Source: Chromobacterium piscinae (lineage in GTDB: Bacteria > Pseudomonadota > Gammaproteobacteria > Burkholderiales > Chromobacteriaceae). From it: 59,044 bases of DNA. Where the stretch lies: assembly GCF_021129175.1 (NCBI RefSeq), contig NZ_JAJOHV010000011.1, forward strand, positions 1 through 59,044, in the 5' to 3' direction. The notes below the pieces were generated by a model. It ran no database searches, had not been told where the DNA came from, and worked only from the letters and a program-made list of their open reading frames with translations. The translations under genes and the position numbers were made by a program. Below, one piece after another: positions 1 through 59,044 of the stretch. Every line of letters begins with the position of its first letter. Position 1 is the stretch's first letter.

Positions 1-1
1 G

Positions 2-925
2 GCCGGCCTGCTGCTGGCGGCGGCGGTGGCGATCAAGACCGCCCAGTTGCCCTTCCACGGCTGGCTGACCCAGGTGATGGAAGCGCCGACGCCGATTTCC
101 GCGCTGCTGCACGCCGGGGTGGTCAATCTGGGCGGCATGGTGCTGATCAAGGCGGCGCCGCTGCTGCAAGCCGCGCCGCCGGCCAACCTCCTGCTGATGC
201 TGTGGGGCGGGGCCAGCGCGCTGCTGTGCTGCGTGGTGATGCTGACGCGCATCAGCATCAAGCTGCGCCTAGCCTGGTCGACCTGCGCGCAAATGGGTTT
301 CATGCTGCTGGAAATCGGCATGGGCTGGTATGCGCTGGCCTTGCTGCATCTGCTGGCCCACTCCTTCTACAAGGCCCACGCCTTCCTGCTGGCCGGCGAA
401 ACGGCGCGCGACAGCGCGGCGCGGCGCATGCAGGGGCAGGAAAGCGCCGACGGCGTTCTCCCGCATCTGGCCCGCGGCCTGATCGCGGCCGCGCTGCTGG
501 CGGCTTCGCAATGGCTGTGGCAGCGCTGGATTCCCGCAGCAGCCTTGCCGCCGCTGTTCTGGCTGGCGATGGGCCTGGGCCTGGGCGCGCTGCTGCGCGG
601 CGGGGCCGGCTGGCTGGCCGCGCTGGCCTTGAGCCAGTCTTATCTGCTGCTGCACGCGCTGGCGGCACGGATCCTGCCGCTGCATGGCCCGACGCCGCCG
701 GAGTGGGCGCAAGCCTTGCTGGCCGCGCTGTTCCTGCTCGCCTTCCTGCTGCAAGGCTGGCTGCTGCGCCATCCGCAAGGCGCGCTGGCGCGCCGGATCT
801 ATCCGCATGCCTTCGCCGGTTTCCACCTGGACGAATGGTGGTGCATGCTGGGCCGCCGCCTTCCGCGTCCGCCCGCGCCCTTCGCCCTGAAATGGCCTCA
901 ACTGCGGGAGAGCAGCCGTGATTGA
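2..925 (+). CDS. dabB: DabB-type proton-conducting membrane subunit (5' truncated)
   Basis: C-terminal about 307 residues of a NuoL/MrpA-type membrane protein; the start lies before the window. The segment QLPFHGWLTQVMEAPTPISA followed by LLHAGVVNLGG is the conserved core of proton-conducting antiporter subunits, and the rest is a run of hydrophobic helices. The next gene starts inside this stop codon (8-bp overlap) and encodes DabA, so this is best read as DabB, the membrane partner of the DAB inorganic-carbon uptake complex, rather than complex I NuoL. In the known family DabB supplies the ion gradient that drives bicarbonate/CO2 accumulation by DabA at the inner membrane. The reading frame is clean to the stop. 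The DabB assignment rests mainly on the neighbour. Confidence 0.85.
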   Translation, partial: AGLLLAAAVAIKTAQLPFHGWLTQVMEAPTPISALLHAGVVNLGGMVLIKAAPLLQAAPPANLLLMLWGGASALLCCVVMLTRISIKLRLAWSTCAQMGFMLLEIGMGWYALALLHLLAHSFYKAHAFLLAGETARDSAARRMQGQESADGVLPHLARGLIAAALLAASQWLWQRWIPAAALPPLFWLAMGLGLGALLRGGAGWLAALALSQSYLLLHALAARILPLHGPTPPEWAQALLAALFLLAFLLQGWLLRHPQGALARRIYPHAFAGFHLDEWWCMLGRRLPRPPAPFALKWPQLRESSRD

Positions 926-3278
926 CAGCAAGGCCATAGACCAAGCGCTGGCCGCCATCGCCCCGGCCTGGCCGCTGGACAGCCTGGTGGCCAGCTCGCC
1001 TTACTGGGGCCTGCGCGAACAGTCTTTCAGCCAGGCCGCCGACACGCTGCGCCTGGTGGCGGATAGTCCGCTGCACCTGCCGCGCGGCGAATATCATGAC
1101 GCCTGGCGGCGCGGCGAAATCAGCGCCGCGGCGCTGGACGCCGCGCTGTCGGAGGCGGGCTGGAGCGGCGGCGCGCAAGCCTGGCTGGACGCCGAGCCCT
1201 GCGATGTCGATCCTGTCCCGCCGCCGCGGCTGCTGGCAGCCTGCCATCGCGAAGCGGCGGGCCCGCTCGGCGCGCAAAGCTGGACCGATGTCGTCATCCA
1301 GCAGATCAGCCAGTATTGCGCGGCCTGGTTCGACCGCGACCAGGCCAACTGGCACCTGGACCATGAGCGCGGCTTTTACGCCGCCTGGCTGGAGCAGATG
1401 CGCCATCCTTACGGCCTGAGCGCCTTGCCGGAGCGGCGCGAACAGCTGCGCCTGCGCGCCGAGCGGCTGCCCGGCGACGCGGAGGCCATGCTGGCCGCCG
1501 GGCTGGCGCAGCTGCAAGCGGAGCCGGAATGGCTGAAGCCCTGGCTGCAGGCGCTGCTGATGCGCAATAACGGCTGGGCGGCCTGGTGCGCCTACCTTGG
1601 CTGGCAGGCCGGGCTGAAAGGCGAAACCGACGGCCACCTGCGCCAGCTGCTGGCTATCCAGATGGCTTGGGAATGCCTGCTGGACGACGGCGCGCGCGGG
1701 CCGGACAGCGCCTGGGCGGCCTGGCGCCGCGATTGGGGGCTGCGCCTGCATGGCCGCGCCGACGCGCGCGCGCTGATCTGGCAGCGCGCGCATGAACTGT
1801 CCTTGCATGCGCCGCTGGCCCAGGCGCTGTGCCGCGAATCCGCCGCCGAAGACGCCATCCGTCCGGCGATGCAAGCGGTGTTCTGCATAGATGTGCGTTC
1901 CGAACCGCTGCGCCGCGCGCTGGAGCAAACCGTTCCCGCCAGCCGCACCTACGGCTTCGCCGGCTTTTTCGGCCTGCCGCTGGCCTACCGCGTGCCGGGC
2001 AGCGATGTCGCCCAGCCGCGACTGCCGGTACTGCTGGCGCCGGGCTGGGAAGCGAGCGCGGCGCCCGCGTCCAAGCCATCTGCCGCGCGGCGCGGCTGGC
2101 GGGCCTTCCAGCGCTCGCCGCTGTCTGGGTTCGCCCTGGTGGAAAGCGCCGGCCTCGCCAAGCTGGCGGCGCTGGCCGGGCGCAGCAAGGCGCGCGGCCA
2201 TCAAGCCGCGCTGCCGCAGCTCGATCCCTGGCTGACGCCGCATAGCGCCAAGCTTGTGCCCCGGGACGGCCTGGGCCTGGAGACGCGCGCGGAAATCGTC
2301 TCCGGCCTGTTGCCGGCCATGGGTCTGGCCGGCGCGCTCGCCCCCTGGGCGCTGCTGGTGGGCCATGCCAGCCATGTCAGCAACAATCCGCAGGCGGCGG
2401 CGCTGCAATGCGGCGCCTGCGGCGGGCATGGCGGCCATCAGCATGTGCGGCTTCTGGCCAGCTGGCTCAATGATCCGGCGCTGCGCGAGCGGCTGGCGGC
2501 GCTGGGCCGGCCCATTCCCGCCGACACGGTATTCCTGCCCGCGCTGCATCTGACGCACAGCGACGAAATCCTGTTGCTGGATGCGGACACCCTGAGCGCG
2601 GACGCGCGCGCGCGCCTGCCCGGCCTGCAGGCGCAATTGCGGGCCGCGTCGGCGCTGGCGCGAAAGCGCCGCGCGCCGCTGGTAGGCCTCGCGTCGGCAG
2701 CGGACGACGCCATCCTGCTGAAAAAAATGCGGCAGAAGGGAGACGACTGGGGGGAAACGCGGCCCGAATGGGGGCTGGCCGGCAATGCGCTGTTCATCGC
2801 CGCGCCGCGCGCCAAGACGCGCAAGCTGGACCTGGGCGGCCGAGCCTTCCTGCATGAATACGACTGGCGCGCCGACCCGGACGGCAAAGGGCTGCAGGCC
2901 ATCCTCGCCGCGCCCATGGTGGTGGCGCACTGGATCAACATGCAGTACTTCGCCTCCACGGCGGACCCGCGCCGCTTCGGCAGCGGCAACAAGCTGCTGC
3001 ACAATGTGGTGGGCGGCCGCATCGGCGTGTTCGAAGGCAATAGCGGCGACTTGCGCATCGGCCTGGCCTGGCAGTCGGTGCACGACGGCCGGCGCCTGCG
3101 CCACGCCCCGCTGCGGCTGGCCGCCTGCATAGACGCGCCGCCGGACAGACTGGCGGAGGCGCTGGCGGCGCAGCCCGTCCCGCGCCAGCTGGCGGAAAAC
3201 GGCTGGCTGCACCTGTATTGCGTGCACGGCGACACGCCGCTGCGCTGGCATGCCGATGGCGGGTGGCGACATGACTGA
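918..3278 (+). CDS. dabA: DabA-type inorganic carbon transporter subunit (DUF2309)
   Basis: A 786-residue DUF2309/UPF0753 protein starting at GTG 918, translationally coupled to dabB. In characterised DabA the zinc site is beta-carbonic-anhydrase-like and built from two Cys, one Asp and one His. The matching pieces are visible: CIDVRSEPLRRALE carries the Cys and Asp, and LLVGHASHVSNNP followed by ALQCGACGGHGG carries the His and Cys. No signal peptide or transmembrane run is seen, which fits a peripheral cytoplasmic subunit docked on DabB. Length is typical of the family. In a heterotroph the likely role is supplying bicarbonate for carboxylation reactions; this role is inferred. Its TGA overlaps the ATG of the next gene. 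Confidence 0.9.
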   Translation: MIDSKAIDQALAAIAPAWPLDSLVASSPYWGLREQSFSQAADTLRLVADSPLHLPRGEYHDAWRRGEISAAALDAALSEAGWSGGAQAWLDAEPCDVDPVPPPRLLAACHREAAGPLGAQSWTDVVIQQISQYCAAWFDRDQANWHLDHERGFYAAWLEQMRHPYGLSALPERREQLRLRAERLPGDAEAMLAAGLAQLQAEPEWLKPWLQALLMRNNGWAAWCAYLGWQAGLKGETDGHLRQLLAIQMAWECLLDDGARGPDSAWAAWRRDWGLRLHGRADARALIWQRAHELSLHAPLAQALCRESAAEDAIRPAMQAVFCIDVRSEPLRRALEQTVPASRTYGFAGFFGLPLAYRVPGSDVAQPRLPVLLAPGWEASAAPASKPSAARRGWRAFQRSPLSGFALVESAGLAKLAALAGRSKARGHQAALPQLDPWLTPHSAKLVPRDGLGLETRAEIVSGLLPAMGLAGALAPWALLVGHASHVSNNPQAAALQCGACGGHGGHQHVRLLASWLNDPALRERLAALGRPIPADTVFLPALHLTHSDEILLLDADTLSADARARLPGLQAQLRAASALARKRRAPLVGLASAADDAILLKKMRQKGDDWGETRPEWGLAGNALFIAAPRAKTRKLDLGGRAFLHEYDWRADPDGKGLQAILAAPMVVAHWINMQYFASTADPRRFGSGNKLLHNVVGGRIGVFEGNSGDLRIGLAWQSVHDGRRLRHAPLRLAACIDAPPDRLAEALAAQPVPRQLAENGWLHLYCVHGDTPLRWHADGGWRHD

Positions 3279-4004
3279 GCGCCGCGCCGCCTTGCTGACC
3301 CGCCACGGCAAGCACGCCGCCATCGCGCCCGCGCTGGCTGGCATAGGCTGGGACCTGGCGCTGGTGGACAGCTTCGATACCGACAGCCTGGGCGCTTTCA
3401 CCGGCGAGACGCCGCGCGCCGGCAGCCAGCGCGACGCCGCGTTGGCCAAGGCCAGGCTGGCTTGCGAGCTCAGCGGCCTGCGCTATGGTATTGGCAGCGA
3501 AGGCAGCGAAGGCAGCGAAGGCAGCGAAGGCAGCTTCGGCGGCGACCCCTGGCTTGGCAGCTGCGGCTGGGCCACCGAACTGTTGCTGTGCTGGGACGCG
3601 GAACGCCAATACGCGGTGGAGGCCTGGACGCGCGGGCCGGAAACCAATTTCCGCCACTGGACGCTGAGCGATCTGGCGGCCTTGCCGGACATCCTGCGCC
3701 TGTCAGGCTTTCCGGCGCACGGCCTGATCGTCGGGCGGCCTGGCGATCAGGCCTTCCACAAGGGACTGACCGACGAAGCCGCGCTGCGCGCGCATCTGGC
3801 AGACGGCCCGCTGCATCTGGAGTGCGATATGCGCGCCCACCGCAATCCCACGCGGATGGCGATGATAGCGCGCTGCGCCGCCGCGCTGGCGGAACGGCTG
3901 GCCAGCGCCTGCCCAGCGCGCGCCGCTGGCAATGCCCGTGCTGCCAGGCCACGCGCGAAAAAACCTTGCAGGCGGCCGCGTCGTCGCAATACTGCAATCC
4001 CTGA
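3271..4004 (+). pseudogene. DUF6671-type gene with a probable one-base deletion
   Basis: Begins at ATG 3271, overlapping the dabA stop, with a GGCGGGTGG stretch just upstream. The product resembles the DUF6671 family: TRHGKHAAIAPAL at the N-terminus, SFDTDSLGAFTGETPR, and a SEGSF core followed by GPETNF. The function of the family is not known to me. Two oddities are visible. A 9-bp unit is tandemly repeated inside the SEGS core. Near 3912-3914 the frame must change: the original frame runs on into the next gene, whereas the -1 frame gives CPCC and ends QYCNP-stop at 4004, a Cys-rich end of the kind I recall for this family. One missing base in a CCC run would explain it. It could be a true lesion or a sequencing error. 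Even so repaired, the Cys-rich tail looks short. Confidence 0.6.
3493..3534 (+). repeat. 9-bp tandem repeat inside the DUF6671-type gene
   Basis: Four perfect copies of GGCAGCGAA (3493-3528) plus a partial fifth (GGCAGC, 3529-3534). They encode (Gly-Ser-Glu)n where relatives have, from memory, a single SEGS motif. Since the unit is a multiple of three, copy-number change keeps the frame. This looks like slippage expansion at a conserved motif. Confidence 0.9.
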
Positions 4005-4017
4005 ACCTTGGAAAACC

Positions 4018-4994
4018 ATGAAGTCGCTTAGCCCCACCCCCGAAGGACTGGATCAGGCCGCCGCGCTGCTGCGCGCCGGCGAGCTGGTCGCCGTGCCCAC
4101 CGAACCGTTTACGGACTGGCGGCCGACGCCACCCGGCCCGACGCCGTGGCCGCCATTTTTCGCGCCAAGAACCGGCCGGCCGATCACCCGCTGATCGTGC
4201 ACCTGCCGGGCCTCGAGCAGCTGAACGAATGGGCGGCGCGCGTCCCCGCCTGCGCCTGGCCGGTGATAGAACGCTTCTGGCCCGGTCCGCTGACCCTGGT
4301 GCTGCCGGCAAGCGAAAAGGTGCCGGCCATCGTCAATGCCGGACAAGGCACGGTGGCGCTGCGCTGGTCCAGCCATCCGCTGCTGCAAGCGCTGTTGGAC
4401 CGGCTGCAGCGGCCGGTGGCGGCGCCGTCGGCCAACCCGTTTTGCCGCATCAGCCCCACCACCGCCGACCACGTGCGCGCCAATATGGAAGGCCGCATCG
4501 CCGCTGTGGTGGACGGCGGCCCGTGCGCGGTGGGCATAGAGTCCACCATTCTCGATCTCAGAGGCGCGCGGCCGGCCATCCTGCGTCCCGGCGCCGTCAC
4601 CGCCGCCATGCTGGCGCCTTTCCTCGACCTGGCGGAAACCGCCGCGCCCGACGCGCCGCGCGTGCCGGGCAATCTGGCTTCGCATTACGCGCCGCGCCAG
4701 CCCTGCTACCGGCTGGAGGCCGCCGAAGCGGAGGAGAGGGCCGACGACGCCGGCTGGCGGCAGGCTGCGGTGCTGGCCATCGACGCGCCCGCCGCGCGCT
4801 GCGGCTGGTTCAAGCGCATGCCGAGCACACAGGAGGGCTATGCCCAGGCGCTGTACGCCGCGCTGCACGAGGCGGACGCCAGCGGTTGCCCATCGGTCTG
4901 GATCGTGCTGCCGCCCGACGAGCCGGCCTGGCGCGCCGTGCGCGACCGGCTGCAACGCGCCGCGCGGCCGTTGGATGGCCGGCATGGCAGCTAA
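4018..4994 (+). pseudogene. Sua5/YciO/YrdC threonylcarbamoyl-AMP synthase, frameshifted
   Basis: Starts at ATG 4018 (MKSLSPTPEGLDQAAALLRA...VAVPTE) and continues in the next frame from about 4105 to the stop at 4994. Restoring one A after 4104 (GAACCG to GAAACCG) gives the invariant family motif PTETVYGLAADATRPDAVAA, followed by IFRAKNRPADHPLIVHL, WPGPLTLVL, RWSSHP, VAAPSANPFCRISPT, GIESTILDL and LRPGAVT. A C-terminal Sua5 domain follows, with SHYAP at its start. Family enzymes make threonylcarbamoyl-AMP from threonine, bicarbonate and ATP for the t6A modification of tRNA. As written, the product stops after about 59 residues. Bacteria often keep a second, short TsaC, so loss could be tolerated, but the missing base sits in an A run and a sequencing error is equally possible. 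Confidence 0.8.
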
Positions 4995-5066
4995 GGGCGG
5001 GGGTGCCGCTAGTAGGCGGTTTGTTGACGGCTGAAGGCGAGTTGCAATTTATTTGCCTTGAGTTGT

Positions 5067-5113
5067 CACTAACTTTGCATCCCAATACCTACTGTAGGGA
5101 GGCAAAGTTAGTG
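5067..5113. repeat. Long hairpin at the left edge of the accessory block
   Basis: Perfect 12-bp arms CACTAACTTTGC (5067-5078) and GCAAAGTTAGTG (5102-5113). Inside them TCCC/GGGA can pair after one mismatch, and the centre CCTACTGTAGG is itself a palindrome. An A run follows on the + strand. It lies where GC content drops and is directly preceded by TGT. It may be a transposon end, a small palindromic element or a transcription signal. Confidence 0.7.
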
Positions 5114-5613
5114 AAAAAAGCCTTGCTTGTCCGGTAAGGTTTTTTGCACTTCCTTGTACGCGTAACCAAGCTGAGCAAAAGCAGAGTTCCTGCAAAAATC
5201 TCACTTTTCTGCGCAGTTTTTGAAAAAATCTGTTGGTCAAGATGTTCCGAACTCTGAAGTGGCCGCAAGTCGGCCTAAGTGGACGGTGAAGCTGCATTTC
5301 TTGAAGGACCGCTGTGCAGCGGTTGCTGTCCTCCGGCGTTGGCGGTCGAACGGTCAATGTCGACGATCTGCCGGCCCACTCGCTTGCGCAGCCCAACACC
5401 GCACGAACAGCCGGTCGGAGAGTCGCTGTGGTCATTTGGCGTCAGTTTCTCACGCCAACGGAATACAGTGTCGGGGGCCGATAGCATTCGAAGAGCCGAC
5501 CCAAGTGCGACCTTCCTTCACCCCAGCTAACCGGATCTCTAGCGACCGTCGTTCGATCCGTGCGCCGAAATAGCAAGTCAGGTGTTGCAGCGCTCGAGAA
5601 ATATGCGCACAAT

Positions 5614-5646
5614 GTTAAGTAAACTTAATTAATAAATTTACTTAAC
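5614..5646. promoter_or_regulatory. Palindromic operator candidate before the XRE regulator
   Basis: Perfect 10-bp inverted repeat GTTAAGTAAA (5614-5623) and TTTACTTAAC (5637-5646) with a 13-bp AT-only-rich centre. It ends one base before the ribosome binding site AAAGGAG (5647-5653) of the gene at 5660. Arm spacing of about two helical turns suits a dimeric HTH protein, so autoregulation by that gene is the simple reading. Confidence 0.65.
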
Positions 5647-5659
5647 AAAGGAGTCGAAC

Positions 5660-6622
5660 ATGAAGTCATCGTCACTCGTGGAACTCGCACTGTCCGCTCA
5701 GGGCTGCACCCAGAAGGCACTTGCCCTTAGGCTCGGGGTTTCGCCGGCACAGATTAGCAAGTGGAAGAACGGCGAGCACATTTCATTCGAAATGAGCGAA
5801 AAGTTGAGCGAATTGGCGGGCTTGGACAATCTGGATCCGGACATCGTCTTGTTTGCTGGCTCCAAAGAAGATGCCAAGAAATGGGTAAAGCTTATCCGCT
5901 ACCTTGCTGATCTCGCTGAGTGCGATGCGGAGACGGGCTACAACACGGCACCGTTAGTTGAGGATGTGGATTGCGACAATTGCGTCCTATTCTGGAAAAC
6001 CTTTCATGTGCTTCAAGAGATGGGGGTCAATATTCCTCAGCCATTTCCCGAGGAGTTGGGGGGGTGCATAGTAGACGATGACGATGATGAAGACGAGGCT
6101 GTCTGGGACAACGAGATTGCTTCACTCATCTATGACATGTTCAAGTCACTCACAAATGTGTACGGCTTCTATGCAGCGTTCGTGTCGGATTTGGTTTTCG
6201 ACGACGAGTTGGATCTATTCGACACCCCAGCTTGGGAACTTGATGCTGCACTGCTCAGCCTGGCCGCATCGAAGCTAGATCTGGACGAGAACAAGGTTCC
6301 CGGCTTTCCAAGTTTCAAGCACAAAGTAGAGTCTGAGGTCACTGAAATGGTCGCGTATCTGAAGGAGCGTGCATTTCGTGCTGGCATCCCTCTCAGAGCC
6401 GAGTTGATGGATCTGATCTTTGATTCCCACGACGAATTGGGTCAGGCCGCAGAAGCGCGTAGCCTTGGCTTTGACCAAAGTCGCCTTCATCCGGACATCT
6501 ATATGAATGAACTGCTCATTGGCATGCGTGTGATTCATCAAGTGCTGCCAGCAATCATGAAAAAGCTTGGCATTGAAGACGAGTTTGAGCTTGATACTTC
6601 CGAACTCCGGCTCGGCCGGTAG
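5660..6622 (+). CDS. XRE-family HTH protein with an acidic C-terminal region
   Basis: 320 residues, ATG preceded by AAAGGAG at ideal spacing. Residues about 14-55 form a Cro/C1-type helix-turn-helix (QKALALRLGVSPAQISKWKNG is the recognition region). The remainder is helical, very acidic (a DDDDDEDE run near residue 140) and not recognised. Such proteins are common as regulators on mobile DNA. The palindrome overlapping its promoter suggests that it represses itself. Base composition is well below that of the chromosomal flank, and an IS remnant begins 8 bp after its stop. It has no partner gene in an evident operon, so neither a toxin-antitoxin nor a phage-repressor role can be claimed. Confidence 0.75.
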   Translation: MKSSSLVELALSAQGCTQKALALRLGVSPAQISKWKNGEHISFEMSEKLSELAGLDNLDPDIVLFAGSKEDAKKWVKLIRYLADLAECDAETGYNTAPLVEDVDCDNCVLFWKTFHVLQEMGVNIPQPFPEELGGCIVDDDDDEDEAVWDNEIASLIYDMFKSLTNVYGFYAAFVSDLVFDDELDLFDTPAWELDAALLSLAASKLDLDENKVPGFPSFKHKVESEVTEMVAYLKERAFRAGIPLRAELMDLIFDSHDELGQAAEARSLGFDQSRLHPDIYMNELLIGMRVIHQVLPAIMKKLGIEDEFELDTSELRLGR

Positions 6623-6630
6623 CGGTTATA

Positions 6631-6775
6631 TGTGAATCGCCCAGGTGGACTGTCCCAGCTCCTGTTAAGCAATCCTGTATTATGATTTTGGCATGGCTGG
6701 GTGTCCATGAGCACTCCGCATTTCACCCCAGAATCCAAAGAAGAAGCCATCAACAAGCAACTAGTCAGTTCGTGA
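6631..6775 (+). mobile_element. IS3-type insertion sequence end remnant (copy A)
   Basis: Contains TGTGAATCGCC (6631-6641), then GGACTGTCCCAGCTCCTGT, then a TATGATT box (6680-6686), followed by a start codon and the first 22 codons of an IS3-type OrfA. The TGTGAATCGCC and GGCTCCTGTAGGCATTCCTG parts recur at 8666-8710, and the latter also at 27958-27988. The rest of the element is absent, so this is a solo end. Confidence 0.65.
6707..6775 (+). pseudogene. Truncated IS3-family transposase OrfA
   Basis: 22 codons, MSTPHFTPESKEEAINKQLV followed by SS and a stop. This matches the conserved beginning of IS3-family OrfA proteins (pattern FTPEFKEEAV.QLV..GYSV), with the helix-turn-helix region lost. 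A fragment this short is non-functional. It ends in a TGA created near the breakpoint, after which unrelated sequence begins. Confidence 0.65.
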
Positions 6776-6832
6776 GCACTCGACACGTGGTGGTAAATTA
6801 TGTCGCTTTTCAATGCAATTTAGGAGTTGGCT

Positions 6833-7129
6833 ATGAGTGTTAAGGAAGAATTCTCGGCAATTAAAGACGATTCTGGCCTCACTCAATTTTTGACTAAGCA
6901 TGGATTCGTTGAAGATGAAGCCGCCACAGCCAAAGAAAAGGAGGGCTTCGCGCGTTCGATCAGTAGCGGAGTTCTGGGTATCTACTTCGGACAGATCAAT
7001 GGACAGCTGGCCACTATCACTTACACCTGGCGCGATCAGAGTCGGACCTTTGATCCGCAGCCTGATTTGCACACGGCAGTTCTGTTCTGCAGCAGCTTAG
7101 GACAGGCGACAGTTGCTTTCGAGGTCTAA
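6833..7129 (+). CDS. Small hypothetical protein
   Basis: 98 residues from ATG 6833, chosen because TAGGAG (6821-6826) sits six bases before it; a TTG six bases upstream is less likely. The product is soluble and mixed charge: an N-terminal helix, then a stretch with beta character (VLGIYFGQINGQLATITYTW). I do not recognise a family. The gene is followed at once by a strong hairpin terminator, so it is a monocistronic unit lying directly downstream of the IS remnant. Low GC relative to the flanks agrees with horizontal transfer. Confidence 0.65.
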   Translation: MSVKEEFSAIKDDSGLTQFLTKHGFVEDEAATAKEKEGFARSISSGVLGIYFGQINGQLATITYTWRDQSRTFDPQPDLHTAVLFCSSLGQATVAFEV

Positions 7130-7138
7130 GCGCACACA

Positions 7139-7170
7139 GAGGCCACCTATCACGGTGGCCTCTTCGTTTA
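7139..7170 (+). terminator. Intrinsic terminator after the small hypothetical gene
   Basis: Perfect 9-bp stem GAGGCCACC (7139-7147) / GGTGGCCTC (7154-7162), 6-nt loop, followed by TTCGTTTAC. It lies 10 bp beyond the stop at 7129. Confidence 0.8.
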
Positions 7171-7456
7171 CATTAGCACATTTCCGATTCTCGCTACCGC
7201 CAGGCCGACAATTCCCGCTACGGGCCTACAGCCCCCGAGTATGAAATAGAATTGCCAAGGGCGATCCGCAGCATTTTCTGCGTGATCCAAGCGTTCGCCG
7301 AGATCTGTGTCAATCATGCGCTCGCCCAATCTAATTGAGGGGGCTTCCGCGAAAACCGTGGTGATTCCATAGACATTAACGTGCTAGCTTTGGGGCGATC
7401 GGAGGCTGTAGGGAACCGAGAGGCTCAATTTATTAGGTGCCTCCTGAGGAGGTGGA
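7171..7456. other. Non-coding stretch with a possible second IS-end remnant
   Basis: No gene seen. Positions 7337-7368 (GAGGGGGCTTCCGCGAAAAC...) resemble 33129-33159 in the same orientation. A small hairpin CCTCC-TGA-GGAGG lies just before the end of the next gene. Confidence 0.5.
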
Positions 7457-8260
7457 TTAGTCATTTTTCACTCTAAATTTTTTGCGAAATATAAGAATGG
7501 GAATCCAGAAATATGCCTTTAGCAACCACTGTCTTGTTAGTAGCCAGCAAAGTGGCCGACCAACGACCGCTCTGAATATCGCTCTTACGTGTGCTGAAAT
7601 TGGGACCTTTGATGCGGAACCATAAAGTACCTTTGGGCTAACTAGATGGTATGTAAACCAAAGCATTCTTTCGCGAATGGAGAAATCAATAGCAGCCATG
7701 TTCCAGTAGGTTCCCCATCGTTCCTCGAAGCGATCATTCAGGAGATCAATGATGTTCGGGGACGTGCTAAAGGCGCTTTCGCACGTGAGTGCAATCTGAG
7801 CAGGAGGCGAACCGATTTCAAGAATAAAGATACGAAATCGGTTCATGGAATCAATAAGCTTCATGTCTTCGCTTATGAAAAATGTACGGAGTGGAATTGA
7901 TGGGAGAGATGCGATAACCGGTTTCGTTCCGATACGAAAAAGCGTCACAGTTTCTTGAAATATGCCGAGAGGTGATTCGGCCTCCACTAGGAGGCAAATA
8001 CGATCCAAGGGTGCGTCAGAATTAGGCTTGCGAAGAGCAATATGCGGCATGGGAGCTCGGTCGTTGTCGAGAATTGACGGAAATGACAGCGAGACCTCAA
8101 GACCTGGCCCAAAGGATTTCCAATGAACAAGGAATCCATTGCGCTTCAGATATTCGCGATGAGAGGTTAGGTATGTTTCAAGCAGGAAGAACTTTTCAAT
8201 CCATGTCTTAAACGGAGAAAGTAAAAGACCCGTGGGAATCGATATGTTGGGTAGTGGCAT
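7457..8260 (-). CDS. Hypothetical protein with a C-terminal hydrophobic segment
   Basis: 267 residues, low GC, unrecognised. Visible features are an aromatic-rich N-terminal half, a middle region of mixed character, and a basic C-terminus with a hydrophobic stretch (residues about 235-258, LLKAYFWIPILIF) ending in RKKFRVKND. This suggests membrane association near the C-terminus. It has no co-directional partner within an operon distance. The composition and the isolated setting between two IS-end remnants suggest an imported gene. No function is proposed. Confidence 0.6.
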   Translation of the reverse strand: MPLPNISIPTGLLLSPFKTWIEKFFLLETYLTSHREYLKRNGFLVHWKSFGPGLEVSLSFPSILDNDRAPMPHIALRKPNSDAPLDRICLLVEAESPLGIFQETVTLFRIGTKPVIASLPSIPLRTFFISEDMKLIDSMNRFRIFILEIGSPPAQIALTCESAFSTSPNIIDLLNDRFEERWGTYWNMAAIDFSIRERMLWFTYHLVSPKVLYGSASKVPISAHVRAIFRAVVGRPLCWLLTRQWLLKAYFWIPILIFRKKFRVKND

Positions 8261-8433
8261 ATAAATGGCTAGCAGTGTTTATACAGACACTGGACATTGT
8301 GTGTTAATTAGTGTTAACGGTTGAGATTTTGTATGAAAAACACATGCATTTCAACAGGTTTATCACGTTGTGTGCCTGTGAGAAAATAGTACAGATGACC
8401 TAGTCATGGTGGGTTGGGGTCTAAAATCACGTG

Positions 8434-8661
8434 TTACTCAATATTGGGGCATCGACTGCGCAGCGCTAGAATACGTGGTACTACAAGTTGTGCCAGATGA
8501 CGAGTTTGTGCGTTGGTGCCCGAGTAGTTAAACGACATGGATATGGTGACGATCTCCGCGGTGTGGATCAGTGACTCGATAGTTGTCAAGAAGCCAATAA
8601 TTTCGTCGTCCATCCATAAGTCACCCTCGGCCCACTGGTCCGAACGGTTGAAGAGGTCCAA
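8434..8661 (-). CDS. Short hypothetical protein, possibly truncated
   Basis: 75 codons on the minus strand, beginning at 8661, five bases from where the IS-end copy B starts. The product (MDLFNRSDQWAEGDLWMDDE...) is acidic and not recognised. Its start lies at the IS junction, so it may be the 3' remainder of a longer gene cut by the insertion. The open frame is short and coding potential is uncertain. Confidence 0.4.
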   Translation of the reverse strand: MDLFNRSDQWAEGDLWMDDEIIGFLTTIESLIHTAEIVTISMSFNYSGTNAQTRHLAQLVVPRILALRSRCPNIE

Positions 8662-8710
8662 GCACTGTGAATCGCCCCGGCTCCTGTAGGCATTCCTGCC
8701 TTATGATTTA
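8661..8710 (+). mobile_element. IS3-type end remnant (copy B)
   Basis: AGCACTGTGAATCGCC followed by CCGGCTCCTGTAGGCATTCC and a TTATGATT box. It shares the TGTGAATCGCC start with copy A, and AGCACT plus the GGCTCCTGTAGGCATTCCTG core with copy C at 27941. All three copies have the same orientation. No transposase follows. Confidence 0.6.
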
Positions 8711-8845
8711 CGCGTGCATCCAGTGAGCGCCAATCTGCGTCGACAACCAATATAACCGCTGTGTGAGGTTAATGGCAGATCAGGGGCTTGCCGCGGGGTG
8801 TAGATTGGCAAGGACGACGGGTATTGGCGAAACAATATGCTTTTC

Positions 8846-10309
8846 TCAACCGCCTGGCTGGCGAAAGCCGGATATTTCGCTGACCGTGCTTGCAGTGTCG
8901 ATAAGATGGCCAATGCTTTGTGCCAACTGGTATCGAGCAGTTAGAAGGTCGGACATGGCTTGGATGCGCTGTTGTCTCGCTGATGCGAGGTTGCTTTGTA
9001 CGTTCATTAGTTCTTGAACGTCGGCCGCCCCAACTTGATAGCGCTTGCTTGATGCTGCAAATGCCTGTTCCGCTGTTTGTAACAGCCGGCTGGCTTGCGT
9101 GAGATTGCTTATGCCTGACTGAACATCTTGATAGTTCTTCCAGACCGTCCTGTCCGTCTTTTGCGAAGTTCCATCCAGAATGGCTTGCTGTCGCTCAATT
9201 TCTGCGGCGGAAGCACGGATGCGGTAGGTTCGCTCGAAGCCGTCAAATAAAGGCAGGGTTACCTGAATGCCCGCATAGCGTTGCTGGCTATTCGCCGAGG
9301 TTGTCGGCATGCCGACGCCCAGGCTTTCTGGTTGATTGTTGTGGGTAGCGCGCAGCGTCAGCGCAATGCTTGGTCGACCTTCAGCTGCGGTCTGATCCGC
9401 TTTGGCCTGTGCAGCCGCCAGATTTTCGCGGGCGGCGATCAACTCTGGATTGTCTTTTTGCGCACGCGCCAGTAGTTCACTGATATTGCGATCAAGATCT
9501 TTCTTCACCGGATCACTGGGAGCAAGCTCCGTCACTGTTGGATGACTATCGGCCGGAAGTCCCATGTCAAGAGCAAGGTTGCCTTGCATGATAGCCAGTT
9601 GCTGTTCAGCTTTAATGCGATTGATCACGCTTTGGGATAAGGCCGTTTCTGCTTGCAACTGGTCGCTTATTGCCACGATTCCACCATTCACTTTTGCGCT
9701 TGCCGCTTTCAGGCTGTTGGTGGCATTGCGTTCGTTTTCAGTGGTGGCGATGAGAGTGGCTTGTGCGGCGGCAAGCGCATAGAAGTCGCGAACGATGGCC
9801 GCGAAAATCTGCGCATGTACGGTCTGCTGGCTGGCCAGCGCTGCGCGCAAGCCGGCCTCTGCTGCCTGGTGCCGCGCTGATCGGGCGCCAAAATCATAAA
9901 GCAGCCAGCTCAGGCTTGCGCTATCGCTGCGGTACCCATCTCGGTTGGCCGTGCTGAGAGCAGGTATGTCCGGCGTGCTCACCACATTGTGATCCCGCAC
10001 CCACTGTACATTTCCCTCCAGTTTGGGCAGGTAGGCTGCCCGCGCCTGTCCTAATTCAGCCTGCTGTAATTTGATATTGGCCCAGGCCTCCCGCGTCTGT
10101 GGATCATGGCATAGCGACATGTCGACTGCGGTCAGCAGATCCAGCTTGGCGGGAAGTTCGTGTGTGCGACACGGCTCGGGAGCGGCGATGGTTGAAGATT
10201 GTGACTGTAGAGGGTCGTTTGGGTAGACATCCCACGCAAGGCACCTCCCGCTGAGCAATAACAATTTTATTATTAAAGCCTTTGATTTCATTTGAATTTG
10301 TATTGCCAT
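8846..10309 (-). CDS. TolC-family outer membrane protein of a type I secretion system
   Basis: 487 residues. A lysine-rich start and a hydrophobic stretch (ALIIKLLLLSGRCLAW) form the signal peptide; the second ATG (10291) is equally plausible and gives a better signal sequence. The mature part has the two-fold OEP repeat: DLLTAVDMSLCHDPQTREAW and QAELGQARAAYLPKLEG in the first half, LAAAQAKADQTAAEGRPSIA and YQVGAADVQELMNVQSNLA in the second. These proteins form the outer-membrane channel-tunnel that docks on an HlyD-type adaptor. It is divergent from the ABC transporter and HlyD genes, so it most likely serves that exporter. No frame damage is visible. Confidence 0.9.
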   Translation of the reverse strand: MAIQIQMKSKALIIKLLLLSGRCLAWDVYPNDPLQSQSSTIAAPEPCRTHELPAKLDLLTAVDMSLCHDPQTREAWANIKLQQAELGQARAAYLPKLEGNVQWVRDHNVVSTPDIPALSTANRDGYRSDSASLSWLLYDFGARSARHQAAEAGLRAALASQQTVHAQIFAAIVRDFYALAAAQATLIATTENERNATNSLKAASAKVNGGIVAISDQLQAETALSQSVINRIKAEQQLAIMQGNLALDMGLPADSHPTVTELAPSDPVKKDLDRNISELLARAQKDNPELIAARENLAAAQAKADQTAAEGRPSIALTLRATHNNQPESLGVGMPTTSANSQQRYAGIQVTLPLFDGFERTYRIRASAAEIERQQAILDGTSQKTDRTVWKNYQDVQSGISNLTQASRLLQTAEQAFAASSKRYQVGAADVQELMNVQSNLASARQQRIQAMSDLLTARYQLAQSIGHLIDTASTVSEISGFRQPGG

Positions 10310-10486
10310 TGGAATTTCATTTGTTATTTAGAAGTATACAATAATTTACAATATTGTTACAATATGTTGTTTGGATTTACAATTTGGCAGAGCTTTGCCA
10401 ATGGCAAGTGATCGTGACAACTAAACCGACTTGTTTGCTTTCTTGTTGAAAGATGAGTGATCGGTATCGAAGTGGATTCATTCTGA
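10310..10486. promoter_or_regulatory. Divergent promoter region with phased TACAAT repeats
   Basis: AT-rich 177-bp region between tolC and the exporter genes. TACAAT occurs at 10337, 10347, 10358 and 10378, spaced 10, 11 and 20 bp, so all four face the same side of the helix; ACAATATTGT (10348-10357) is a palindrome. It is the only evident control region for the whole secretion locus. Confidence 0.6.
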
Positions 10487-12595
10487 ATGGAAGTAAGTAT
10501 CGATGCAGGGGCGGCTGCGCTGGTGATCGTCGCTAGATATCACGGTATCGCGGCGGATGCTGCGCAAATCAAACACCAGTCGGGGAATGTCTCGGCAAAG
10601 CTATCGGACACGGATCTGCTGCTGGCGGCTCGGCAGCTTGGTTTGACGGCGCGTATCGTGTCATTGAAGTTGTCTCGCTTAATGCATGCCACCTTGCCGT
10701 GTCTCGCGTTGCTAGAAAACGGATCACATCTGATCGTTGGAAAGACGGATGGGCAGCGGGTCTTGGTGCAGGATCCGGTTACTGAACAACCCACCATGCT
10801 GACTATTGATGAGCTGGCGGCAAAATGGGATGGCCGGGCCATTCTGTTCGCTTCGCGGGCTTCACTGGCCGGAGAGTTGGCCCGTTTCGATTTCACCTGG
10901 TTCATTCCCGCCATCGTCAAATATCGCAAGCTGATCGCGGAAGTGTTCGCCGTGTCGCTAGTGCTGCAACTGTTTGCTTTGGTAACACCATTATTCTTCC
11001 AGGTTGTCATGGACAAGGTGCTGGTACATCGAGGCTTTGCTACCTTGAATGTGATCTGCATCGCCTTGCTAATCACGTCCCTGTTCGATGTGTTTCTCAC
11101 CGGCTTGCGTACCTATGTGTTCTCCCATACGACCAACCGCATTGATGTCGAACTTGGCGCCAGCCTTTTTCGTCATTTGCTTGCCTTGCCCTTGCCGTAT
11201 TTCGGCGCGAGGCGAGTTGGAGACACGGTAGCGCGGGTTCGCGAGTTGGAGAATATCCGCAGCTTTCTGACAGGGCAGGCGCTGACGGCGGTATTGGATG
11301 TGCTGTTCTCGGGCATTTTCCTGGCAGTCATGTGCTTCTATTCTCTCAAGTTGACGTTGATCGTCGCCTTGTCGCTGCCTTGTTACGCCGCTATTTCTTT
11401 TGTGTTGGTTCCGCCGCTCCGAAATCGCTTGGACGAGAAATTCGCACGAGGCGCCGATAATCAGTCCTTTTTGGTAGAAACCGTATCCGGTATTGAAACG
11501 GTCAAGTCAATGGCGGTTGAGCCGCAATTCACCCGTCGTTGGGATCAGCAACTGGCTAGCTATGTCAGCGCCGGCTTTCGTGTGACGGCGCTGTCCATGC
11601 TGGGTCAGCAGGGGATTCAGCTGGTAGGCAAGCTGGTGACGGTTTTGACCCTGTGGTTTGGCGCGCTGATGGTGATCAATGGCCATCTGACCGTGGGCGG
11701 CTTGGTGGCATTCAATATGCTGGCGGGGCGGGTGTCGGATCCGGTGCTGCGCCTAGCGCAGCTCTGGCAGGATTTCCAGCAGGTCGGCATCTCCATGCGC
11801 AGGCTAGGCGACATCCTCAATACCCGTACCGAATTGCCGCCCAGCCGTCAGGCCTTGCCTGAAGTGCGGGGGGAGATCCTGTTTGAGGATGTCCGATTCC
11901 GCTATGCGCCGGATGGTCCTCAGGTGCTCAAGGGGATCGATCTGCATATCCAGGCGGGGGAGGTGATTGGCATCGTCGGCCGCTCTGGTTCTGGCAAAAG
12001 CACCCTGACCAAGTTGCTGCAACGCTTGTATGTTCCGGAGGGCGGCTGCGTCCGCCTGGATGGCATAGATCTGGCGCTGGCCGATCCAGCCTGGCTGCGG
12101 CGTCAAATCGGCGTGGTATTGCAGGAAAACCTGCTTTTCAACCGCTCCATCCGGGAAAACATCGCCCTCAGCGATCCGGGCATCCCGTTGGACCAGGTTA
12201 TGGAGGCCGCCAAGTTGGCCGGCGCGCATGAATTCATCATCGAGTTGCCGGAAGGCTACGACACCAAGGTGGGTGAGCACGGCAACGGACTGTCGGGTGG
12301 TCAGCGCCAGCGTATTGCCATAGCGCGCGCACTGATCGGCAATCCCGGCATTCTGATTCTGGACGAGGCGACCAGCGCTCTCGACTACGAGTCCGAACGC
12401 ATCATTCAGCACAATATGCAGGCCATTTGCCGCAATCGTACCGTCATCATCATTGCCCACCGTCTATCTGCCGTCCGGCACGCGAATCGCATTGTGGCGA
12501 TGGACAAGGGGGAGATCGTTGAAATCGGCGCGCATGAAACCTTGGTGCGTCAGGGTGGCTATTACGCGCGGCTAGTGGAGCTGCAAACGGCATGA
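10487..12595 (+). CDS. Type I secretion ABC transporter (HlyB/RtxB type)
   Basis: 702 residues with the usual order: an N-terminal C39-like domain (about 1-130), a six-helix membrane domain (about 145-430) and a nucleotide-binding domain. Walker [10 protein letters not shown] is at 498-506, signature LSGGQRQ at 602-608, Walker [13 protein letters not shown] around D626/E627, and the H-loop is IIIAHRLS. The peptidase Cys is missing: the N-terminus reads [16 protein letters not shown], so this is a non-cleaving C39-like domain that in HlyB binds unfolded RTX substrate. It powers export of uncleaved RTX proteins across both membranes. The stop overlaps the next gene by four bases (ATGA). The RTX gene in the same transcription unit is the obvious substrate. 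Confidence 0.93.
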
Positions 12596-14019
12596 TGAGC
12601 ATGAAACTGTATTGGCAAGCGGGCAAGGATCTGGCGCAGCGTTATCAGCAAATTTGGCGTGCGGTGTGGGCGCTCCGGCATCAGCTGGATGCCCCGCCGC
12701 GAGCCGGACATGAGCTGGCGTTTCTGCCGGCCCATCTGGCAGTCCGGGATACACCGGTGCATCCCGCCCCGCGATGGGCGATGCGAGCGCTGATGGCGCT
12801 GGCGCTGGCGGCGGTGCTGTGGGCCTGTTTCGGTCAGCTTGATGAGGTCGCCGTCGCGCATGGCAAGCTGGTGCCAAATGCCCAAGTCAAGATGATCCAG
12901 TCCGCGGAGACTGGTACGGTGCGAGCCATTCTGGTCAACAACGGCCAGCGGGTTAAGGCTGGACAGCCGCTGTTGGAGTTGGATACCACCATGGCCGGTG
13001 CCGATGCCACGAAGACGCGGCTGGCAAGGCTGGATGCCATGGTCACCATCGCCAGGGCGCACGCTTTGCTGGACGCGCTGAAAACATCGCGGCCGCCGCA
13101 GGTGGAGTCGGTGCCTGGCTTGCCCGCGATGCGGCAGGCTCAGGTGCAACAATTCGCAGAAGGGCAGTACCGAGAATACCTCGACAAGCAAGGCGCGCAA
13201 CGGGCTGAGCTGACCAAGCGTCAGGCCGAGTTGGAAAGCACCCGGCGAGAAATCGACAAACTGCGCCAAACCGCGCCGCTTGCCCGCCAGTCCGCAGACG
13301 CCTACCGCAGTCTGGTGAAAGACAACTATGTTTCCCGCCAGGACTATCTGCAAAAAGAACAGCAACGCATCGAGCAGGAGCAGAACCTGGCAGGGCAGCA
13401 AAGCCATGCCCGGGAGCTGGAGGCCGGCATTGAGGAACAGCGCCGGATACTGGATGCCGCCACCTCGTCTTTCCGTCGCGAATTATGGGATGCCCTCAAC
13501 CAGGCCCAGCAGCAGCTGCCCCAGTTCCAGGGGGAGGAAACCAAGGCCAGGCAGCGCGAAGCACGGATGCAGTTGCGTGCTCCGGTGAATGGCACCGTTC
13601 AGCAATTGGCCGTGCATACCGTTGGTGGCGTGGTGACTCAGGCGCAAACGGTGCTGGAAATCGTGCCGGACGATACGCTGGAAGTCGAGGCCAATATCGA
13701 AAACAAAGACATCGGCTTTGTCCGCGCTGGTCAGCAGGCGATTGTGAAGGTCGAGTCCTTCCCCTTTGCCCGCTATGGCTATCTGGATGGAAGGGTGCTC
13801 AAAGTTTCGAATGACGCAGTGTCTGATCGCAAGCTTGGGTTGATCTTTCCATCCCGCTTGCATCTGAGTCAAAGCCGGATTCGCGTCGAGGATACCTGGG
13901 TCAATTTGTCCCCTGGGATGGCGGTCACTGTCGAAGTCAAAACCGGACGCCGCAACGTGGCGGCATATTTCCTCAGTCCCCTGATCGAGTACGGGCAGGA
14001 AAGCCTGCGCGAGCGATAG
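12592..14019 (+). CDS. HlyD-family periplasmic adaptor of type I secretion
   Basis: 475 residues, ATGA overlap with the ABC transporter; a second ATG three bases on is an alternative start. Layout: a cytoplasmic N-terminus of about 60 residues, one transmembrane helix ([20 protein letters not shown]), a lipoyl half ([20 protein letters not shown]), a long periplasmic coiled coil (about 170-310), the second lipoyl half ([20 protein letters not shown]) and a beta-barrel domain ending [16 protein letters not shown]. The C-terminal motif PLIEY is typical of HlyD. It bridges the inner-membrane ABC protein to TolC. About 60 bp separate it from the first exported-protein gene, so one transcript is likely. 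Confidence 0.92.
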
Positions 14020-14079
14020 CGGGAAACCGCCGGCGGGGGCAAGGCAATGGAACCGGTGATGGCAACGAGGCGTTTCACC

Positions 14080-15240
14080 ATGATGAGAAAAAGGGCCGAG
14101 CTGGCACTGTGGGGGAGCTTGCTGCTTTCCTGCTTTGCCAGCCAGGCGGAACCGATTCCGATCCGCGATCCTTATTTTGCCCAGGCGCGAGTCGCTTGGC
14201 CGCCGGCAACGCGAGAGTTGCAGGACAAATCATTCGAGCTGATCGATACCGGCTTGGAGGGGACGTACCACGATATCCGGCCCAAATTGGGCGAGTGGCT
14301 GGACAACGACCATCTGGTGGTGAATGCCATCCAGCCAGGCTGGCATATGCAGCAGAAGGGGCAGTTCCAGATCATGCTGGTCGACGCCCGCACCGGCAAG
14401 TCCAGCGTGCTGCTGCCGCATGCGATGCTGCAATGCTGGAACGCCAAACGCCAATTGGCGTCGATCAGGCCGATTCCGGAGGAGTTACCCCCGGGGCGGC
14501 GGGTTTGGGATTTGGAAAATTTTTCGCTGATGCATCTGGGACCAGATGGTCAGCTGACGCGTTTAAGCACGCCACAGCCATTCGATACGCTTACCTGTGA
14601 GGCTACCGATAACGGTATTCCGCTATATCAGCAAGACTTTGGCCGGCCCTTGCAGGACATTAATGGCTTCCTGCGGCAAGGGGTACCGAAGCAATCATTT
14701 AAATCAGACTTTAATACGGTATTGTTTCGGCGCGGCCAACCGTCCCGGCAGATCGGGGTGAGGGCCGAAGAAGTTTTCTTCCCGATCTATCTGCCTTACC
14801 TGAAGCGCTATCTATTGAATAGCGGCGACAGCCAGCACGACTCGGCCACCGACCGCCGGCTGGCCGGCGCCACCTGGGGCGACCGGCCCTACGACCTGAC
14901 GCCTTACCGGTTGATGTCGCCGGACGGCGAGGTGACGGAAATTCCCTATCCGAAAATCATCTTCAGCTACGGCGTGCACGGCTTCGCCAACCTGCTGCCG
15001 ACCCCGCATGGCCTGTTGTTGAACTCCAGCGGCCGCTCCAGCCCGGGATTGCTGCTGTTGCAGGGTGAACAGCTGTACCGCGTCTGGGGCGGTCAACGCT
15101 GGTTTGCACCGGGATGGCGCCAATCGGCTTATGGCTTGAAGGTGTCGCCGGACGGTTGCCGGTTGGCTTTCATCCACGCCAGCACCTGGTCGCAGGACAG
15201 CGGCAATGAAATCAGCATTTTGAATATGTGCAAGGCCTAG
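14080..15240 (+). CDS. Exported protein of unknown function, tandem copy 1
   Basis: About 386 residues from ATG 14080. This start gives a clean signal peptide (MMRKRAELALWGSLLLSCFA, then SQAEP) and has GAGG nine bases upstream; an in-frame ATG at 14047 would add 11 residues before it. The mature protein has several short beta-rich repeats reminiscent of TolB/WD40-like propellers (LMLVDARTGKSSVLLP-like and KVSPDGCRLAFIHASTWS) and four conserved Cys. I do not recognise a family. Its neighbour at 15358 is nearly identical except in a central block. Position between hlyD and the RTX gene suggests a role connected with the secreted protein, for example periplasmic control or protection, but nothing in the sequence proves this. 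Confidence 0.8.
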   Translation: MMRKRAELALWGSLLLSCFASQAEPIPIRDPYFAQARVAWPPATRELQDKSFELIDTGLEGTYHDIRPKLGEWLDNDHLVVNAIQPGWHMQQKGQFQIMLVDARTGKSSVLLPHAMLQCWNAKRQLASIRPIPEELPPGRRVWDLENFSLMHLGPDGQLTRLSTPQPFDTLTCEATDNGIPLYQQDFGRPLQDINGFLRQGVPKQSFKSDFNTVLFRRGQPSRQIGVRAEEVFFPIYLPYLKRYLLNSGDSQHDSATDRRLAGATWGDRPYDLTPYRLMSPDGEVTEIPYPKIIFSYGVHGFANLLPTPHGLLLNSSGRSSPGLLLLQGEQLYRVWGGQRWFAPGWRQSAYGLKVSPDGCRLAFIHASTWSQDSGNEISILNMCKA

Positions 15241-15357
15241 CCTTGAACACCGATCCCGCCAAAGAGTGGGACGTTAATACCAGTCCTGATGAGGATAGGT
15301 TGAGTCAGTGTGGGTAAGCGTAAGCCTGAGCCCGTGATGAAAATGGAGAGTTTTACA

Positions 15358-16533
15358 ATGACGAGGAAAAAGGTGGTGCTGACACTGTGGGGGAGCTTGC
15401 TGCTTTCCTGCTTTGCCAGCCAGGCGGAACCGATTCCGATCCGCGATCCTTATTTTGCCCAGGCGCGAGCCGCTTGGCCGCCGGCAACGCGAGAGTTGCA
15501 GGACAAATCATTCGAGCTGATCGATACCGGCTTGGAGGGTATGTACAGCGATATTTTCCCCGATGCAGGCGAGTGGCTCGATAGCGACCATCTGGTGGTG
15601 AACGCGGCCCAGCCGGGCTGGCATATGCAGCGGAAGGGGCAGTTCCAGATCATGCTGGTCGACGCCCGCACCGGCAAGTCCAGCGTGCTACTGCCGCACG
15701 CGATGATGCAGTGCTGGAACGCCTCTCGGCAGCTGGCTTCGGTCAAGCCGATTCCAGCTGAGTTGCCTCCAGGGATTAGGACAGTATGGAGCTTGCCTAC
15801 TTTCTGGGTGATGCATTTGGGAGGAGCGGATAGGCAGCTGACGCGTTTAAGCACGCCACAGCCATTCGATACGCTTACCTGTGAGGCTACCGATAACGGT
15901 ATTCCGCTATATCAGCAAGACTTTGGCCGGCCCTTGCAGGACATTAATGGCTTCCTGCGGCAAGGGGTACCGAAGCAATCATTTAAATCAGACTTTAATA
16001 CGGTATTGTTTCGGCGCGGCCAACCGTCTCGGCAGATCGGAGTGAGGGCCGAAGAAGTTTTCTTCCCGATCTATCTGCCTTACCTGAAGCGCTATCTATT
16101 GAATAGCGGCGACAGCCAGCACGACTCGGCCACCGACCGCCGGCTGGCCGGTGCCACCTGGGGCGACCGGCCCTACGACCTGACGCCTTACCGGTTGATG
16201 TCGCCGGACGGCGAGGTGACGGAAATTCCCTATCCGAAAATCATCTTCAGCTACGGCGTGCACGGCTTCGCCAACCTGCTGCCGACCCCGCATGGCCTGT
16301 TGTTGAACTCCAGCGGCCGCTCCAGCCCGGGATTGCTGCTGTTGCAGGGTGAACAGCTGTACCGCGTCTGGGGCGGTCAACGCTGGTTTGCACCGGGATG
16401 GCGCCAATCGGCTTATGGCTTGAAGGTGTCGCCGGACGGTTGCCGGTTGGCTTTCATCCACGCCAGCACCTGGTCGCAGGACAGCGGCAATGAAATCAGC
16501 ATTTTGAATATGTGCAAGGAAAACAATAAATGA
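15358..16533 (+). CDS. Exported protein of unknown function, tandem copy 2
   Basis: About 391 residues from ATG 15358, with GGAGAG upstream; this start gives the signal peptide MTRKKVVLTLWGSLLLSCFA. A GTG at 15310 is in frame but adds an unlikely leader. Copy 2 matches copy 1 almost perfectly over the first 155 bp (15385-15540) and over the last 680 bp (15837-16515), while the middle (about 15541-15836) differs at many positions and has small length changes. Its stop overlaps the RTX start (ATGA at 16530-16533), so translation of the giant gene is coupled to this copy. The same four Cys are present. Function is unknown. Confidence 0.8.
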   Translation: MTRKKVVLTLWGSLLLSCFASQAEPIPIRDPYFAQARAAWPPATRELQDKSFELIDTGLEGMYSDIFPDAGEWLDSDHLVVNAAQPGWHMQRKGQFQIMLVDARTGKSSVLLPHAMMQCWNASRQLASVKPIPAELPPGIRTVWSLPTFWVMHLGGADRQLTRLSTPQPFDTLTCEATDNGIPLYQQDFGRPLQDINGFLRQGVPKQSFKSDFNTVLFRRGQPSRQIGVRAEEVFFPIYLPYLKRYLLNSGDSQHDSATDRRLAGATWGDRPYDLTPYRLMSPDGEVTEIPYPKIIFSYGVHGFANLLPTPHGLLLNSSGRSSPGLLLLQGEQLYRVWGGQRWFAPGWRQSAYGLKVSPDGCRLAFIHASTWSQDSGNEISILNMCKENNK

Positions 16534-19500
16534 GTACGCGTATCGATCTGTCGGCTGACAAACAGGTGCTGCTGCGCGCGGCCTATACCGCGATGGACCA
16601 GACCTATGGCAAAACCGCAGCAGGCTACCAATTGCAGGGCATAGACAATTCCGGCAATGGCAAGAAGCTGCCGTGGGATGTACCACCCGGTTGGGTGATT
16701 ACCCGCTCGGTGGAGGACCCGGGCCAGGGCGGCAAGGTGGTGATCTATCGCAATGAGGCCAGCAACCAGGTGATGGCGGTGGCGATGGGCACCAATGGCA
16801 ATGGCGACATGGCCGGCTGGAACAGCAATTTCCAAGATTTCGGCATGTCGCAGTGGCATTCTCAGCACCTGGATGTCAATGGAAAGACGCTGAAAGACAA
16901 TGTCTATGAGGCCTTGAATAAAGCGTTGGAGACGCCCGGCGCGCAATTGGTGTGCGCCGGTGACAGCAAGGGCGGCGCGATCGCCCAGTTCATCTGCGCC
17001 GATATTGTGCTTGAACGTGATTCTTATAAGACGAGGTTGAAAAACCTTGCCGCCGTCAGCAATGAGAGCATGGCCGTCATCGCCAACTCGGCGCCCGGCT
17101 CGGAAGCGGAACTGAGCAGCGCCTACGGTCATTTCGATCCGCAGCTGTTTGCCGGCATCAGCAGCTTTTACTCCGCGGCCCGTATGGAGGATCACTCGGC
17201 GACGGAGATTGTGTCGCAGACCGGCGGCGCGTATCTGGCCAATACCGGCAATACGCTGCATTACTTCGATCAGGGCGTCGGACTGGATAGCGATAGAATC
17301 GACCATAACGCCAATAAATGGGTATATCTGCACCGGCTGGCTTATTCCGGCGTTGATGGCATGGAGGCGATCGGCGGTGATTTCAGCAGGCTGAGCGCGG
17401 CCCCGCGCGATAATAGGAACCTCGACGATATGGTGATGCTGGGCGGCTGGCTCAGCTCAATAGGCAAGGGCGACAGCGTGACGACGCCTGAGGCGGCCTC
17501 CCGGATAGGCGCCTCCTTCATATGCGGTTTTGCCGCAGCCCCGCTGTCCGCGGGCAAGGGCGCGCTTGAGGGCCGGTTCGGCTGGGAAACGGTGGCCGGC
17601 CTCGGGTCGCTGGGTTTGTGGGCTTCCGGCTTCGGCCCGCTGCTGATGGGCGCCTGCGCGGTGCCCGTCGCCGGCAGCAATGCCGCCAAGTTTTTTGGCG
17701 ATCCCAAGCTGGTGACCTCCAATACCGATCTGCCCACCTATATCACCATGGTCGGCGCGCCCAAGGATGCGCCTGCCGGTTCCCAACGCTATTTCGGCAT
17801 GACCAGCACCGGTGGACGCTATGTGGTCGACCTGGATGACCATGGCAGCGGCCAGATGTTCTGCGAGGAAAGCCAGGAACGCTCGCAGCTCACCATCCAG
17901 CCGGGCCGGGTGGATATTTCACGCTTTGACGCGAAGACCGGCGAAGCCTTGTCCGATGGCGTGTTCCAGTGCACACCGTCCGGCGCCACCATGACCCATT
18001 TTTCCCCGCAAGGGCCGAACGCGCCGGTCAAACTATCCAGTGTTGATGTCCTGAGCTGGAATGCCACGACGCTGCCATGGGCACAGACACAGATTCTGGA
18101 CGGCAATGCCGCCAATGCTGCAGGACATGCGCCTCTGAACGCCAACCAGTTCGCCGTCGATGCCACGCATCGCGATTGGGCTTCGATTTCGGCGGCAACA
18201 GGAGTGTCCGTCAATGATCTGATTACCGCCAACCCCGGCAGCAGCATCGTGACGCAATTTCCGGCCGGACAGGTCATCAATCTGCCGGCCGCCGACAACC
18301 ATCTCGCGCCCAGCATCTCCATCCATCCCGACCCGATACCGCAAAGCCGCACCCAGGGCGAGGGCGAGGCGATGGATCTGACCCGCCAGGGTTTCATCGA
18401 CCATTCGGCGACACTGTCCATAGGCTTCGGCAATGGCATGCTCAACCATACCGATCTGGTTTCTACCACGGCGGCCAGCATGGCATCGGCCTGCATTCGC
18501 CCCGGCGAAGTGCAGAACGACAACAACGACTTCACCAATAACGCGATAGCCAAGGCCATATTGGCGCCGGCCAGCATGGACGCCTGGGCATCGCTGAATG
18601 CCGCGACGATAGGCAGCCAGTCGGCCAATTGCATGAATCAGGTCTACATCGACCCGCTGGTGCTGGATCTGAGCGGCAAGGGAATAGGCCTGACGTCTTT
18701 CCAGAGCAATCCGGTGCTATTCGATATCGACCATTCCGGCACGCTGAAGCGCACCGGCTGGACCGACGGGCAGACCGGCTTCCTGGCAGTGGCCAATGCC
18801 GACGGCAAAGTAACCGATATCAGCCAGATGTTCAGCCAGTATTTCGGTGGACAGGCCGGGAGCAATGGCGGCGTCGGCACGGCGCCGTACGCCAACGGTT
18901 TCGCGGCGCTGGCCGCGCAGGACAGTAACAAGGACGGTGTGATCGACGCCAACGACGCGATCTGGAATTCGCTGCGGGTCTGGGTGGACGCCAATCATGA
19001 CGGCAAGGTCGGCAGCGGCGAAATGAAGTCGATGGCGGACCTGGGCATCACCCGCATCGACCTGCATGCTCAACAGACTCATCAGGTGATTGGCGGCAAT
19101 ATCGTCACCGGCACGGCCACGTTCGTGATGCAGGGACAGACGCATGTGGCCGCCGATGTGAATCTGGTGTCCGATCCGACCGGCAACACCTTCGAATCCG
19201 GCCAAGGCGGCACTACCATCCACTCCTCATCGACAGGGCCGAACGGCAAGCGCGAGGTCAAGACCTATCAGGATGCCGGCAGCGCCAATGTGACGCTGGA
19301 CGCGGCCAAGCTGGGGGTGGACAACCTGTATGCCGGCAGCGGCAACGATACGCTGATCGCCGCGGCGGGCGGTAGCTGGCTGGTGGGAGGCGGCGGCAGC
19401 AACGTCTACCAGGGCGGGGCCGGCAACGATGTATTCGTGGTGTCGGCCAAGGATGATCCGGCCAATATCCACGGCGGCGGCGGCACCGACATGCTGGTGA

Positions 19501-22500
19501 TCACCGGCGACAAGGGCATGACCATCAATATGGCCCAAGCTGGCGTGACCATAGCCGAAGGCGGCCAGGGCGACGACGTGATCATGAGCGGCGGCCGCAA
19601 TGGCGTCTACATCAAGGGCGGCACCGGCAACGATATGTTGATCGGCGGCGCCGGCACCGATGTCATCATGGGCGGCAGTGGCCACAACACCATCATCGGC
19701 GGGTCGGGCCAGGCCATCATCACCGCAGGTCCTAGCGGCGACATCATTTACGGCGCGCAGGGCGATTCGGTGATCAACGCCGGCGGCGGCGCGGACACGA
19801 TTTACGGCGGCGCCGGCAACGATGTGATCAAGGTGGGCATGGGCAACGCCACCATAGACGGCGGCGGCGGCACCAATATCGTGCAGTTCCATGGCAGTTA
19901 CGCCGATTACCGCATCATGCCGACAGAGGACGGTGGCTACTGGGTGGCCGACAAGATTCCGCACCGCGACGGCACGGTCTATCTGAAAAACATCCAGAAG
20001 CTGAATTTCAGCGACATCCAGGCGGTGGACCTGTCCCTGCCCAACCCGATGCCGGTGGCCGATACCTTGAGGGTGGACCAGGCGGGCAAGGCTTTCGATC
20101 ATCTGCAGCCGCATCTGATCAGCGCCGCCCAACTGCTGGCCAACGACCAGCGCCTGCGTTCGCAGGGGGCCTTACGCATCGCTTCGGTCGGCAGCGCCCA
20201 GGGCGGAACGGTCAGTCTGACGGCTTCCGGCGATGTGCTGTTCACGCCGACGCCGGGCTATAACGGCGTGATGGGCTTCAAGTACGGCGTCGGCGACGCC
20301 GCCGGCCATGGCAGCTCGGTGGTGCAGGACCTGACCAGCGGCCAGACGGCGCCGATGCAGGCCTCCGTCACCATGCTGACGCCCGAGCTGCCCGATGATC
20401 CGCTGCTGGGCAAGGAATGGTATCTGAGCGATGCCGACATTCTGCCGGTTTGGAAGGATTATTCCGGCAAGGGCGTGCGCATTGCCCAGTTCGAGCCTGG
20501 CGGCGAGTTTGCCGTCGAGCCGGAAATATTCGATTATCGCCACCCCGATCTGGCGCCGAATGTCGACCCCGCCTGGCTGCAGACCATGCAGTCCACCGAC
20601 GCGATGCCTAAGGCGACGTCCAACCACGCCACCATGGTGGCCGGGGTGATGGTCGCCGCCAAGAATGGCCAAGGCGGCGTTGGGGTGGCGTACGACGCCA
20701 CGCTGTCCGGCTACAATCTGGCGAACAGCGGCAGCGATCTGAGCGGCCTGGGCCATATGGTCAGCTACGACATCGCTAACCACAGCTGGGGCTTCAAGAA
20801 TGATTTCGCCTTGAGCAACTATCAGGATGGCACCATAGACACCGCGGCCTCTCTGGTATCCAACGCCCAGTACGCCGCCGACAATGGCCGGGGCGGTTTG
20901 GGAACCGTCATTGTCGCCGCTGGCGGCAATGCCCGCGCCACTGGCGGCAGCGCCCAAGGATCTCTGACTAATAACAACCGCTTCAGCATCGAAGTGGGGG
21001 CCATCAATGCCAAGGGCGATCTGTCCACGCTGCAGATCGGATCGACGCCGTTCTCCAACCCAGGCGCGAGCCTGCTGGTATCGGCGCCAGGCAGCAATGT
21101 GGCCAGCACCAGTCAGATGGTGATGACCGATCAGGGGTCGACCTTCGGCAATGCCTACAGCACGATGGAGGGCACCAGCTTTGCTACGCCGATTGTCTCA
21201 GGGGTGGTGGCGCTGATGCTGCAGGCCAATCCGCATCTGGGTTATCGCGATGTGCAGGAAATCCTCGCGCTGACGGCGCGCCAGATTAGCGATGCGGCCA
21301 CCAGCTGGGATCAGAACGCCGCCAGCAACTGGAATGGCGGCGGCATGCACGTCAGCCATGATTATGGTTTCGGCGAGGTGGACGCTCGGGCGGCGGTGCG
21401 CTTGGCCGAGAGCTGGATGACGCAGCAAACCGGTGCCAACGAGGTGGTCTACAGCGCAGCCAGCGGCCAGCTCAACCTCGTCGCCAACGGCGGCGCGGTG
21501 ATACAGTCCGCGCTGGCGATGCAGAGCGGTTTGCAGATCGAGCACGTCGAGGTGGATCTGGACGCCGCGGTCGGCCGGCTTGGCGATGTCGTGGTGAGTT
21601 TGGTGGCGCCCAACGGCACCCGGAGCATTCTGCTGAACCGCGAAGGCAAGGTTCCCGCCGGCTTCAAGGGCGCGAGCGATGCCGATGTCGGTAGCACGCG
21701 CAGCGGTGCCTTCCGCTACACCTTCATGACCACCCACGACTGGGGGGAGCTGTCTACCGGCAACTGGACACTGCAGGTCAGCGATGCCAATGGCGGCCAG
21801 CCGGTGACGCTGAATCACTGGGCGCTGCGCCTGTATGGTCAGGCGGCGACGGCGGACCATACCTTCTATTACACCGATGAATACAAGGCTCAGGTGCAGG
21901 CCAATGGCCAAAGGGCTGTGCTGGATGCCGCCGTCGCGGCAGCGGGCGGTGGCCGCAACACCATAGACGCGGCGGCCATCAGCGGCGACGTGAGCATCAA
22001 TTTGCGGACCGGCGAGGCCAATCTGGCCGGCACGGCGCTGGCTGTGCGCAGTCCGGGCGCGATCCAGAATCTGGTTTCCGGTGATGGCAATGACACCCTG
22101 GTCGCCGGCGACGCCGATGCGCTGCTGGATGGCGGACGGGGTCGGAACACCTTGGTCGGCGGCGCGGGCAAGGACTTGTTCGTTGTTCATCGACGCGACC
22201 AGGGCTTGGACACCATCGCGAACTTCCGTCCCGGCAGCGGGGAGTTGATCGACCTGGTGGGTTTCGCTGGCAAACGTTTCCAAGATCTGGTTCTGACGCA
22301 GCAGGGCAATGACGTGTCTATCGACCTGGGCGCGGGGCAGCACATCCTCGTGCAAAACGTGCAGGTCGGTAGCCTGAATGCCGCGAATTTTGTCTTCCAG
22401 GACAGCCTAACTGTTCCGGCTTCCTACATCCAAAGCGGGGCGTCGCCTTCGCAGCCGTTGCCTGCCGGAAGCGGCACGATCGCATTGAAGGGCGGCGCAG

Positions 22501-25500
22501 CCGGCATTTCCTTGTCCACTTCGGCTACTGGCCAGATGGTGGCTTCGCTCGCGGGCACAGTCTATAGCCACGACGCGGCCACGTCCGATGTGTTCGAGGT
22601 GCAAAAGCAGGACGGTGCCAAGGATCTCTCCAATGCGGTGCGCGGCTTCAAGCACGGCATAGACAAGATAGATCTGCGACCGCTCGGCATCAGCAACTTT
22701 GCAGATCTCGATATCGCACTCAGCCAGCGGATGGTGATCAACGGCCTGGCTCAAGTTCACGGCACCATGGTTGGCAGCAAGGCTTTGGGCAGCAATGGCA
22801 AGCCGTTGAATCTGGTGTATCTGGACACGATCGATCCTGCCCAACTGAGTGCCGACGATTTCATATTCTCCCCGCCCAAGCCCGGCCAGGCTGGCACGGT
22901 AGATCAGCCAGTGGCGCCGGCGAACGGGATTGCCGGCAATGGCGTCCAGACGGTAACGCCGAACAGGGTCGATGCGACGACTATCGTGGGTACCTCTCAG
23001 GGTATAGTCAGGACGACCGATGAGCATGGGCGGCCGCAGATTCAGTCCGCGATTGATATGGCCTTGCCAGAGGACGTGGACAGTCTGCGCTTGACCGGTT
23101 CGGCCAATATCATTGGCATGGCGAACCATCATGGTGACACCTTGACGGCCAATGACGGCAACGATGTGCTGATTGGTGGTGATGGCGACGACGTGCTGGT
23201 CGCCGGCAAGGGCCGCGACCGCTTGATCGGCGGCGCCGGCCACAATACCTATGTAGTGTCGCTCAATGGCGGCCGTGTCCAGGTCGAGGCCAATGCGGGG
23301 CGGCTGGACACGCTTTCGATGCAAGGCGTGCAGGCCGATATGGTGCAGATGGCGCGGCAGGGCAAGGATCTGCTTCTTTCCGTGCGTGATGGTCAAGGGC
23401 AGTTTGCCGAAGTCGTGCTGCAAGGTCAGGGAGATGGCCGAGGGGTAGGCAGCGTCGTCTTGGCCGACCGCACCTTGTCCGCCGCTGCGCTGGACAATCT
23501 GCTGGCCAATGGCAACGTGCAGGCCAGCCAGCCTGCGCTGACCTCCACGGCCAAGGCTGGCGAGACATGGAAGTTCACCTTGCCGGACGGGCTTTTCAGC
23601 GCTACCGCCAGTGGCGATGCTCTCCATTACCAGGCTACTCTGGCCAATGGTGCCTCGCTGCCGGACTGGCTGAAGTTTGATCCGCGGACACGGCAGTTGA
23701 CCGGCACGCCGACCAATCAGATGGCGGGAGCGGTAGCCTTGCAGCTGACGGCCATTGATATGGCCGGCAAATCTGCTGTTTCGACGCTGACCGTGCAGGT
23801 GCAGCCGGATTACCAGGCTCCTACGGTTGGCTTGTCCCTGCCGGCCCAGTTCGCCGCGCCGGAAAAGACCTGGCAATTCGCGCTGCCGGACGGGCTGTTC
23901 CGCGAAAACGTGCCGGGCGATACGCTGGCAATCAAAGCGACGCTGGCCAATGGCGATCCTCTGCCATCCTGGCTTTCCTTCGATGAGAAGCGGGGTGTCC
24001 TGTCCGGACAGCCTGTTAATCAGGTAGCTGGCGATCTGGTCATCAAGTTGACGGCAACCGATATGGGCGGCTTGTCCGCCAGCACCGTGCTGCCGTTGCA
24101 TGTCCAACCGGCAGGCGGGGCGCCGCAGGTGGCGCACGGTGTGCCGGATCAAACGATCAAGGCCGGACAACCGTGGCAATACACTTTGCCGGCGGATGTC
24201 TTCAAGGAGAGCATCGCCGGCGATGCATTGCGCTACAGCATAGGCATGGCAAACGGAGGAGCATTGCCTGACTGGTTGCATGTGGACGCCCAGTCCGGTC
24301 AATTGAGTGGTACGCCTCGCAATGCGCAGGCGGGAACGCTGGCCTTGTCGGTGACCGCGACAGATCAGGCGGGGCTGAGCAGCCAGACTACCGTCAATCT
24401 GCAGGTGACGCCGACCTACCAGGCTCCGACCGTGTCTCAGACTTTGCCGGCCCAGGCGCTGACATCCGGAAGCGCATGGTCATGGACGATGCCGGCTGGG
24501 CTCTTCCAAGAGTCGGTCTCGGGAGACTCTCTGCGTTATAGCGTCACCATGGCGAACGGCGACCCGCTACCCGCCTGGCTCAGCTTCGATCCGGCGAGCG
24601 GCGTGCTGGCCGGCATGCCGACCAATCAGACGACCGGGACTATGGCTTTGCAGCTGGTCGCAACCGATATGGGCGGCTTGTCGGCGGGTACTCCGTTGAG
24701 TCTCAATGTCTCGCCGCGCTATCAGGCGCCGGACGTGATGCATCCGTTGCCGGACCAGACCTTGTCTGCCGGTACGGCTTGGCAGTTTGCGCTGCCGACG
24801 GACCTATTCCATGAGGCGGTGCCTGGGGACACGCTGTCGCTGCGTGTGACCTTGGACAATGGCGACCCGTTGCCCGCTTGGGTGCAGTTTGATCCAATCA
24901 GCAAGACGCTGAGCGGACTGCCGACCGATCAAACGACGGGCTCGCTGAAGCTGAAAGTCACAGCTTCCGATCAGGGCGGCTTGAGCAATAGCGCGGCCAT
25001 CAGCGTAACGGTGAATCCGGTGTATCAGGCGCCGAAGGCCAGCAAGGTATTCGATGCTCAGGATGTCGTTGTCGGCAAGCAATGGTCGTATGCCTTGGCA
25101 AACCAGGTGTTCACTTCGGCAGTGGCCGGCGATACGTTGAGCTACAGCGTGGCGATGCGTGATGGAAGCGCCTTGCCTGGCTGGCTGAAGCTTGATCCGG
25201 CAACTGGCGTGTTGAGCGGTTTGCCGGCTGGCAATAGCAATGCTTCGCTGGATATGGTCGTCACCGCGAGCGATATGGCGGGATTGAAGAGCAATATGCC
25301 GCTTAGCTTGACCTTGCGTGGCGATAGTTCTCTGCAGGATGCGGATAGTCAGCCACAGGATCAGAATTTGCAGGTTGGAACACCATGGTCCTATACGCTT
25401 CCCGCTGGGATGATCAAGGGCAGTTGGTCGGACAGATATAATGTGGCGATGGCGGATGGTAGTCCACTACCGTCCTGGCTGACGTATGACTCTTTCAATG

Positions 25501-27806
25501 GCGCATTGTATGGCACGCCGCCTGCGCAGACCTCCGCGCCGATAACGCTGAAGATTACTGCAGCGTTTGGTGGTGGTAGTGACGGAAAGGTTTTGCATTT
25601 GCAAGTGGGGGCTGCTCAGCAGCAGCCGGCTGGCGGCATCGCGTTGCCGTTGCAGCATCTGCGTGCGGGCACTCGCTGGTCGTATATGTTGCCTCCAGGC
25701 CTGTTGTCGCAGAACCGTTCTGCCAGTTATTCCGCCACCTTGCTGGATGGCTCGCCGCTGCCGGCTTGGTTGCAGTTTTCTTCTTGGAGCGGGATTGTCA
25801 GCGGGATGCCGACGGATCAAATGACTGGAAATGTTGCGATCAAGATCAGTACCGGAGGTATGTGGGGAGAGCCGCTGAAGAGCACTGAGTTGGATCTGCA
25901 AATCCGTCCAGTATACCATGCGCCGACTGCATCAACACCGGCCGGTGTGCAAGGCATGATTGCCAATCAGCCGTGGCAGTTTAATGCCGCAGGCCTGTTT
26001 GCAGAGGATATCCCCGGGGATAGCCTGACTTACAAGGCAAGCTTGGCCAATGGTCAAGCGCTGCCGGCCTGGCTGGCGTTGGACCCGGTGTCCGGCAAGC
26101 TATCGGGCACACCCGATGTCCAGGCTGTCGGCGACTTGTCCATCCAATTGACTGCAACCGATCTGGGGGGGCTGGCCGCCGCGACGACCTTGAACTTGCA
26201 TGTATGCCCGCACGGACAGGCACCGGTGCTGGGCAAGCCGCTTGGTCCGCAAACCTTCAAGGCAGGAACCATTGGCAGCTATGTACTGCCGGCCGATCTG
26301 TTCAGCGAGCCGGTTGTCGGAGATACCTTGCGCTACACGGTGACGCTGGAAAATGGCAACCCCCTGCCGGACTGGCTGAGCTTCGCGCCAGAAACCGGTT
26401 CGCTGCGCGCGAGTCCGGGCAATGCCAACGCCGGTACGTTCAATCTCAAAGTGACTGCCACCGATCTTGCTGGGTTGTCGACCAGCACGGCGCTTCCTGT
26501 GGCCGTGGTGTCCGCCTACGCGGTACCCAGAGTCAATTATGGGACGCATGTCATGCTGACACCGGGGGCCGCCTGGTCGTATACATTGCCGTCTGGCATG
26601 TTCAGCTCGGGCGTGGACGGGGATACCCTGAGTTATGGCGTGACCTTGAGCAATGGCGATCCGATACCAGCATGGTTGCATTTCGATCCGGGCCACTTGG
26701 CGCTGAGTGGCACACCGGTCGCGGGCAGCAGCGGCGTTCTCGGCCTGAAGGTGACGGCAACCGATATGGGAGGATTGGCGGCGAGTTCTTCGCTGGATCT
26801 GGTGTTCCAGCCGCATATCGCGACGCCGGATGCGAGCGGCAATCTGCCCAAGGGGAATGACGGCGTGTTTCTGGTCGATTCGTTCCAGTCGGCCACCGGC
26901 GGCGATGAGGACAGAACTGCCGTGGTGAACGGAACATTCGGCAATCTTGTCTTGGGCAACGGCAACAACACCGTGTTCATCGGCGGAGCGATGGGCAAGT
27001 TGACATTGGGGAACGGCAACAACACTGTGGTCGCTCAGCAAGGCAGCAATACCATCACGCTTGGCAACGGCCGCAATACAATTACGACGGAAAGCACCGC
27101 TTCCAGCGTGACGCTGCAGTTGGGGGATGGCAACAATGCCGTTTCGATGGCCGGGTTCTACAATACGGTCAATCTCGGGAAAGGCAATAACACGCTGGAT
27201 TACATTACAGGAGGCGGCACGCTGAATTTCAATGCCTCGGCGACCGCCGACCATCTGTGGTTCAAGCGCATGGGGCAAAATCTCGAAATCGACGTTGTCG
27301 GCTCCGCCGAGCAAGTGACCTTGTTGCATTGGTTCGATTCGGGCCGCTCCGGCGTCTCGATACGATCCGGCGATAACAGGTCTCTGGGCTTTAATAGTGT
27401 CGACAAGCTGGTTCAGGCGATGGCGGCACTTGCGCCTCCGCCGGCTACGGTGACCAGTCTGCCAGCGGATTACCTGAAGACACTAGCGCCGGCACTTTCG
27501 TCCAGCTGGGGATTCGAGGTGGTTCCGGGGAGCGCTGGAACGAGCACGAACAAGCCGCTGACGCCGCCGGGAGGTGTTGATCTGACGGTTACCGGCAAGC
27601 CGCTGACGCCGCCGGGAGGTGTTGATCTGACCGTTACTGGCAAGTCATTGACCCCACCGGGTGGTCACGAGTCCCTGGGTGTTAATGGTGCCGATAAGCT
27701 GGTTCAGGCCATGGCGGCATTTGTGCCTCCACCAGCTACGACGAGTATTTTGGCGTCGAGTTACCAAAAGGCGTCGGCTCCGACTCTTGCATCTAGTTGG
27801 GGGTAA
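16530..27806 (+). CDS. Giant RTX protein: lipase-like, subtilisin-like and cadherin-like repeats
   Basis: 3758 residues, no signal peptide, as expected for type I export. In order: a lipase-like alpha/beta hydrolase domain (about 1-290; nucleophile motif GDSKG with S146); a LysM-like segment (549-592); a DPLVLDLSGKGIG region (708) with two EF-hand-like loops (D798, D820); RTX repeats (934-1120); a cadherin-like stretch; a subtilisin-like S8 domain (about 1288-1600; H1366, N1467, GTSFATP S1550, with E1322 where Asp is usual); a proprotein-convertase P-domain (1645-1772); RTX repeats (1851-1900, 2200-2250); eleven cadherin-like repeats (2337-3427); LGNGNN repeats (3470-3560); an LWFKRMGQNLEIDVVG segment; and a duplicated C-terminal tail. 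Such proteins act outside the cell as toxins, adhesins or exoenzymes. Two enzyme-like domains in one RTX protein is unusual. Catalytic function is inferred, not shown. Confidence 0.88.
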   Translation: MSTRIDLSADKQVLLRAAYTAMDQTYGKTAAGYQLQGIDNSGNGKKLPWDVPPGWVITRSVEDPGQGGKVVIYRNEASNQVMAVAMGTNGNGDMAGWNSNFQDFGMSQWHSQHLDVNGKTLKDNVYEALNKALETPGAQLVCAGDSKGGAIAQFICADIVLERDSYKTRLKNLAAVSNESMAVIANSAPGSEAELSSAYGHFDPQLFAGISSFYSAARMEDHSATEIVSQTGGAYLANTGNTLHYFDQGVGLDSDRIDHNANKWVYLHRLAYSGVDGMEAIGGDFSRLSAAPRDNRNLDDMVMLGGWLSSIGKGDSVTTPEAASRIGASFICGFAAAPLSAGKGALEGRFGWETVAGLGSLGLWASGFGPLLMGACAVPVAGSNAAKFFGDPKLVTSNTDLPTYITMVGAPKDAPAGSQRYFGMTSTGGRYVVDLDDHGSGQMFCEESQERSQLTIQPGRVDISRFDAKTGEALSDGVFQCTPSGATMTHFSPQGPNAPVKLSSVDVLSWNATTLPWAQTQILDGNAANAAGHAPLNANQFAVDATHRDWASISAATGVSVNDLITANPGSSIVTQFPAGQVINLPAADNHLAPSISIHPDPIPQSRTQGEGEAMDLTRQGFIDHSATLSIGFGNGMLNHTDLVSTTAASMASACIRPGEVQNDNNDFTNNAIAKAILAPASMDAWASLNAATIGSQSANCMNQVYIDPLVLDLSGKGIGLTSFQSNPVLFDIDHSGTLKRTGWTDGQTGFLAVANADGKVTDISQMFSQYFGGQAGSNGGVGTAPYANGFAALAAQDSNKDGVIDANDAIWNSLRVWVDANHDGKVGSGEMKSMADLGITRIDLHAQQTHQVIGGNIVTGTATFVMQGQTHVAADVNLVSDPTGNTFESGQGGTTIHSSSTGPNGKREVKTYQDAGSANVTLDAAKLGVDNLYAGSGNDTLIAAAGGSWLVGGGGSNVYQGGAGNDVFVVSAKDDPANIHGGGGTDMLVITGDKGMTINMAQAGVTIAEGGQGDDVIMSGGRNGVYIKGGTGNDMLIGGAGTDVIMGGSGHNTIIGGSGQAIITAGPSGDIIYGAQGDSVINAGGGADTIYGGAGNDVIKVGMGNATIDGGGGTNIVQFHGSYADYRIMPTEDGGYWVADKIPHRDGTVYLKNIQKLNFSDIQAVDLSLPNPMPVADTLRVDQAGKAFDHLQPHLISAAQLLANDQRLRSQGALRIASVGSAQGGTVSLTASGDVLFTPTPGYNGVMGFKYGVGDAAGHGSSVVQDLTSGQTAPMQASVTMLTPELPDDPLLGKEWYLSDADILPVWKDYSGKGVRIAQFEPGGEFAVEPEIFDYRHPDLAPNVDPAWLQTMQSTDAMPKATSNHATMVAGVMVAAKNGQGGVGVAYDATLSGYNLANSGSDLSGLGHMVSYDIANHSWGFKNDFALSNYQDGTIDTAASLVSNAQYAADNGRGGLGTVIVAAGGNARATGGSAQGSLTNNNRFSIEVGAINAKGDLSTLQIGSTPFSNPGASLLVSAPGSNVASTSQMVMTDQGSTFGNAYSTMEGTSFATPIVSGVVALMLQANPHLGYRDVQEILALTARQISDAATSWDQNAASNWNGGGMHVSHDYGFGEVDARAAVRLAESWMTQQTGANEVVYSAASGQLNLVANGGAVIQSALAMQSGLQIEHVEVDLDAAVGRLGDVVVSLVAPNGTRSILLNREGKVPAGFKGASDADVGSTRSGAFRYTFMTTHDWGELSTGNWTLQVSDANGGQPVTLNHWALRLYGQAATADHTFYYTDEYKAQVQANGQRAVLDAAVAAAGGGRNTIDAAAISGDVSINLRTGEANLAGTALAVRSPGAIQNLVSGDGNDTLVAGDADALLDGGRGRNTLVGGAGKDLFVVHRRDQGLDTIANFRPGSGELIDLVGFAGKRFQDLVLTQQGNDVSIDLGAGQHILVQNVQVGSLNAANFVFQDSLTVPASYIQSGASPSQPLPAGSGTIALKGGAAGISLSTSATGQMVASLAGTVYSHDAATSDVFEVQKQDGAKDLSNAVRGFKHGIDKIDLRPLGISNFADLDIALSQRMVINGLAQVHGTMVGSKALGSNGKPLNLVYLDTIDPAQLSADDFIFSPPKPGQAGTVDQPVAPANGIAGNGVQTVTPNRVDATTIVGTSQGIVRTTDEHGRPQIQSAIDMALPEDVDSLRLTGSANIIGMANHHGDTLTANDGNDVLIGGDGDDVLVAGKGRDRLIGGAGHNTYVVSLNGGRVQVEANAGRLDTLSMQGVQADMVQMARQGKDLLLSVRDGQGQFAEVVLQGQGDGRGVGSVVLADRTLSAAALDNLLANGNVQASQPALTSTAKAGETWKFTLPDGLFSATASGDALHYQATLANGASLPDWLKFDPRTRQLTGTPTNQMAGAVALQLTAIDMAGKSAVSTLTVQVQPDYQAPTVGLSLPAQFAAPEKTWQFALPDGLFRENVPGDTLAIKATLANGDPLPSWLSFDEKRGVLSGQPVNQVAGDLVIKLTATDMGGLSASTVLPLHVQPAGGAPQVAHGVPDQTIKAGQPWQYTLPADVFKESIAGDALRYSIGMANGGALPDWLHVDAQSGQLSGTPRNAQAGTLALSVTATDQAGLSSQTTVNLQVTPTYQAPTVSQTLPAQALTSGSAWSWTMPAGLFQESVSGDSLRYSVTMANGDPLPAWLSFDPASGVLAGMPTNQTTGTMALQLVATDMGGLSAGTPLSLNVSPRYQAPDVMHPLPDQTLSAGTAWQFALPTDLFHEAVPGDTLSLRVTLDNGDPLPAWVQFDPISKTLSGLPTDQTTGSLKLKVTASDQGGLSNSAAISVTVNPVYQAPKASKVFDAQDVVVGKQWSYALANQVFTSAVAGDTLSYSVAMRDGSALPGWLKLDPATGVLSGLPAGNSNASLDMVVTASDMAGLKSNMPLSLTLRGDSSLQDADSQPQDQNLQVGTPWSYTLPAGMIKGSWSDRYNVAMADGSPLPSWLTYDSFNGALYGTPPAQTSAPITLKITAAFGGGSDGKVLHLQVGAAQQQPAGGIALPLQHLRAGTRWSYMLPPGLLSQNRSASYSATLLDGSPLPAWLQFSSWSGIVSGMPTDQMTGNVAIKISTGGMWGEPLKSTELDLQIRPVYHAPTASTPAGVQGMIANQPWQFNAAGLFAEDIPGDSLTYKASLANGQALPAWLALDPVSGKLSGTPDVQAVGDLSIQLTATDLGGLAAATTLNLHVCPHGQAPVLGKPLGPQTFKAGTIGSYVLPADLFSEPVVGDTLRYTVTLENGNPLPDWLSFAPETGSLRASPGNANAGTFNLKVTATDLAGLSTSTALPVAVVSAYAVPRVNYGTHVMLTPGAAWSYTLPSGMFSSGVDGDTLSYGVTLSNGDPIPAWLHFDPGHLALSGTPVAGSSGVLGLKVTATDMGGLAASSSLDLVFQPHIATPDASGNLPKGNDGVFLVDSFQSATGGDEDRTAVVNGTFGNLVLGNGNNTVFIGGAMGKLTLGNGNNTVVAQQGSNTITLGNGRNTITTESTASSVTLQLGDGNNAVSMAGFYNTVNLGKGNNTLDYITGGGTLNFNASATADHLWFKRMGQNLEIDVVGSAEQVTLLHWFDSGRSGVSIRSGDNRSLGFNSVDKLVQAMAALAPPPATVTSLPADYLKTLAPALSSSWGFEVVPGSAGTSTNKPLTPPGGVDLTVTGKPLTPPGGVDLTVTGKSLTPPGGHESLGVNGADKLVQAMAAFVPPPATTSILASSYQKASAPTLASSWG
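19329..19890 (+). repeat. RTX calcium-binding nonapeptide repeats, block 1
   Basis: Repeats of the GGxGxDxxx type, for example GGTGNDMLIGGAGTDVIMGG and GGGADTIYGGAGNDVI. They form calcium-binding beta-rolls and drive folding after export. Two shorter blocks follow near 22080-22230 and 23130-23280. Confidence 0.85.
23540..26820 (+). repeat. Eleven tandem cadherin-like (CADG/He_PIG-type) domains
   Basis: About 300 bp per unit. Each unit carries W.(Y/F).(L/M)P.(G/D)(L/V)F near its start, then a GD.L.Y...(L/M)(A/D/E)(N/D)G..(L/I)P.W(L/V) motif, then SG.P....G.......(A/S).D..GL. Units 7 and 8 (about 25330-25910) are shortened and lack the GDxL motif; the remaining nine are close relatives. The array probably forms an extended stalk. 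Confidence 0.85.
27552..27665 (+). repeat. 45-bp tandem repeat near the RTX C-terminus
   Basis: Two nearly perfect units (27552-27596, 27597-27641) encoding KPLTPPGGVDLTVTG and a diverged third (27642-27665, KSLTPPGG). They separate two copies of the terminal tail: LVQAMAALAPPPA...SSSWG (from about 27400) and LVQAMAAFVPPPA...ASSWG (from about 27697). Confidence 0.9.
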
Positions 27807-27829
27807 TGCTGTTGTTTGAGTAAGGTGAA

Positions 27830-27859
27830 CGCCCATGCTGCGCATGGGCGTTTTAATTT
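27830..27859 (+). terminator. Intrinsic terminator of the RTX transcription unit
   Basis: Perfect 9-bp stem CGCCCATGC (27830-27838) / GCATGGGCG (27842-27850), 3-nt loop, then TTTTAATTTT. It lies 24 bp after the RTX stop. Confidence 0.9.
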
Positions 27860-27940
27860 TGCCTCAATGGCGTCCGGCCGATAGCCAATTTTATTGAGCC
27901 GGGTGTTTGGTCTGTCTCGGCCCCCGTGGACAGCGGGTTA

Positions 27941-27988
27941 AGCACTATGGACTGTCCCGGCTCCTGTAGGCATTCCTGTCTTATGATT
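27941..27988 (+). mobile_element. IS3-type end remnant (copy C)
   Basis: AGCACTATGGACTGTCCC, then GGCTCCTGTAGGCATTCCTG and TCTTATGATT. The core is the same as copy B (8661-8710) in the same orientation, and GGACTGTCCC matches copy A. With copy B it brackets the secretion/RTX locus. The gap 27860-28088 holds nothing else that I can identify. Confidence 0.6.
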
Positions 27989-28088
27989 GGACTGCGGAGA
28001 CCTTTTAAGGGTTGCTATTGGGAGCACTTGTACCAGTAGTGCATTTGCATATACTGTGGCTCCATTCTGATCAACTTCGCGTTCACCA

Positions 28089-29480
28089 ATGACTTCATTT
28101 TCGGGATGCCAGACCAGCCTTCTTGCGCGCAGTGCCACTCGTGTATTCGTCATCTCGGACCTTCATCTTGGCGGCGAACCAGCAATGATGAGCCGGCCCG
28201 CATTGCTGGCCGAGTTTATCGATGGTCTACCAGCCCGCTTGGCGGCAGATGAAACCTTGGAGCTGGTCATCAACGGCGACTTTATCGACTTCCTAGCTAT
28301 TGCTCCATTTGCTGCCTTTACCGCAGACTCGGTCGAAGCGGTACGCAAGCTGCGCAGCGTCGTTGATGCCCCATCCTCATTTGCATCGGTCTTTGACGCT
28401 CTGGGGCGTCATGTGGCGGCCCATCATCAGCTTGTTGTCATAGTAGGTAACCATGATCTGGAACTGGCACTGCCGGCAGTTCAGGATGCGTTGCACGATT
28501 GTCTATGCGCGCCTGCAGGAACTTTGCGTTTTGTCGATGACGGACGTGCCTATCGGATCGGTAACGCTCTTGTCGAGCATGGCAACACCTATGACGGTGC
28601 CAACGCCAATGACTGGAATGGCGTGCGTCATCTGGCGTCAGCGCAATCGCGAGGTAGGGAACCGCAGGCCGACGTACAAGTGTCGGCGGGGAGCCAGATC
28701 GTCCACAAGATCGTCAATACGCTCAAGGAGAGATATCCTTTTCTCCCGGTTATCCAGCCGGAGGGTGAGTTGCTTGTGCTCCTGATGCTTCAATTTGAAC
28801 CGGAGCTACGTTCGGATATCAAAAAGATCGCGCAATTGCTCAAGGCTAAAAAGCTTGCAGAGCAGTTGCCCAAGCACGGAAAAACCGCCATCGCGGCAGC
28901 TTGCAGCGAAGATGTGGGGTTGGAAGCGGCACTGCGGGATATATTTAGCGAGGAGTACGCACTGCTGAAGGCAACTAATCAGCCCATCTCCGCATTGGAT
29001 GATTGGATCGACAGCTGGCGTTGCACCAAGAAGACCAGCCTGTCATATATGCTCGAGCATGGTGTCCCCATCCCACTGGATCGCTTAAACAAGATTCGAT
29101 TAGGCATAACCAAGATCGTCGACGCGGACCAGTCCAGCCTCATTTCTGGCGAGACCCAACAGTATGGCGTAGAAGGCGAACGCATGCTCAAGGCGATTCA
29201 GGGGTTGCAGGTGGTCGTCATGGGACACACGCATTTGCCGCGCCAACAAGATTACGGGCAAGGCGTCTACATCAATTCGGGTACGTGGATCGACCGCTTC
29301 ACTGTTCCACCTGAAGTCCTCCAAGACGAGACCTGCAAGGAATTAACTTTATTTCTGCGTAAGTTATTGAGTCCAGGCGGCATCAAGCCAATGCCGCCGA
29401 ATTTCGCCGATCTGTCAGTTGCCGTCGATGGGACCGTGCTGCATGCGGAGTTGCATGTCTACGAAAGTGCGCTGCCGTGA
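28089..29480 (+). CDS. Calcineurin-like metallophosphoesterase, partner of a protease-ATPase
   Basis: 463 residues. The metal-site motifs of the calcineurin-like superfamily are all present: SDLHLGG (D24, H26), GDFID (D64), GNHD (N121, H122), an isolated EHGN (H164) and GHTH (379-382) followed by YINSGTWIDRF. The EHGN and NSGTW features resemble UDP-2,3-diacylglucosamine hydrolase-like and related phosphoesterases, but a helical insert of about 140 residues (roughly 200-340) separates EHGN from GHTH, so LpxH function is unlikely. It probably hydrolyses a phosphodiester; nucleotide or nucleic acid substrates are possible. The stop overlaps the GTG start of the next gene, so the two are translationally coupled. 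No ribosome binding site is obvious before ATG 28089. Composition is below that of the flanks. Confidence 0.85.
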   Translation: MTSFSGCQTSLLARSATRVFVISDLHLGGEPAMMSRPALLAEFIDGLPARLAADETLELVINGDFIDFLAIAPFAAFTADSVEAVRKLRSVVDAPSSFASVFDALGRHVAAHHQLVVIVGNHDLELALPAVQDALHDCLCAPAGTLRFVDDGRAYRIGNALVEHGNTYDGANANDWNGVRHLASAQSRGREPQADVQVSAGSQIVHKIVNTLKERYPFLPVIQPEGELLVLLMLQFEPELRSDIKKIAQLLKAKKLAEQLPKHGKTAIAAACSEDVGLEAALRDIFSEEYALLKATNQPISALDDWIDSWRCTKKTSLSYMLEHGVPIPLDRLNKIRLGITKIVDADQSSLISGETQQYGVEGERMLKAIQGLQVVVMGHTHLPRQQDYGQGVYINSGTWIDRFTVPPEVLQDETCKELTLFLRKLLSPGGIKPMPPNFADLSVAVDGTVLHAELHVYESALP

Positions 29481-32400
29481 ACAGCTACCGGATTGAGACA
29501 AGAAGGACTGATGGCCAGCCGATTAAATGCGGTACGGCCTGGGCCATAGATGACAATCTGATAGTGACCAGTTTCCACGTCGTGGCAGATGGCGCCGAGA
29601 GATGGATGCACGAGAATGCCGGTGCCGGCTACTGGCTCAAATGGGACGACGGACCCGCTGACATTGAGCTTAAGGCCGTTAGTTGCGACAAAGCTGCTGA
29701 TGTTGCCCTGCTCACGCTGTCCCCTGCCGATCGCGATCAAAAGCCAGTCTTGCAAAAATTACCGATTGGCGAATGGGGGGCTGCAGTGGGCTCGGGTTGG
29801 TCGGCTCCAAGCTATCCAACTATCGCCAATGATGCACAAGTTACCCTGACCGGTATCATCAAGGCGGTGCGGCTAGAACCCGGTGCCGATGTCTTTGAAT
29901 TACACCTTGCCGGAGGTGGCTCCATATCTTGGGGCGGCGCATCGGGCAGTCCACTTCATGTGGATGGCCGTGTTGTTGCTATGATTGTGACTGAGCTTCA
30001 GGGCATGTCCACTCTGCACGCAGTCAGTGTGGAACCGGTCCTTTCACTTTCGCTCTTGGCTGAGTCGGCTGCGGTGCAAACGGAGTTTCGCAAGCTTATC
30101 GCGACCTGTTCGGAAGACCAACTAGAGAAGCTTGCAGCCGGTTTACCGGAAATCGACGCTGATGGAGTGCCGTCCTACTCGGCCAATGACATAGCCGACT
30201 ACGGCATAACATACGGTGTACAGGGGATGTTGTCGCTCCTGGAACAATTGCCCAGCACTGAAGAAAAACGGCACTTTGCGCTTGGGTTGGTCACATCGAC
30301 GTTTAAGCGCCAACGTATGGGTTGGCCACTCCAACCTTTGCGCGACGACAGGTGGTGGGTCCGCCATGCCGATGCCGAGGCCCCATCTTCGCTGAAAAAC
30401 GCATGGAAGTTGTTCCTAGGGGCTGAGGACTGGCACGCACAATTGACCATGATGGTGGAAAAGCTGAGGGCAAAGCAGGATACGCTCCCTCTGCAAAATC
30501 GAGCTCTAAAGCAGCGTTTGCGTTGTTTCGACTTGCAGGCCCCGTTCCGACAGTTGTGCGAAGGACTTTCCGTACTAGTTAACGACATCGAGAAAGAAAT
30601 TGATCGCGCCCACTCTCAACAGCACGAAATCGAGCGTGAGGCGATTACTCTCATCCGACAACATATTCAGCCGACAATGCCGAGGGGGCGCTGCTTTTTC
30701 CTCTTGGGCAGCAGCGGATCCGGAAAAACCCACTTTCTGGAAAGGCTGATGACGAGTCCGATGGGGACTGAACTGTGTTTGCAGGTCGCTTGGCCAAAAG
30801 TAATCGACCTAACTGTAGAGTCGCTTGAAGCCGCGATCCTGAGTGCACTGTACCGAGCTACTGAGCGTAGGTTCGCATCTCTTCAACAATTCCAGGAAAC
30901 GCTCGACCGCTACGAAAACGCCCGGAATGCCTATTGCGACGGATATGCTAATGAGCTGTGGGGGCCGGCACCCATGCTTGTGGTCGCCTTTGACAACTTG
31001 CAGGCGGTTCTGCCCGATCCGCAGGTGGCCCGCAACGTATGCGCTGTATTGCAAACCTTGATTGAAAATGCGACTAGCTATCGCTCAGTACGCTGGCTGT
31101 TCACGCTTCAGGATACCTTCTTCGATAGGTTGACGATGCCAGTGGATCAGCCCAGCTTTTGGGAGGAGTATGGATGGATCAATAGCAAATCGTCAGTGCG
31201 AGATGCACCGTTCGCTGACCTAGCCAAGGCCGGATGGGTGGACCTAGACAGAATCTGCGTATGTGACTGCATGGGTCAAGCGATCATGTCGAATGCATTC
31301 GGGGATGGCTGGGACCGGGCGATCACACATGATCGCTGCGAATCAGACATGGGCTTGCGTGAAGGGAAGTTACAGCATTACATGGCAATACCTTGGTTCG
31401 CGTGGATTCTCGTTTCGATGGGCAACCAATGGTGTATCGGCGCAATCCAGTCGGGCGATCTGAATCACATTTGTATCGTCGAAGAGTTGCTTAAGCAGAA
31501 GGTGAGGCCACTGAACGCGTCCGAAGAAGGCCGCCTGCAACTTGAGCGCTACCTAACGGCGACAGCTGCCGCTTTGCTACCTGGGGATGGCAGCGGGCAA
31601 CACAATCAGAAGTTTATTGGAGACGTCTCGGACCGCTTTGCCGAGGCGGGCGTGACATTCGTTGCTGATCAACTGCAATGGGCGCTCGACCTACTGATTA
31701 AGTCGAATTTGCTACTTGAACAGAAAGATGTATTACAGACTTTGCTGATGGTTGAGTTCGTCATGCTGTGGGGATACGAAGGTGCAAAATATTTGCGGCA
31801 TATCCTGCAGGGAAGGGATAGTACCTCGATCTCCGAGCGCTTGCGCGCCGATCTTGCCAGTGCTGAAGAAGACCGGTTGATGTTAAAGGAGAGCGTGCTC
31901 GAGTTCTTGCTGATGCTTGCAGATCAAGAAGGCGCAACCAGTTTGATCGACCGCATTCTTGCATTGAACTCACATGAACTTGGAGAAAGTGCTGCAGCGA
32001 TTCTTTTTGCTGCGCCAAAGCTTGGGAACAGTACTCAGCAACGCTTGAGCCGTTTCGATGTGCAACCCGCCACGGCAGAGGGAGTGGTGAAAGGCCGCCG
32101 ATTACTGTTGGCGAAGATGATGTTCGCCGAGTGGGCCAATTCGTCTGCGTTCACGCCAGCGGAGCGCCTCGACTTTGTGCGTACACAATACCAGAATATC
32201 CGAATGTCTGGATTTGCTAGTTATTACCGTACCGTGGCCTTCGGAATTCTAAGCGAAGTGACAAGCATTGATGAACTACGGGCCTGCCTGTTATCCCTCA
32301 ATGGCTGTGAGCAGTCTGGATTGGCAGAGCCGCTGGCAAGGCGCGCTGTGGAACTGCTGTTTGAGTTTGCTGGACAGGAGGAGGACGGGGCCGATCCTAT

Positions 32401-33031
32401 GCATGTAGTTATCGAGACAATCGTGCGCTATACGACCGACAGCATTGGCTGTGCCAAGGACGATTACTTGCGGAGACAGGCTCCTCGAAGCGATGTGGGG
32501 GTACGAGGGGAGCCGCGCAAGGCGGCAGGAAGCTCATGGAAACGGGAGTTCTTTCGTGAATGGGTTTTGCATCATGCCTGTACCCAGTTAGTCAATGAGT
32601 TGAAGCCTGTGTCAGCCTTCCAGGCCTTCTATAGCAAAAATTGGTTTCAGGTTGGCGGAAAAGGTGATTTGCATATCGAGATGGAAAGAGAAGCAACCCT
32701 TGCCATCGGGCATTATTTTCATGGAACGCAGCACTTAGCGGGGACTTGGAGGCAGGGAAAGGGCAAGGAATTCTTTGATCTGGTGCATGCCCTTGCCTGT
32801 TCCAGCGACAAAGACAAGCGACTGCTTGCCTTCAACCTAATGTTGCATACTAAGCCGACCGGCGGTGATTATGATCAAGGCATTAGTGCCGAATTCATCC
32901 CCATACTAGAAAGGTTAGCCTACGATAGCAAGCTAGCAGGAATGAAGCGTTTTCAGGGCCTGTATAAAAGTACTACTGTGCGGCGAGCTAACGCCACAAG
33001 TGGAAAAGATGGTAAGAGGCGGCTCAGGTGA
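29477..33031 (+). CDS. Trypsin-like protease fused to a STAND-like P-loop ATPase
   Basis: 1184 residues from GTG 29477, overlapping the phosphoesterase stop by four bases. Residues about 1-190 form a chymotrypsin-like protease with a plausible triad: H34 (VTSFHVV), D75 (AADVALL) and S156 (GGASGSPL). After a linker of about 200 residues comes an AAA/STAND-type nucleotide-binding domain with Walker A GSSGSGKT (411-418) and Walker B PMLVVAFDN (D506). The last 500-600 residues are helical and contain no motif I know, the usual place of a ligand sensor in STAND proteins. The plan of protease, switch ATPase and sensor matches AVAST-like antiphage proteins, where target recognition activates the effector. 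The pairing with a metallophosphoesterase and the location beside a Tn7-like transposon support a defence role, which remains inference. Confidence 0.85.
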   Translation: MNSYRIETRRTDGQPIKCGTAWAIDDNLIVTSFHVVADGAERWMHENAGAGYWLKWDDGPADIELKAVSCDKAADVALLTLSPADRDQKPVLQKLPIGEWGAAVGSGWSAPSYPTIANDAQVTLTGIIKAVRLEPGADVFELHLAGGGSISWGGASGSPLHVDGRVVAMIVTELQGMSTLHAVSVEPVLSLSLLAESAAVQTEFRKLIATCSEDQLEKLAAGLPEIDADGVPSYSANDIADYGITYGVQGMLSLLEQLPSTEEKRHFALGLVTSTFKRQRMGWPLQPLRDDRWWVRHADAEAPSSLKNAWKLFLGAEDWHAQLTMMVEKLRAKQDTLPLQNRALKQRLRCFDLQAPFRQLCEGLSVLVNDIEKEIDRAHSQQHEIEREAITLIRQHIQPTMPRGRCFFLLGSSGSGKTHFLERLMTSPMGTELCLQVAWPKVIDLTVESLEAAILSALYRATERRFASLQQFQETLDRYENARNAYCDGYANELWGPAPMLVVAFDNLQAVLPDPQVARNVCAVLQTLIENATSYRSVRWLFTLQDTFFDRLTMPVDQPSFWEEYGWINSKSSVRDAPFADLAKAGWVDLDRICVCDCMGQAIMSNAFGDGWDRAITHDRCESDMGLREGKLQHYMAIPWFAWILVSMGNQWCIGAIQSGDLNHICIVEELLKQKVRPLNASEEGRLQLERYLTATAAALLPGDGSGQHNQKFIGDVSDRFAEAGVTFVADQLQWALDLLIKSNLLLEQKDVLQTLLMVEFVMLWGYEGAKYLRHILQGRDSTSISERLRADLASAEEDRLMLKESVLEFLLMLADQEGATSLIDRILALNSHELGESAAAILFAAPKLGNSTQQRLSRFDVQPATAEGVVKGRRLLLAKMMFAEWANSSAFTPAERLDFVRTQYQNIRMSGFASYYRTVAFGILSEVTSIDELRACLLSLNGCEQSGLAEPLARRAVELLFEFAGQEEDGADPMHVVIETIVRYTTDSIGCAKDDYLRRQAPRSDVGVRGEPRKAAGSSWKREFFREWVLHHACTQLVNELKPVSAFQAFYSKNWFQVGGKGDLHIEMEREATLAIGHYFHGTQHLAGTWRQGKGKEFFDLVHALACSSDKDKRLLAFNLMLHTKPTGGDYDQGISAEFIPILERLAYDSKLAGMKRFQGLYKSTTVRRANATSGKDGKRRLR

Positions 33032-33084
33032 TCGCAAGGTGGCGGCCGCCTCGTGCCATCTTCGGAGTGACCCGAGGGCATCGA

Positions 33085-33109
33085 TGCAGACCTGCCAGAT
33101 AGGTCTGCA
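33085..33109. terminator. Hairpin between the convergent defence and tniQ genes
   Basis: Perfect 9-bp arms TGCAGACCT (33085-33093) and AGGTCTGCA (33101-33109), 7-nt loop. It lies 54 bp after the protease-ATPase stop, with no T run on either side, so terminator function is only plausible. Confidence 0.45.
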
Positions 33110-33175
33110 GATCGACATCCCGGCAAGTGAGGGAGCCTCCGCGAAACCCGGGGCGGTTCAGTCGCGTGGTTATGT

Positions 33176-33217
33176 AAAATTATGGGAATCCCATAATTAT
33201 TGGTTTCCCATAATTTT
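33176..33217. repeat. Palindromic repeat cluster downstream of tniQ
   Basis: AAAATTATGGGAA (33176-33188) and its perfect reverse complement TTCCCATAATTTT (33205-33217) flank a further TCCCATAATT (33189-33198), which pairs with the first arm. There are thus three copies of one half-site within 42 bp, eleven bases beyond the tniQ stop. The geometry suits a recombinase or regulator binding site. Confidence 0.75.
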
Positions 33218-33227
33218 CATAATCCGC

Positions 33228-35075
33228 TCAAGTCAGGCTGGCTGCTACATCCGCGCGCCAAAACACATACTCGTCCCCGCAATTCTCCATTGGCCCATAG
33301 AGGGGACATAGTCCTTGTTTAACCAAGTGTCTGGCGGCCTGTCGCACCGGTTTGTCGACCATTTCCGCCAAGCGTTCGCCCCAGATGTAGTCGTTGGTCA
33401 GTCGTTCCAGCTCTTTGGCCTCCAGACCCAACAACATCCGCTTCTCATAGCCATACTGCTGTTGGCTGGCGTGGGCATGTCCGGCGCCAATCAGGTGATA
33501 GAGCAAGTTGACGTCCATCTGGATGGCGGCTGCCGCCTCCCTGACCGTGAAGAAGCCGCGGGAGCGGCGGTATTGCTCATGCCAGAGCGTGAATTGCTGT
33601 CGGGAAACCAGCAGCGCGCGGAGGCCATGGTCGGCCGGGGTGCGGCCTACAACCTCCAGGGAACCATCTTGCAGGGCGCGGATCACCGCCAAGAAGGGCT
33701 GGCTGCCTTGCATCCACCGCTTAGTGATTTCCCACACTGACAGCAGTTCTGGATTGTTCGGTTCTGGGCTGATCCGGCCATGGTTCAACTGCTCCAGGAA
33801 GGCGTTGATGGTTTCCAACTGAAAGCACCATCGAGTACGTTTCTTATCGTGGGGCAGGTGTTGCAGCAAACCACTTTCGATCAGCAAACGGATCCGTTTT
33901 GGGGTGATGCGCAGCATGCGTTCCACCTCCGAAATGGTCAGCGTGCCGTGCTCACTACGGGTGTAGGCATCCAGCGAGCTACGTTCTACCAGCCAAATGG
34001 TTTTCCCTTTAGCCGATGAGGATTGGCAGCCTTTGAGCGTGCCGCTTTCGATCAGCTTGTGTACGGCGCCTCTTGAGAGATTGAGTTGTTCCGCTGCTTT
34101 GGCCAGGCTGATGATGGGATGGGCATGTCGCAGGTCCTGCTGCAGGATCAGTTTGTCCGGCCAGCGTTCATGGACATAACGCTCGAATTCTGCCCGTACA
34201 AATAGCAACTCTGGATAGATCAGCAGCCGGTATAGGGCCTGATGCATTTCCCGCAAGTACACCCGCAGCGATGCCGTGTTGCCGGAAATGGGTAGTGTGT
34301 ATTCCTCCAGTAGTTGATGGAAGCGTTGCGGCCAGTGCTGGGTAATCTGCATGGCCAACTGCAGATAGGGCTGAATGATTTCGATTCGGCCATGATCGGC
34401 TATTTTTTGCGGCCGGGTATTGGGTCGGTGCGAGGCATAGGCGCCAAAGAACCAGAGCAGGTCGCATAGTTGTACCGGGTATAGATGATCTAATTCCGGT
34501 GGCGTGGGAATGTTGCTGACGGAGAGGTAGGGCAGGCCGACCAGCGGCCGGATAGTCTGGGTAATCAGTTTGGCGAGTGCCAGCTCGGAAGCGGTGCCTG
34601 GGCGTGTGGCGGCATGGCGCAAGTCGGCGCCGCAGCTGCAAGTAAACATGGTGCCTTGATGCCAGCGGATGAGTTTGTCGCAGCCGGGGCATTTTTCTCG
34701 CAGCAGCAGGCGATGAATCGGGCAGGCTATTTGCAGGGTCAGCAGCCACTCCGTTTGCCAGATGCCGTGTTCAGCCAGGCAGACGGGGCACCAGCGGCGA
34801 TGATGGTGATTCCAGTACGTCACCTTGAGACCGAGCCGATGGTAGCTATGACGGCCCAGGCTGGCCGGCGCCGGGCCTGTCAGGCAAGCCAGGCTAGTCT
34901 GATCGTGGCCTGTTAGCCGGGTTAGATTCTGCCCGGCGGAGTCGTGCTTTTTGACGAATAACGGTAGCCAAGTCTGTCCGGGGTAGCCGTTGGCGTGTCC
35001 CAGACGTAGGCAATAGCCCAGCAGACTTTCACCCGCCTGCGGCTTGGGGCGGATCTGCAGTAGTGGGGAGGTCAT
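33228..35075 (-). CDS. tniQ: TniQ/TnsD-family target-selection protein with three HTH motifs
   Basis: 615 residues, long for a TniQ. The N-terminus has the family signature (LLQIRPKPQAGESLLGYCLR), followed by zinc-binding Cys/His pairs: CPVC (96-99), a CPIH pair near 118-121, CPGC (129-132) and CSCG (146-149). The C-terminal half carries three excisionase/MerR-like helix-turn-helix motifs at about 322-348 (LAKAAEQLNLSRGAVHKLIE), 378-404 (ISEVERMLRITPKRIRLLIE) and 509-533 (FTVREAAAAIQMDVNLLYHL). In Tn7-like elements this protein binds the attachment site or a guide complex and recruits TnsC. Several DNA-binding units suggest direct recognition of an extended site. No CRISPR genes are in the window. 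It starts 44 bp after tnsC. Confidence 0.88.
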   Translation of the reverse strand: MTSPLLQIRPKPQAGESLLGYCLRLGHANGYPGQTWLPLFVKKHDSAGQNLTRLTGHDQTSLACLTGPAPASLGRHSYHRLGLKVTYWNHHHRRWCPVCLAEHGIWQTEWLLTLQIACPIHRLLLREKCPGCDKLIRWHQGTMFTCSCGADLRHAATRPGTASELALAKLITQTIRPLVGLPYLSVSNIPTPPELDHLYPVQLCDLLWFFGAYASHRPNTRPQKIADHGRIEIIQPYLQLAMQITQHWPQRFHQLLEEYTLPISGNTASLRVYLREMHQALYRLLIYPELLFVRAEFERYVHERWPDKLILQQDLRHAHPIISLAKAAEQLNLSRGAVHKLIESGTLKGCQSSSAKGKTIWLVERSSLDAYTRSEHGTLTISEVERMLRITPKRIRLLIESGLLQHLPHDKKRTRWCFQLETINAFLEQLNHGRISPEPNNPELLSVWEITKRWMQGSQPFLAVIRALQDGSLEVVGRTPADHGLRALLVSRQQFTLWHEQYRRSRGFFTVREAAAAIQMDVNLLYHLIGAGHAHASQQQYGYEKRMLLGLEAKELERLTNDYIWGERLAEMVDKPVRQAARHLVKQGLCPLYGPMENCGDEYVFWRADVAASLT

Positions 35076-35119
35076 GGTTGTTCCGTTGGAGGATCGCCAG
35101 GGCGGCGATCCTCATGGGG

Positions 35120-36100
35120 TTACAACGCGGGGATGGCGGCTTTTGGAGCATTCCTCCGGGAGAACCGTGTCGGCTCGAATGGCTCGTCAGGCTGATTCAG
35201 GCGTCGGAATACAAAGTTGGCATCGAAGGGATTCAGCTCAGGCGGGCTGTCTCGCCAGATATAGTTGGAGAAAGCCATAGCCAAGACGCTTTGGTCGAGA
35301 TCTTGCTGCTCCTGTTCGATCAAACATTCCAATGCCCCCAGAATTACCTTGGAGAGATAGCTGAGCAGGCCATTGCTGGCATAGTGCAGGCGTCTGACGC
35401 AGTCCCACTCGGCGAGTCCCCAGATTGGACGCCCCTGATTGATCTGCGTGTCCCAGGCATGGACAACGTCGCGGAACAAGGACTTGTCCTCGTTGCAGGA
35501 GAAACCGATCGGCGTCAGCGCCACGCGGGCGGCGAAGCGACGGCGCAACTGCTCGTTGGAGCGCAGGATCCACTCGCACTCTGGCAGGCCGGACAGTACC
35601 GTGGGAATGGCGATCTGATCGATCAGGATCTTCAGCCACTCGGTGACCTCCTCGAAGGTTCTACGGCCGGCGTCGACGAAGTGATGGAACTCATCCAGCA
35701 GCAAGGCTTCGGTTTTACCGCCGCGGATTAGCTGCACGATCTGATTGGTCTTCTCCGCGGTGCTGCCCCGGAGCTGAACGCCGGCCCCTAGCGCGATCAG
35801 AATGGCCTCTGCCAAACCGCGGATGGTGGGGTGGGCGGGCACTTGGACATACACCACCGGGCGTATCGTCGCCTCCTCCGTTTCGTAGCTGGGGTGCTGT
35901 TTGGCAAAGCTGAGCAGCACAGAGGTCTTGCCTGTACCGGATGCGCCAACCAGCAGCAGATGCCTGGCCGCGGCGCCTTGGCGCGACAGGGTATGGCTGT
36001 GCGACAGCCTTTCCAGCGCCGTGCTGAATTGTGGATGCAGGATCTGGATCCGCTCCGCGCGTCGAAGATCTGCCAGCGTATAACGCTCACTCATGGCCAT
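35120..36100 (-). CDS. tnsC: TnsC/TniB-type AAA+ transposition regulator
   Basis: 326 residues as drawn. The second ATG (36094) is the likelier start because GGAAGGAG sits six bases before it, giving MSERYTLADL. AAA+ features: Walker A VGASGTGKTS (about 51-60), Walker B ALLLDEFHHF (D136, E137), sensor-1-like VLSGLPEC, and arginine-rich RRRFAARVAL. Members polymerise on DNA with ATP, link TniQ-marked targets to the transposase and enforce target immunity. The length and the LLLDEFHHF motif are closer to TniB than to the large TnsC of Tn7. It overlaps the tnsB stop by 14 bp, consistent with one transcript. Confidence 0.9.
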   Translation of the reverse strand: MAMSERYTLADLRRAERIQILHPQFSTALERLSHSHTLSRQGAAARHLLLVGASGTGKTSVLLSFAKQHPSYETEEATIRPVVYVQVPAHPTIRGLAEAILIALGAGVQLRGSTAEKTNQIVQLIRGGKTEALLLDEFHHFVDAGRRTFEEVTEWLKILIDQIAIPTVLSGLPECEWILRSNEQLRRRFAARVALTPIGFSCNEDKSLFRDVVHAWDTQINQGRPIWGLAEWDCVRRLHYASNGLLSYLSKVILGALECLIEQEQQDLDQSVLAMAFSNYIWRDSPPELNPFDANFVFRRLNQPDEPFEPTRFSRRNAPKAAIPAL

Positions 36101-37916
36101 CTCCTTCCGGAGCGTGCGTGAGCACAGGCAACGTACTGGGCGGTGACCAGCTGTCTGTCGGGGGGAGTTCTGCGTCCTCTGAAATCGCAGGAGGCCGCTT
36201 GCCAGTGGTCATCACCTTGCTTGAGTGCGCGCCTTTGGCTCGCGCGGCGCGTTTGCGGTCGGCCAGTTTACGGCTTTGCAGCAATTGGCCGATCACCTCT
36301 TGCATACGTACTTTGGCCCGAGCCAGCGATAGCGGATCGGCGGATGCCAGGCCTTCTTTGTGTAGCGCCGCCTGAATCAGCTTGTGCTGGTGCAGTTGCA
36401 GTCCTTCGGCATAGTCCGGGGTGAGGCAGGGCACGGGCATGGCTTCTTTGGTCTGCGGGTGGAGGGCGAATATCGAACCCAGATTGTCCGGGTCGAAGCG
36501 GACCTGCACTTTTATGCGGTCGCCGAGCTGTTTGCGCCAAGGGAGCAGATCTTTGCAGTTGTAGCGCAAGCCATGCAGCTCAATGCCGGCATGGCCCAGT
36601 ACCCGTTCAGCCTGCTTGGAGAGCACCAACCGCAAGCGCTCGGGGTCGATGGTGCGAGGCGTGACAATTTCTGCCGCGCGCTGCCATGCGGCATACGGCG
36701 TCTGCTTCAGGCCTCGATGGTACGTCTGGGAGTAGATGTCGATGATCCAGATGTGCAGGGCGTGGACCAGCTCCGACAAGGTGACGATGGACTCCTTCAA
36801 TGGGTCATAGCCGTAGCGGTCGAACCAGTTGGCAAAGCTGGTGCCCGGCAACTGGTGGGCGAACTGTTCCGCCAGCGTTCGCAGCGATCGCTCGACCATG
36901 GGTTTGAACCAGGGCGTGCGGGGCGGGCAGAACTGATAGTTGAGGCCCAGTTCGAAAGTGGCGCGCAGCAGGTCCTGGGAGTGAAACTCCAATCCATTGT
37001 CGACGACAGCGGTGGTGGGAATGCCATGGCATGGCCAGTCATGCTGGATGTCGGGGTACCGCTCTTTCACATAGTCTTTGTTGCCGATGGCGTGCTGCAA
37101 GCAACGCAGCACCGCCTCGATGCTGGGTGGCGAGAACGACAAGTAGAAGCCCAGGATCATGCGCGTGTGGCAATCGATGATCACCGTGATGTACGGACGC
37201 CCCAGCACCAGCATCGACTCCTCATCGATGACGAAGATGTTGAACGGCGTATGGTCAATTTCGACGCGTTCCAGCAGATACATCGTGGTGGGTGTGATGC
37301 TGCTATGCCGGTACTTTTTGCGGGTGTACTCGCGTCCGTAGCGGGCAAGATCGACTTCATAGCAGGGAAGCGAGCGGATATAGCGCCGTACTGTCGCATA
37401 TGAGGGTGGCGCGATGAGGCTCTCGTCTGCTCGTTGAGAGTTTTCATAGGCGATTGAGCTTAATAGGGCTTCATAAGTTGAAGAAATCGACTTCCGTTGC
37501 AAGCTAAGGAAAGTCTGGTCGACAGCTTTCTCCAGCAACACTAGCTGTTCTGCTTGGAGTCGCTGGCCGCCGCCGCCGCGGGCATGAAATTTAGGGATGA
37601 GCGCACGCAGATCATGACCGCTGGTCACAAAGCTCTTGTGCCAGCGATAGATGGATATGGCCGATGGTGGAGACACATCCCCGATCCTTGTCGCAACCCG
37701 TTGGGCTAACTCCTTCAGCATGTCCTGCGTTTGACGAACTGGGTGCTGTGCTGCAAGCGCATCGATGTAGGCACGGCGTCGTAGTGCCTCTTGCTGAGCA
37801 CCTGCAGGATACGATTCAAAAGTTCGCCCCAATTGCGGTGGAGTGTCGAGAGATGCAGGGACGAGTTGTCCCGCAAGATTCAGGCTGGTGGCTTGATCGA
37901 GAGTAGCCATGCTCAT
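36087..37916 (-). CDS. tnsB: TnsB/TniA-type DDE transposase
   Basis: 609 residues; ATG 37916 overlaps the tnsA stop (ATGA), but ATG 37910 is better placed after AGGAGGG (eight bases). The N-terminal 200 residues hold helical DNA-binding domains, then the RNase-H-like core with D221 (VEIDHTPF), D306 (AVVDNGLEF) and E342 (KPMVERSLRTL). A beta-barrel of the Mu C-terminal type follows (LGHAGIELHGLRYNCKDL), and the tail is basic then acidic (residues about 545-609), where family members contact TnsC. It cuts and joins the 3' ends of the transposon. The core residues are intact, so the module may be active. Confidence 0.92.
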   Translation of the reverse strand: MSMATLDQATSLNLAGQLVPASLDTPPQLGRTFESYPAGAQQEALRRRAYIDALAAQHPVRQTQDMLKELAQRVATRIGDVSPPSAISIYRWHKSFVTSGHDLRALIPKFHARGGGGQRLQAEQLVLLEKAVDQTFLSLQRKSISSTYEALLSSIAYENSQRADESLIAPPSYATVRRYIRSLPCYEVDLARYGREYTRKKYRHSSITPTTMYLLERVEIDHTPFNIFVIDEESMLVLGRPYITVIIDCHTRMILGFYLSFSPPSIEAVLRCLQHAIGNKDYVKERYPDIQHDWPCHGIPTTAVVDNGLEFHSQDLLRATFELGLNYQFCPPRTPWFKPMVERSLRTLAEQFAHQLPGTSFANWFDRYGYDPLKESIVTLSELVHALHIWIIDIYSQTYHRGLKQTPYAAWQRAAEIVTPRTIDPERLRLVLSKQAERVLGHAGIELHGLRYNCKDLLPWRKQLGDRIKVQVRFDPDNLGSIFALHPQTKEAMPVPCLTPDYAEGLQLHQHKLIQAALHKEGLASADPLSLARAKVRMQEVIGQLLQSRKLADRKRAARAKGAHSSKVMTTGKRPPAISEDAELPPTDSWSPPSTLPVLTHAPEGDGHE

Positions 37917-38581
37917 ACCCTCCTGATCTTGGTTTCGTTAGTCAGTGGGCGGCGTAGGTCTATGGCAAGAATACCTTGCCCGATGGCTGCTAGGACGAGA
38001 TTTTGGCAGCCTATGCTATCGGTAAGCTGTCCCAGGAGTTGATCGCCGTGACGCAGGCTGCTCAAGATCTTGCTGATGATGTCAGTCGATAGCTGAAGGT
38101 GCTTGTGGCTTTCTATCAACGACATGTTCTTCTGTAAGACTGGAGCACGTAGCTGTCTTTCAGTTAGAACGGCGAACATGGCGTTGGCACGTGCCATCTG
38201 CTTGCCGATGACGTCGAAGCGGCGTTGGTTTGCTGGCTGATCTGCCTCTGCCTGCCATCTGACTTCATTAACAGCACGACGCCCGTCGCGCAGAAACAAC
38301 AAGTAGTCAGGGGTGTAGTTTCGGATCAACCCATCCATTTCATAATGAAAAGTGAACGGTTCCGGGACGATCATGGTCACTTCAGGGGCAAGTTCAAATG
38401 TTCGAAGAGCATCTCTGGCGAGTCCTGATTCGAAAGGGATAGCTCCTGCGAAAGCCTTTGTTGACTGGAAGAAGCCACGATATGAACATCCGTGCCGATG
38501 AACTACATCGCGAGCAGGGGTAGTGGAGTTCAATAGCTCTCTGAGTATTGAAATGGATACTTCTTTGTTGGTATGCGACAT
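37913..38581 (-). CDS. tnsA: TnsA-type endonuclease
   Basis: 222 residues, start supported by AGGAG seven bases upstream. It carries the TnsA N-terminal nuclease pattern: FESGLARDAL (E51), then YTPDYLLFLRDGRRAVNEVRW, with D92 and E106. The catalytic Lys expected two residues after the Gln/Glu position is Arg here (R108), a change worth noting because that Lys is catalytic in Tn7 TnsA. The C-terminal part matches the TnsC-interacting region only loosely. TnsA cuts the 5' ends so that the element moves by cut-and-paste instead of forming cointegrates. It is the first gene of the transposition operon. Confidence 0.88.
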   Translation of the reverse strand: MSHTNKEVSISILRELLNSTTPARDVVHRHGCSYRGFFQSTKAFAGAIPFESGLARDALRTFELAPEVTMIVPEPFTFHYEMDGLIRNYTPDYLLFLRDGRRAVNEVRWQAEADQPANQRRFDVIGKQMARANAMFAVLTERQLRAPVLQKNMSLIESHKHLQLSTDIISKILSSLRHGDQLLGQLTDSIGCQNLVLAAIGQGILAIDLRRPLTNETKIRRV

Positions 38582-39268
38582 GACAAGCTCCTGCCTCAGC
38601 TTGAGAAAGGCGCGTGGGTGCCTCTCAAAAGTCGAGTTCTAGAAAAAAGGCGTATAGGGAGCTTGACCAGTGGAGGGGACTTAACGATACTGGCTTTGTG
38701 AGAGTTGTACCGTGTAGTCACCTACACTAGCAAGCGGGGCACTTCTGAAAAGGGGTGTCCTGTTTTGTTATCTGCGCTTGGTTCTCCTTCCTCTGCTCTT
38801 CTTTACAATGTTCTGCAGCCCCAAGTGTGGGGTTGGCATGGCATGTATCTCTTTGTTCAGTAGATGAACGTTGCCATCTTTCAGATTAGTCAAAAGATGT
38901 CATGACTTCTACATCGTATTAGCTAGCTATGTGATTTGCAAATTGGCAAGGCGGTTTTGAAAAATGGCTCATCAAAATGGTAGGTTTTGATAGGTCGATA
39001 TTATATATTTTGACTTAAAAAACCCAAATGGCATGCTTGAATTTTTATTAAAATCATGCGCTTTCAGCATTGTTGTTTTTCTACAATAATTAAATTGGCT
39101 GCAATTGGCGTGTGTTGGCCATATTTAAAAAAATAATGGCGACTGGAAGGATTTTAGAAGGGAAATAAGCAAGGGCATAACCAGTAAAGGTTATGCCCTA
39201 TGTTGGTGCAATTTCAACTATGTGCACAAAGTTTTCAATAACTCTGAAAACCTACACCTACCATGAGC
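38582..39268. other. AT-rich non-coding region beyond tnsA, likely transposon end
   Basis: 687 bp with no gene. The tnsA promoter and, by analogy with Tn7, the transposon end with TnsB-binding repeats should be here. Read on the minus strand, CTTTTCAGAAGTGCCCCGC (38757 to 38739) and CTTTTGAGAGGCACCCACGC (38636 to 38616) are similar and could be such repeats. ATCAAAA/TTTTGAT (38971-38991) is a small palindrome. From 38880 to 39170 the sequence is very AT-rich. GC content rises sharply at about 39260. Confidence 0.55.
39171..39198 (-). terminator. Probable msrB terminator
   Basis: Perfect 11-bp stem AGGGCATAACC / GGTTATGCCCT with a 6-nt loop. On the minus strand it is followed by TTGCTTATTT. 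It lies 71 bp beyond the msrB stop. Confidence 0.65.
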
Positions 39269-39658
39269 TTATTCCGCCTTGAAGTTCAGACACACCGAGT
39301 TGATGCAGTACCTTTCCCCGCTTGGTTCCGGGCCATCTTCAAAGACGTGGCCGAGGTGGGCGTCGCAATGCGAGCAGCGTACTTCCACGCGCACCATGCC
39401 GTGGGAGGTGTCGGTGATGCGGGCGATGTTGGCGCCGGCGGCTTCGGCCCAAAAGCTGGGCCAGCCGCAGCCGGCGTCGAACTTGGTGTCGCTATGGAAC
39501 AGCAGGGCGCCGCAGCAGACGCAGAAATAGTCGCCCTTCTTGTTGTGGAAGTAGTGTTCGCCGCTGAAGGGGCGCTCGGTTCCGGCCTGACGCGCCACGC
39601 GGTATTGTTCCGGCGTCAGTTGCGCGCGCCATTCGGCGTCGGTTTTTTCTATGGTCAT
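39269..39658 (-). CDS. msrB: Peptide-methionine (R)-S-oxide reductase
   Basis: 129 residues, full length for a stand-alone MsrB. Structural zinc is held by CVCC and CSHC; the catalytic region is [11 protein letters not shown], where the first Cys is in the active-site position. GCGWPSFW and [16 protein letters not shown] are family signatures. It is cytosolic (no signal peptide) and repairs methionine-R-sulfoxide using thioredoxin. It is the first ordinary chromosomal gene right of the accessory block. Its reading frame is intact, so the insertion lies outside the coding region. Confidence 0.95.
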
Positions 39659-39797
39659 GGCGGGTGTCCTTGTGTCGTCCGGCCCGGCGGGCCGGGCGCT
39701 TGATGGTTGGTCGCCGCGCGGGCGGCTTTCTTACCGGAGACTAACAAATTCCCGCCGGCGCGTGGGGGCGTGGTTCCGGACGCGCGCCGCGGCGCGG

Positions 39798-40439
39798 TTA
39801 CTGGATTTCGTCCAGCGCGCTGCTGAGGTGGGATTCGTCGGCCCAGCGGCGCAGCGTCCAGCCGCCGTCCTGATAGTCCAGCCAGTTCAGCGCGGCGTTG
39901 GGAATGGGGAAGTCGCGCTTGTCTTCTAATGGTTTGGACGTGGCGGCGCGGTAGATGATGTCCAGCACGCCGCCGTGGGTGACGATCAGCACGTTTTCGC
40001 CGGGATGCAGCGCGGCGATGCTGGCCAGGCCATCTAGAATGCGGGCGCGGAAGCGGCGCAGGCTTTCGCCGCCTTCCAGGTCGAAGTCGGGATCGCGCGC
40101 CTGGTGCAGGCGGTAGAGGTCGGGAATTTGCTCGGCCGCTTCCGCATAGGTAAGTCCCTGCAGGGCGCCCATATGGCGTTCGCGCAGCTGTGGCGTGTAG
40201 TGGGCGTTGAGTTGCAGCCGGGTTTGCAGCGGAGCGGAAGTTTGCCGGGTGCGGATCAGGTCGCTGACGTACAGCGCCTGGAAGGCGTGGTCGGGCCGGA
40301 AGGCCTGGGCCAGCTGGCTGGCCTGTTCCAGGCCGGCGTGGTTGAGGGGGATGTCGGTATGGCCTTGCAGCCGGTATTCGCGGTTCCAGTCGGTTTCGCC
40401 GTGGCGAACCAGGCAGAAGCGGGTAACGGGCTGAGTCAT
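39798..40439 (-). CDS. Histidine phosphatase family protein (phosphoglycerate-mutase-like)
   Basis: 213 residues from ATG 40439, with AAAGG seven bases upstream; the longer open frame upstream overlaps dgt antisense and is not coding. The catalytic RHG motif is FCLVRHGETDWNREYRLQG, the second His lies in ENVLIVTHGGVLDIIYRA, and LRERHMGALQGLTYAEA supplies the acid. Members hydrolyse small phosphate esters, for example in cobalamin synthesis or sugar phosphate control; the substrate cannot be decided. It begins 20 bp after the dgt stop and is probably co-transcribed with it. DGGWTLRRWADESHL near the end is a common C-terminal signature of proteobacterial members. Confidence 0.88.
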   Translation of the reverse strand: MTQPVTRFCLVRHGETDWNREYRLQGHTDIPLNHAGLEQASQLAQAFRPDHAFQALYVSDLIRTRQTSAPLQTRLQLNAHYTPQLRERHMGALQGLTYAEAAEQIPDLYRLHQARDPDFDLEGGESLRRFRARILDGLASIAALHPGENVLIVTHGGVLDIIYRAATSKPLEDKRDFPIPNAALNWLDYQDGGWTLRRWADESHLSSALDEIQ

Positions 40440-40459
40440 TGTCGCCTTTCTTCGAGTAT

Positions 40460-41845
40460 CTACAGAATGCCGACGCCGGACAATTCGCGCGCCAGGTTGG
40501 CGGCGTAGTTGTCGGTCATGGCGCCGACGAAGTCCAGAACCTTCATATAGGCCTGGTATAGGCTGTCGCCTGTTTGAATATGGCCTTCCAGCAGGCCCAT
40601 CGCCAGGTGCTCGCGCGGGGTGAGTTCCTTGTCGTCCTTGGTGACGAAAGCGTGCACCGCCGGCACCAGCACGTTGAGGATGGTGGCGATGCAGGGGTAG
40701 GAGGCCAGCTCGGTCACCAGCTTGGTGCGATGGCGGTACACCTTGTGGCTGGCCAGCTCCTTGGCTTGCAGCAGCGCATCCTGCACGGCGGGATCGCACA
40801 GATTGATCAGGTCTTTGGCCGGAAACTCGCCGCGCAGCAGCGAGGGCTGGTGCAGCATGAATTTTTCCGCCACTTCGGTCACGCAGCGGCCGATGGCCAC
40901 GCCGCGCAGCGTGCCGCACTTCTGGCGGACATCGTGCACGCCCCATACGCGCTCGTGTTCGGAGAAGCCTGAAAATAGGGTTTCGAATTCCTTGAAATCC
41001 AGAATGCCGATTTCCACCGCGTCTTCCAGGTCCAGAATCGCGTAGCAGATGTCATCGGCCGCCTCCATCAGATAGGACAGAGGGTGCCGGCTCCACTGCA
41101 GCGGACCGTGGCGCAGCAGGCCTAGCTCCTCGGCTACCCGTTCGAAATACGGCAACTCGGTGCGGTAGATGTTGAACTTGTCGCGCTCGTAAGCCGACGG
41201 CGCGTCGGCGGTCCACGGATATTTGATCAGCGTGCCCAGCGCGGCGGAGGTGAGGCGCATGCCGCCTTCGCCGCTGTACATTTCCAGCGTGGCCAGCATA
41301 CGCAGGCCGTGCGCGTTGCCTTCGTAGGTTTGCACGTCGCGGATTTCCGCCGCCGACAGGCTGTTCAGCCAATGCGCGTTGCGCTCGTCGCGGAACCAGT
41401 CGCGCAGCGCGTACTCGCCGGTATGGCCAAACGGCGGGTTGCCGATGTCGTGCGCCAGGCAGGCCACCTGCACCACGGCGCCGATGTCGTGCGGCGTGTA
41501 GCCGGCCGGCAGCAGGCCGTCGTGTTCCAGCATCACGCCCACGCGGTTGCCCAGGCTGCGGCCGACGCTGGCCACCTCCACGCTGTGGGTCAGGCGGTTA
41601 TGGGTGTGGTCGTGGCGGGCCAGCGGGTGCACCTGGGTTTTGCGGCCCAGTCGGCGGAAGGCGCTGGAGAACACCACCCGGTCGTGGTCGATGTGGAAGT
41701 CGGTGCGCAGGCCGGAGCCGCCTTCCTGGGTGGCCGGGGTCCGGGTTTCCCTCACTTCGTTCTGGATGATCTTGAAACGGCGGGTGGAGAGCAGGCTCTC
41801 CCAGTTCATGGTTTGGCTCATGGTTTGGCCCGGTGTGGATTCCAT
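40460..41845 (-). CDS. dgt: Deoxyguanosinetriphosphate triphosphohydrolase
   Basis: 461 residues. The HD-domain metal ligands are visible in RLTHSVEVASVGRSLGNRVG (first His) and ACLAHDIGNPPFGHTGE (HD pair). The FSSAFRRLGRKTQVHPLARH segment is a Dgt hallmark. It hydrolyses dGTP to deoxyguanosine and triphosphate and helps control dNTP pools. Two starts are possible: ATG 41845 (MESTPGQTMSQ) and ATG 41821 (MSQTMNWESL); neither has a strong ribosome binding site and the shorter one is more like relatives. It is the first gene of a two-gene unit with the histidine phosphatase. Confidence 0.93.
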   Translation of the reverse strand: MESTPGQTMSQTMNWESLLSTRRFKIIQNEVRETRTPATQEGGSGLRTDFHIDHDRVVFSSAFRRLGRKTQVHPLARHDHTHNRLTHSVEVASVGRSLGNRVGVMLEHDGLLPAGYTPHDIGAVVQVACLAHDIGNPPFGHTGEYALRDWFRDERNAHWLNSLSAAEIRDVQTYEGNAHGLRMLATLEMYSGEGGMRLTSAALGTLIKYPWTADAPSAYERDKFNIYRTELPYFERVAEELGLLRHGPLQWSRHPLSYLMEAADDICYAILDLEDAVEIGILDFKEFETLFSGFSEHERVWGVHDVRQKCGTLRGVAIGRCVTEVAEKFMLHQPSLLRGEFPAKDLINLCDPAVQDALLQAKELASHKVYRHRTKLVTELASYPCIATILNVLVPAVHAFVTKDDKELTPREHLAMGLLEGHIQTGDSLYQAYMKVLDFVGAMTDNYAANLARELSGVGIL

Positions 41846-41877
41846 CAGGATGATAGGGGGACGGGCCTTAAAACAAA

Positions 41878-41901
41878 AGAGCCAGCGGTTGGGCTGGCTC
41901 T
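41878..41901 (-). terminator. Terminator of the glycine-zipper lipoprotein gene
   Basis: Perfect 9-bp stem AGAGCCAGC / GCTGGCTCT, 6-nt loop; on the minus strand it runs into TTTGTTTT. It lies 17 bp beyond the stop at 41918. Confidence 0.85.
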
Positions 41902-41917
41902 CGATGTGCGCCTGGGT

Positions 41918-42139
41918 TTAGTGACGGCCGGTCTGATGGCCGATCACGCCGCCGACGGCTGCGCCGCCGATGGTGCCGAGCGCGTCGCCGCCGGTAAGCA
42001 CTGAGCCGAGCACCGCGCCGCCGACGGCGCCGATGGCGGTATTCTGTTGGCGATGCGACATATTGGCGCAGCCGGAGAGCGTGGCGATGGCGATCAGTCC
42101 GGCGGCGGCGAGTTTCAGGCTGGTCTTGGCAGTGTTCAT
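41918..42139 (-). CDS. Small glycine-zipper lipoprotein (OsmB-like)
   Basis: 73 residues from ATG 42139 (MNTAKTSLKLAAAGLIAIAT), with AGGA upstream; an in-frame ATG at 42202 would place 21 residues before the signal peptide and is rejected. The lipobox is LSGC, so the mature protein starts at Cys and is lipid anchored. The rest is a glycine zipper: AIGAVGGAVLGSVLTGG and GTIGGAAVGGVIGHQTG. Small proteins of this kind sit in the outer or inner membrane and are often stress-induced, as in OsmB and related lipoproteins. It has its own terminator, so it is monocistronic. Confidence 0.88.
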   Translation of the reverse strand: MNTAKTSLKLAAAGLIAIATLSGCANMSHRQQNTAIGAVGGAVLGSVLTGGDALGTIGGAAVGGVIGHQTGRH

Positions 42140-42386
42140 TATCAAGGTCCTACTAGGGGTGAGATATAGGTTTTGGGCAGCTGTCGGCGGCGACAGTTCC
42201 ATTAAGTATGTTACTGATTGTTATAGGTTGATGCGGGCGGCGGCGGGAGGTTTGCGCTATGTTCTTTACTGTTAGTGTTTGATTTAGTACATTCAGCGCC
42301 TTCTACGTGTTTGGCGCTGTCCCGACGCAGGGCTGCGCCATATGCCGCTCTCGCGCGCGGAACCGCGCCGTTGCAACAGGGCAGCC

Positions 42387-42956
42387 ATGCATTTCACCAT
42401 TTTCGATACCCCAATCGTCCGCGATTTGTTTCGCTGGCTGTCCATCGTCATGCTCAAGCTGTGCGGCTGGAAGCTGAAGGGAGAGTTTCCCGCGTTGGGC
42501 AAGTACGTGATGATAGGCGCGCCGCATACCAGCAATTGGGATTTTCCGATCACGCTGGGCCTGTGCTTCGCCGCCCGCGCCAAGATCTACTGGATGGGAA
42601 AGCACACGCTGTTCAAGGGCCCAATGGGGCCGGTGATGCGCTGGCTGGGCGGCGTGCCGGTGATGCGGCATCAGAACAATTCGCTGGTACAGCAGATGGT
42701 GGACGTGTTTCAGCGCAGCGACAGGCTGGTGCTGGCGATTCCGCCGGAAGGCACGCGCAAGGCGGTAAAGGAGTGGAAGACCGGTTTTTACCACATCGCC
42801 TGCGGCGCGGGCGTGCCGATCGCGCTGGCCTATCTGGACTATGGGCGCAAGGAGGGCGGTTTCGGGCCGTTGTTCCAGCCTAGCGGCGATATCGCCGCGG
42901 ACATGCCCAGAATCCAGGCCTTCTATGCGGACAAGCAAGGCCGTCATCCGCGTTGA
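42387..42956 (+). CDS. PlsC-like 1-acyl-glycerophosphate acyltransferase family protein
   Basis: 189 residues from ATG 42387; AGG lies seven bases upstream, and a start at 42342 would add an unlikely arginine-rich leader. It has the acyltransferase motifs in a variant form: APHTSNWDFP (His and Asp of the HX4D-like motif), an intervening MGKHTLFKGPMGPVMRWLGG and the PPEGTR block. A hydrophobic stretch near residues 10-25 suggests membrane association. This shorter subfamily is widespread in bacteria; its acceptor is generally not known, though phospholipid synthesis is the default view. It is followed by a strong terminator and stands alone. Confidence 0.88.
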   Translation: MHFTIFDTPIVRDLFRWLSIVMLKLCGWKLKGEFPALGKYVMIGAPHTSNWDFPITLGLCFAARAKIYWMGKHTLFKGPMGPVMRWLGGVPVMRHQNNSLVQQMVDVFQRSDRLVLAIPPEGTRKAVKEWKTGFYHIACGAGVPIALAYLDYGRKEGGFGPLFQPSGDIAADMPRIQAFYADKQGRHPR

Positions 42957-42974
42957 GGCGGGGGCGCAAACGAC

Positions 42975-43001
42975 AAAGCGCAGCCATGGGCTGCGCTTTT
43001 T
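42975..43001 (+). terminator. Terminator of the acyltransferase gene
   Basis: Perfect 11-bp stem AAAGCGCAGCC / GGCTGCGCTTT with a 3-nt loop and a T run, 19 bp after the stop. The A run on the left makes it usable from the other strand too. Confidence 0.9.
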
Positions 43002-43016
43002 GTTTTGCGGAGCGTC

Positions 43017-43574
43017 TTACTCGGATGGCTTGGGCGCGAACATCGCTTTCCAGCCGGCCAGGCCCAGCGTTTGCAGCGTTTCGATATTGCGCTCGTAGAT
43101 GGCTTCGGCTTCCGGAAATGCTTCCACCGCGCGGTCTATACTGGCTTCGCGGATTAGATGCAGCGTTGGATAGGGCGAGCGGTTGGTGTAGTTGTCGATA
43201 TCGTTGACGCCGGTGCCGTCGAACTGGAATTTGGGGTGGAAGCTGGCCACCTGGATCACGCCGTCCAGACCCAGGTCTTCGACGATGGCGTCGGCGATGT
43301 CCAGGAATTCATTGAAATCCAGGAAGCGGGCCAGCGTATTCGGGTGCACCAGCAGCGTGGTGTCTATTTCCTGCGGGTCGGTGTCGGCCAGCAGCTTCAG
43401 CTCGGCGGCCAGCTCTTCAGCCAGTTGTTGCGGATTGGCGGCCTCGCTGACCTGGATGCGCACCTGGTTCTTCACGTACACGGACTTGGCGAACGGGCAC
43501 AGGTTGAGGCCGATCACGGCTTTCTCCACCCATTCGCGGGTGGCGGCGATCACGGTTTCGTGGTTGTCGGACAT
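43017..43574 (-). CDS. DUF1415 family protein
   Basis: 185 residues from ATG 43574 (MSDNHETVIAATREWVEKAV), with GGAG six bases upstream; the longer open frame starts inside the cold-shock terminator and is rejected. The motif GLNLCPFAKSV near the N-terminus and FDGTGVNDIDNYTNRSPYP with LHLIREASIDRA in the second half identify DUF1415. The family is common in proteobacteria and its biochemical role is not known to me. The conserved Cys of CPFA may be functional. It is soluble. Convergent with the acyltransferase gene. Confidence 0.9.
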   Translation of the reverse strand: MSDNHETVIAATREWVEKAVIGLNLCPFAKSVYVKNQVRIQVSEAANPQQLAEELAAELKLLADTDPQEIDTTLLVHPNTLARFLDFNEFLDIADAIVEDLGLDGVIQVASFHPKFQFDGTGVNDIDNYTNRSPYPTLHLIREASIDRAVEAFPEAEAIYERNIETLQTLGLAGWKAMFAPKPSE

Positions 43575-43620
43575 GCGGGCTCCGATGGCGATGGCGCGGA
43601 TTTTCTCGGTCAGAATGCAA

Positions 43621-43644
43621 AAAACCCGGACGAATCCGGGTTTT
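43621..43644 (-). terminator. Terminator of the cold-shock gene
   Basis: Perfect 10-bp stem AAAACCCGGA / TCCGGGTTTT with CGAA loop; on the minus strand it is followed by more T (TTTTTTGCATTC). It lies 34 bp beyond the cold-shock stop, upstream of the DUF1415 start. Confidence 0.88.
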
Positions 43645-43677
43645 CTCATCACGACCAAATGATCTCTACGAGAGAGA

Positions 43678-43881
43678 TTAGATGGGCTGGATGTTGGAGG
43701 CTTGCTTGCCCTTCGGACCTTCGACGATGTCGAAGCTCACGCGCTGTTGCTCGGACAGGGAGCGGAAGCCCTTGGCGTTGATCTGGGAGAAGTGAGCGAA
43801 TACGTCGTCGCCGCCTTCGTCCGGGGTGATGAAGCCAAAGCCTTTGGAGTCGTTAAACCACTTAACAATGCCGGTTGCCAT
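43678..43881 (-). CDS. Cold-shock domain protein (CspA family)
   Basis: 67 residues, a complete single cold-shock domain. RNP1 is KGFGFITP and RNP2 is VFAHFSQI, with GIVKWFND at the start. These proteins bind single-stranded RNA/DNA and melt RNA secondary structure. The reading frame extends well upstream but the family N-terminus fixes ATG 43881. The gene upstream (44184) is divergent, and the 300 bp between them leave room for a long 5' leader, as in cspA, where the leader controls cold induction. Which paralogue this is, and whether it is cold-induced, cannot be seen. Confidence 0.95.
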
Positions 43882-44183
43882 TTTGTTAAATTCCTCAAAA
43901 CGAGCAGTTGAATAAAAGGCACGAAGATCAAGGGAAATGGCGACTGAGGTACGGCTATTGCCACTACGACAACTACACATCACACAACTTGAGCATCCTG
44001 CGGGGGGAATATTGCCTCTAGTTGCACGCCATGGCAAGCGTTTTCTGCAGGCGTGATCTGTTTTTACGAATAATTCAATACGTTTGGACAGGATGTTTAC
44101 ATTGAAGGGCGTTGCGCGTGTCGGGATGCGTAGCGGCCATGCTTGCATATACTGGATAAAACGCCAATCCGAAGGGGTTCCAT
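43882..44183. other. Divergent control region of the cold-shock and Hpt/HD-GYP genes
   Basis: 302 bp without a gene; locally AT-richer than the flanks (about 43890-44100). It should contain both promoters and the cold-shock 5' leader. No clear operator or structured RNA motif was recognised by eye. Confidence 0.5.
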
Positions 44184-45290
44184 ATGGCCACGCAGCAACT
44201 GATGCCGGAAATCATCGATCCTATTGCGTTCCAGGACTTTCGCGACGCAGTGTCCGATTACGCGCCGCAGCTCGAACAGTTGGTCTGCCAGTTGGAGGAT
44301 GGCAGCGGAAATGGGGAGAAAATCGCGCAGTTGTTCCGCATCCTGCATAGCATCAAGGGCGACGCCAGCTTGTGCCAAGTGCACTTCGTCGAGCCTTATG
44401 TGCACGTGCTGGAGCATTTGCTGGACCGGGTCCGGCGCAAGGAACTGCCATACCTGGACGTGCTGGGCGATGTGCTGCTGCTGGTGATGGATCGGCTGGT
44501 GCTGATGCTGGACGCGGTCGCGGACGATGCCCCCTTGGATGATTTGCGGATGGACGCCTTGCGGATGAGGCTGGACCCTTTGCTGGACAAGAGCGCCGAG
44601 GAACTGCCGCAGGCCTGCGCCTGGCTGGTGGCCAGCATGATGGGGCATCCGCCCGTTGTCGCGCAGGCGGCCGCCGAACAAACCGGGACGCATGGCGGCC
44701 ATCGATTTGCCGACCTGCAGTTTTTCCGGTCTCTGGCGGTACAGCTGGAACATCGTCTGCCGGCCTATGCCGGCCGCACCGAGCGCAACCTGGCGCTTGC
44801 GCTGGAAACCAATCGCCTGGCCAAGCAGCCATTGCCGATGGAGCAATTGGCAGCCGCCATCTATATGCACGATATCGGCATGATGCTGTTGCCGGAGTCG
44901 ATGTGGTTGAAAGCCGGTCAGCTGAGCGATGAGGAACGGCGTGATATGTCCGCGCATCCGGGTTGGGCGGCGGGGCTGCTGGAGCGCATGCCGGGTTGGG
45001 AGGAGGCGGCGGCGATGGTGGCCCAGCACCATGAGCGTCCGGACGGCAGCGGCTATCCGGATGGGCTGCGTGACGGCGCCATCTGTTCCGGCGCTTGCGT
45101 GCTGGCGCTGGTGGACGCGTTCGAGTCGGTGATGCTCAAGCACGCCCAGCAAGGCCAGCGCCGCTCGATGCTGCGGGCGGTGGCCGAGCTGAACGCGTCG
45201 GAGCGGCAGTTCGATCCCTACTGGCTGCAGCTGTTCAACCAGGTGGTGCGCACCCGGCTGGAGCTGGGCAATGTGGTCGGCGGCGCGTAG
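44184..45290 (+). CDS. Hpt domain / HD-GYP domain protein
   Basis: 368 residues. The N-terminus is a histidine phosphotransfer domain with [14 protein letters not shown] (H55 is the phosphorylatable His). The C-terminus is an HD-GYP domain: [11 protein letters not shown] (H229-D230 region), then [12 protein letters not shown] and [11 protein letters not shown], all metal ligands intact. HD-GYP enzymes hydrolyse c-di-GMP to GMP. The fusion suggests that a phosphorelay, with an unlinked sensor kinase, controls c-di-GMP breakdown. No kinase or receiver gene is adjacent. A second HD-GYP-like gene lies about 1 kb downstream on the same strand but has lost key residues. Confidence 0.9.
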
Positions 45291-45299
45291 CCCGCCGGC

Positions 45300-46145
45300 T
45301 CAACGCGCGCCATGGCGGGCGAACCAGTCCAGCATCCTGCGCCAGGCGTCCTGGGCATCCCGCGGGTGGTAGCTGGGGCGATAGTCGGCGTTGAAACCGT
45401 GGCCGGCATCGGGGTAGACGACGATCTCGCTGTCTTTGCCGGCGGCGCGCAGCGCGGCTTTCATTTTCTCCACGCCGGCGAGCGGGATGCTCTGGTCCTG
45501 TCCGCCGTACAGTCCCAGAACCGGCGCCTTCAACTCGCCGACGATGTCCAGCGGCTGACGCGGCGCATTGGCGTTTGCCGGTCCCTCCAGCTTGCCGTAC
45601 CAGGCCGCGGCCGCCTTCAACTGCGGGTTGTGCGCGGCGTAGAGCCAGGTTTGGCGTCCGCCCCAGCAAAATCCGGTGACGGCCGCGCGCTTGAGGTCGG
45701 CGCCGTGCGCGCCGGCCCAGCGCCAGGTGGCGTCCAGATCGTTCATCACCTCGCCGTCCGGCACCTTGGATACGATGTCGCGCAACAGGCTGTCGATGTC
45801 CGGTGCCTGCGCCGGATTGCCGTGGCGGAAATACAGTTCCGGCGCCACGGCCAGGTAGCCCTGCTTGGCCAGCCGGCGGCACAAGTCCTGGATATGCTCG
45901 TGCACGCCGAAGATTTCCTGGATCACGATCACCAGCGGCCAGGGGCCGTTGCCTTCGGCCGGACGGGCATAGTAGCCGGGCATCGTTCCCTTGCCGGTGT
46001 CGATGTCCGGATGGCCGGTTTGCAATTGCCGGCTGTCGGTGAGGATGGTGCTGGCGGCGATGGGTTGCACGGCCAGGGCGAAACCCAGGCTGCCCGCACC
46101 GGCGAGAAAGCTGCGGCGGGGAAGGTGTGCGCTGTTGTCGCTCAT
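45300..46145 (-). CDS. Tat-exported dienelactone hydrolase family protein
   Basis: 281 residues. The N-terminus PRRSFLAGAGSLGFALAV is a twin-arginine signal, so the enzyme should be exported folded to the periplasm. The dienelactone hydrolase triad is visible: Cys in TGFCWGGR, Asp in GGQDQSIP and His in DAGHGFNADYRPSYH. Known members cleave dienelactone in chlorocatechol breakdown, but many, including exported ones, have unknown ester substrates. No aromatic-degradation genes are nearby. It is convergent with the Hpt/HD-GYP gene, 9 bp apart. Confidence 0.9.
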   Translation of the reverse strand: MSDNSAHLPRRSFLAGAGSLGFALAVQPIAASTILTDSRQLQTGHPDIDTGKGTMPGYYARPAEGNGPWPLVIVIQEIFGVHEHIQDLCRRLAKQGYLAVAPELYFRHGNPAQAPDIDSLLRDIVSKVPDGEVMNDLDATWRWAGAHGADLKRAAVTGFCWGGRQTWLYAAHNPQLKAAAAWYGKLEGPANANAPRQPLDIVGELKAPVLGLYGGQDQSIPLAGVEKMKAALRAAGKDSEIVVYPDAGHGFNADYRPSYHPRDAQDAWRRMLDWFARHGAR

Positions 46146-46226
46146 GTCGAGATGACTCCTTTATCGGGGCGGGGACTGGTGTCCGCGCCGATTTTCGATA
46201 AAATTTGAATAAACACTGGTAGCTGC

Positions 46227-46244
46227 TCTAAGTAGAACTAACAA
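46227..46244 (+). promoter_or_regulatory. Shared upstream motif, copy 1
   Basis: TCTAAGTAGAACTAACAA, 92 bp upstream of the degenerate HD-GYP gene. A near-identical 18-mer (16 of 18) lies 22 bp upstream of the patatin gene at 53867-53884, same orientation. It may be a promoter or regulator site. Confidence 0.45.
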
Positions 46245-46335
46245 AATCGGCAATGCGTCCAAGCATCAGGACACCCTTGGGCGATTTTTGAAGCGATGGC
46301 CGGCAAGGCGTCGGCGCAACTGATGCAAGTGGAAT

Positions 46336-47496
46336 ATGACGGATTCGTCTGCAAAGGTAAAACTGCCGCGCAATTTTCTCCGCGCCGGCCAACAAGCTCC
46401 GGTCGATGTGTACGCCAAGAACGGCGTGCTGTTGCTGAAGCGGGGGCTGTACGTGCTGACCGAGGAGCAGCGCGACCGCCTGGCGCAGCTGGGGCACGGC
46501 GAAAGCGATGAAGTGGCGGCCAAGCTCGAGCGCGAGCGGCTGGAACGCGCCGCCCAGCGCGAGAAAGAGGCGGAGCAGCAGCGCAACAGCGCCAATCCGC
46601 TGCAGGAAATGGCTTTCTTGCTGCGGCGGGCCGAGGGCGTGTTGCAGCATGGGCTGGCGGTGCGGGACCTGGCCGGAAGCCTGCTGGGCATGGCTGAAGG
46701 GTTGCTGGCGCTCAGCCGCCGCCACCCGGATGGCGTGCTGGCTAGCGTGTTTTTGTTGCCGTTCCAATGCATAGGCAGCGCGCAGAGCGTGCACGTGGCC
46801 GCGGTGCTGGCGGTATTGGGGCGGCGGCTGGGGTTGTCCGACGCCGAACTGCGGCCGATGCTGGGCGCGGCCCTGAGCATGAATCTCGCCGTCACCGGAC
46901 TGCTCAATCAGCTGGCGGCGCAGAGCGCGCCGATGGATCTGGCGCAGCAGGAGGCGATGTTCGCCCACCCGGCGCTGGGCTCGGCCATGCTGCGGGAGGC
47001 GGGCGTCGACGACGAATACTGGCATCTGCTGGTGCAGCAGCAACATGAGCAGCAGGACGGCAGCGGCTATCCGCAGGGTCTGGCGGGAGACGAGATCGAA
47101 ACCGACGCCCTGCTGCTGCAGATGGTGGATCTGGTGTGCGGCTGCGTGCACAACCCGCAGCCTCAGTTGCCGGCGCTGGTGCTGGGCAGCCTGTTCCGCG
47201 GCGAGCTGGGCGGTTTTCCGCCGCAGCATGTGTCCTTGCTGGTGAAGGAGATGGGCATCTATCCGCCTGGCAGCTTCGTGCGGCTGGCCAGCAACGAGGT
47301 GGCGGTGGTGACCCACCGCGGCGACAAGGCCAACACGCCCAAGGTGGCGGCGCTGCGCAAGCTGGATGGCCCGCCTTATGCCGACCCCCTGCTGCGCGAC
47401 AGCCGCCAGTCGGCCTACCATGTGATGGAGCCGGTCAGCGCGGCGGTGGCGGCGGTCAAGCCCGCCTATCTGTACAAGCTGTGGTACAAGCCCTGA
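46336..47496 (+). CDS. HD-GYP-related protein with missing catalytic residues
   Basis: 386 residues. The N-terminus holds a short domain (PRNFLRAGQQAPVDVYAKNG...LLLKRGLYVLTEEQRDRL), typical of the DUF3391-like start of some HD-GYP proteins, followed by a charged coiled coil (about 55-90). The C-terminal half aligns with HD-GYP, but HDIG is replaced by AALSMNLAVTG and HHERxDGxGYP reads QQHEQQDGSGYP. It therefore keeps the GYP loop but lacks the HD metal ligands and is probably not a phosphodiesterase; a binding or scaffold role is more likely. The C-terminal RLASNEVAVVTHRGDKANTP block is shared with active relatives. It follows its own upstream region. Confidence 0.82.
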   Translation: MTDSSAKVKLPRNFLRAGQQAPVDVYAKNGVLLLKRGLYVLTEEQRDRLAQLGHGESDEVAAKLERERLERAAQREKEAEQQRNSANPLQEMAFLLRRAEGVLQHGLAVRDLAGSLLGMAEGLLALSRRHPDGVLASVFLLPFQCIGSAQSVHVAAVLAVLGRRLGLSDAELRPMLGAALSMNLAVTGLLNQLAAQSAPMDLAQQEAMFAHPALGSAMLREAGVDDEYWHLLVQQQHEQQDGSGYPQGLAGDEIETDALLLQMVDLVCGCVHNPQPQLPALVLGSLFRGELGGFPPQHVSLLVKEMGIYPPGSFVRLASNEVAVVTHRGDKANTPKVAALRKLDGPPYADPLLRDSRQSAYHVMEPVSAAVAAVKPAYLYKLWYKP

Positions 47497-47502
47497 GTCG
47501 CT

Positions 47503-48078
47503 TTATGGCCGGGCCGCCGCCGGCATCGCCAGCGGGCGGATCTTCACCTGGCTCAGGTCCTTGATCTTCCATACCCGCCGCATGTGGCCGAAGTCGCGCC
47601 GCCGCTCGTCGGACAGCTTCACTTCCGGCAGGAAGGACATTTCCACCTGCACCTGCCCCAGATAGACCGTTTCGCCCTCATCCAGATGGAAGGGCGCGTT
47701 CAGCCGAAACTGCTTCATCTGCAGATTGGACCCGAAAACGCCGTCGTCCACCCAGTGGCCCCACGCGCCGGAAACGCGGTAGTCGCCCGGGGGCAGCGCC
47801 ATCAGCACCAGCTTGCCCTCCGCCGGCGACATGCCTTCCTCGCCGAACACCGTGTCTGTGATCAGGCTGGCAATGTCCTGGGCCGCTACGCGGCCGCCGG
47901 TGTCGCTGACTGTCAGGCCGATGGTGGCGCGGTCGGGGTCGAATGCCTTGCCGGTCAGCGAGACGATGGCGTAAGCCTGGCCCGGCGGCGGCGTCAGCGA
48001 GCCTTTGAGGCGGTCGGCCATGGTGGAGCAACCGGCCAGCAAGGCGAATGCGAAGCACAATAAGGCGGAGCGGAGCAT
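47503..48078 (-). CDS. Hypothetical lipoprotein
   Basis: 191 residues with a lipoprotein signal peptide, MLRSALLCFAFALLAGCS (lipobox LAGC). The mature domain is beta-rich with PPPGQAYAIVSLTGKAFD and LPPGDYRVSGAWGHWV, a pattern of small periplasmic lipoproteins that present a carboxypeptidase-regulatory-like fold. I do not recognise the family. It is the last gene of a minus-strand group (darP, mog, yheT, thioesterase), 19 bp after the thioesterase stop, so co-transcription is likely but a shared function is not evident. Confidence 0.8.
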   Translation of the reverse strand: MLRSALLCFAFALLAGCSTMADRLKGSLTPPPGQAYAIVSLTGKAFDPDRATIGLTVSDTGGRVAAQDIASLITDTVFGEEGMSPAEGKLVLMALPPGDYRVSGAWGHWVDDGVFGSNLQMKQFRLNAPFHLDEGETVYLGQVQVEMSFLPEVKLSDERRRDFGHMRRVWKIKDLSQVKIRPLAMPAAARP

Positions 48079-48097
48079 GGTTCCTTCCTTTTGCCGA

Positions 48098-48610
48098 TCA
48101 GCCGGCCGGGGCGTCGAAGATCATGCAGGTGGTGGTGGCATGGGCGTACAGCTTGCCGGCCTCGTCCTGCAGCCGGGCCTCCGCGGTAGCCATGCGGCCG
48201 CCGGCGTGGATGACCTGGCCGCTGCACAGCAGCTTGCCGTGGCGGGGCTGGACGGCGCGCACGAAATTCACTTTCAATTCCAGCGTAGTGTAGCCCTTGC
48301 CGCGAGGCAGCAGCGAGTGGACGCTGCAACCCATCGCGGAATCCAGCAGCGTGCTGATCACGCCGCCGTGGACGCTGCCTATCGGGTTGAAATGGGATTC
48401 GTGAGGGACGAAGGCGAATTCCACCTCGCCTTCGGCGGCGCGGATAAAGTCGAAGCCGAGCAGCTTCATCACCGGCGGCGGCGGGATGCGGCCTTCGGCC
48501 ATTTCCCGCAGGTATTCCAGGCCGCCGAGCGTCTGGGCGGCGCGGGCGCCTATCATCGGATCGTCCCACTGGACGGTGAGGCTGCGTTGGGCGGCGTCTG
48601 GATTCGTCAT
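48098..48610 (-). CDS. PaaI-type hotdog thioesterase
   Basis: 170 residues from ATG 48610, chosen because AGGAGGA lies eight bases upstream; a start at 48631 would overlap that ribosome binding site. The hotdog signature is SHFNPIGSVHGGVISTLLDSAMGC, with the HGG motif and acidic residue of PaaI-like thioesterases, and FVRAVQPRHGKLLC follows. Such enzymes hydrolyse acyl-CoA esters, often aromatic or medium chain; the substrate is not known here. It is cytosolic. It lies 54 bp after yheT in the same direction. Confidence 0.9.
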   Translation of the reverse strand: MTNPDAAQRSLTVQWDDPMIGARAAQTLGGLEYLREMAEGRIPPPPVMKLLGFDFIRAAEGEVEFAFVPHESHFNPIGSVHGGVISTLLDSAMGCSVHSLLPRGKGYTTLELKVNFVRAVQPRHGKLLCSGQVIHAGGRMATAEARLQDEAGKLYAHATTTCMIFDAPAG

Positions 48611-48664
48611 GGAAAGTCCTCCTGTTGGCAAGCCTTCGAACTTGCCATCAAGGGGATGGGATCG

Positions 48665-49639
48665 TCAACGGCTATGACGTTCGGGCGAGGCGCTTTGCAG
48701 ATGCGGCGCGATGAATTCCAGCAGCCGTTGCGGCAGCCAGTCTATCCGTCCGGGGAAGGGGCCGGTGGCGAAGCCCACATGCCCGCCGTCGCGGGGGAAG
48801 TCCAGCGTCACCGCAGGCGACACCTGGCTGGCGTCTGGCAGCGCGCTTTCCGGCAGGAAGGGATCGTTGCGCGCGTTCAGCACCAGCGTGGGGCGGACGA
48901 TCTGGCCGAGCCGTGGCTTGCTGCTGGCCTGCGTCCAGTAGTTGAGCGCGGTGCCGAAACCGTGGATGGGGGCGGTGACTAGGTCGTCGAACTCGATGAA
49001 GGTGCGCGCGCGGCTCAGTCTGGCGCCGTCGAACAGGCCCGGATGGCGTTGCAGCGACGCCATCGCCTTGGGCTTGAGCGTGTCCATGAACATCCGGGTG
49101 TATAGCAGCTTGCCCAGGCCGCGGTCCAGCCGGGTGCTGGCAGCCACCAGGTCCAGCGGCGCGGACACCGCGGCGGCGGCTTGCGGCAGCGCGGCTTCGC
49201 CGTCGTCGGCCAGGTAATTGAGCAGCATGCTGCCGCCCAGCGACACGCCGACGGCGGCGATGGCGGCGAAGCGGCCGGACAGCCGCTGCAAGATCCAGCG
49301 CACCTCGGCGGCGTCGCCGGCGTGGTAGGCGCGCGGCAGCGGATTGTCCACGCCGCCGCAGCCGCGGAAATGCGATACCGCGCCGTGCCAGCCGCGCGCG
49401 GCCACCGCCTGCATCAGCGCCTTGGCGTAGTGGCTGGCGCTGCTGCCTTCCAGGCCGTGGAACAGCACCACCAGCGGCGCGCCGGGCTGGCCGTCGACGA
49501 AGTCCAGCGCGATGCGCGCGCCGTCCGGCGTGTCCCACAGCTCGCGGCGGTAGGACGGGGCGTCCTGCTTGACCGCCAGCGCCGGCCAGATGGTCTGGGC
49601 GTGGCCGCCTCGCAGCCAGCGCGGCGCGCGGTAGCTCAT
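48665..49639 (-). CDS. yheT: YheT-type alpha/beta hydrolase
   Basis: 324 residues. The family start RAPRWLRGGHAQTIWPAL is characteristic of the YheT/ABHD1-3 group. Nucleophile elbow GVSLGGSMLLNYL (Ser), acid in NARNDPFLP, and His in DGGHVGFATG complete the triad; LFHGLEGSSASHYAKAL is the oxyanion region. The E. coli member is a hydrolase of uncertain substrate, probably an esterase. It overlaps mog by four bases (49636-49639), so the two are translationally coupled. Confidence 0.9.
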   Translation of the reverse strand: MSYRAPRWLRGGHAQTIWPALAVKQDAPSYRRELWDTPDGARIALDFVDGQPGAPLVVLFHGLEGSSASHYAKALMQAVAARGWHGAVSHFRGCGGVDNPLPRAYHAGDAAEVRWILQRLSGRFAAIAAVGVSLGGSMLLNYLADDGEAALPQAAAAVSAPLDLVAASTRLDRGLGKLLYTRMFMDTLKPKAMASLQRHPGLFDGARLSRARTFIEFDDLVTAPIHGFGTALNYWTQASSKPRLGQIVRPTLVLNARNDPFLPESALPDASQVSPAVTLDFPRDGGHVGFATGPFPGRIDWLPQRLLEFIAPHLQSASPERHSR

Positions 49640-50217
49640 GGCGCCGGCTTGATGGCGGACTTGGGCCGGAAGGCCTTCACCACCGCTTCATCGGTTTCGA
49701 TGTAGGGCGCGCCGATCAGGTCCAGGCAGTAGGGCACGGCGGCGAAGATGCCGGGCACTTCCACCTTGCCGTCCGCGCCGCGCAGGCCCTCCAGCGTTTC
49801 CTGGATGGCCTTGGGCTGTCCGGGCAGATTCAGGATCAGGCTCTGTTTGCGGATCACGCCTGTCTGGCGCGACAGAATGGCGGTGGGGACGAAGCGCAGG
49901 CTGATCTGGCGCATCTGCTCGCCGAAGCCGGGCATCACGCGGTCGGCCACCGCCAGCGTGGCGTCCGGCGTCACGTCGCGCGGGGCTGGTCCGGTGCCGC
50001 CGGTGGTCAGCACCAGCTGACAACCTTCGTCGTCGACCAGCGCTTTGAGCGCGGCTTCGATGCCGGGCTGCTCGTCAGGGATCAGCCGGCTCACCGTCTC
50101 GAACGGCGTGGCGATGGCGCGGGACAGCCAGTCCCGCAGCGCGGGCAGGCCCTTGTCCTCGTAGACGCCCTGGCTCGCGCGGTCGGAAATGGAAACCAGG
50201 CCTATCTTCAGCATCAC
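49636..50217 (-). CDS. mog: Molybdopterin adenylyltransferase
   Basis: 193 residues. MoCF-domain motifs: LVSISDRASQGVYEDKG, QLVLTTGGTGPAPRDVTPDA (nucleotide-binding TGGTG) and NLPGQPKAIQETL (LPG..K). It activates molybdopterin by adenylylation before molybdenum insertion by MoeA. It overlaps both darP (50214-50217) and yheT (49636-49639) by four bases, so it is in the middle of a tight operon unrelated to other cofactor genes, an arrangement seen in several proteobacteria next to darP. Confidence 0.95.
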   Translation of the reverse strand: MMLKIGLVSISDRASQGVYEDKGLPALRDWLSRAIATPFETVSRLIPDEQPGIEAALKALVDDEGCQLVLTTGGTGPAPRDVTPDATLAVADRVMPGFGEQMRQISLRFVPTAILSRQTGVIRKQSLILNLPGQPKAIQETLEGLRGADGKVEVPGIFAAVPYCLDLIGAPYIETDEAVVKAFRPKSAIKPAP

Positions 50218-50762
50218 TCGTCGTCCTCTTCCTCATCCTTTTGCCAGATGCGGGGCTTGCCCGGCTCGGGGATTTGTTCCTTGATCAACTGGTACAACTG
50301 GCGGAAGGCCTTGGGCGGCTTGTTGTCTTGCTTTTCCTTGCGCGATTGGCGCACCAGCGAATGCAGCTGCTTGGGGTCGGTCTCGGGGAAGCTCTGCAGG
50401 AACAGCGGCTGGTTGGCGTCGTCGGCCATCAGCTTGTCGCGCCAGCGCTCCAGCAGCTTCTGCCAGGCGATGTGCTCGGACGATTCACCCTTGAGGATCT
50501 GCAGATATTGCTGGATCGGCTCGGGATCGACATTGCGCATCAGTTTGCCGATGTACTGCAGCTGGCGGCGGATGGCGCCATGCGCGGTCAGGCGCTTGTG
50601 TTCCAGCAGCGCGGAGAGCAAATCCTCCGGCAGCGCCATTTTCTTCAGCGTATCCTTGGACAGCTCGACCAGTTCGCTACCCAGATCCTGCAGCGCGTCC
50701 ATGTCGCGCTTGCGCTGGGACTTGCTGACGAAACCATCGTCGTCGTTCTGGTGGTCGGTCAT
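50214..50762 (-). CDS. darP: Ribosome-associated protein DarP (YjgA, DUF615)
   Basis: 182 residues. FVSKSQRKRDMDALQDLGSE is the family start, followed by LTAHGAIRRQLQYIGKLMR and WRDKLMADDANQPLFLQSFP. The protein is basic in the middle with an acidic tail (KDEEEDDE). E. coli YjgA/DarP acts in late assembly of the 50S subunit. It is the first gene of the minus-strand operon and is divergent from pmbA with 82 bp between start codons; this pmbA-darP pairing is a common arrangement in proteobacteria. Confidence 0.95.
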   Translation of the reverse strand: MTDHQNDDDGFVSKSQRKRDMDALQDLGSELVELSKDTLKKMALPEDLLSALLEHKRLTAHGAIRRQLQYIGKLMRNVDPEPIQQYLQILKGESSEHIAWQKLLERWRDKLMADDANQPLFLQSFPETDPKQLHSLVRQSRKEKQDNKPPKAFRQLYQLIKEQIPEPGKPRIWQKDEEEDDE

Positions 50763-50844
50763 TGTTGCTAGGTCTCACTCGGTTTTCAAGGCTGGTATGA
50801 TACCGGAAAAGGCCGCCGGCCGTTTCCACGTTCCGAAAGATACT

Positions 50845-52188
50845 ATGGCAGATAAGACATTCAGTTTCAGTCCCGATACCTTGAGCGGGATCGCCGGCCG
50901 CGTGCTCGAGCTGGCGCGCCAGCAAGGCGCCAGCGCGGCCGAGGCCGATGTTTCCGAGGGTGTCGGCCAGACAGTGAGCGTGCGCCTGTCCGAAGTGGAA
51001 ACCATAGAATACAACCAGGACAAGGGCGTCAGCGTCACCGTCTACCTGGGCCAGAAAAAAGGCCATGCCAGCACATCCGACTTTTCCGACGAGGCGCTGT
51101 CCGACACCGTGCGCGCCGCGCTGGACATCGCCCGCTACACGGCGGAGGACGATTGCTCCGGACTGGCCGATCCGCAACTGCTGGCCGACGATCTGCCGGA
51201 CCTTGACCTGTTCCATCCCTGGCAGCTGCCGGTGGAGGAGGCGATAGCGCTGGCGCGCCGCTGCGAGGACGCCGCGCGCGGGGTGGACGCCCGCATCCGC
51301 AATTCCGAGGGCGCCAGCGTGTCGGTGCAGGCCAATCAGTTCGCCTACGCCAACAGCAACGGTTTCCGCGGCGGTTTCGCCGGCAGCCGCCATAGCCTGT
51401 CCGCCGCGGTGGTGGCCGAGCAGGATGGCGTGATGCAGCGCGACTACTGGTACTCTTCCGCGCGCCACAAAGACGACTTGGCGCCGGTCGAGGAGATCGG
51501 CCGCATCGCCGGCGAACGCGCGGTGCGCCGTCTGGGCAGTCGGCGGGTCAAAACCGGCCAGTATCCGGTGCTGTTCGAGGCGCCGGTGGCGATGTCGCTG
51601 CTGGGCCATCTGGCCGCGGCGATCAGCGGCGGCAATCTGTACCGCAAGTCGTCCTTCCTGCTCGACGCGCTGGGCAAGCCGGTGATGGCGTCCCGGGTGA
51701 CGATAGACGAAGACCCATTCCTGCTGCGCGGCCTTGCCAGCAGCGCTTTCGACAGCGAGGGCGTGGCGACGCAGTCGCGCCGCTTGGTGGACAGCGGCGT
51801 GCTGCAGGGATATTTCTTGAGCAGCTACTCGGCGCGTAAGCTGGGCATGCAGACCACCGGCAACTCCGGCGGCGCGCACAATCTGGTGGTCCACTCCACC
51901 GGCGAGAGCTTTGCCGACGTGCTGTCGCGCATGGGCAGCGGCTTGCTGGTGACCGAATTGCTGGGCCAGGGCGTCAACACCGTCACCGGCGACTACTCGC
52001 GCGGCGCGGCCGGCTTCTGGGTGGAAAACGGCGTGGTCGCCTATCCGGTGGAGGAGATCACCATCGCGGGCAATTTGCGCGACATGTTCCTCAATATCGA
52101 AGCGATCGCCGACGACGTGCTGGATCGCGGCGGCCGCCGCATCGGCTCGGTGCTGATCGGCGGCATGATGGTGGCCGGCGAGGAGTGA
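50845..52188 (+). CDS. pmbA: Metalloprotease PmbA (TldE)
   Basis: 447 residues from ATG 50845 (MADKTFSFSPDTLSGIAGRV); the open frame upstream overlaps darP antisense and is ignored. Family motifs: RLSEVETIEYNQDKGVSVTV, SSFLLDALGKPV, NSGGAHNLVV and FWVENGVVAYPVEEITIAGN. PmbA/TldE pairs with TldD; in E. coli they mature microcin B17 and degrade CcdA. TldE itself lacks the metal-binding HExxxH motif found in TldD, and none is seen here. Its TGA overlaps the GTG of alkB, so the repair genes are coupled to it. Confidence 0.95.
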   Translation: MADKTFSFSPDTLSGIAGRVLELARQQGASAAEADVSEGVGQTVSVRLSEVETIEYNQDKGVSVTVYLGQKKGHASTSDFSDEALSDTVRAALDIARYTAEDDCSGLADPQLLADDLPDLDLFHPWQLPVEEAIALARRCEDAARGVDARIRNSEGASVSVQANQFAYANSNGFRGGFAGSRHSLSAAVVAEQDGVMQRDYWYSSARHKDDLAPVEEIGRIAGERAVRRLGSRRVKTGQYPVLFEAPVAMSLLGHLAAAISGGNLYRKSSFLLDALGKPVMASRVTIDEDPFLLRGLASSAFDSEGVATQSRRLVDSGVLQGYFLSSYSARKLGMQTTGNSGGAHNLVVHSTGESFADVLSRMGSGLLVTELLGQGVNTVTGDYSRGAAGFWVENGVVAYPVEEITIAGNLRDMFLNIEAIADDVLDRGGRRIGSVLIGGMMVAGEE

Positions 52189-52832
52189 GCGGCAGCCTGT
52201 TCGCGCCGGACGAAGGGCCGTGGCTTGAGCGGCTGTCGGCCGGCACCGCGCTGCTGCATGGCTGGGCCCGCGCCGGCGATGCACGGCTGCTTGATGCGGT
52301 GGAGGCGGTGCTAAGGCAGTCGCCGCCGCGCGGCATGGTCACGCCGGGCGGGCAGGCGATGTCGGTGGCCACCTCCAGCTGCGGCGACTGGGGCTGGGTG
52401 TCCGACCGCCGCGGCTATCGCTACTCCGCCGTCGATCCCGACAGCGGCCAAGCCTGGCCGACGATGCCCGATCCGTTGCGTGAGCTGGCGCGCGGCGCGG
52501 CCGCCGAGGCGGGCTTCGCCGGCTTCGATCCCGATGCCTGCCTGATCAACTGCTACTTGCCCGGCGCCCGGATGGGCCTGCATCAGGATAAGGACGAGCG
52601 CGATTTCTCCGCGCCCATCGTCTCGGTGTCGCTGGGCCTGCCCGCGGTATTCCTGCTGGGCGGCCTGCGCCGGTCGGACAAAACCGCCCGCATCCTGCTG
52701 GGGCACGGAGACGTGCTGGTATGGGGCGGGCCGGACCGGATGCGCTTCCATGGCGTGCAGCCGGTCCAGCCCGGCATCCACCCGCTGCTGGGCGAACGCC
52801 GCATCAATCTCACTTTTCGCAAGGCCCGCTGA
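52185..52832 (+). CDS. alkB: DNA oxidative demethylase AlkB
   Basis: 215 residues from GTG 52185, four bases of overlap with pmbA. The Fe(II)/2-oxoglutarate site is visible: HxD in MGLHQDKDERDF, the distal His in RMRFHGVQP, and the 2-oxoglutarate-binding Arg region RRINLTFRKAR at the C-terminus. INCYLPGARMGLHQDKDE is the AlkB hallmark. It removes 1-methyladenine and 3-methylcytosine lesions from DNA. It is followed after three bases by alkA, forming a small alkylation-repair operon. Confidence 0.95.
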   Translation: MSGSLFAPDEGPWLERLSAGTALLHGWARAGDARLLDAVEAVLRQSPPRGMVTPGGQAMSVATSSCGDWGWVSDRRGYRYSAVDPDSGQAWPTMPDPLRELARGAAAEAGFAGFDPDACLINCYLPGARMGLHQDKDERDFSAPIVSVSLGLPAVFLLGGLRRSDKTARILLGHGDVLVWGGPDRMRFHGVQPVQPGIHPLLGERRINLTFRKAR

Positions 52833-52835
52833 TCC

Positions 52836-53729
52836 ATGTCCGTCATTCATTGCGATATCGCGCTGCCGGCCGGCTTCCGTCCGCAGGACATCCTGGCTTT
52901 CCACCGCCGCGACGGCGAGCGGCTGGCCGAGCAGGTGGACGACGACGGTTTGAAAAAAGGCTTGCTGTGGCAAGGCCTGCCGGCCTGCCTTGATCTGCGT
53001 TTTCATTCTGACCGGGCGATTCTGGGCTTGGATGTGGACGGCGAATCGGGGGATGCCGGCGAGCTGGAGCGCATGGGCCGGCGCATGCTGGGCCTGAATC
53101 AGCCGGTGGAGGCATTCGAGCGCCAATACCGCGGCCATCCGCAATTGGGCGGCCTGATCGCCGCGCGCGCGGGCCTCCGGGTGCCGCAGACGGCGACGCC
53201 GTTCGAGGCGCTGGCCTGGGCGATCACCGGCCAGCAGATCAGCGTGGCCGCGGCGGTGACGATACGCCGGCGCATGCTGCTGCTGTGCGATTGCCGCCAT
53301 TCTTCCGGCCTGCTGTGCCACCCGGATGCGGCGCGGCTGGCGGCGCTGACGGCCGATCAGTTGGGCGAGGCGGGCTTCTCGCGCGCCAAGAGCCGCGCCA
53401 TGCTGGCTTTGAGCCAGGCCGCGGCGAATGGCGACCTGCCGCTGGATGCCTGGCTGGACGGCGCGGCGGCGGAAGAGATCTCCGAACGGTTGCTGGCGGT
53501 GCCCGGCATCGGGCCGTGGACGGTCAGCTACGCCTTGCTGCGCGGCTATGGCTGGCTGGATGGCTCGCTGCATGGCGATGTCGCCGTGCGCAAGGCGTTG
53601 GGCGTGGTGCTGGGCGCCGCCGACAAGCCCGACCAGCGGCAGACGCAGGCCTGGCTGGAGGCATTCTCGCCATGGCGCGCGCTGGTGGCCGCGCATTTGT
53701 GGGCCTTGCTGCAGGCGGGAGGTTTCTGA
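52836..53729 (+). CDS. alkA: DNA-3-methyladenine glycosylase II, AlkA type
   Basis: 297 residues. An N-terminal AlkA-like domain is followed by the HhH-GPD fold: TPFEALAWAITGQQISVAAA, then LLAVPGIGPWTVSYALLRGY with the hairpin, and the catalytic Asp in SLHGDVAVRKALG. The ending SPWRALVAAHLWALLQ is typical. No Ada N-terminal domain is present, unlike some fused relatives. It excises alkylated purines, complementing AlkB in the same transcript. No Ada box was identified, and the operon seems to depend on the pmbA promoter. Confidence 0.93.
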   Translation: MSVIHCDIALPAGFRPQDILAFHRRDGERLAEQVDDDGLKKGLLWQGLPACLDLRFHSDRAILGLDVDGESGDAGELERMGRRMLGLNQPVEAFERQYRGHPQLGGLIAARAGLRVPQTATPFEALAWAITGQQISVAAAVTIRRRMLLLCDCRHSSGLLCHPDAARLAALTADQLGEAGFSRAKSRAMLALSQAAANGDLPLDAWLDGAAAEEISERLLAVPGIGPWTVSYALLRGYGWLDGSLHGDVAVRKALGVVLGAADKPDQRQTQAWLEAFSPWRALVAAHLWALLQAGGF

Positions 53730-53866
53730 GCGCCTGCTCGAGCGCCGCGCCGCTTGGGAGTCATCTTGCAAGCAGGCTCTTTCGCCGTTCGCAAGCCCCC
53801 GCGTTTTCGGCTGTTTCGCCCCTGTCTCGTTCTGGCGCTTGCGGTCGCTTCGTCTTTTTGACTATG

Positions 53867-53884
53867 TCTAAATAGAACTGACAA
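53867..53884 (+). promoter_or_regulatory. Shared upstream motif, copy 2
   Basis: TCTAAATAGAACTGACAA, 22 bp before the patatin-like gene, matching 46227-46244 at 16 of 18 positions in the same orientation. The short distance to the start codon suggests part of a promoter or a site covering it. Confidence 0.45.
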
Positions 53885-53905
53885 GGCGTTAAGAAAGAGA
53901 CGAGC

Positions 53906-55045
53906 ATGGGCGGACCGAGCAGAATCGGTTTGGTGCTGTCGGGCGGGGGCGCCCGCGCGGCCTACCAGGTGGGGGTGTTGCTGGGCATTGCCCGCTTGCT
54001 GCCGGATCCCAGGCGCAATCCCTTTCCCATCATTTGCGGCACCTCGGCCGGCGCGATCAACGCGGTGGCGCTGGCGGCCGGCGCCGGCAATTTCCAACTG
54101 GCGGTCAGCACGCTGGCCAAGGTGTGGAAGCATCTGCATATCTCGGACGTTTACGACGTCAGCGCTGGCTACTTCATCAAGACCTTCCTGCATTTCGGTG
54201 TGTCCTTGTTGAGCGCGGGCCACGCCTGGAACAATCCGCAGAGCTTTCTCGACAACGCGCCGCTGCGCGACACGCTGGGGCGCTGGATGCCGTTCGAGGG
54301 CATCGCGCCTTCGATAGACTCCGGCGCGCTGCAGGCGCTTGCGCTGACCGCGTCCTGCTACACCACCGGCATGTCGGTCACTTTCTTCCAGGGGCAGGAG
54401 CACTTGGGCGAATGGATGCGCTATCAGCGCTTGGGCGTGCGCGAGCGGATAGGGTTGGACCATCTGATGGCGACGGCTGCGATTCCGCTGATCTTCCCCT
54501 CGGTGCGGATCGGGGAGAAGTTTTATTGCGACGGCGCGGTGCGCCAGCTGTCGCCGCTGTCGCCGGCGCTGCATCTGGGCGCGGAAAAACTGTTCGTGGT
54601 GGGCTTGGCCAGCAAGCGGCCCGACACGATAGAGCGGCGCAATGTCGGTTCTTATCCGATGCCGGCCCAGATATTCGGCCATCTGCTCAACAGCGTGTTC
54701 ATCGACAGCATGGCGGTGGACATGGAGCGCCTGACTCGCATCAACCATACGGTGTCGCTGTTGCAGAGCAGCGAGGAGCTGGCCCACCAGACTCAGCTCA
54801 AGAAGGTGGATATTTTCCAGCTCAATCCCAGCAAATCGCTGGAGGGCATCGTCTACCGCCACACCCATTTGTTCCCGGCCATGCTGCGTTTCATCATGCG
54901 CGGCACCGGCGCCACCCGGCAGCGCGGCACCGCGCTCGCCACCTATCTGTTGTTCGAGCCGGCCTATTGCCGCGAGCTGATCGCGCTGGGCTACCGCGAC
55001 ACCTTGCAGCAAAAGGGCGCGATCCGGGAATTTTTGGAGCTCTGA
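53906..55045 (+). CDS. Patatin-like phospholipase
   Basis: 379 residues. The oxyanion loop is SGGGARAAYQVGVL, the nucleophile elbow GTSAGAINAVAL (Ser of GxSxG) and the catalytic Asp YCDGAVRQLSPLSP (DGA). The patatin domain covers about residues 8-235. The C-terminal third (HTVSLLQSSEELAH..., FELLRF-like LRFIMRGTGATR, YLLFEPAYCRELIALG) is a conserved extension in proteobacterial members. No signal peptide, so it is cytoplasmic or membrane peripheral, acting on phospholipids or other acyl esters. It stands alone between alkA and dsbB and carries the 18-bp motif before its start. Confidence 0.92.
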   Translation: MGGPSRIGLVLSGGGARAAYQVGVLLGIARLLPDPRRNPFPIICGTSAGAINAVALAAGAGNFQLAVSTLAKVWKHLHISDVYDVSAGYFIKTFLHFGVSLLSAGHAWNNPQSFLDNAPLRDTLGRWMPFEGIAPSIDSGALQALALTASCYTTGMSVTFFQGQEHLGEWMRYQRLGVRERIGLDHLMATAAIPLIFPSVRIGEKFYCDGAVRQLSPLSPALHLGAEKLFVVGLASKRPDTIERRNVGSYPMPAQIFGHLLNSVFIDSMAVDMERLTRINHTVSLLQSSEELAHQTQLKKVDIFQLNPSKSLEGIVYRHTHLFPAMLRFIMRGTGATRQRGTALATYLLFEPAYCRELIALGYRDTLQQKGAIREFLEL

Positions 55046-55134
55046 CGTCCGGAACTTTGCCTGGCGGCCCTAATCTCAGCTTTTCCGTTTACACTGCGTT
55101 CACTCACTGGACATGACAGGAAAGGTTAAGGGGG

Positions 55135-55632
55135 ATGGGTTTGAATATCACGAACCGTCAGGGGTTCTTGCTGGTGGCGGCCGCTTGCGCCGGCGCCATG
55201 GGGTTTGCGCTGTTCGCGCAATACCAGCTCGGCCAGGAGCCGTGCCCGCTGTGCATTCTGCAGCGTATCGGCGTGATGGCTGTGGGCGCGCTGGCGCTGC
55301 TGGCGGCGCTGCATAATCCCGGCCGGGCCGGCGCGCGGGTATGGGGCGGCCTGGTGACGCTGGCCGGCCTGGCGGGCGCGGGGGTGTCGCTGCGCCAGTT
55401 GTGGCTGCAGAGCCTGCCTGCAGACCAGGTGCCGCAATGCGGTCCGGGGCTGGAATTCCTGATGGAGTCCTTTCCCTTGTGGGATGTGTTGTCCAAGGTG
55501 TTGAAGGGCAGCGGCGAGTGCGCGGAAATCCATGGCCGCTTCCTGGGCATGACCATGCCGTTCTGGGTGGCGGTGTTCTTCGCGGGCGTTATCGCCTGGA
55601 CGTTGTGGCTGGTTGCCCGTCGACGCCGTTGA
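55135..55632 (+). CDS. dsbB: Disulfide bond formation protein DsbB
   Basis: 165 residues, four transmembrane helices. The first periplasmic Cys pair is EPCPLC (reacting with quinone) and the second is formed by QCGPG and GECAE (exchange with DsbA). QLGQEPCPLCILQRIGV is the family signature. It reoxidises DsbA in the periplasm and passes electrons to the respiratory quinones. Preceded by AAGGTTAAGGGG upstream of ATG 55135. It converges with the GGDEF gene. Confidence 0.95.
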   Translation: MGLNITNRQGFLLVAAACAGAMGFALFAQYQLGQEPCPLCILQRIGVMAVGALALLAALHNPGRAGARVWGGLVTLAGLAGAGVSLRQLWLQSLPADQVPQCGPGLEFLMESFPLWDVLSKVLKGSGECAEIHGRFLGMTMPFWVAVFFAGVIAWTLWLVARRRR

Positions 55633-55647
55633 GCGTTTTCCGGATTT

Positions 55648-57321
55648 TCAATCCAGTCGCGCGGACATCTCGTCCGCGCTTTTTTTTGCGTCGGCGTCGG
55701 ATGAAAAGTAAAGGCTGGCGCGGTTGCGGCCGCCGCGCTTGGCTTCGTACAGCGCCTTGTCGGCCTGTTCGAACAGGGTGCGGGTGCTGTCGGCGGGGCC
55801 GGGGACACAGGCGCGCACGCCTATGCTGCAGCTGATCTTGCCGAGTGGGCTGGCGGAGTGGGGCAGCTCCATCGCCGCCAGATGGCCGAGGAAGCGCTCG
55901 GCGGCGGACAGGGCTTGCGGCGCATCGCCGGGCGTCAGCAGCACGCCGAACTCCTCTCCGCCCAGCCGGGTGGCCAATTGCCCCTTTTGGCGGAAACAGT
56001 CTTTGAGCGCCCGCGCCACTTTCTGCAGCGCTTCGTCGCCGGCGTAATGGCCGTAGTGGTCGTTGTATTTCTTGAAGTGGTCGATGTCGAGAATGAGCAG
56101 CGCTAGCGGCTTGCGCTTTTGCCGGCTTTGCTCGACGGCATGGCCGAAGACTTCATCGAAGTGGCGGCGATTGTAGAGCCGGGTCAGGCCGTCGGTGAAG
56201 GCCAGCGAGAACAATTGGGCCTGGCCGCTGACGTAGCGCAGCGTGCCGCTGAGCAGCAGTAGGATGGCCACCACGCTGCCGCCGGCCCAAATCGAGGCGA
56301 AGTAGAGCAGCGCGGCCGACGATAGCAGCACGGCGCCCGATGCCAGCGCGTAGCCGGCCAGCAGGCTGCGCGCGCGCACCCGGCGCGACAGCAGCCAGTC
56401 GCCCAGTCCCAGCAGCAGCGCGCCCAGCAGGCACTCCAATGGCAGCGGCATCGGCCGTATCTGTTGGTGGGTGAGCAGGCCGTGCACCATGTAGGCGTCT
56501 ATTCCCACGCCGGACATGCCGGTATTGTTCGCTGAAACCGGGGTCGGCTGCTGGTTGCCCAAGCCATTGGCGGTCACGCCTATCAGCACGATGCTGTCTT
56601 CGAAGAACGACGGCGGCAGCCGGCTCAGCGCGTCGCTGTACGATACGGTGTGAAAGGGCTTGGGGCCGCTGCTGAACGGCACCATCACCAGGTTGCGCCG
56701 TTGCCAGGCCTGTCCGGGGCGGGGCGGCTGGGCTGGAGGGATGGCCTCTTTCTGGCCGTTGGCTACGGCGCAGACGGCGGCGGCGAAACTGGGGTAGCGC
56801 GGCGCGCCCAGGCCGGCCTGCAGATAGACGCGGCGTATGGTGCCGTCTTCGTCGCGTTCGTAATCGGTGTGGCCGAGCGCGGCCATCGCCGATGCGATCG
56901 GCGGCAGCGGGCGGGTTTCCAGCAGCTGGCCGGCCTGCAATTCCGGAAACACCGGGCCGACCACCTTGCCGTTGCGGCGGATGGCTTCGGCGAGATGCTT
57001 GTCGGCTTCCGGATGGTCGCGCGAGGGTTCGGCGATGGCGATGTCGAAGCCGACAGCGCTGGCGCCGCCCAGCTTGTCCAGCAGCTGGGCGTGGTAAGCG
57101 CGCGGCCAGGGCCAGCGGCCCAGCTCGGACAAGCTCTTTTCATCGATGGCGATGACGATGAGATTCTGGTCCGGCGGATGCAGCGGATTGGCCCGGGTCA
57201 GGCTGTCGTACAGCCAGAAATCCAGCCGGCCCAGCAGCTGGCTGGCGATGAGCAGCAGGCCGAGCAGGGCGAGCAGCAGGGGAATGCCCCTGCTGTAGCG
57301 GGAGATCTGGGTGGAGCGCAT
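55648..57321 (-). CDS. CHASE2-GGDEF diguanylate cyclase
   Basis: 557 residues. An N-terminal transmembrane helix (RGIPLLLALLGLLLIASQLL), a periplasmic CHASE2 domain (about 35-290: VIAIDEKSLSELGRWPWPRA, VGFDIAIAEPS, LIGVTANGLGN), three membrane helices (about 295-375) and a GGDEF domain with TDGLTRLYNRRHF, DIDHFKKYNDHYGH and an intact GGEEF active site. It should make c-di-GMP from GTP. The inhibitory I-site (RxxD before the active site) reads RQKG, so product inhibition is probably absent. It follows the FecR/LysM gene by 9 bp. CHASE2 and FecR-type proteins commonly occur together, which suggests the two form one sensing unit. Confidence 0.93.
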   Translation of the reverse strand: MRSTQISRYSRGIPLLLALLGLLLIASQLLGRLDFWLYDSLTRANPLHPPDQNLIVIAIDEKSLSELGRWPWPRAYHAQLLDKLGGASAVGFDIAIAEPSRDHPEADKHLAEAIRRNGKVVGPVFPELQAGQLLETRPLPPIASAMAALGHTDYERDEDGTIRRVYLQAGLGAPRYPSFAAAVCAVANGQKEAIPPAQPPRPGQAWQRRNLVMVPFSSGPKPFHTVSYSDALSRLPPSFFEDSIVLIGVTANGLGNQQPTPVSANNTGMSGVGIDAYMVHGLLTHQQIRPMPLPLECLLGALLLGLGDWLLSRRVRARSLLAGYALASGAVLLSSAALLYFASIWAGGSVVAILLLLSGTLRYVSGQAQLFSLAFTDGLTRLYNRRHFDEVFGHAVEQSRQKRKPLALLILDIDHFKKYNDHYGHYAGDEALQKVARALKDCFRQKGQLATRLGGEEFGVLLTPGDAPQALSAAERFLGHLAAMELPHSASPLGKISCSIGVRACVPGPADSTRTLFEQADKALYEAKRGGRNRASLYFSSDADAKKSADEMSARLD

Positions 57322-57330
57322 CGCGTGATT

Positions 57331-58863
57331 TTACGGCAAAAGCAGCGCGGGATACCGTTCTTCGGCATGGTATCCGCCGTCGCCGTCCACCAGGATGGTG
57401 ACGACGAAACGCCCGCTGGGCATGCGCAGCAGCGACCAGGCGGGCTCGTCTGCGCCCTGCTGCCAGATGATGCGGCCGGGTTCATCCGGCCGGGCTAGTT
57501 GCAGCGTGTAGCGCGCCTTGGCCACCGGGTAGCGGCGGGATTGCAGCTTGCGGTCGCCGGGGAGGCCTATCTCATACCAGGCCTTGATTCTCAGTTCCTG
57601 AGTGTTTCCATAGGGGCCGGGTTGGTTCTTGTCATCCAGCGAGGCCAGCCGCCAATACCATTTTCCCTTGTCGGGCAGGTTGAGCGCGAAGGTATCTTGT
57701 TCCAGCCTGCCTTGGTGCCAGATGTCGGCGAAGGCGGGGTCGCGGGCAACTTGGAGCCAGGCGGGATGTTCCGGGCTGGCGCTGCTGCCGATCCACAGCG
57801 TCTGCGCGCGCTGGCTGGTCCGCTTGGCGTCGCTGAAGATCAGCGGCGGCAGCGGGCTGGCGGCCAGGGTGAAGCCGCGGCTGGCGTCGTAGCCTTCGAT
57901 GCCTTGGGCATTGCGAGCGCGAATGGTCAGCAAGTAGCGGCCATTTTGCGGGAGTTCGGGGTAGAAGCGCGCCGTTTCCGTGCTGCGATTGTACAGTTGC
58001 TGCTGGGTCTGGGCGTCGGCCAGCGCAAGCTGATAGCCGGCTTCGCCGTTCTGCTTGTGCCATTCCAGCAGCGGAGGATTGAAGGGACTGACGGTGATCA
58101 CGCCGTCTAGTACGGGCGCCTTGGGCAGGGCCACCGATTGCCTGCCGCCGCTGCGGCCGCCGAATCCCGCGGGAATGTCCAACTCTTCGCCGTCGGCCGC
58201 CAGATTGACCTTTCCGTGCAGCACTTCGGCCGCGGTGTCCTGGTCGTCCAGACTGCGCACGCGAAATTCGGTGCCGCGCACCGTGGTCACCGCCGACGGC
58301 GTGTAGATCTGATAACGGTTGGGCATCAGCTGCCTGGGCACCACGGCGTTGCTCGCCGAGCCGTGATCCAGCCGGTTTTGCGACTGGATGGCGCCGGTGG
58401 TGGGGTAGAACACCTGTTTGCCCAGCGTCAGCTTGCTGTTGGACCACAGCTGCAGCATGGAGCCGTCTGCCATGCGCAATTTCAGCATGGCGTCCTTGCC
58501 GGTGGAAATCCGGCTGCCGGCCTGAAGGTGGAGGCCGGGCGCCGCCTTCAGCGGCTGTCCATCAGCATCCTGGACATTGACGGCGCCGGACAGCGCTTCG
58601 ATGGTGACCGACGATTCGCTTTGCCGAGTCCAGCTATAGGGAATGGCCAACTGGCTGCCGGGTGTCAGCCGGTAGGGATTGGCGATGCCGTTTTGCTGTT
58701 GCAGTTTCGGCACATAAGTGGGCGAAGTCAGGTGCTTGGCCGCGAACGACCACAGCGTATCGCCCGCTTGAACCGTGTATTGCCATGTGGCCTCTTCGCC
58801 GCCGCTGCCGGCCCAGGAGGCGTGGCTGCTCAAGCACAGCGCCAGCAGGGCAGTCTTGTTCAT
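57331..58863 (-). CDS. LysM and FecR domain protein, exported
   Basis: 510 residues from ATG 58863; AAGAG lies upstream and the start gives the signal peptide MNKTALLALCLSSHASWAG. The long open frame ahead of it is rejected. Order: LysM (YTVQAGDTLWSFAAKHLTSP, about 30-75), FecR domain (LHLQAGSRISTGKDAMLKLR, TPSAVTTVRGTEFRV, AEVLHGKVNLA, about 100-220), then fibronectin-like repeats (LLEWHKQNGEAGYQLALAD; WLQVARDPAFADIWHQG; YWRLASLDD). It should be periplasmic, binding peptidoglycan by LysM. It is the first gene of a two-gene unit with the CHASE2-GGDEF cyclase and may report envelope state to it. Confidence 0.9.
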   Translation of the reverse strand: MNKTALLALCLSSHASWAGSGGEEATWQYTVQAGDTLWSFAAKHLTSPTYVPKLQQQNGIANPYRLTPGSQLAIPYSWTRQSESSVTIEALSGAVNVQDADGQPLKAAPGLHLQAGSRISTGKDAMLKLRMADGSMLQLWSNSKLTLGKQVFYPTTGAIQSQNRLDHGSASNAVVPRQLMPNRYQIYTPSAVTTVRGTEFRVRSLDDQDTAAEVLHGKVNLAADGEELDIPAGFGGRSGGRQSVALPKAPVLDGVITVSPFNPPLLEWHKQNGEAGYQLALADAQTQQQLYNRSTETARFYPELPQNGRYLLTIRARNAQGIEGYDASRGFTLAASPLPPLIFSDAKRTSQRAQTLWIGSSASPEHPAWLQVARDPAFADIWHQGRLEQDTFALNLPDKGKWYWRLASLDDKNQPGPYGNTQELRIKAWYEIGLPGDRKLQSRRYPVAKARYTLQLARPDEPGRIIWQQGADEPAWSLLRMPSGRFVVTILVDGDGGYHAEERYPALLLP

Positions 58864-58988
58864 GTGAAATCTCTTGATATGAATTTTTAAAAGTCTGACA
58901 GTATTGCCAGCAATCCGGCATTTTGCAACCGCAACATGCGAATGGGGTGAAAAGGCTGCGACAAGCGGCGCGCGCACGACGGGGGAAT

Positions 58989-59019
58989 GCAAAAAAGCAG
59001 CCTGAGGCTGCTTTTTTGC
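58989..59019 (-). terminator. Terminator downstream of the tRNA
   Basis: Perfect 14-bp arms GCAAAAAAGCAGCC and GGCTGCTTTTTTGC with a 3-nt loop. On the minus strand it lies five bases beyond the tRNA 3' end and has a T run in the stem. Confidence 0.9.
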
Positions 59020-59024
59020 AAGAT

Positions 59025-59044
59025 TGGCGGAGTGGACGGGACTC
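59025..59044 (-). tRNA. 3' end of a tRNA, probably tRNA-Asp (partial)
   Basis: On the minus strand the last 20 bases read GAGTCCCGTCCACTCCGCCA: the T-loop end, the T-stem 3' strand CCCGT, the acceptor 3' strand CCACTCC, discriminator G and encoded CCA. This is close to the 3' end of bacterial tRNA-Asp (E. coli ends GTCCCGTCCGTTCCGCCA). The window cuts the gene, so the anticodon is not seen. Confidence 0.75.

Follow-up and report, generated by a model that had tools for sequence, protein, structure and literature searches.

A predicted two-gene anti-phage system on a Tn7-like transposon of Chromobacterium piscinae: apparent activation of a dormant phosphate-cutting enzyme by a sensor-linked protease

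The window, the whole 59,044-nucleotide stretch of Chromobacterium piscinae DNA analyzed here, contains two adjacent genes, MPE and P2, that very probably constitute an anti-virus defense carried on a mobile element. Judged from sequence, one gene seems to encode a phosphate-cutting enzyme that stays dormant until a protease linked to a sensor, the product of the other gene, activates it. We consider it probable that the pair is a protease-gated anti-phage system, with P2 supplying the activating protease and MPE the gated pro-effector. ORF calls bear out the 4-bp overlap between the two genes that was reported in the initial annotation.

28089–29480, forward strand: MPE, 463 aa, ATG start, calcineurin-fold phosphoesterase, predicted gated pro-effector
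29477–33031, forward strand: P2, 1184 aa, GTG start, trypsin-like protease with P-loop ATPase and long C-terminal region, predicted sensor and activator

Calcineurin-like metallophosphoesterases are characterized by the motifs D-x-H, GD, GNHD, H and GHTH, and all of these are present in MPE, as judged from alignment A2 and Pfam (PF00149 Metallophos, E = 1.8e-7, above its cut-off). Residues D24, H26, D64, N121, H164, H380 and H382 are each invariant in 39/39 alignment rows, and we take these seven to be metal ligands with the same roles as in the superfamily; the initial annotation had recognized the motif set, missing H164 (HGN). The predicted structure (pLDDT 87.3) returned Foldseek matches to PolD DP1, GpdQ and LpxH, the last with a TM-score by target of 0.56 (E = 1.5e-3); TM-scores by query were low, at about 0.3 or less, and the MPE insert was unmatched. 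A sequence search of solved structures with the MPE profile gave weak matches only, with PolD DP1 at 1.5e-3 and the best, argininosuccinate lyase at 7e-4, falling within the helical insert. LpxH, GpdQ, PolD DP1 and Mre11-SbcD share the fold and di-metal motifs with MPE, but activation by a partner protease, as predicted for MPE, is not stated for them in the cited sources. The insert lies between the HGN-KPE part and GHTH, varies in length and sequence across the alignment, and would cover the active site; the model is good overall, and its one internal stretch of low confidence falls within this insert.

28764–29207, forward strand: MPE insert, residues 226–373
28869–29018, forward strand: low-confidence stretch of the insert, residues 261–310, block pLDDT 56–70, containing both candidate cut sites
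28890–28892, forward strand: candidate cut site 1, Ile268 (TAI-AAA), in the same column as the Ile of GDI-SA in relatives
28986–28988, forward strand: candidate cut site 2, Ile300 (QPI-SAL), at most two columns from the second GDI-AS site of relatives

In P2, the residues and motifs named in the initial annotation (H34, D75, S156, Walker A at 411–418 and D506) were all located at those positions. The N-terminal part belongs to PF13365 (Trypsin_2, 3e-7, residues 19–169), and PADLOC, a collection of defense proteins only, matched this trypsin part alone (HamA1 8.7e-9, Avs1b 2.4e-7, RT-Protease 2.3e-5). Matches to the P-loop were weak (Pfam AAA_16 2.6e-6, NACHT 0.0034) and both under the curated cut-off, leaving the STAND membership proposed earlier unproven.

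29477–30061, forward strand: P2 trypsin-like domain, residues 1–195, with H34, D75 and S156
30707–30730, forward strand: Walker A of P2, residues 411–418

Full-length relatives of P2 were absent from two genome searches with partly overlapping sets (61 and 369 genomes), which gave only short trypsin or P-loop matches with E of 2.9e-4 or worse, and no relatives were found in plasmids or viral contigs. The C-terminal 989 residues had no relative and matched 0/15 of the trypsin-type partners compared, and among solved structures a sequence search with P2 found only HTRA1, at E of 0.33 or more. With no relatives to draw on, the role assigned to P2 derives from its protease and P-loop; the remainder would be defense-associated.

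An assignment to AVAST type I was rejected. MPE is calcineurin-like by Pfam and by fold, not MBL-fold as is Avs1a, and against the full-length Avs1b profile (trypsin plus STAND, ~1920 positions) P2 matches positions 19–180 of 1924 only; the AVAST membership put forward initially thus reduces to the P2 trypsin part, which meets the Avs1b and HamA1 models. No whole-protein match was found in PADLOC-DB for either MPE or P2; MPE was without a match at E up to 1, and a PADLOC scan of four MPE relatives and five partners found no match for those four relatives. Literature searches, with subscription journals, bioRxiv and supplements outside their scope, listed no paper on an MPE gene paired with a trypsin or CHAT gene. 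A phage origin of MPE was also considered and dismissed, as viral contigs gave only seven distant matches (25–35% across short parts).

The pair is cargo of a transposon and adjoins its tniQ gene. Tn7-like elements have TGT...ACA ends and a 5-bp target duplication, and this element has both, together with genes for TnsA, TnsB, TnsC and TniQ, the TnsA assignment being below curated cut-offs.

5088–5092: target-site duplication CCTAC, left copy
5093–39256: Tn7-like transposon, 34,164 bp, TGT...ACA ends, inserted just downstream of msrB
33228–35075, reverse strand: tniQ, tnsD-like target selector (Pfam TniQ 3.5e-15)
35120–36100, reverse strand: tniB/tnsC ATPase (Pfam TniB 2.8e-35)
36087–37916, reverse strand: tnsB-like DDE transposase (Pfam Mu-transpos_C 3.1e-10, rve 2.6e-8)
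37913–38581, reverse strand: tnsA-like endonuclease (NCBIfam TnsA_like 6.9e-19, Pfam 4.2e-4, both below cut-off)
39257–39261: target-site duplication CCTAC, right copy
39269–39658, reverse strand: msrB, chromosomal, beside the insertion site (NCBIfam TIGR00357 1.4e-52)

The exact sequence CCTACTGT occurs at 5088 only, on the forward strand. The right end was fixed through a second copy in genome G012, and the homology of relatives to the left flank ends at 3300 (G012) and 4966 (G015). A 17-mer scan detected no repeat common to both ends. Their placement therefore draws on the target-site duplication, the terminal TGT and ACA, the second copy and the points where homology stops. The initial annotation made no mention of the Tn7-like element surrounding the pair. 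Also present in the cargo are a type I secretion operon and a giant RTX/subtilase protein, and hence not all of the cargo is defense.

In sibling elements, the slot on the cargo side of tniQ held a PADLOC match to a known or candidate defense system in seven of the eight elements examined, a count that covers this slot alone, through chosen ORFs of each sibling. The contents were a complete Druantia I, DrmA/DrmB with a methyltransferase, an R-M-like system, GajA, the candidate PDC-M54A/B, Avs1a with Avs1b, and IetS; in the sibling with the AVAST I pair, avs1b is apparently frame-broken. It is this shared slot that supports the defense role and mobile setting proposed in the initial annotation. 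It also speaks against a non-defense function, in which the pair would be housekeeping or adaptive cargo, such as a lipid or sugar-nucleotide hydrolase of the LpxH type accompanied by a quality-control protease. The structural match of MPE to LpxH and the secretion and RTX/subtilase genes would suit such a function; the distribution is patchy, however, with P2 in 1/61 genomes (its own) and the MPE family in 7/398, and the G+C content of the pair is low (0.54–0.55, against 0.71 and 0.65 in the flanks). We regard this explanation as very improbable.

Turning to the MPE family as a whole, 76 loci among the best 80 of 152 relatives are testable, and in 66 of them the gene beside MPE encodes a protease; this selection favors close relatives in the partner count. 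The conserved pairing that the initial annotation had proposed to look for is thus found. The 66 adjoining proteases comprise 17 of trypsin type and 49 of CHAT type, the latter being 48 members of one CHAT family and, at L007, another CHAT assigned by Pfam. Among the ten remaining testable loci, nine have none seen, and at L022 a trypsin-like ORF lies farther downstream; four of the 80 loci end at a contig edge and lie outside the 76. An initial tally of 84 loci (51 CHAT, 15 trypsin, 18 none) included four plasmid loci (L002–L005), all CHAT, which were taken out of the partner count, and L012 and L019 were assigned by hand to trypsin and L072 to CHAT, their ORFs opening before the MPE stop. 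In L052 the MPE is missing the first His of its metal motif, and certain other MPEs are partial; these were used for the neighbor count and left out of the insert test described below. Of 65 loci scored for spacing, 54 have the partner start codon between −10 and +25 bp of the MPE stop. Protease-adjoined loci come from several phyla, and the sensors of the trypsin partners vary (WD40 with nSTAND1, NACHT, or none recognized) while MPE stays constant. An unselected search of 398 genomes of the phylum recovered the family in seven, the source genome included; of the six other matches, two had a protease, two were cut by contig ends, and two were distant, with no protease seen.

The insert of the window MPE carries two Ile-[Ser/Ala]-Ala sites, both within the low-confidence stretch. 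Across 15 non-redundant trypsin-class MPEs, the pattern I[SA][AS], framed after the MPE alignment had been viewed, is found 18 times within the insert (mean of 2.5 after shuffling), and six of the 15, the window MPE included, have it at least twice (0.18 after shuffling). Five occurrences in 44 CHAT-class inserts compare with 4.7 after shuffling, so that the enrichment is confined to the trypsin class. Near-copies had been dropped (1/16 trypsin rows and 4/48 CHAT rows, the 48 including three plasmid loci), and trypsin loci L017, L022 and L052 lay outside the test. I[SA][AS] is missing from six of the 15 trypsin-class inserts, and L008 lacks even an I/L/V version; a stricter pattern, [GQE][DEQ][IL][ASHT][ASG], likewise framed with the alignment in view, is absent from the window MPE, and the aliphatic conservation of site 1 is also seen in four other insert columns. 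CHAT-linked MPEs have a different code at the first site and form one clade, so that the change of code with partner counts as one evolutionary event.

The closest parallels are the gated nuclease–protease pairs HamM–HamA/B of Hachiman and Avs1a–Avs1b of AVAST I, with others in Lamassu and DRT, for which Tuck et al. (2025, PMC12799240) report that HamM is cut after Ile and EpiAvs1a beside Ile134. These pairs resemble MPE–P2 in having an upstream hydrolase gene, a downstream trypsin fused N-terminally to another protein, and defense contexts. Their hydrolases have conserved Ile cut sites of Ile-Ser/Ala type in disordered insertions close to the active site, to which the two candidate I-[SA]-A sites in the pLDDT 56–70 stretch of MPE may correspond; MPE likewise lies directly upstream of an N-terminal trypsin fusion (Trypsin_2 at 19–169 of 1184 residues), and an AVAST I pair occupies the same tniQ-side slot in a sibling element. 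Unlike the known hydrolases, MPE is calcineurin-fold and not MBL-fold, its sites both lie in one insert (HGN to GHTH) whereas MBL sites lie in two insertions, and the C-terminal part of P2 is unrelated. All four Avs1a proteins with a trypsin partner have I-S-A at both expected cut positions, letters that were known before the I[SA][AS] count yet after the MPEs had been viewed; the Ile300 site matches the Avs1a site NPI-SAK in its letters, and the HamM-like L194 has I-S-A at site 2 and I-G-Y at site 1. Site 1 of the Avs1a at L146 is Ile134, which we equate by number and letters with the residue of the same number in the Avs1a of PMC12799240. Viral contigs held no relatives of Avs1a. Canu, from the same source, pairs a caspase-family protease with a hydrolase that has its own gate sites and is in this respect comparable to the CHAT-linked majority; its MBL nuclease is downstream, with Ig-like/TPR proteins, whereas in the MPE family CHAT is downstream of a calcineurin-fold enzyme.

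Together, these features suggest the following mechanism. The C-terminal P-loop part of P2 would sense infection and probably shift in oligomeric state, and the N-terminal trypsin-like protease would thereby be switched on. MPE, kept inactive by its own insert, would be cut after Ile268 and/or Ile300, residues chosen because of their conservation and the known MBL sites; removal or opening of the insert would expose the di-metal site, and active MPE could then destroy a cellular phosphodiester substrate, with DNA as the first guess and nucleotides or phospholipid head groups otherwise, leading to cell death or growth arrest. Across most of the family, the proposed pro-effector has a CHAT (caspase-fold) protease as its partner instead and bears a different first-site code.

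This proposal replaces the earlier description of MPE as a second effector or regulator, since MPE now seems to be both the principal effector and the protease substrate. Were the protease the killer, MPE could instead act in regulation by clearing a nucleotide messenger or activating nucleotide, making the pair a set-point device. Such a role fits the phosphodiesterases, such as GpdQ, among the Foldseek matches, the listing of calcineurin-like domains among the phosphodiesterases or nucleotide-processing effectors of conflict systems (Kaur 2020, PMC7159879; 2021, PMC8195603), and a locus with a calcineurin-like domain on a NACHT sensor beside a trypsin-VMAP protein (PMC10907252, on DGR loci). 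It predicts, however, neither protease-class-specific insert motifs nor a constant MPE with changing protease type, and the window ORFs scanned include none named as a nucleotide cyclase; we consider it unlikely. STAND, EAD and ternary conflict systems share calcineurin-like, trypsin, caspase and STAND/NACHT domains with the family, but in the passages cited from these three papers the domains are mostly alternative effectors fused elsewhere, and the two-gene pair with trypsin or CHAT is not described there. Multi-effector coupling in such systems (Kaur et al. 2020, PMC7159879) raises the further prospect, quite improbable in our estimation, that trypsin and MPE are two independent effectors under one sensor, without proteolytic activation. 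The 4-bp overlap, which suggests co-expression, is in keeping with this; against it stand the two class-specific sites in the region of MPE with the least order, and the parallel MBL–trypsin pairs that PMC12799240 shows to work by cleavage.

Protease-gated immune effectors are already known, and what would be new here, as read from the sequences, is the enzyme fold. On balance we lean toward regarding calcineurin-fold pro-phosphoesterases as a second class of protease-gated immune effector, unrelated to the MBL fold yet displaying the protease codes of MBL pro-nucleases: I-S/A for trypsin and, more loosely, Leu-Gly/Ser for caspase-fold partners. By sequence, the MPE family fits the description in Tuck et al. 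(PMC12799240), in a different fold, and turns a suggestion made there into a direct experiment with named residues. If this is true, activator proteases would be general plugs, any code-bearing toxic hydrolase with a gating loop could be wired to any sensor, and P2 of the window would be an example of this, with a sensor not seen before; the proteases of bacterial immunity would then be interchangeable activators of unrelated toxic enzymes.

The gene pair under study encodes a calcineurin-fold phosphoesterase (MPE) and a protein (P2) joining a trypsin-like protease to a P-loop and a long C-terminal region, and lies within a Tn7-like element:

5093–39256: Tn7-like transposon; TGT end and 5-bp duplication on the left, right end from the G012 copy
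28089–29480, + strand: MPE, 463 aa; Pfam Metallophos (1.8e-7)
29477–33031, + strand: P2, 1184 aa; Trypsin_2 (3e-7) at residues 19–169
39269–39658: msrB; the element is inserted just downstream

MPE and P2, both on the + strand, overlap by 4 bp, as the initial annotation had it, and the catalytic residues it named were all found where it had placed them. The expected metal ligands of MPE (D24, H26, D64, N121, H164, H380, and H382) are invariant across 39 aligned relatives. In P2, the GSSGSGKT P-loop region gave Pfam matches to AAA_16 and NACHT, both below cut-off. G+C content is 0.54–0.55 in the pair versus 0.71 and 0.65 in its flanks.

An MPE profile searched against the GTDB genome collection identified 152 relatives; we kept the best 80, four of which end at a contig edge, leaving 76 testable loci. 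The two genes had been read as one system, and this coupling recurs: a protease gene lies directly downstream of MPE in 66 of the 76 loci from these best 80 of 152. These partners comprise 48 members of one CHAT family, one other CHAT protein, and 17 trypsin-like proteins; CHAT (PF12770) was confirmed in all those scanned, namely four of the main family and the one other. A trypsin-like ORF lies further downstream than the adjacent position in locus L022, and no protease was seen in nine of the 76 loci (L013, L069, and seven members of the most distant group). Of 65 loci scored for spacing, 54 have the partner start codon between −10 and +25 bp of the MPE stop. Within the core of the family the coupling is strong; at its edge it is unproven. 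In the trypsin partners scanned, the protease is fused to WD40 plus nSTAND1, to NACHT, or to sequence that Pfam does not recognise. Protease parts of the partners in the window, L006, L014, and L026 match PADLOC models for HamA1, Avs1b, LmuA, or RT-protease, in a library that holds defence proteins only; both CHAT partners scanned match SAVED_CHAT in part.

Among the best 80 of 152, the nearest relative of the window's MPE is L006, found in a Myxococcales MAG and grouped with it at 100/99 support in the tree, whose partner carries a trypsin domain with no P-loop found. The C-terminal 989 residues of P2 had no relative in genome, plasmid, or viral-contig searches or among the trypsin partners compared, and the P2 sensor appears to be an orphan. 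The family is rare: when 398 genomes of the phylum were searched without selection, seven had it, the window's own included (6/397 otherwise). Of the other six, two have CHAT, two are truncated by a contig end, and in two distant ones no protease was seen.

In Nannocystis (L007, 9289–10331, +), MPE is followed by a small ORF in another frame and then a different CHAT protein; a CHAT-like ORF, judged by eye, adjoins on the opposite strand. Near the MPE–trypsin–WD40 pair of L014, a further protein (1613–3046, −) shows, by eye, a calcineurin-like SDVHFG motif. A Corallococcus group of MPE-like proteins (L074, L077, and L081–L084) has no adjacent protease seen, and a 489-aa gene lies just upstream in the two loci read in detail.

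Alignment reveals an insert, highly variable in length and sequence, that follows the conserved ...KPE part and precedes GHTH. The MPE structural model (pLDDT 87, pTM 0.89) is weak only at the termini and at residues 261–310 (block means 56–70), which hold two Ile-[Ala/Ser]-Ala copies, TAI-AAA (Ile268) and QPI-SAL (Ile300). In a MAFFT alignment made before the cut-site idea existed, Ile268 shares a column with the Ile/Leu of relatives' GDISA, GDITA, and GDLSA, and Ile300 lies two columns off their second site, GDIAS. The Ile268 column is aliphatic in all 15 filled rows of the trypsin class (relatives adjoining a trypsin-like protease). In the CHAT class it is Leu in 21 of 22 rows, mostly after an aromatic residue or Leu/Met. 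Four further columns of the insert are just as aliphatic, so conservation here proves little by itself. The Bacteroidetes MPE of L013 (5042–6442, +), with no downstream protease gene found, keeps GGI-EE at site 1 without a clear site 2.

Motifs were also counted without alignment, against shuffles, in 15 non-redundant trypsin-class and 44 CHAT-class inserts, using patterns framed after the data were seen. I[SA][AS] occurs 18 times in the trypsin-class inserts (2.5 in shuffles); nine of the 15 have one or more copies (2.3) and six have two or more (0.18). In the CHAT class it occurs five times (4.7), which is chance level. [FYWM]L[GS] is present in 32/44 CHAT-class inserts (5.3) and 4/15 of the trypsin class (1.5). 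Because the CHAT-linked MPEs form one clade, this represents only a single change of code.

Tuck et al. (PMC12799240) demonstrated that the MBL-fold nucleases of Hachiman and AVAST are pro-enzymes: each carries two insertions, and a partner-fused trypsin domain cleaves at conserved isoleucines. Canu is a caspase version of this gated nuclease. Our alignment comprised 11 MBL proteins: ten were chosen among 46 matching plasmid records, and one came from a sibling element (a related Tn7-like transposon found via TniQ). Four Avs1a proteins read NPI-SAK, NPI-SAK, KAI-SAR, and DEI-SAR at site 1 and TI-SAS, TI-SAG, LI-SAG, and LI-SAG at site 2; site 1 of L146 is Ile134, equated by number with the residue in the Avs1a of Tuck et al. 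L194, a HamM-like protein with an Avs1b-type trypsin in its partner, has PI-GYS at the first site and QI-SAT at the second. In three more MBLs, whose partners were not verified as trypsins, site 1 is SEI-SVK, SNT-SIG, and SEI-SFK, and site 2 lacks I-S-A. At site 1, two caspase-linked MBLs show LGA and FGA, and a subtilase-linked one FGV; the caspase-linked letters, [LF]GA, give a weak signal in MPE inserts (14/44 CHAT-class, 6.3 in shuffles; 5/15 trypsin-class, 2.8). On the Avs1a and L194 readings, MPE and these trypsin-linked MBL pro-nucleases, although unrelated in fold, share the same letters, the same class of adjoining protease, and the same gene order.

From sequence, we infer that the sensor part of P2 would detect infection, whereupon its trypsin domain, freed or clustered, would cut MPE at Ile268 and/or Ile300; the di-metal site would then open and destroy a phosphodiester substrate. 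The best structural matches of MPE are PolD DP1 exonuclease, GpdQ, phosphopantetheinyl hydrolase, purple acid phosphatase, and LpxH; Mre11 and SbcD rank lower. Normalised by query length, all these TM-scores are low (about 0.3 or less), an effect we attribute to the insert. By analogy with the MBL nucleases, and given the DP1 match, DNA would be the likeliest substrate.

Right of P2, and convergent to it, lie tniQ, tniB/tnsC, a tnsB-like gene, and a tnsA-like gene. A 95.6% identical copy of this transposition module occurs in G012, a genome of the same genus, and the right end (...CCTACA) was placed by the stop of that match at window 39257. The 5-bp duplication plus TGT end, CCTACTGT, has a single + strand occurrence in the window, at 5088; with the right end from G012, it therefore delimits the element as 5093–39256. 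At the G012 msrB site, 431 bp (L119, 11920–12351) separates the counterparts of window 3300 and window 39173; this interval is a remnant with a Tn7-like element end, and because homology breaks at 3300, 1.8 kb of the left flank is also missing there. In G015, homology to the left flank reaches 4966.

Other cargo (8846–27806) comprises an outer-membrane efflux protein, a C39-type ABC exporter, an HlyD-like protein, two similar 397/407-aa proteins with no Pfam match, and a giant 3758-aa RTX/subtilase protein with He_PIG repeats. A coding tandem repeat at the giant protein's C-terminus lies at 27551–27665 and at L109 2342–2816; its counterpart in G014 recurs many times in 45-bp steps. Between the giant gene and MPE lies a short dispersed repeat (27903–27995, about 40–90 bp) with numerous matches across genomes of the genus.

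A TniQ search over 101 genomes gave relatives in 34. We examined the eight best siblings after the window's own (TniQ identity 97, 94, 92, 91, 89, 54, 50, and 37%), leaving out one split over contigs, and scanned chosen ORFs beside tniQ with PADLOC. Seven carried the following in this slot:

DruA–DruE, complete
DrmA, DrmB, C5 methyltransferase, and NERD helicase
C5 methyltransferase and type II restriction-like protein
GajA, behind a 1452-aa protein
PDC-M54A/B, a candidate system
Avs1a and Avs1b
IetS; neighbour IetA-like, below cut-off

Thus 7/8 siblings hold a known or candidate defence system at the MPE–P2 position, given here as a raw count. The eighth (G436) has an 894-aa HSDR_N/AAA_22/S1 protein (L145, 13317–16001, +) without a PADLOC match, a candidate defence gene. 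The 1452-aa protein directly beside tniQ in G014 (L143, 746–5104, −) shows a P-loop by eye and no match in Pfam or PADLOC; it is a candidate for an unknown defence gene. The trypsin part of avs1b in the G022 sibling (L146, 14858–15690, −) appears frame-broken. Carriage of many defence systems by Tn7-like elements is known (PMC8649781), in a text that mentions neither phosphoesterase nor trypsin.

Whether an existing system already covered the pair had been left to a library check: no PADLOC-DB model covers MPE or any of four relatives scanned. The main text of Tuck et al. mentions no phosphoesterase, calcineurin, or CHAT, and no paper listed by literature searches concerned an MPE with a trypsin or CHAT partner. 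Passages of Kaur et al. (2020 and 2021) treat calcineurin, trypsin, and caspase domains as alternative effectors, and one in PMC10907252 describes a DGR locus in which a NACHT sensor with a phosphodiesterase domain lies near a trypsin–VMAP protein. We file MPE–P2 as a putative protease-gated immune effector, of a type known in kind, in which the enzyme fold is new.
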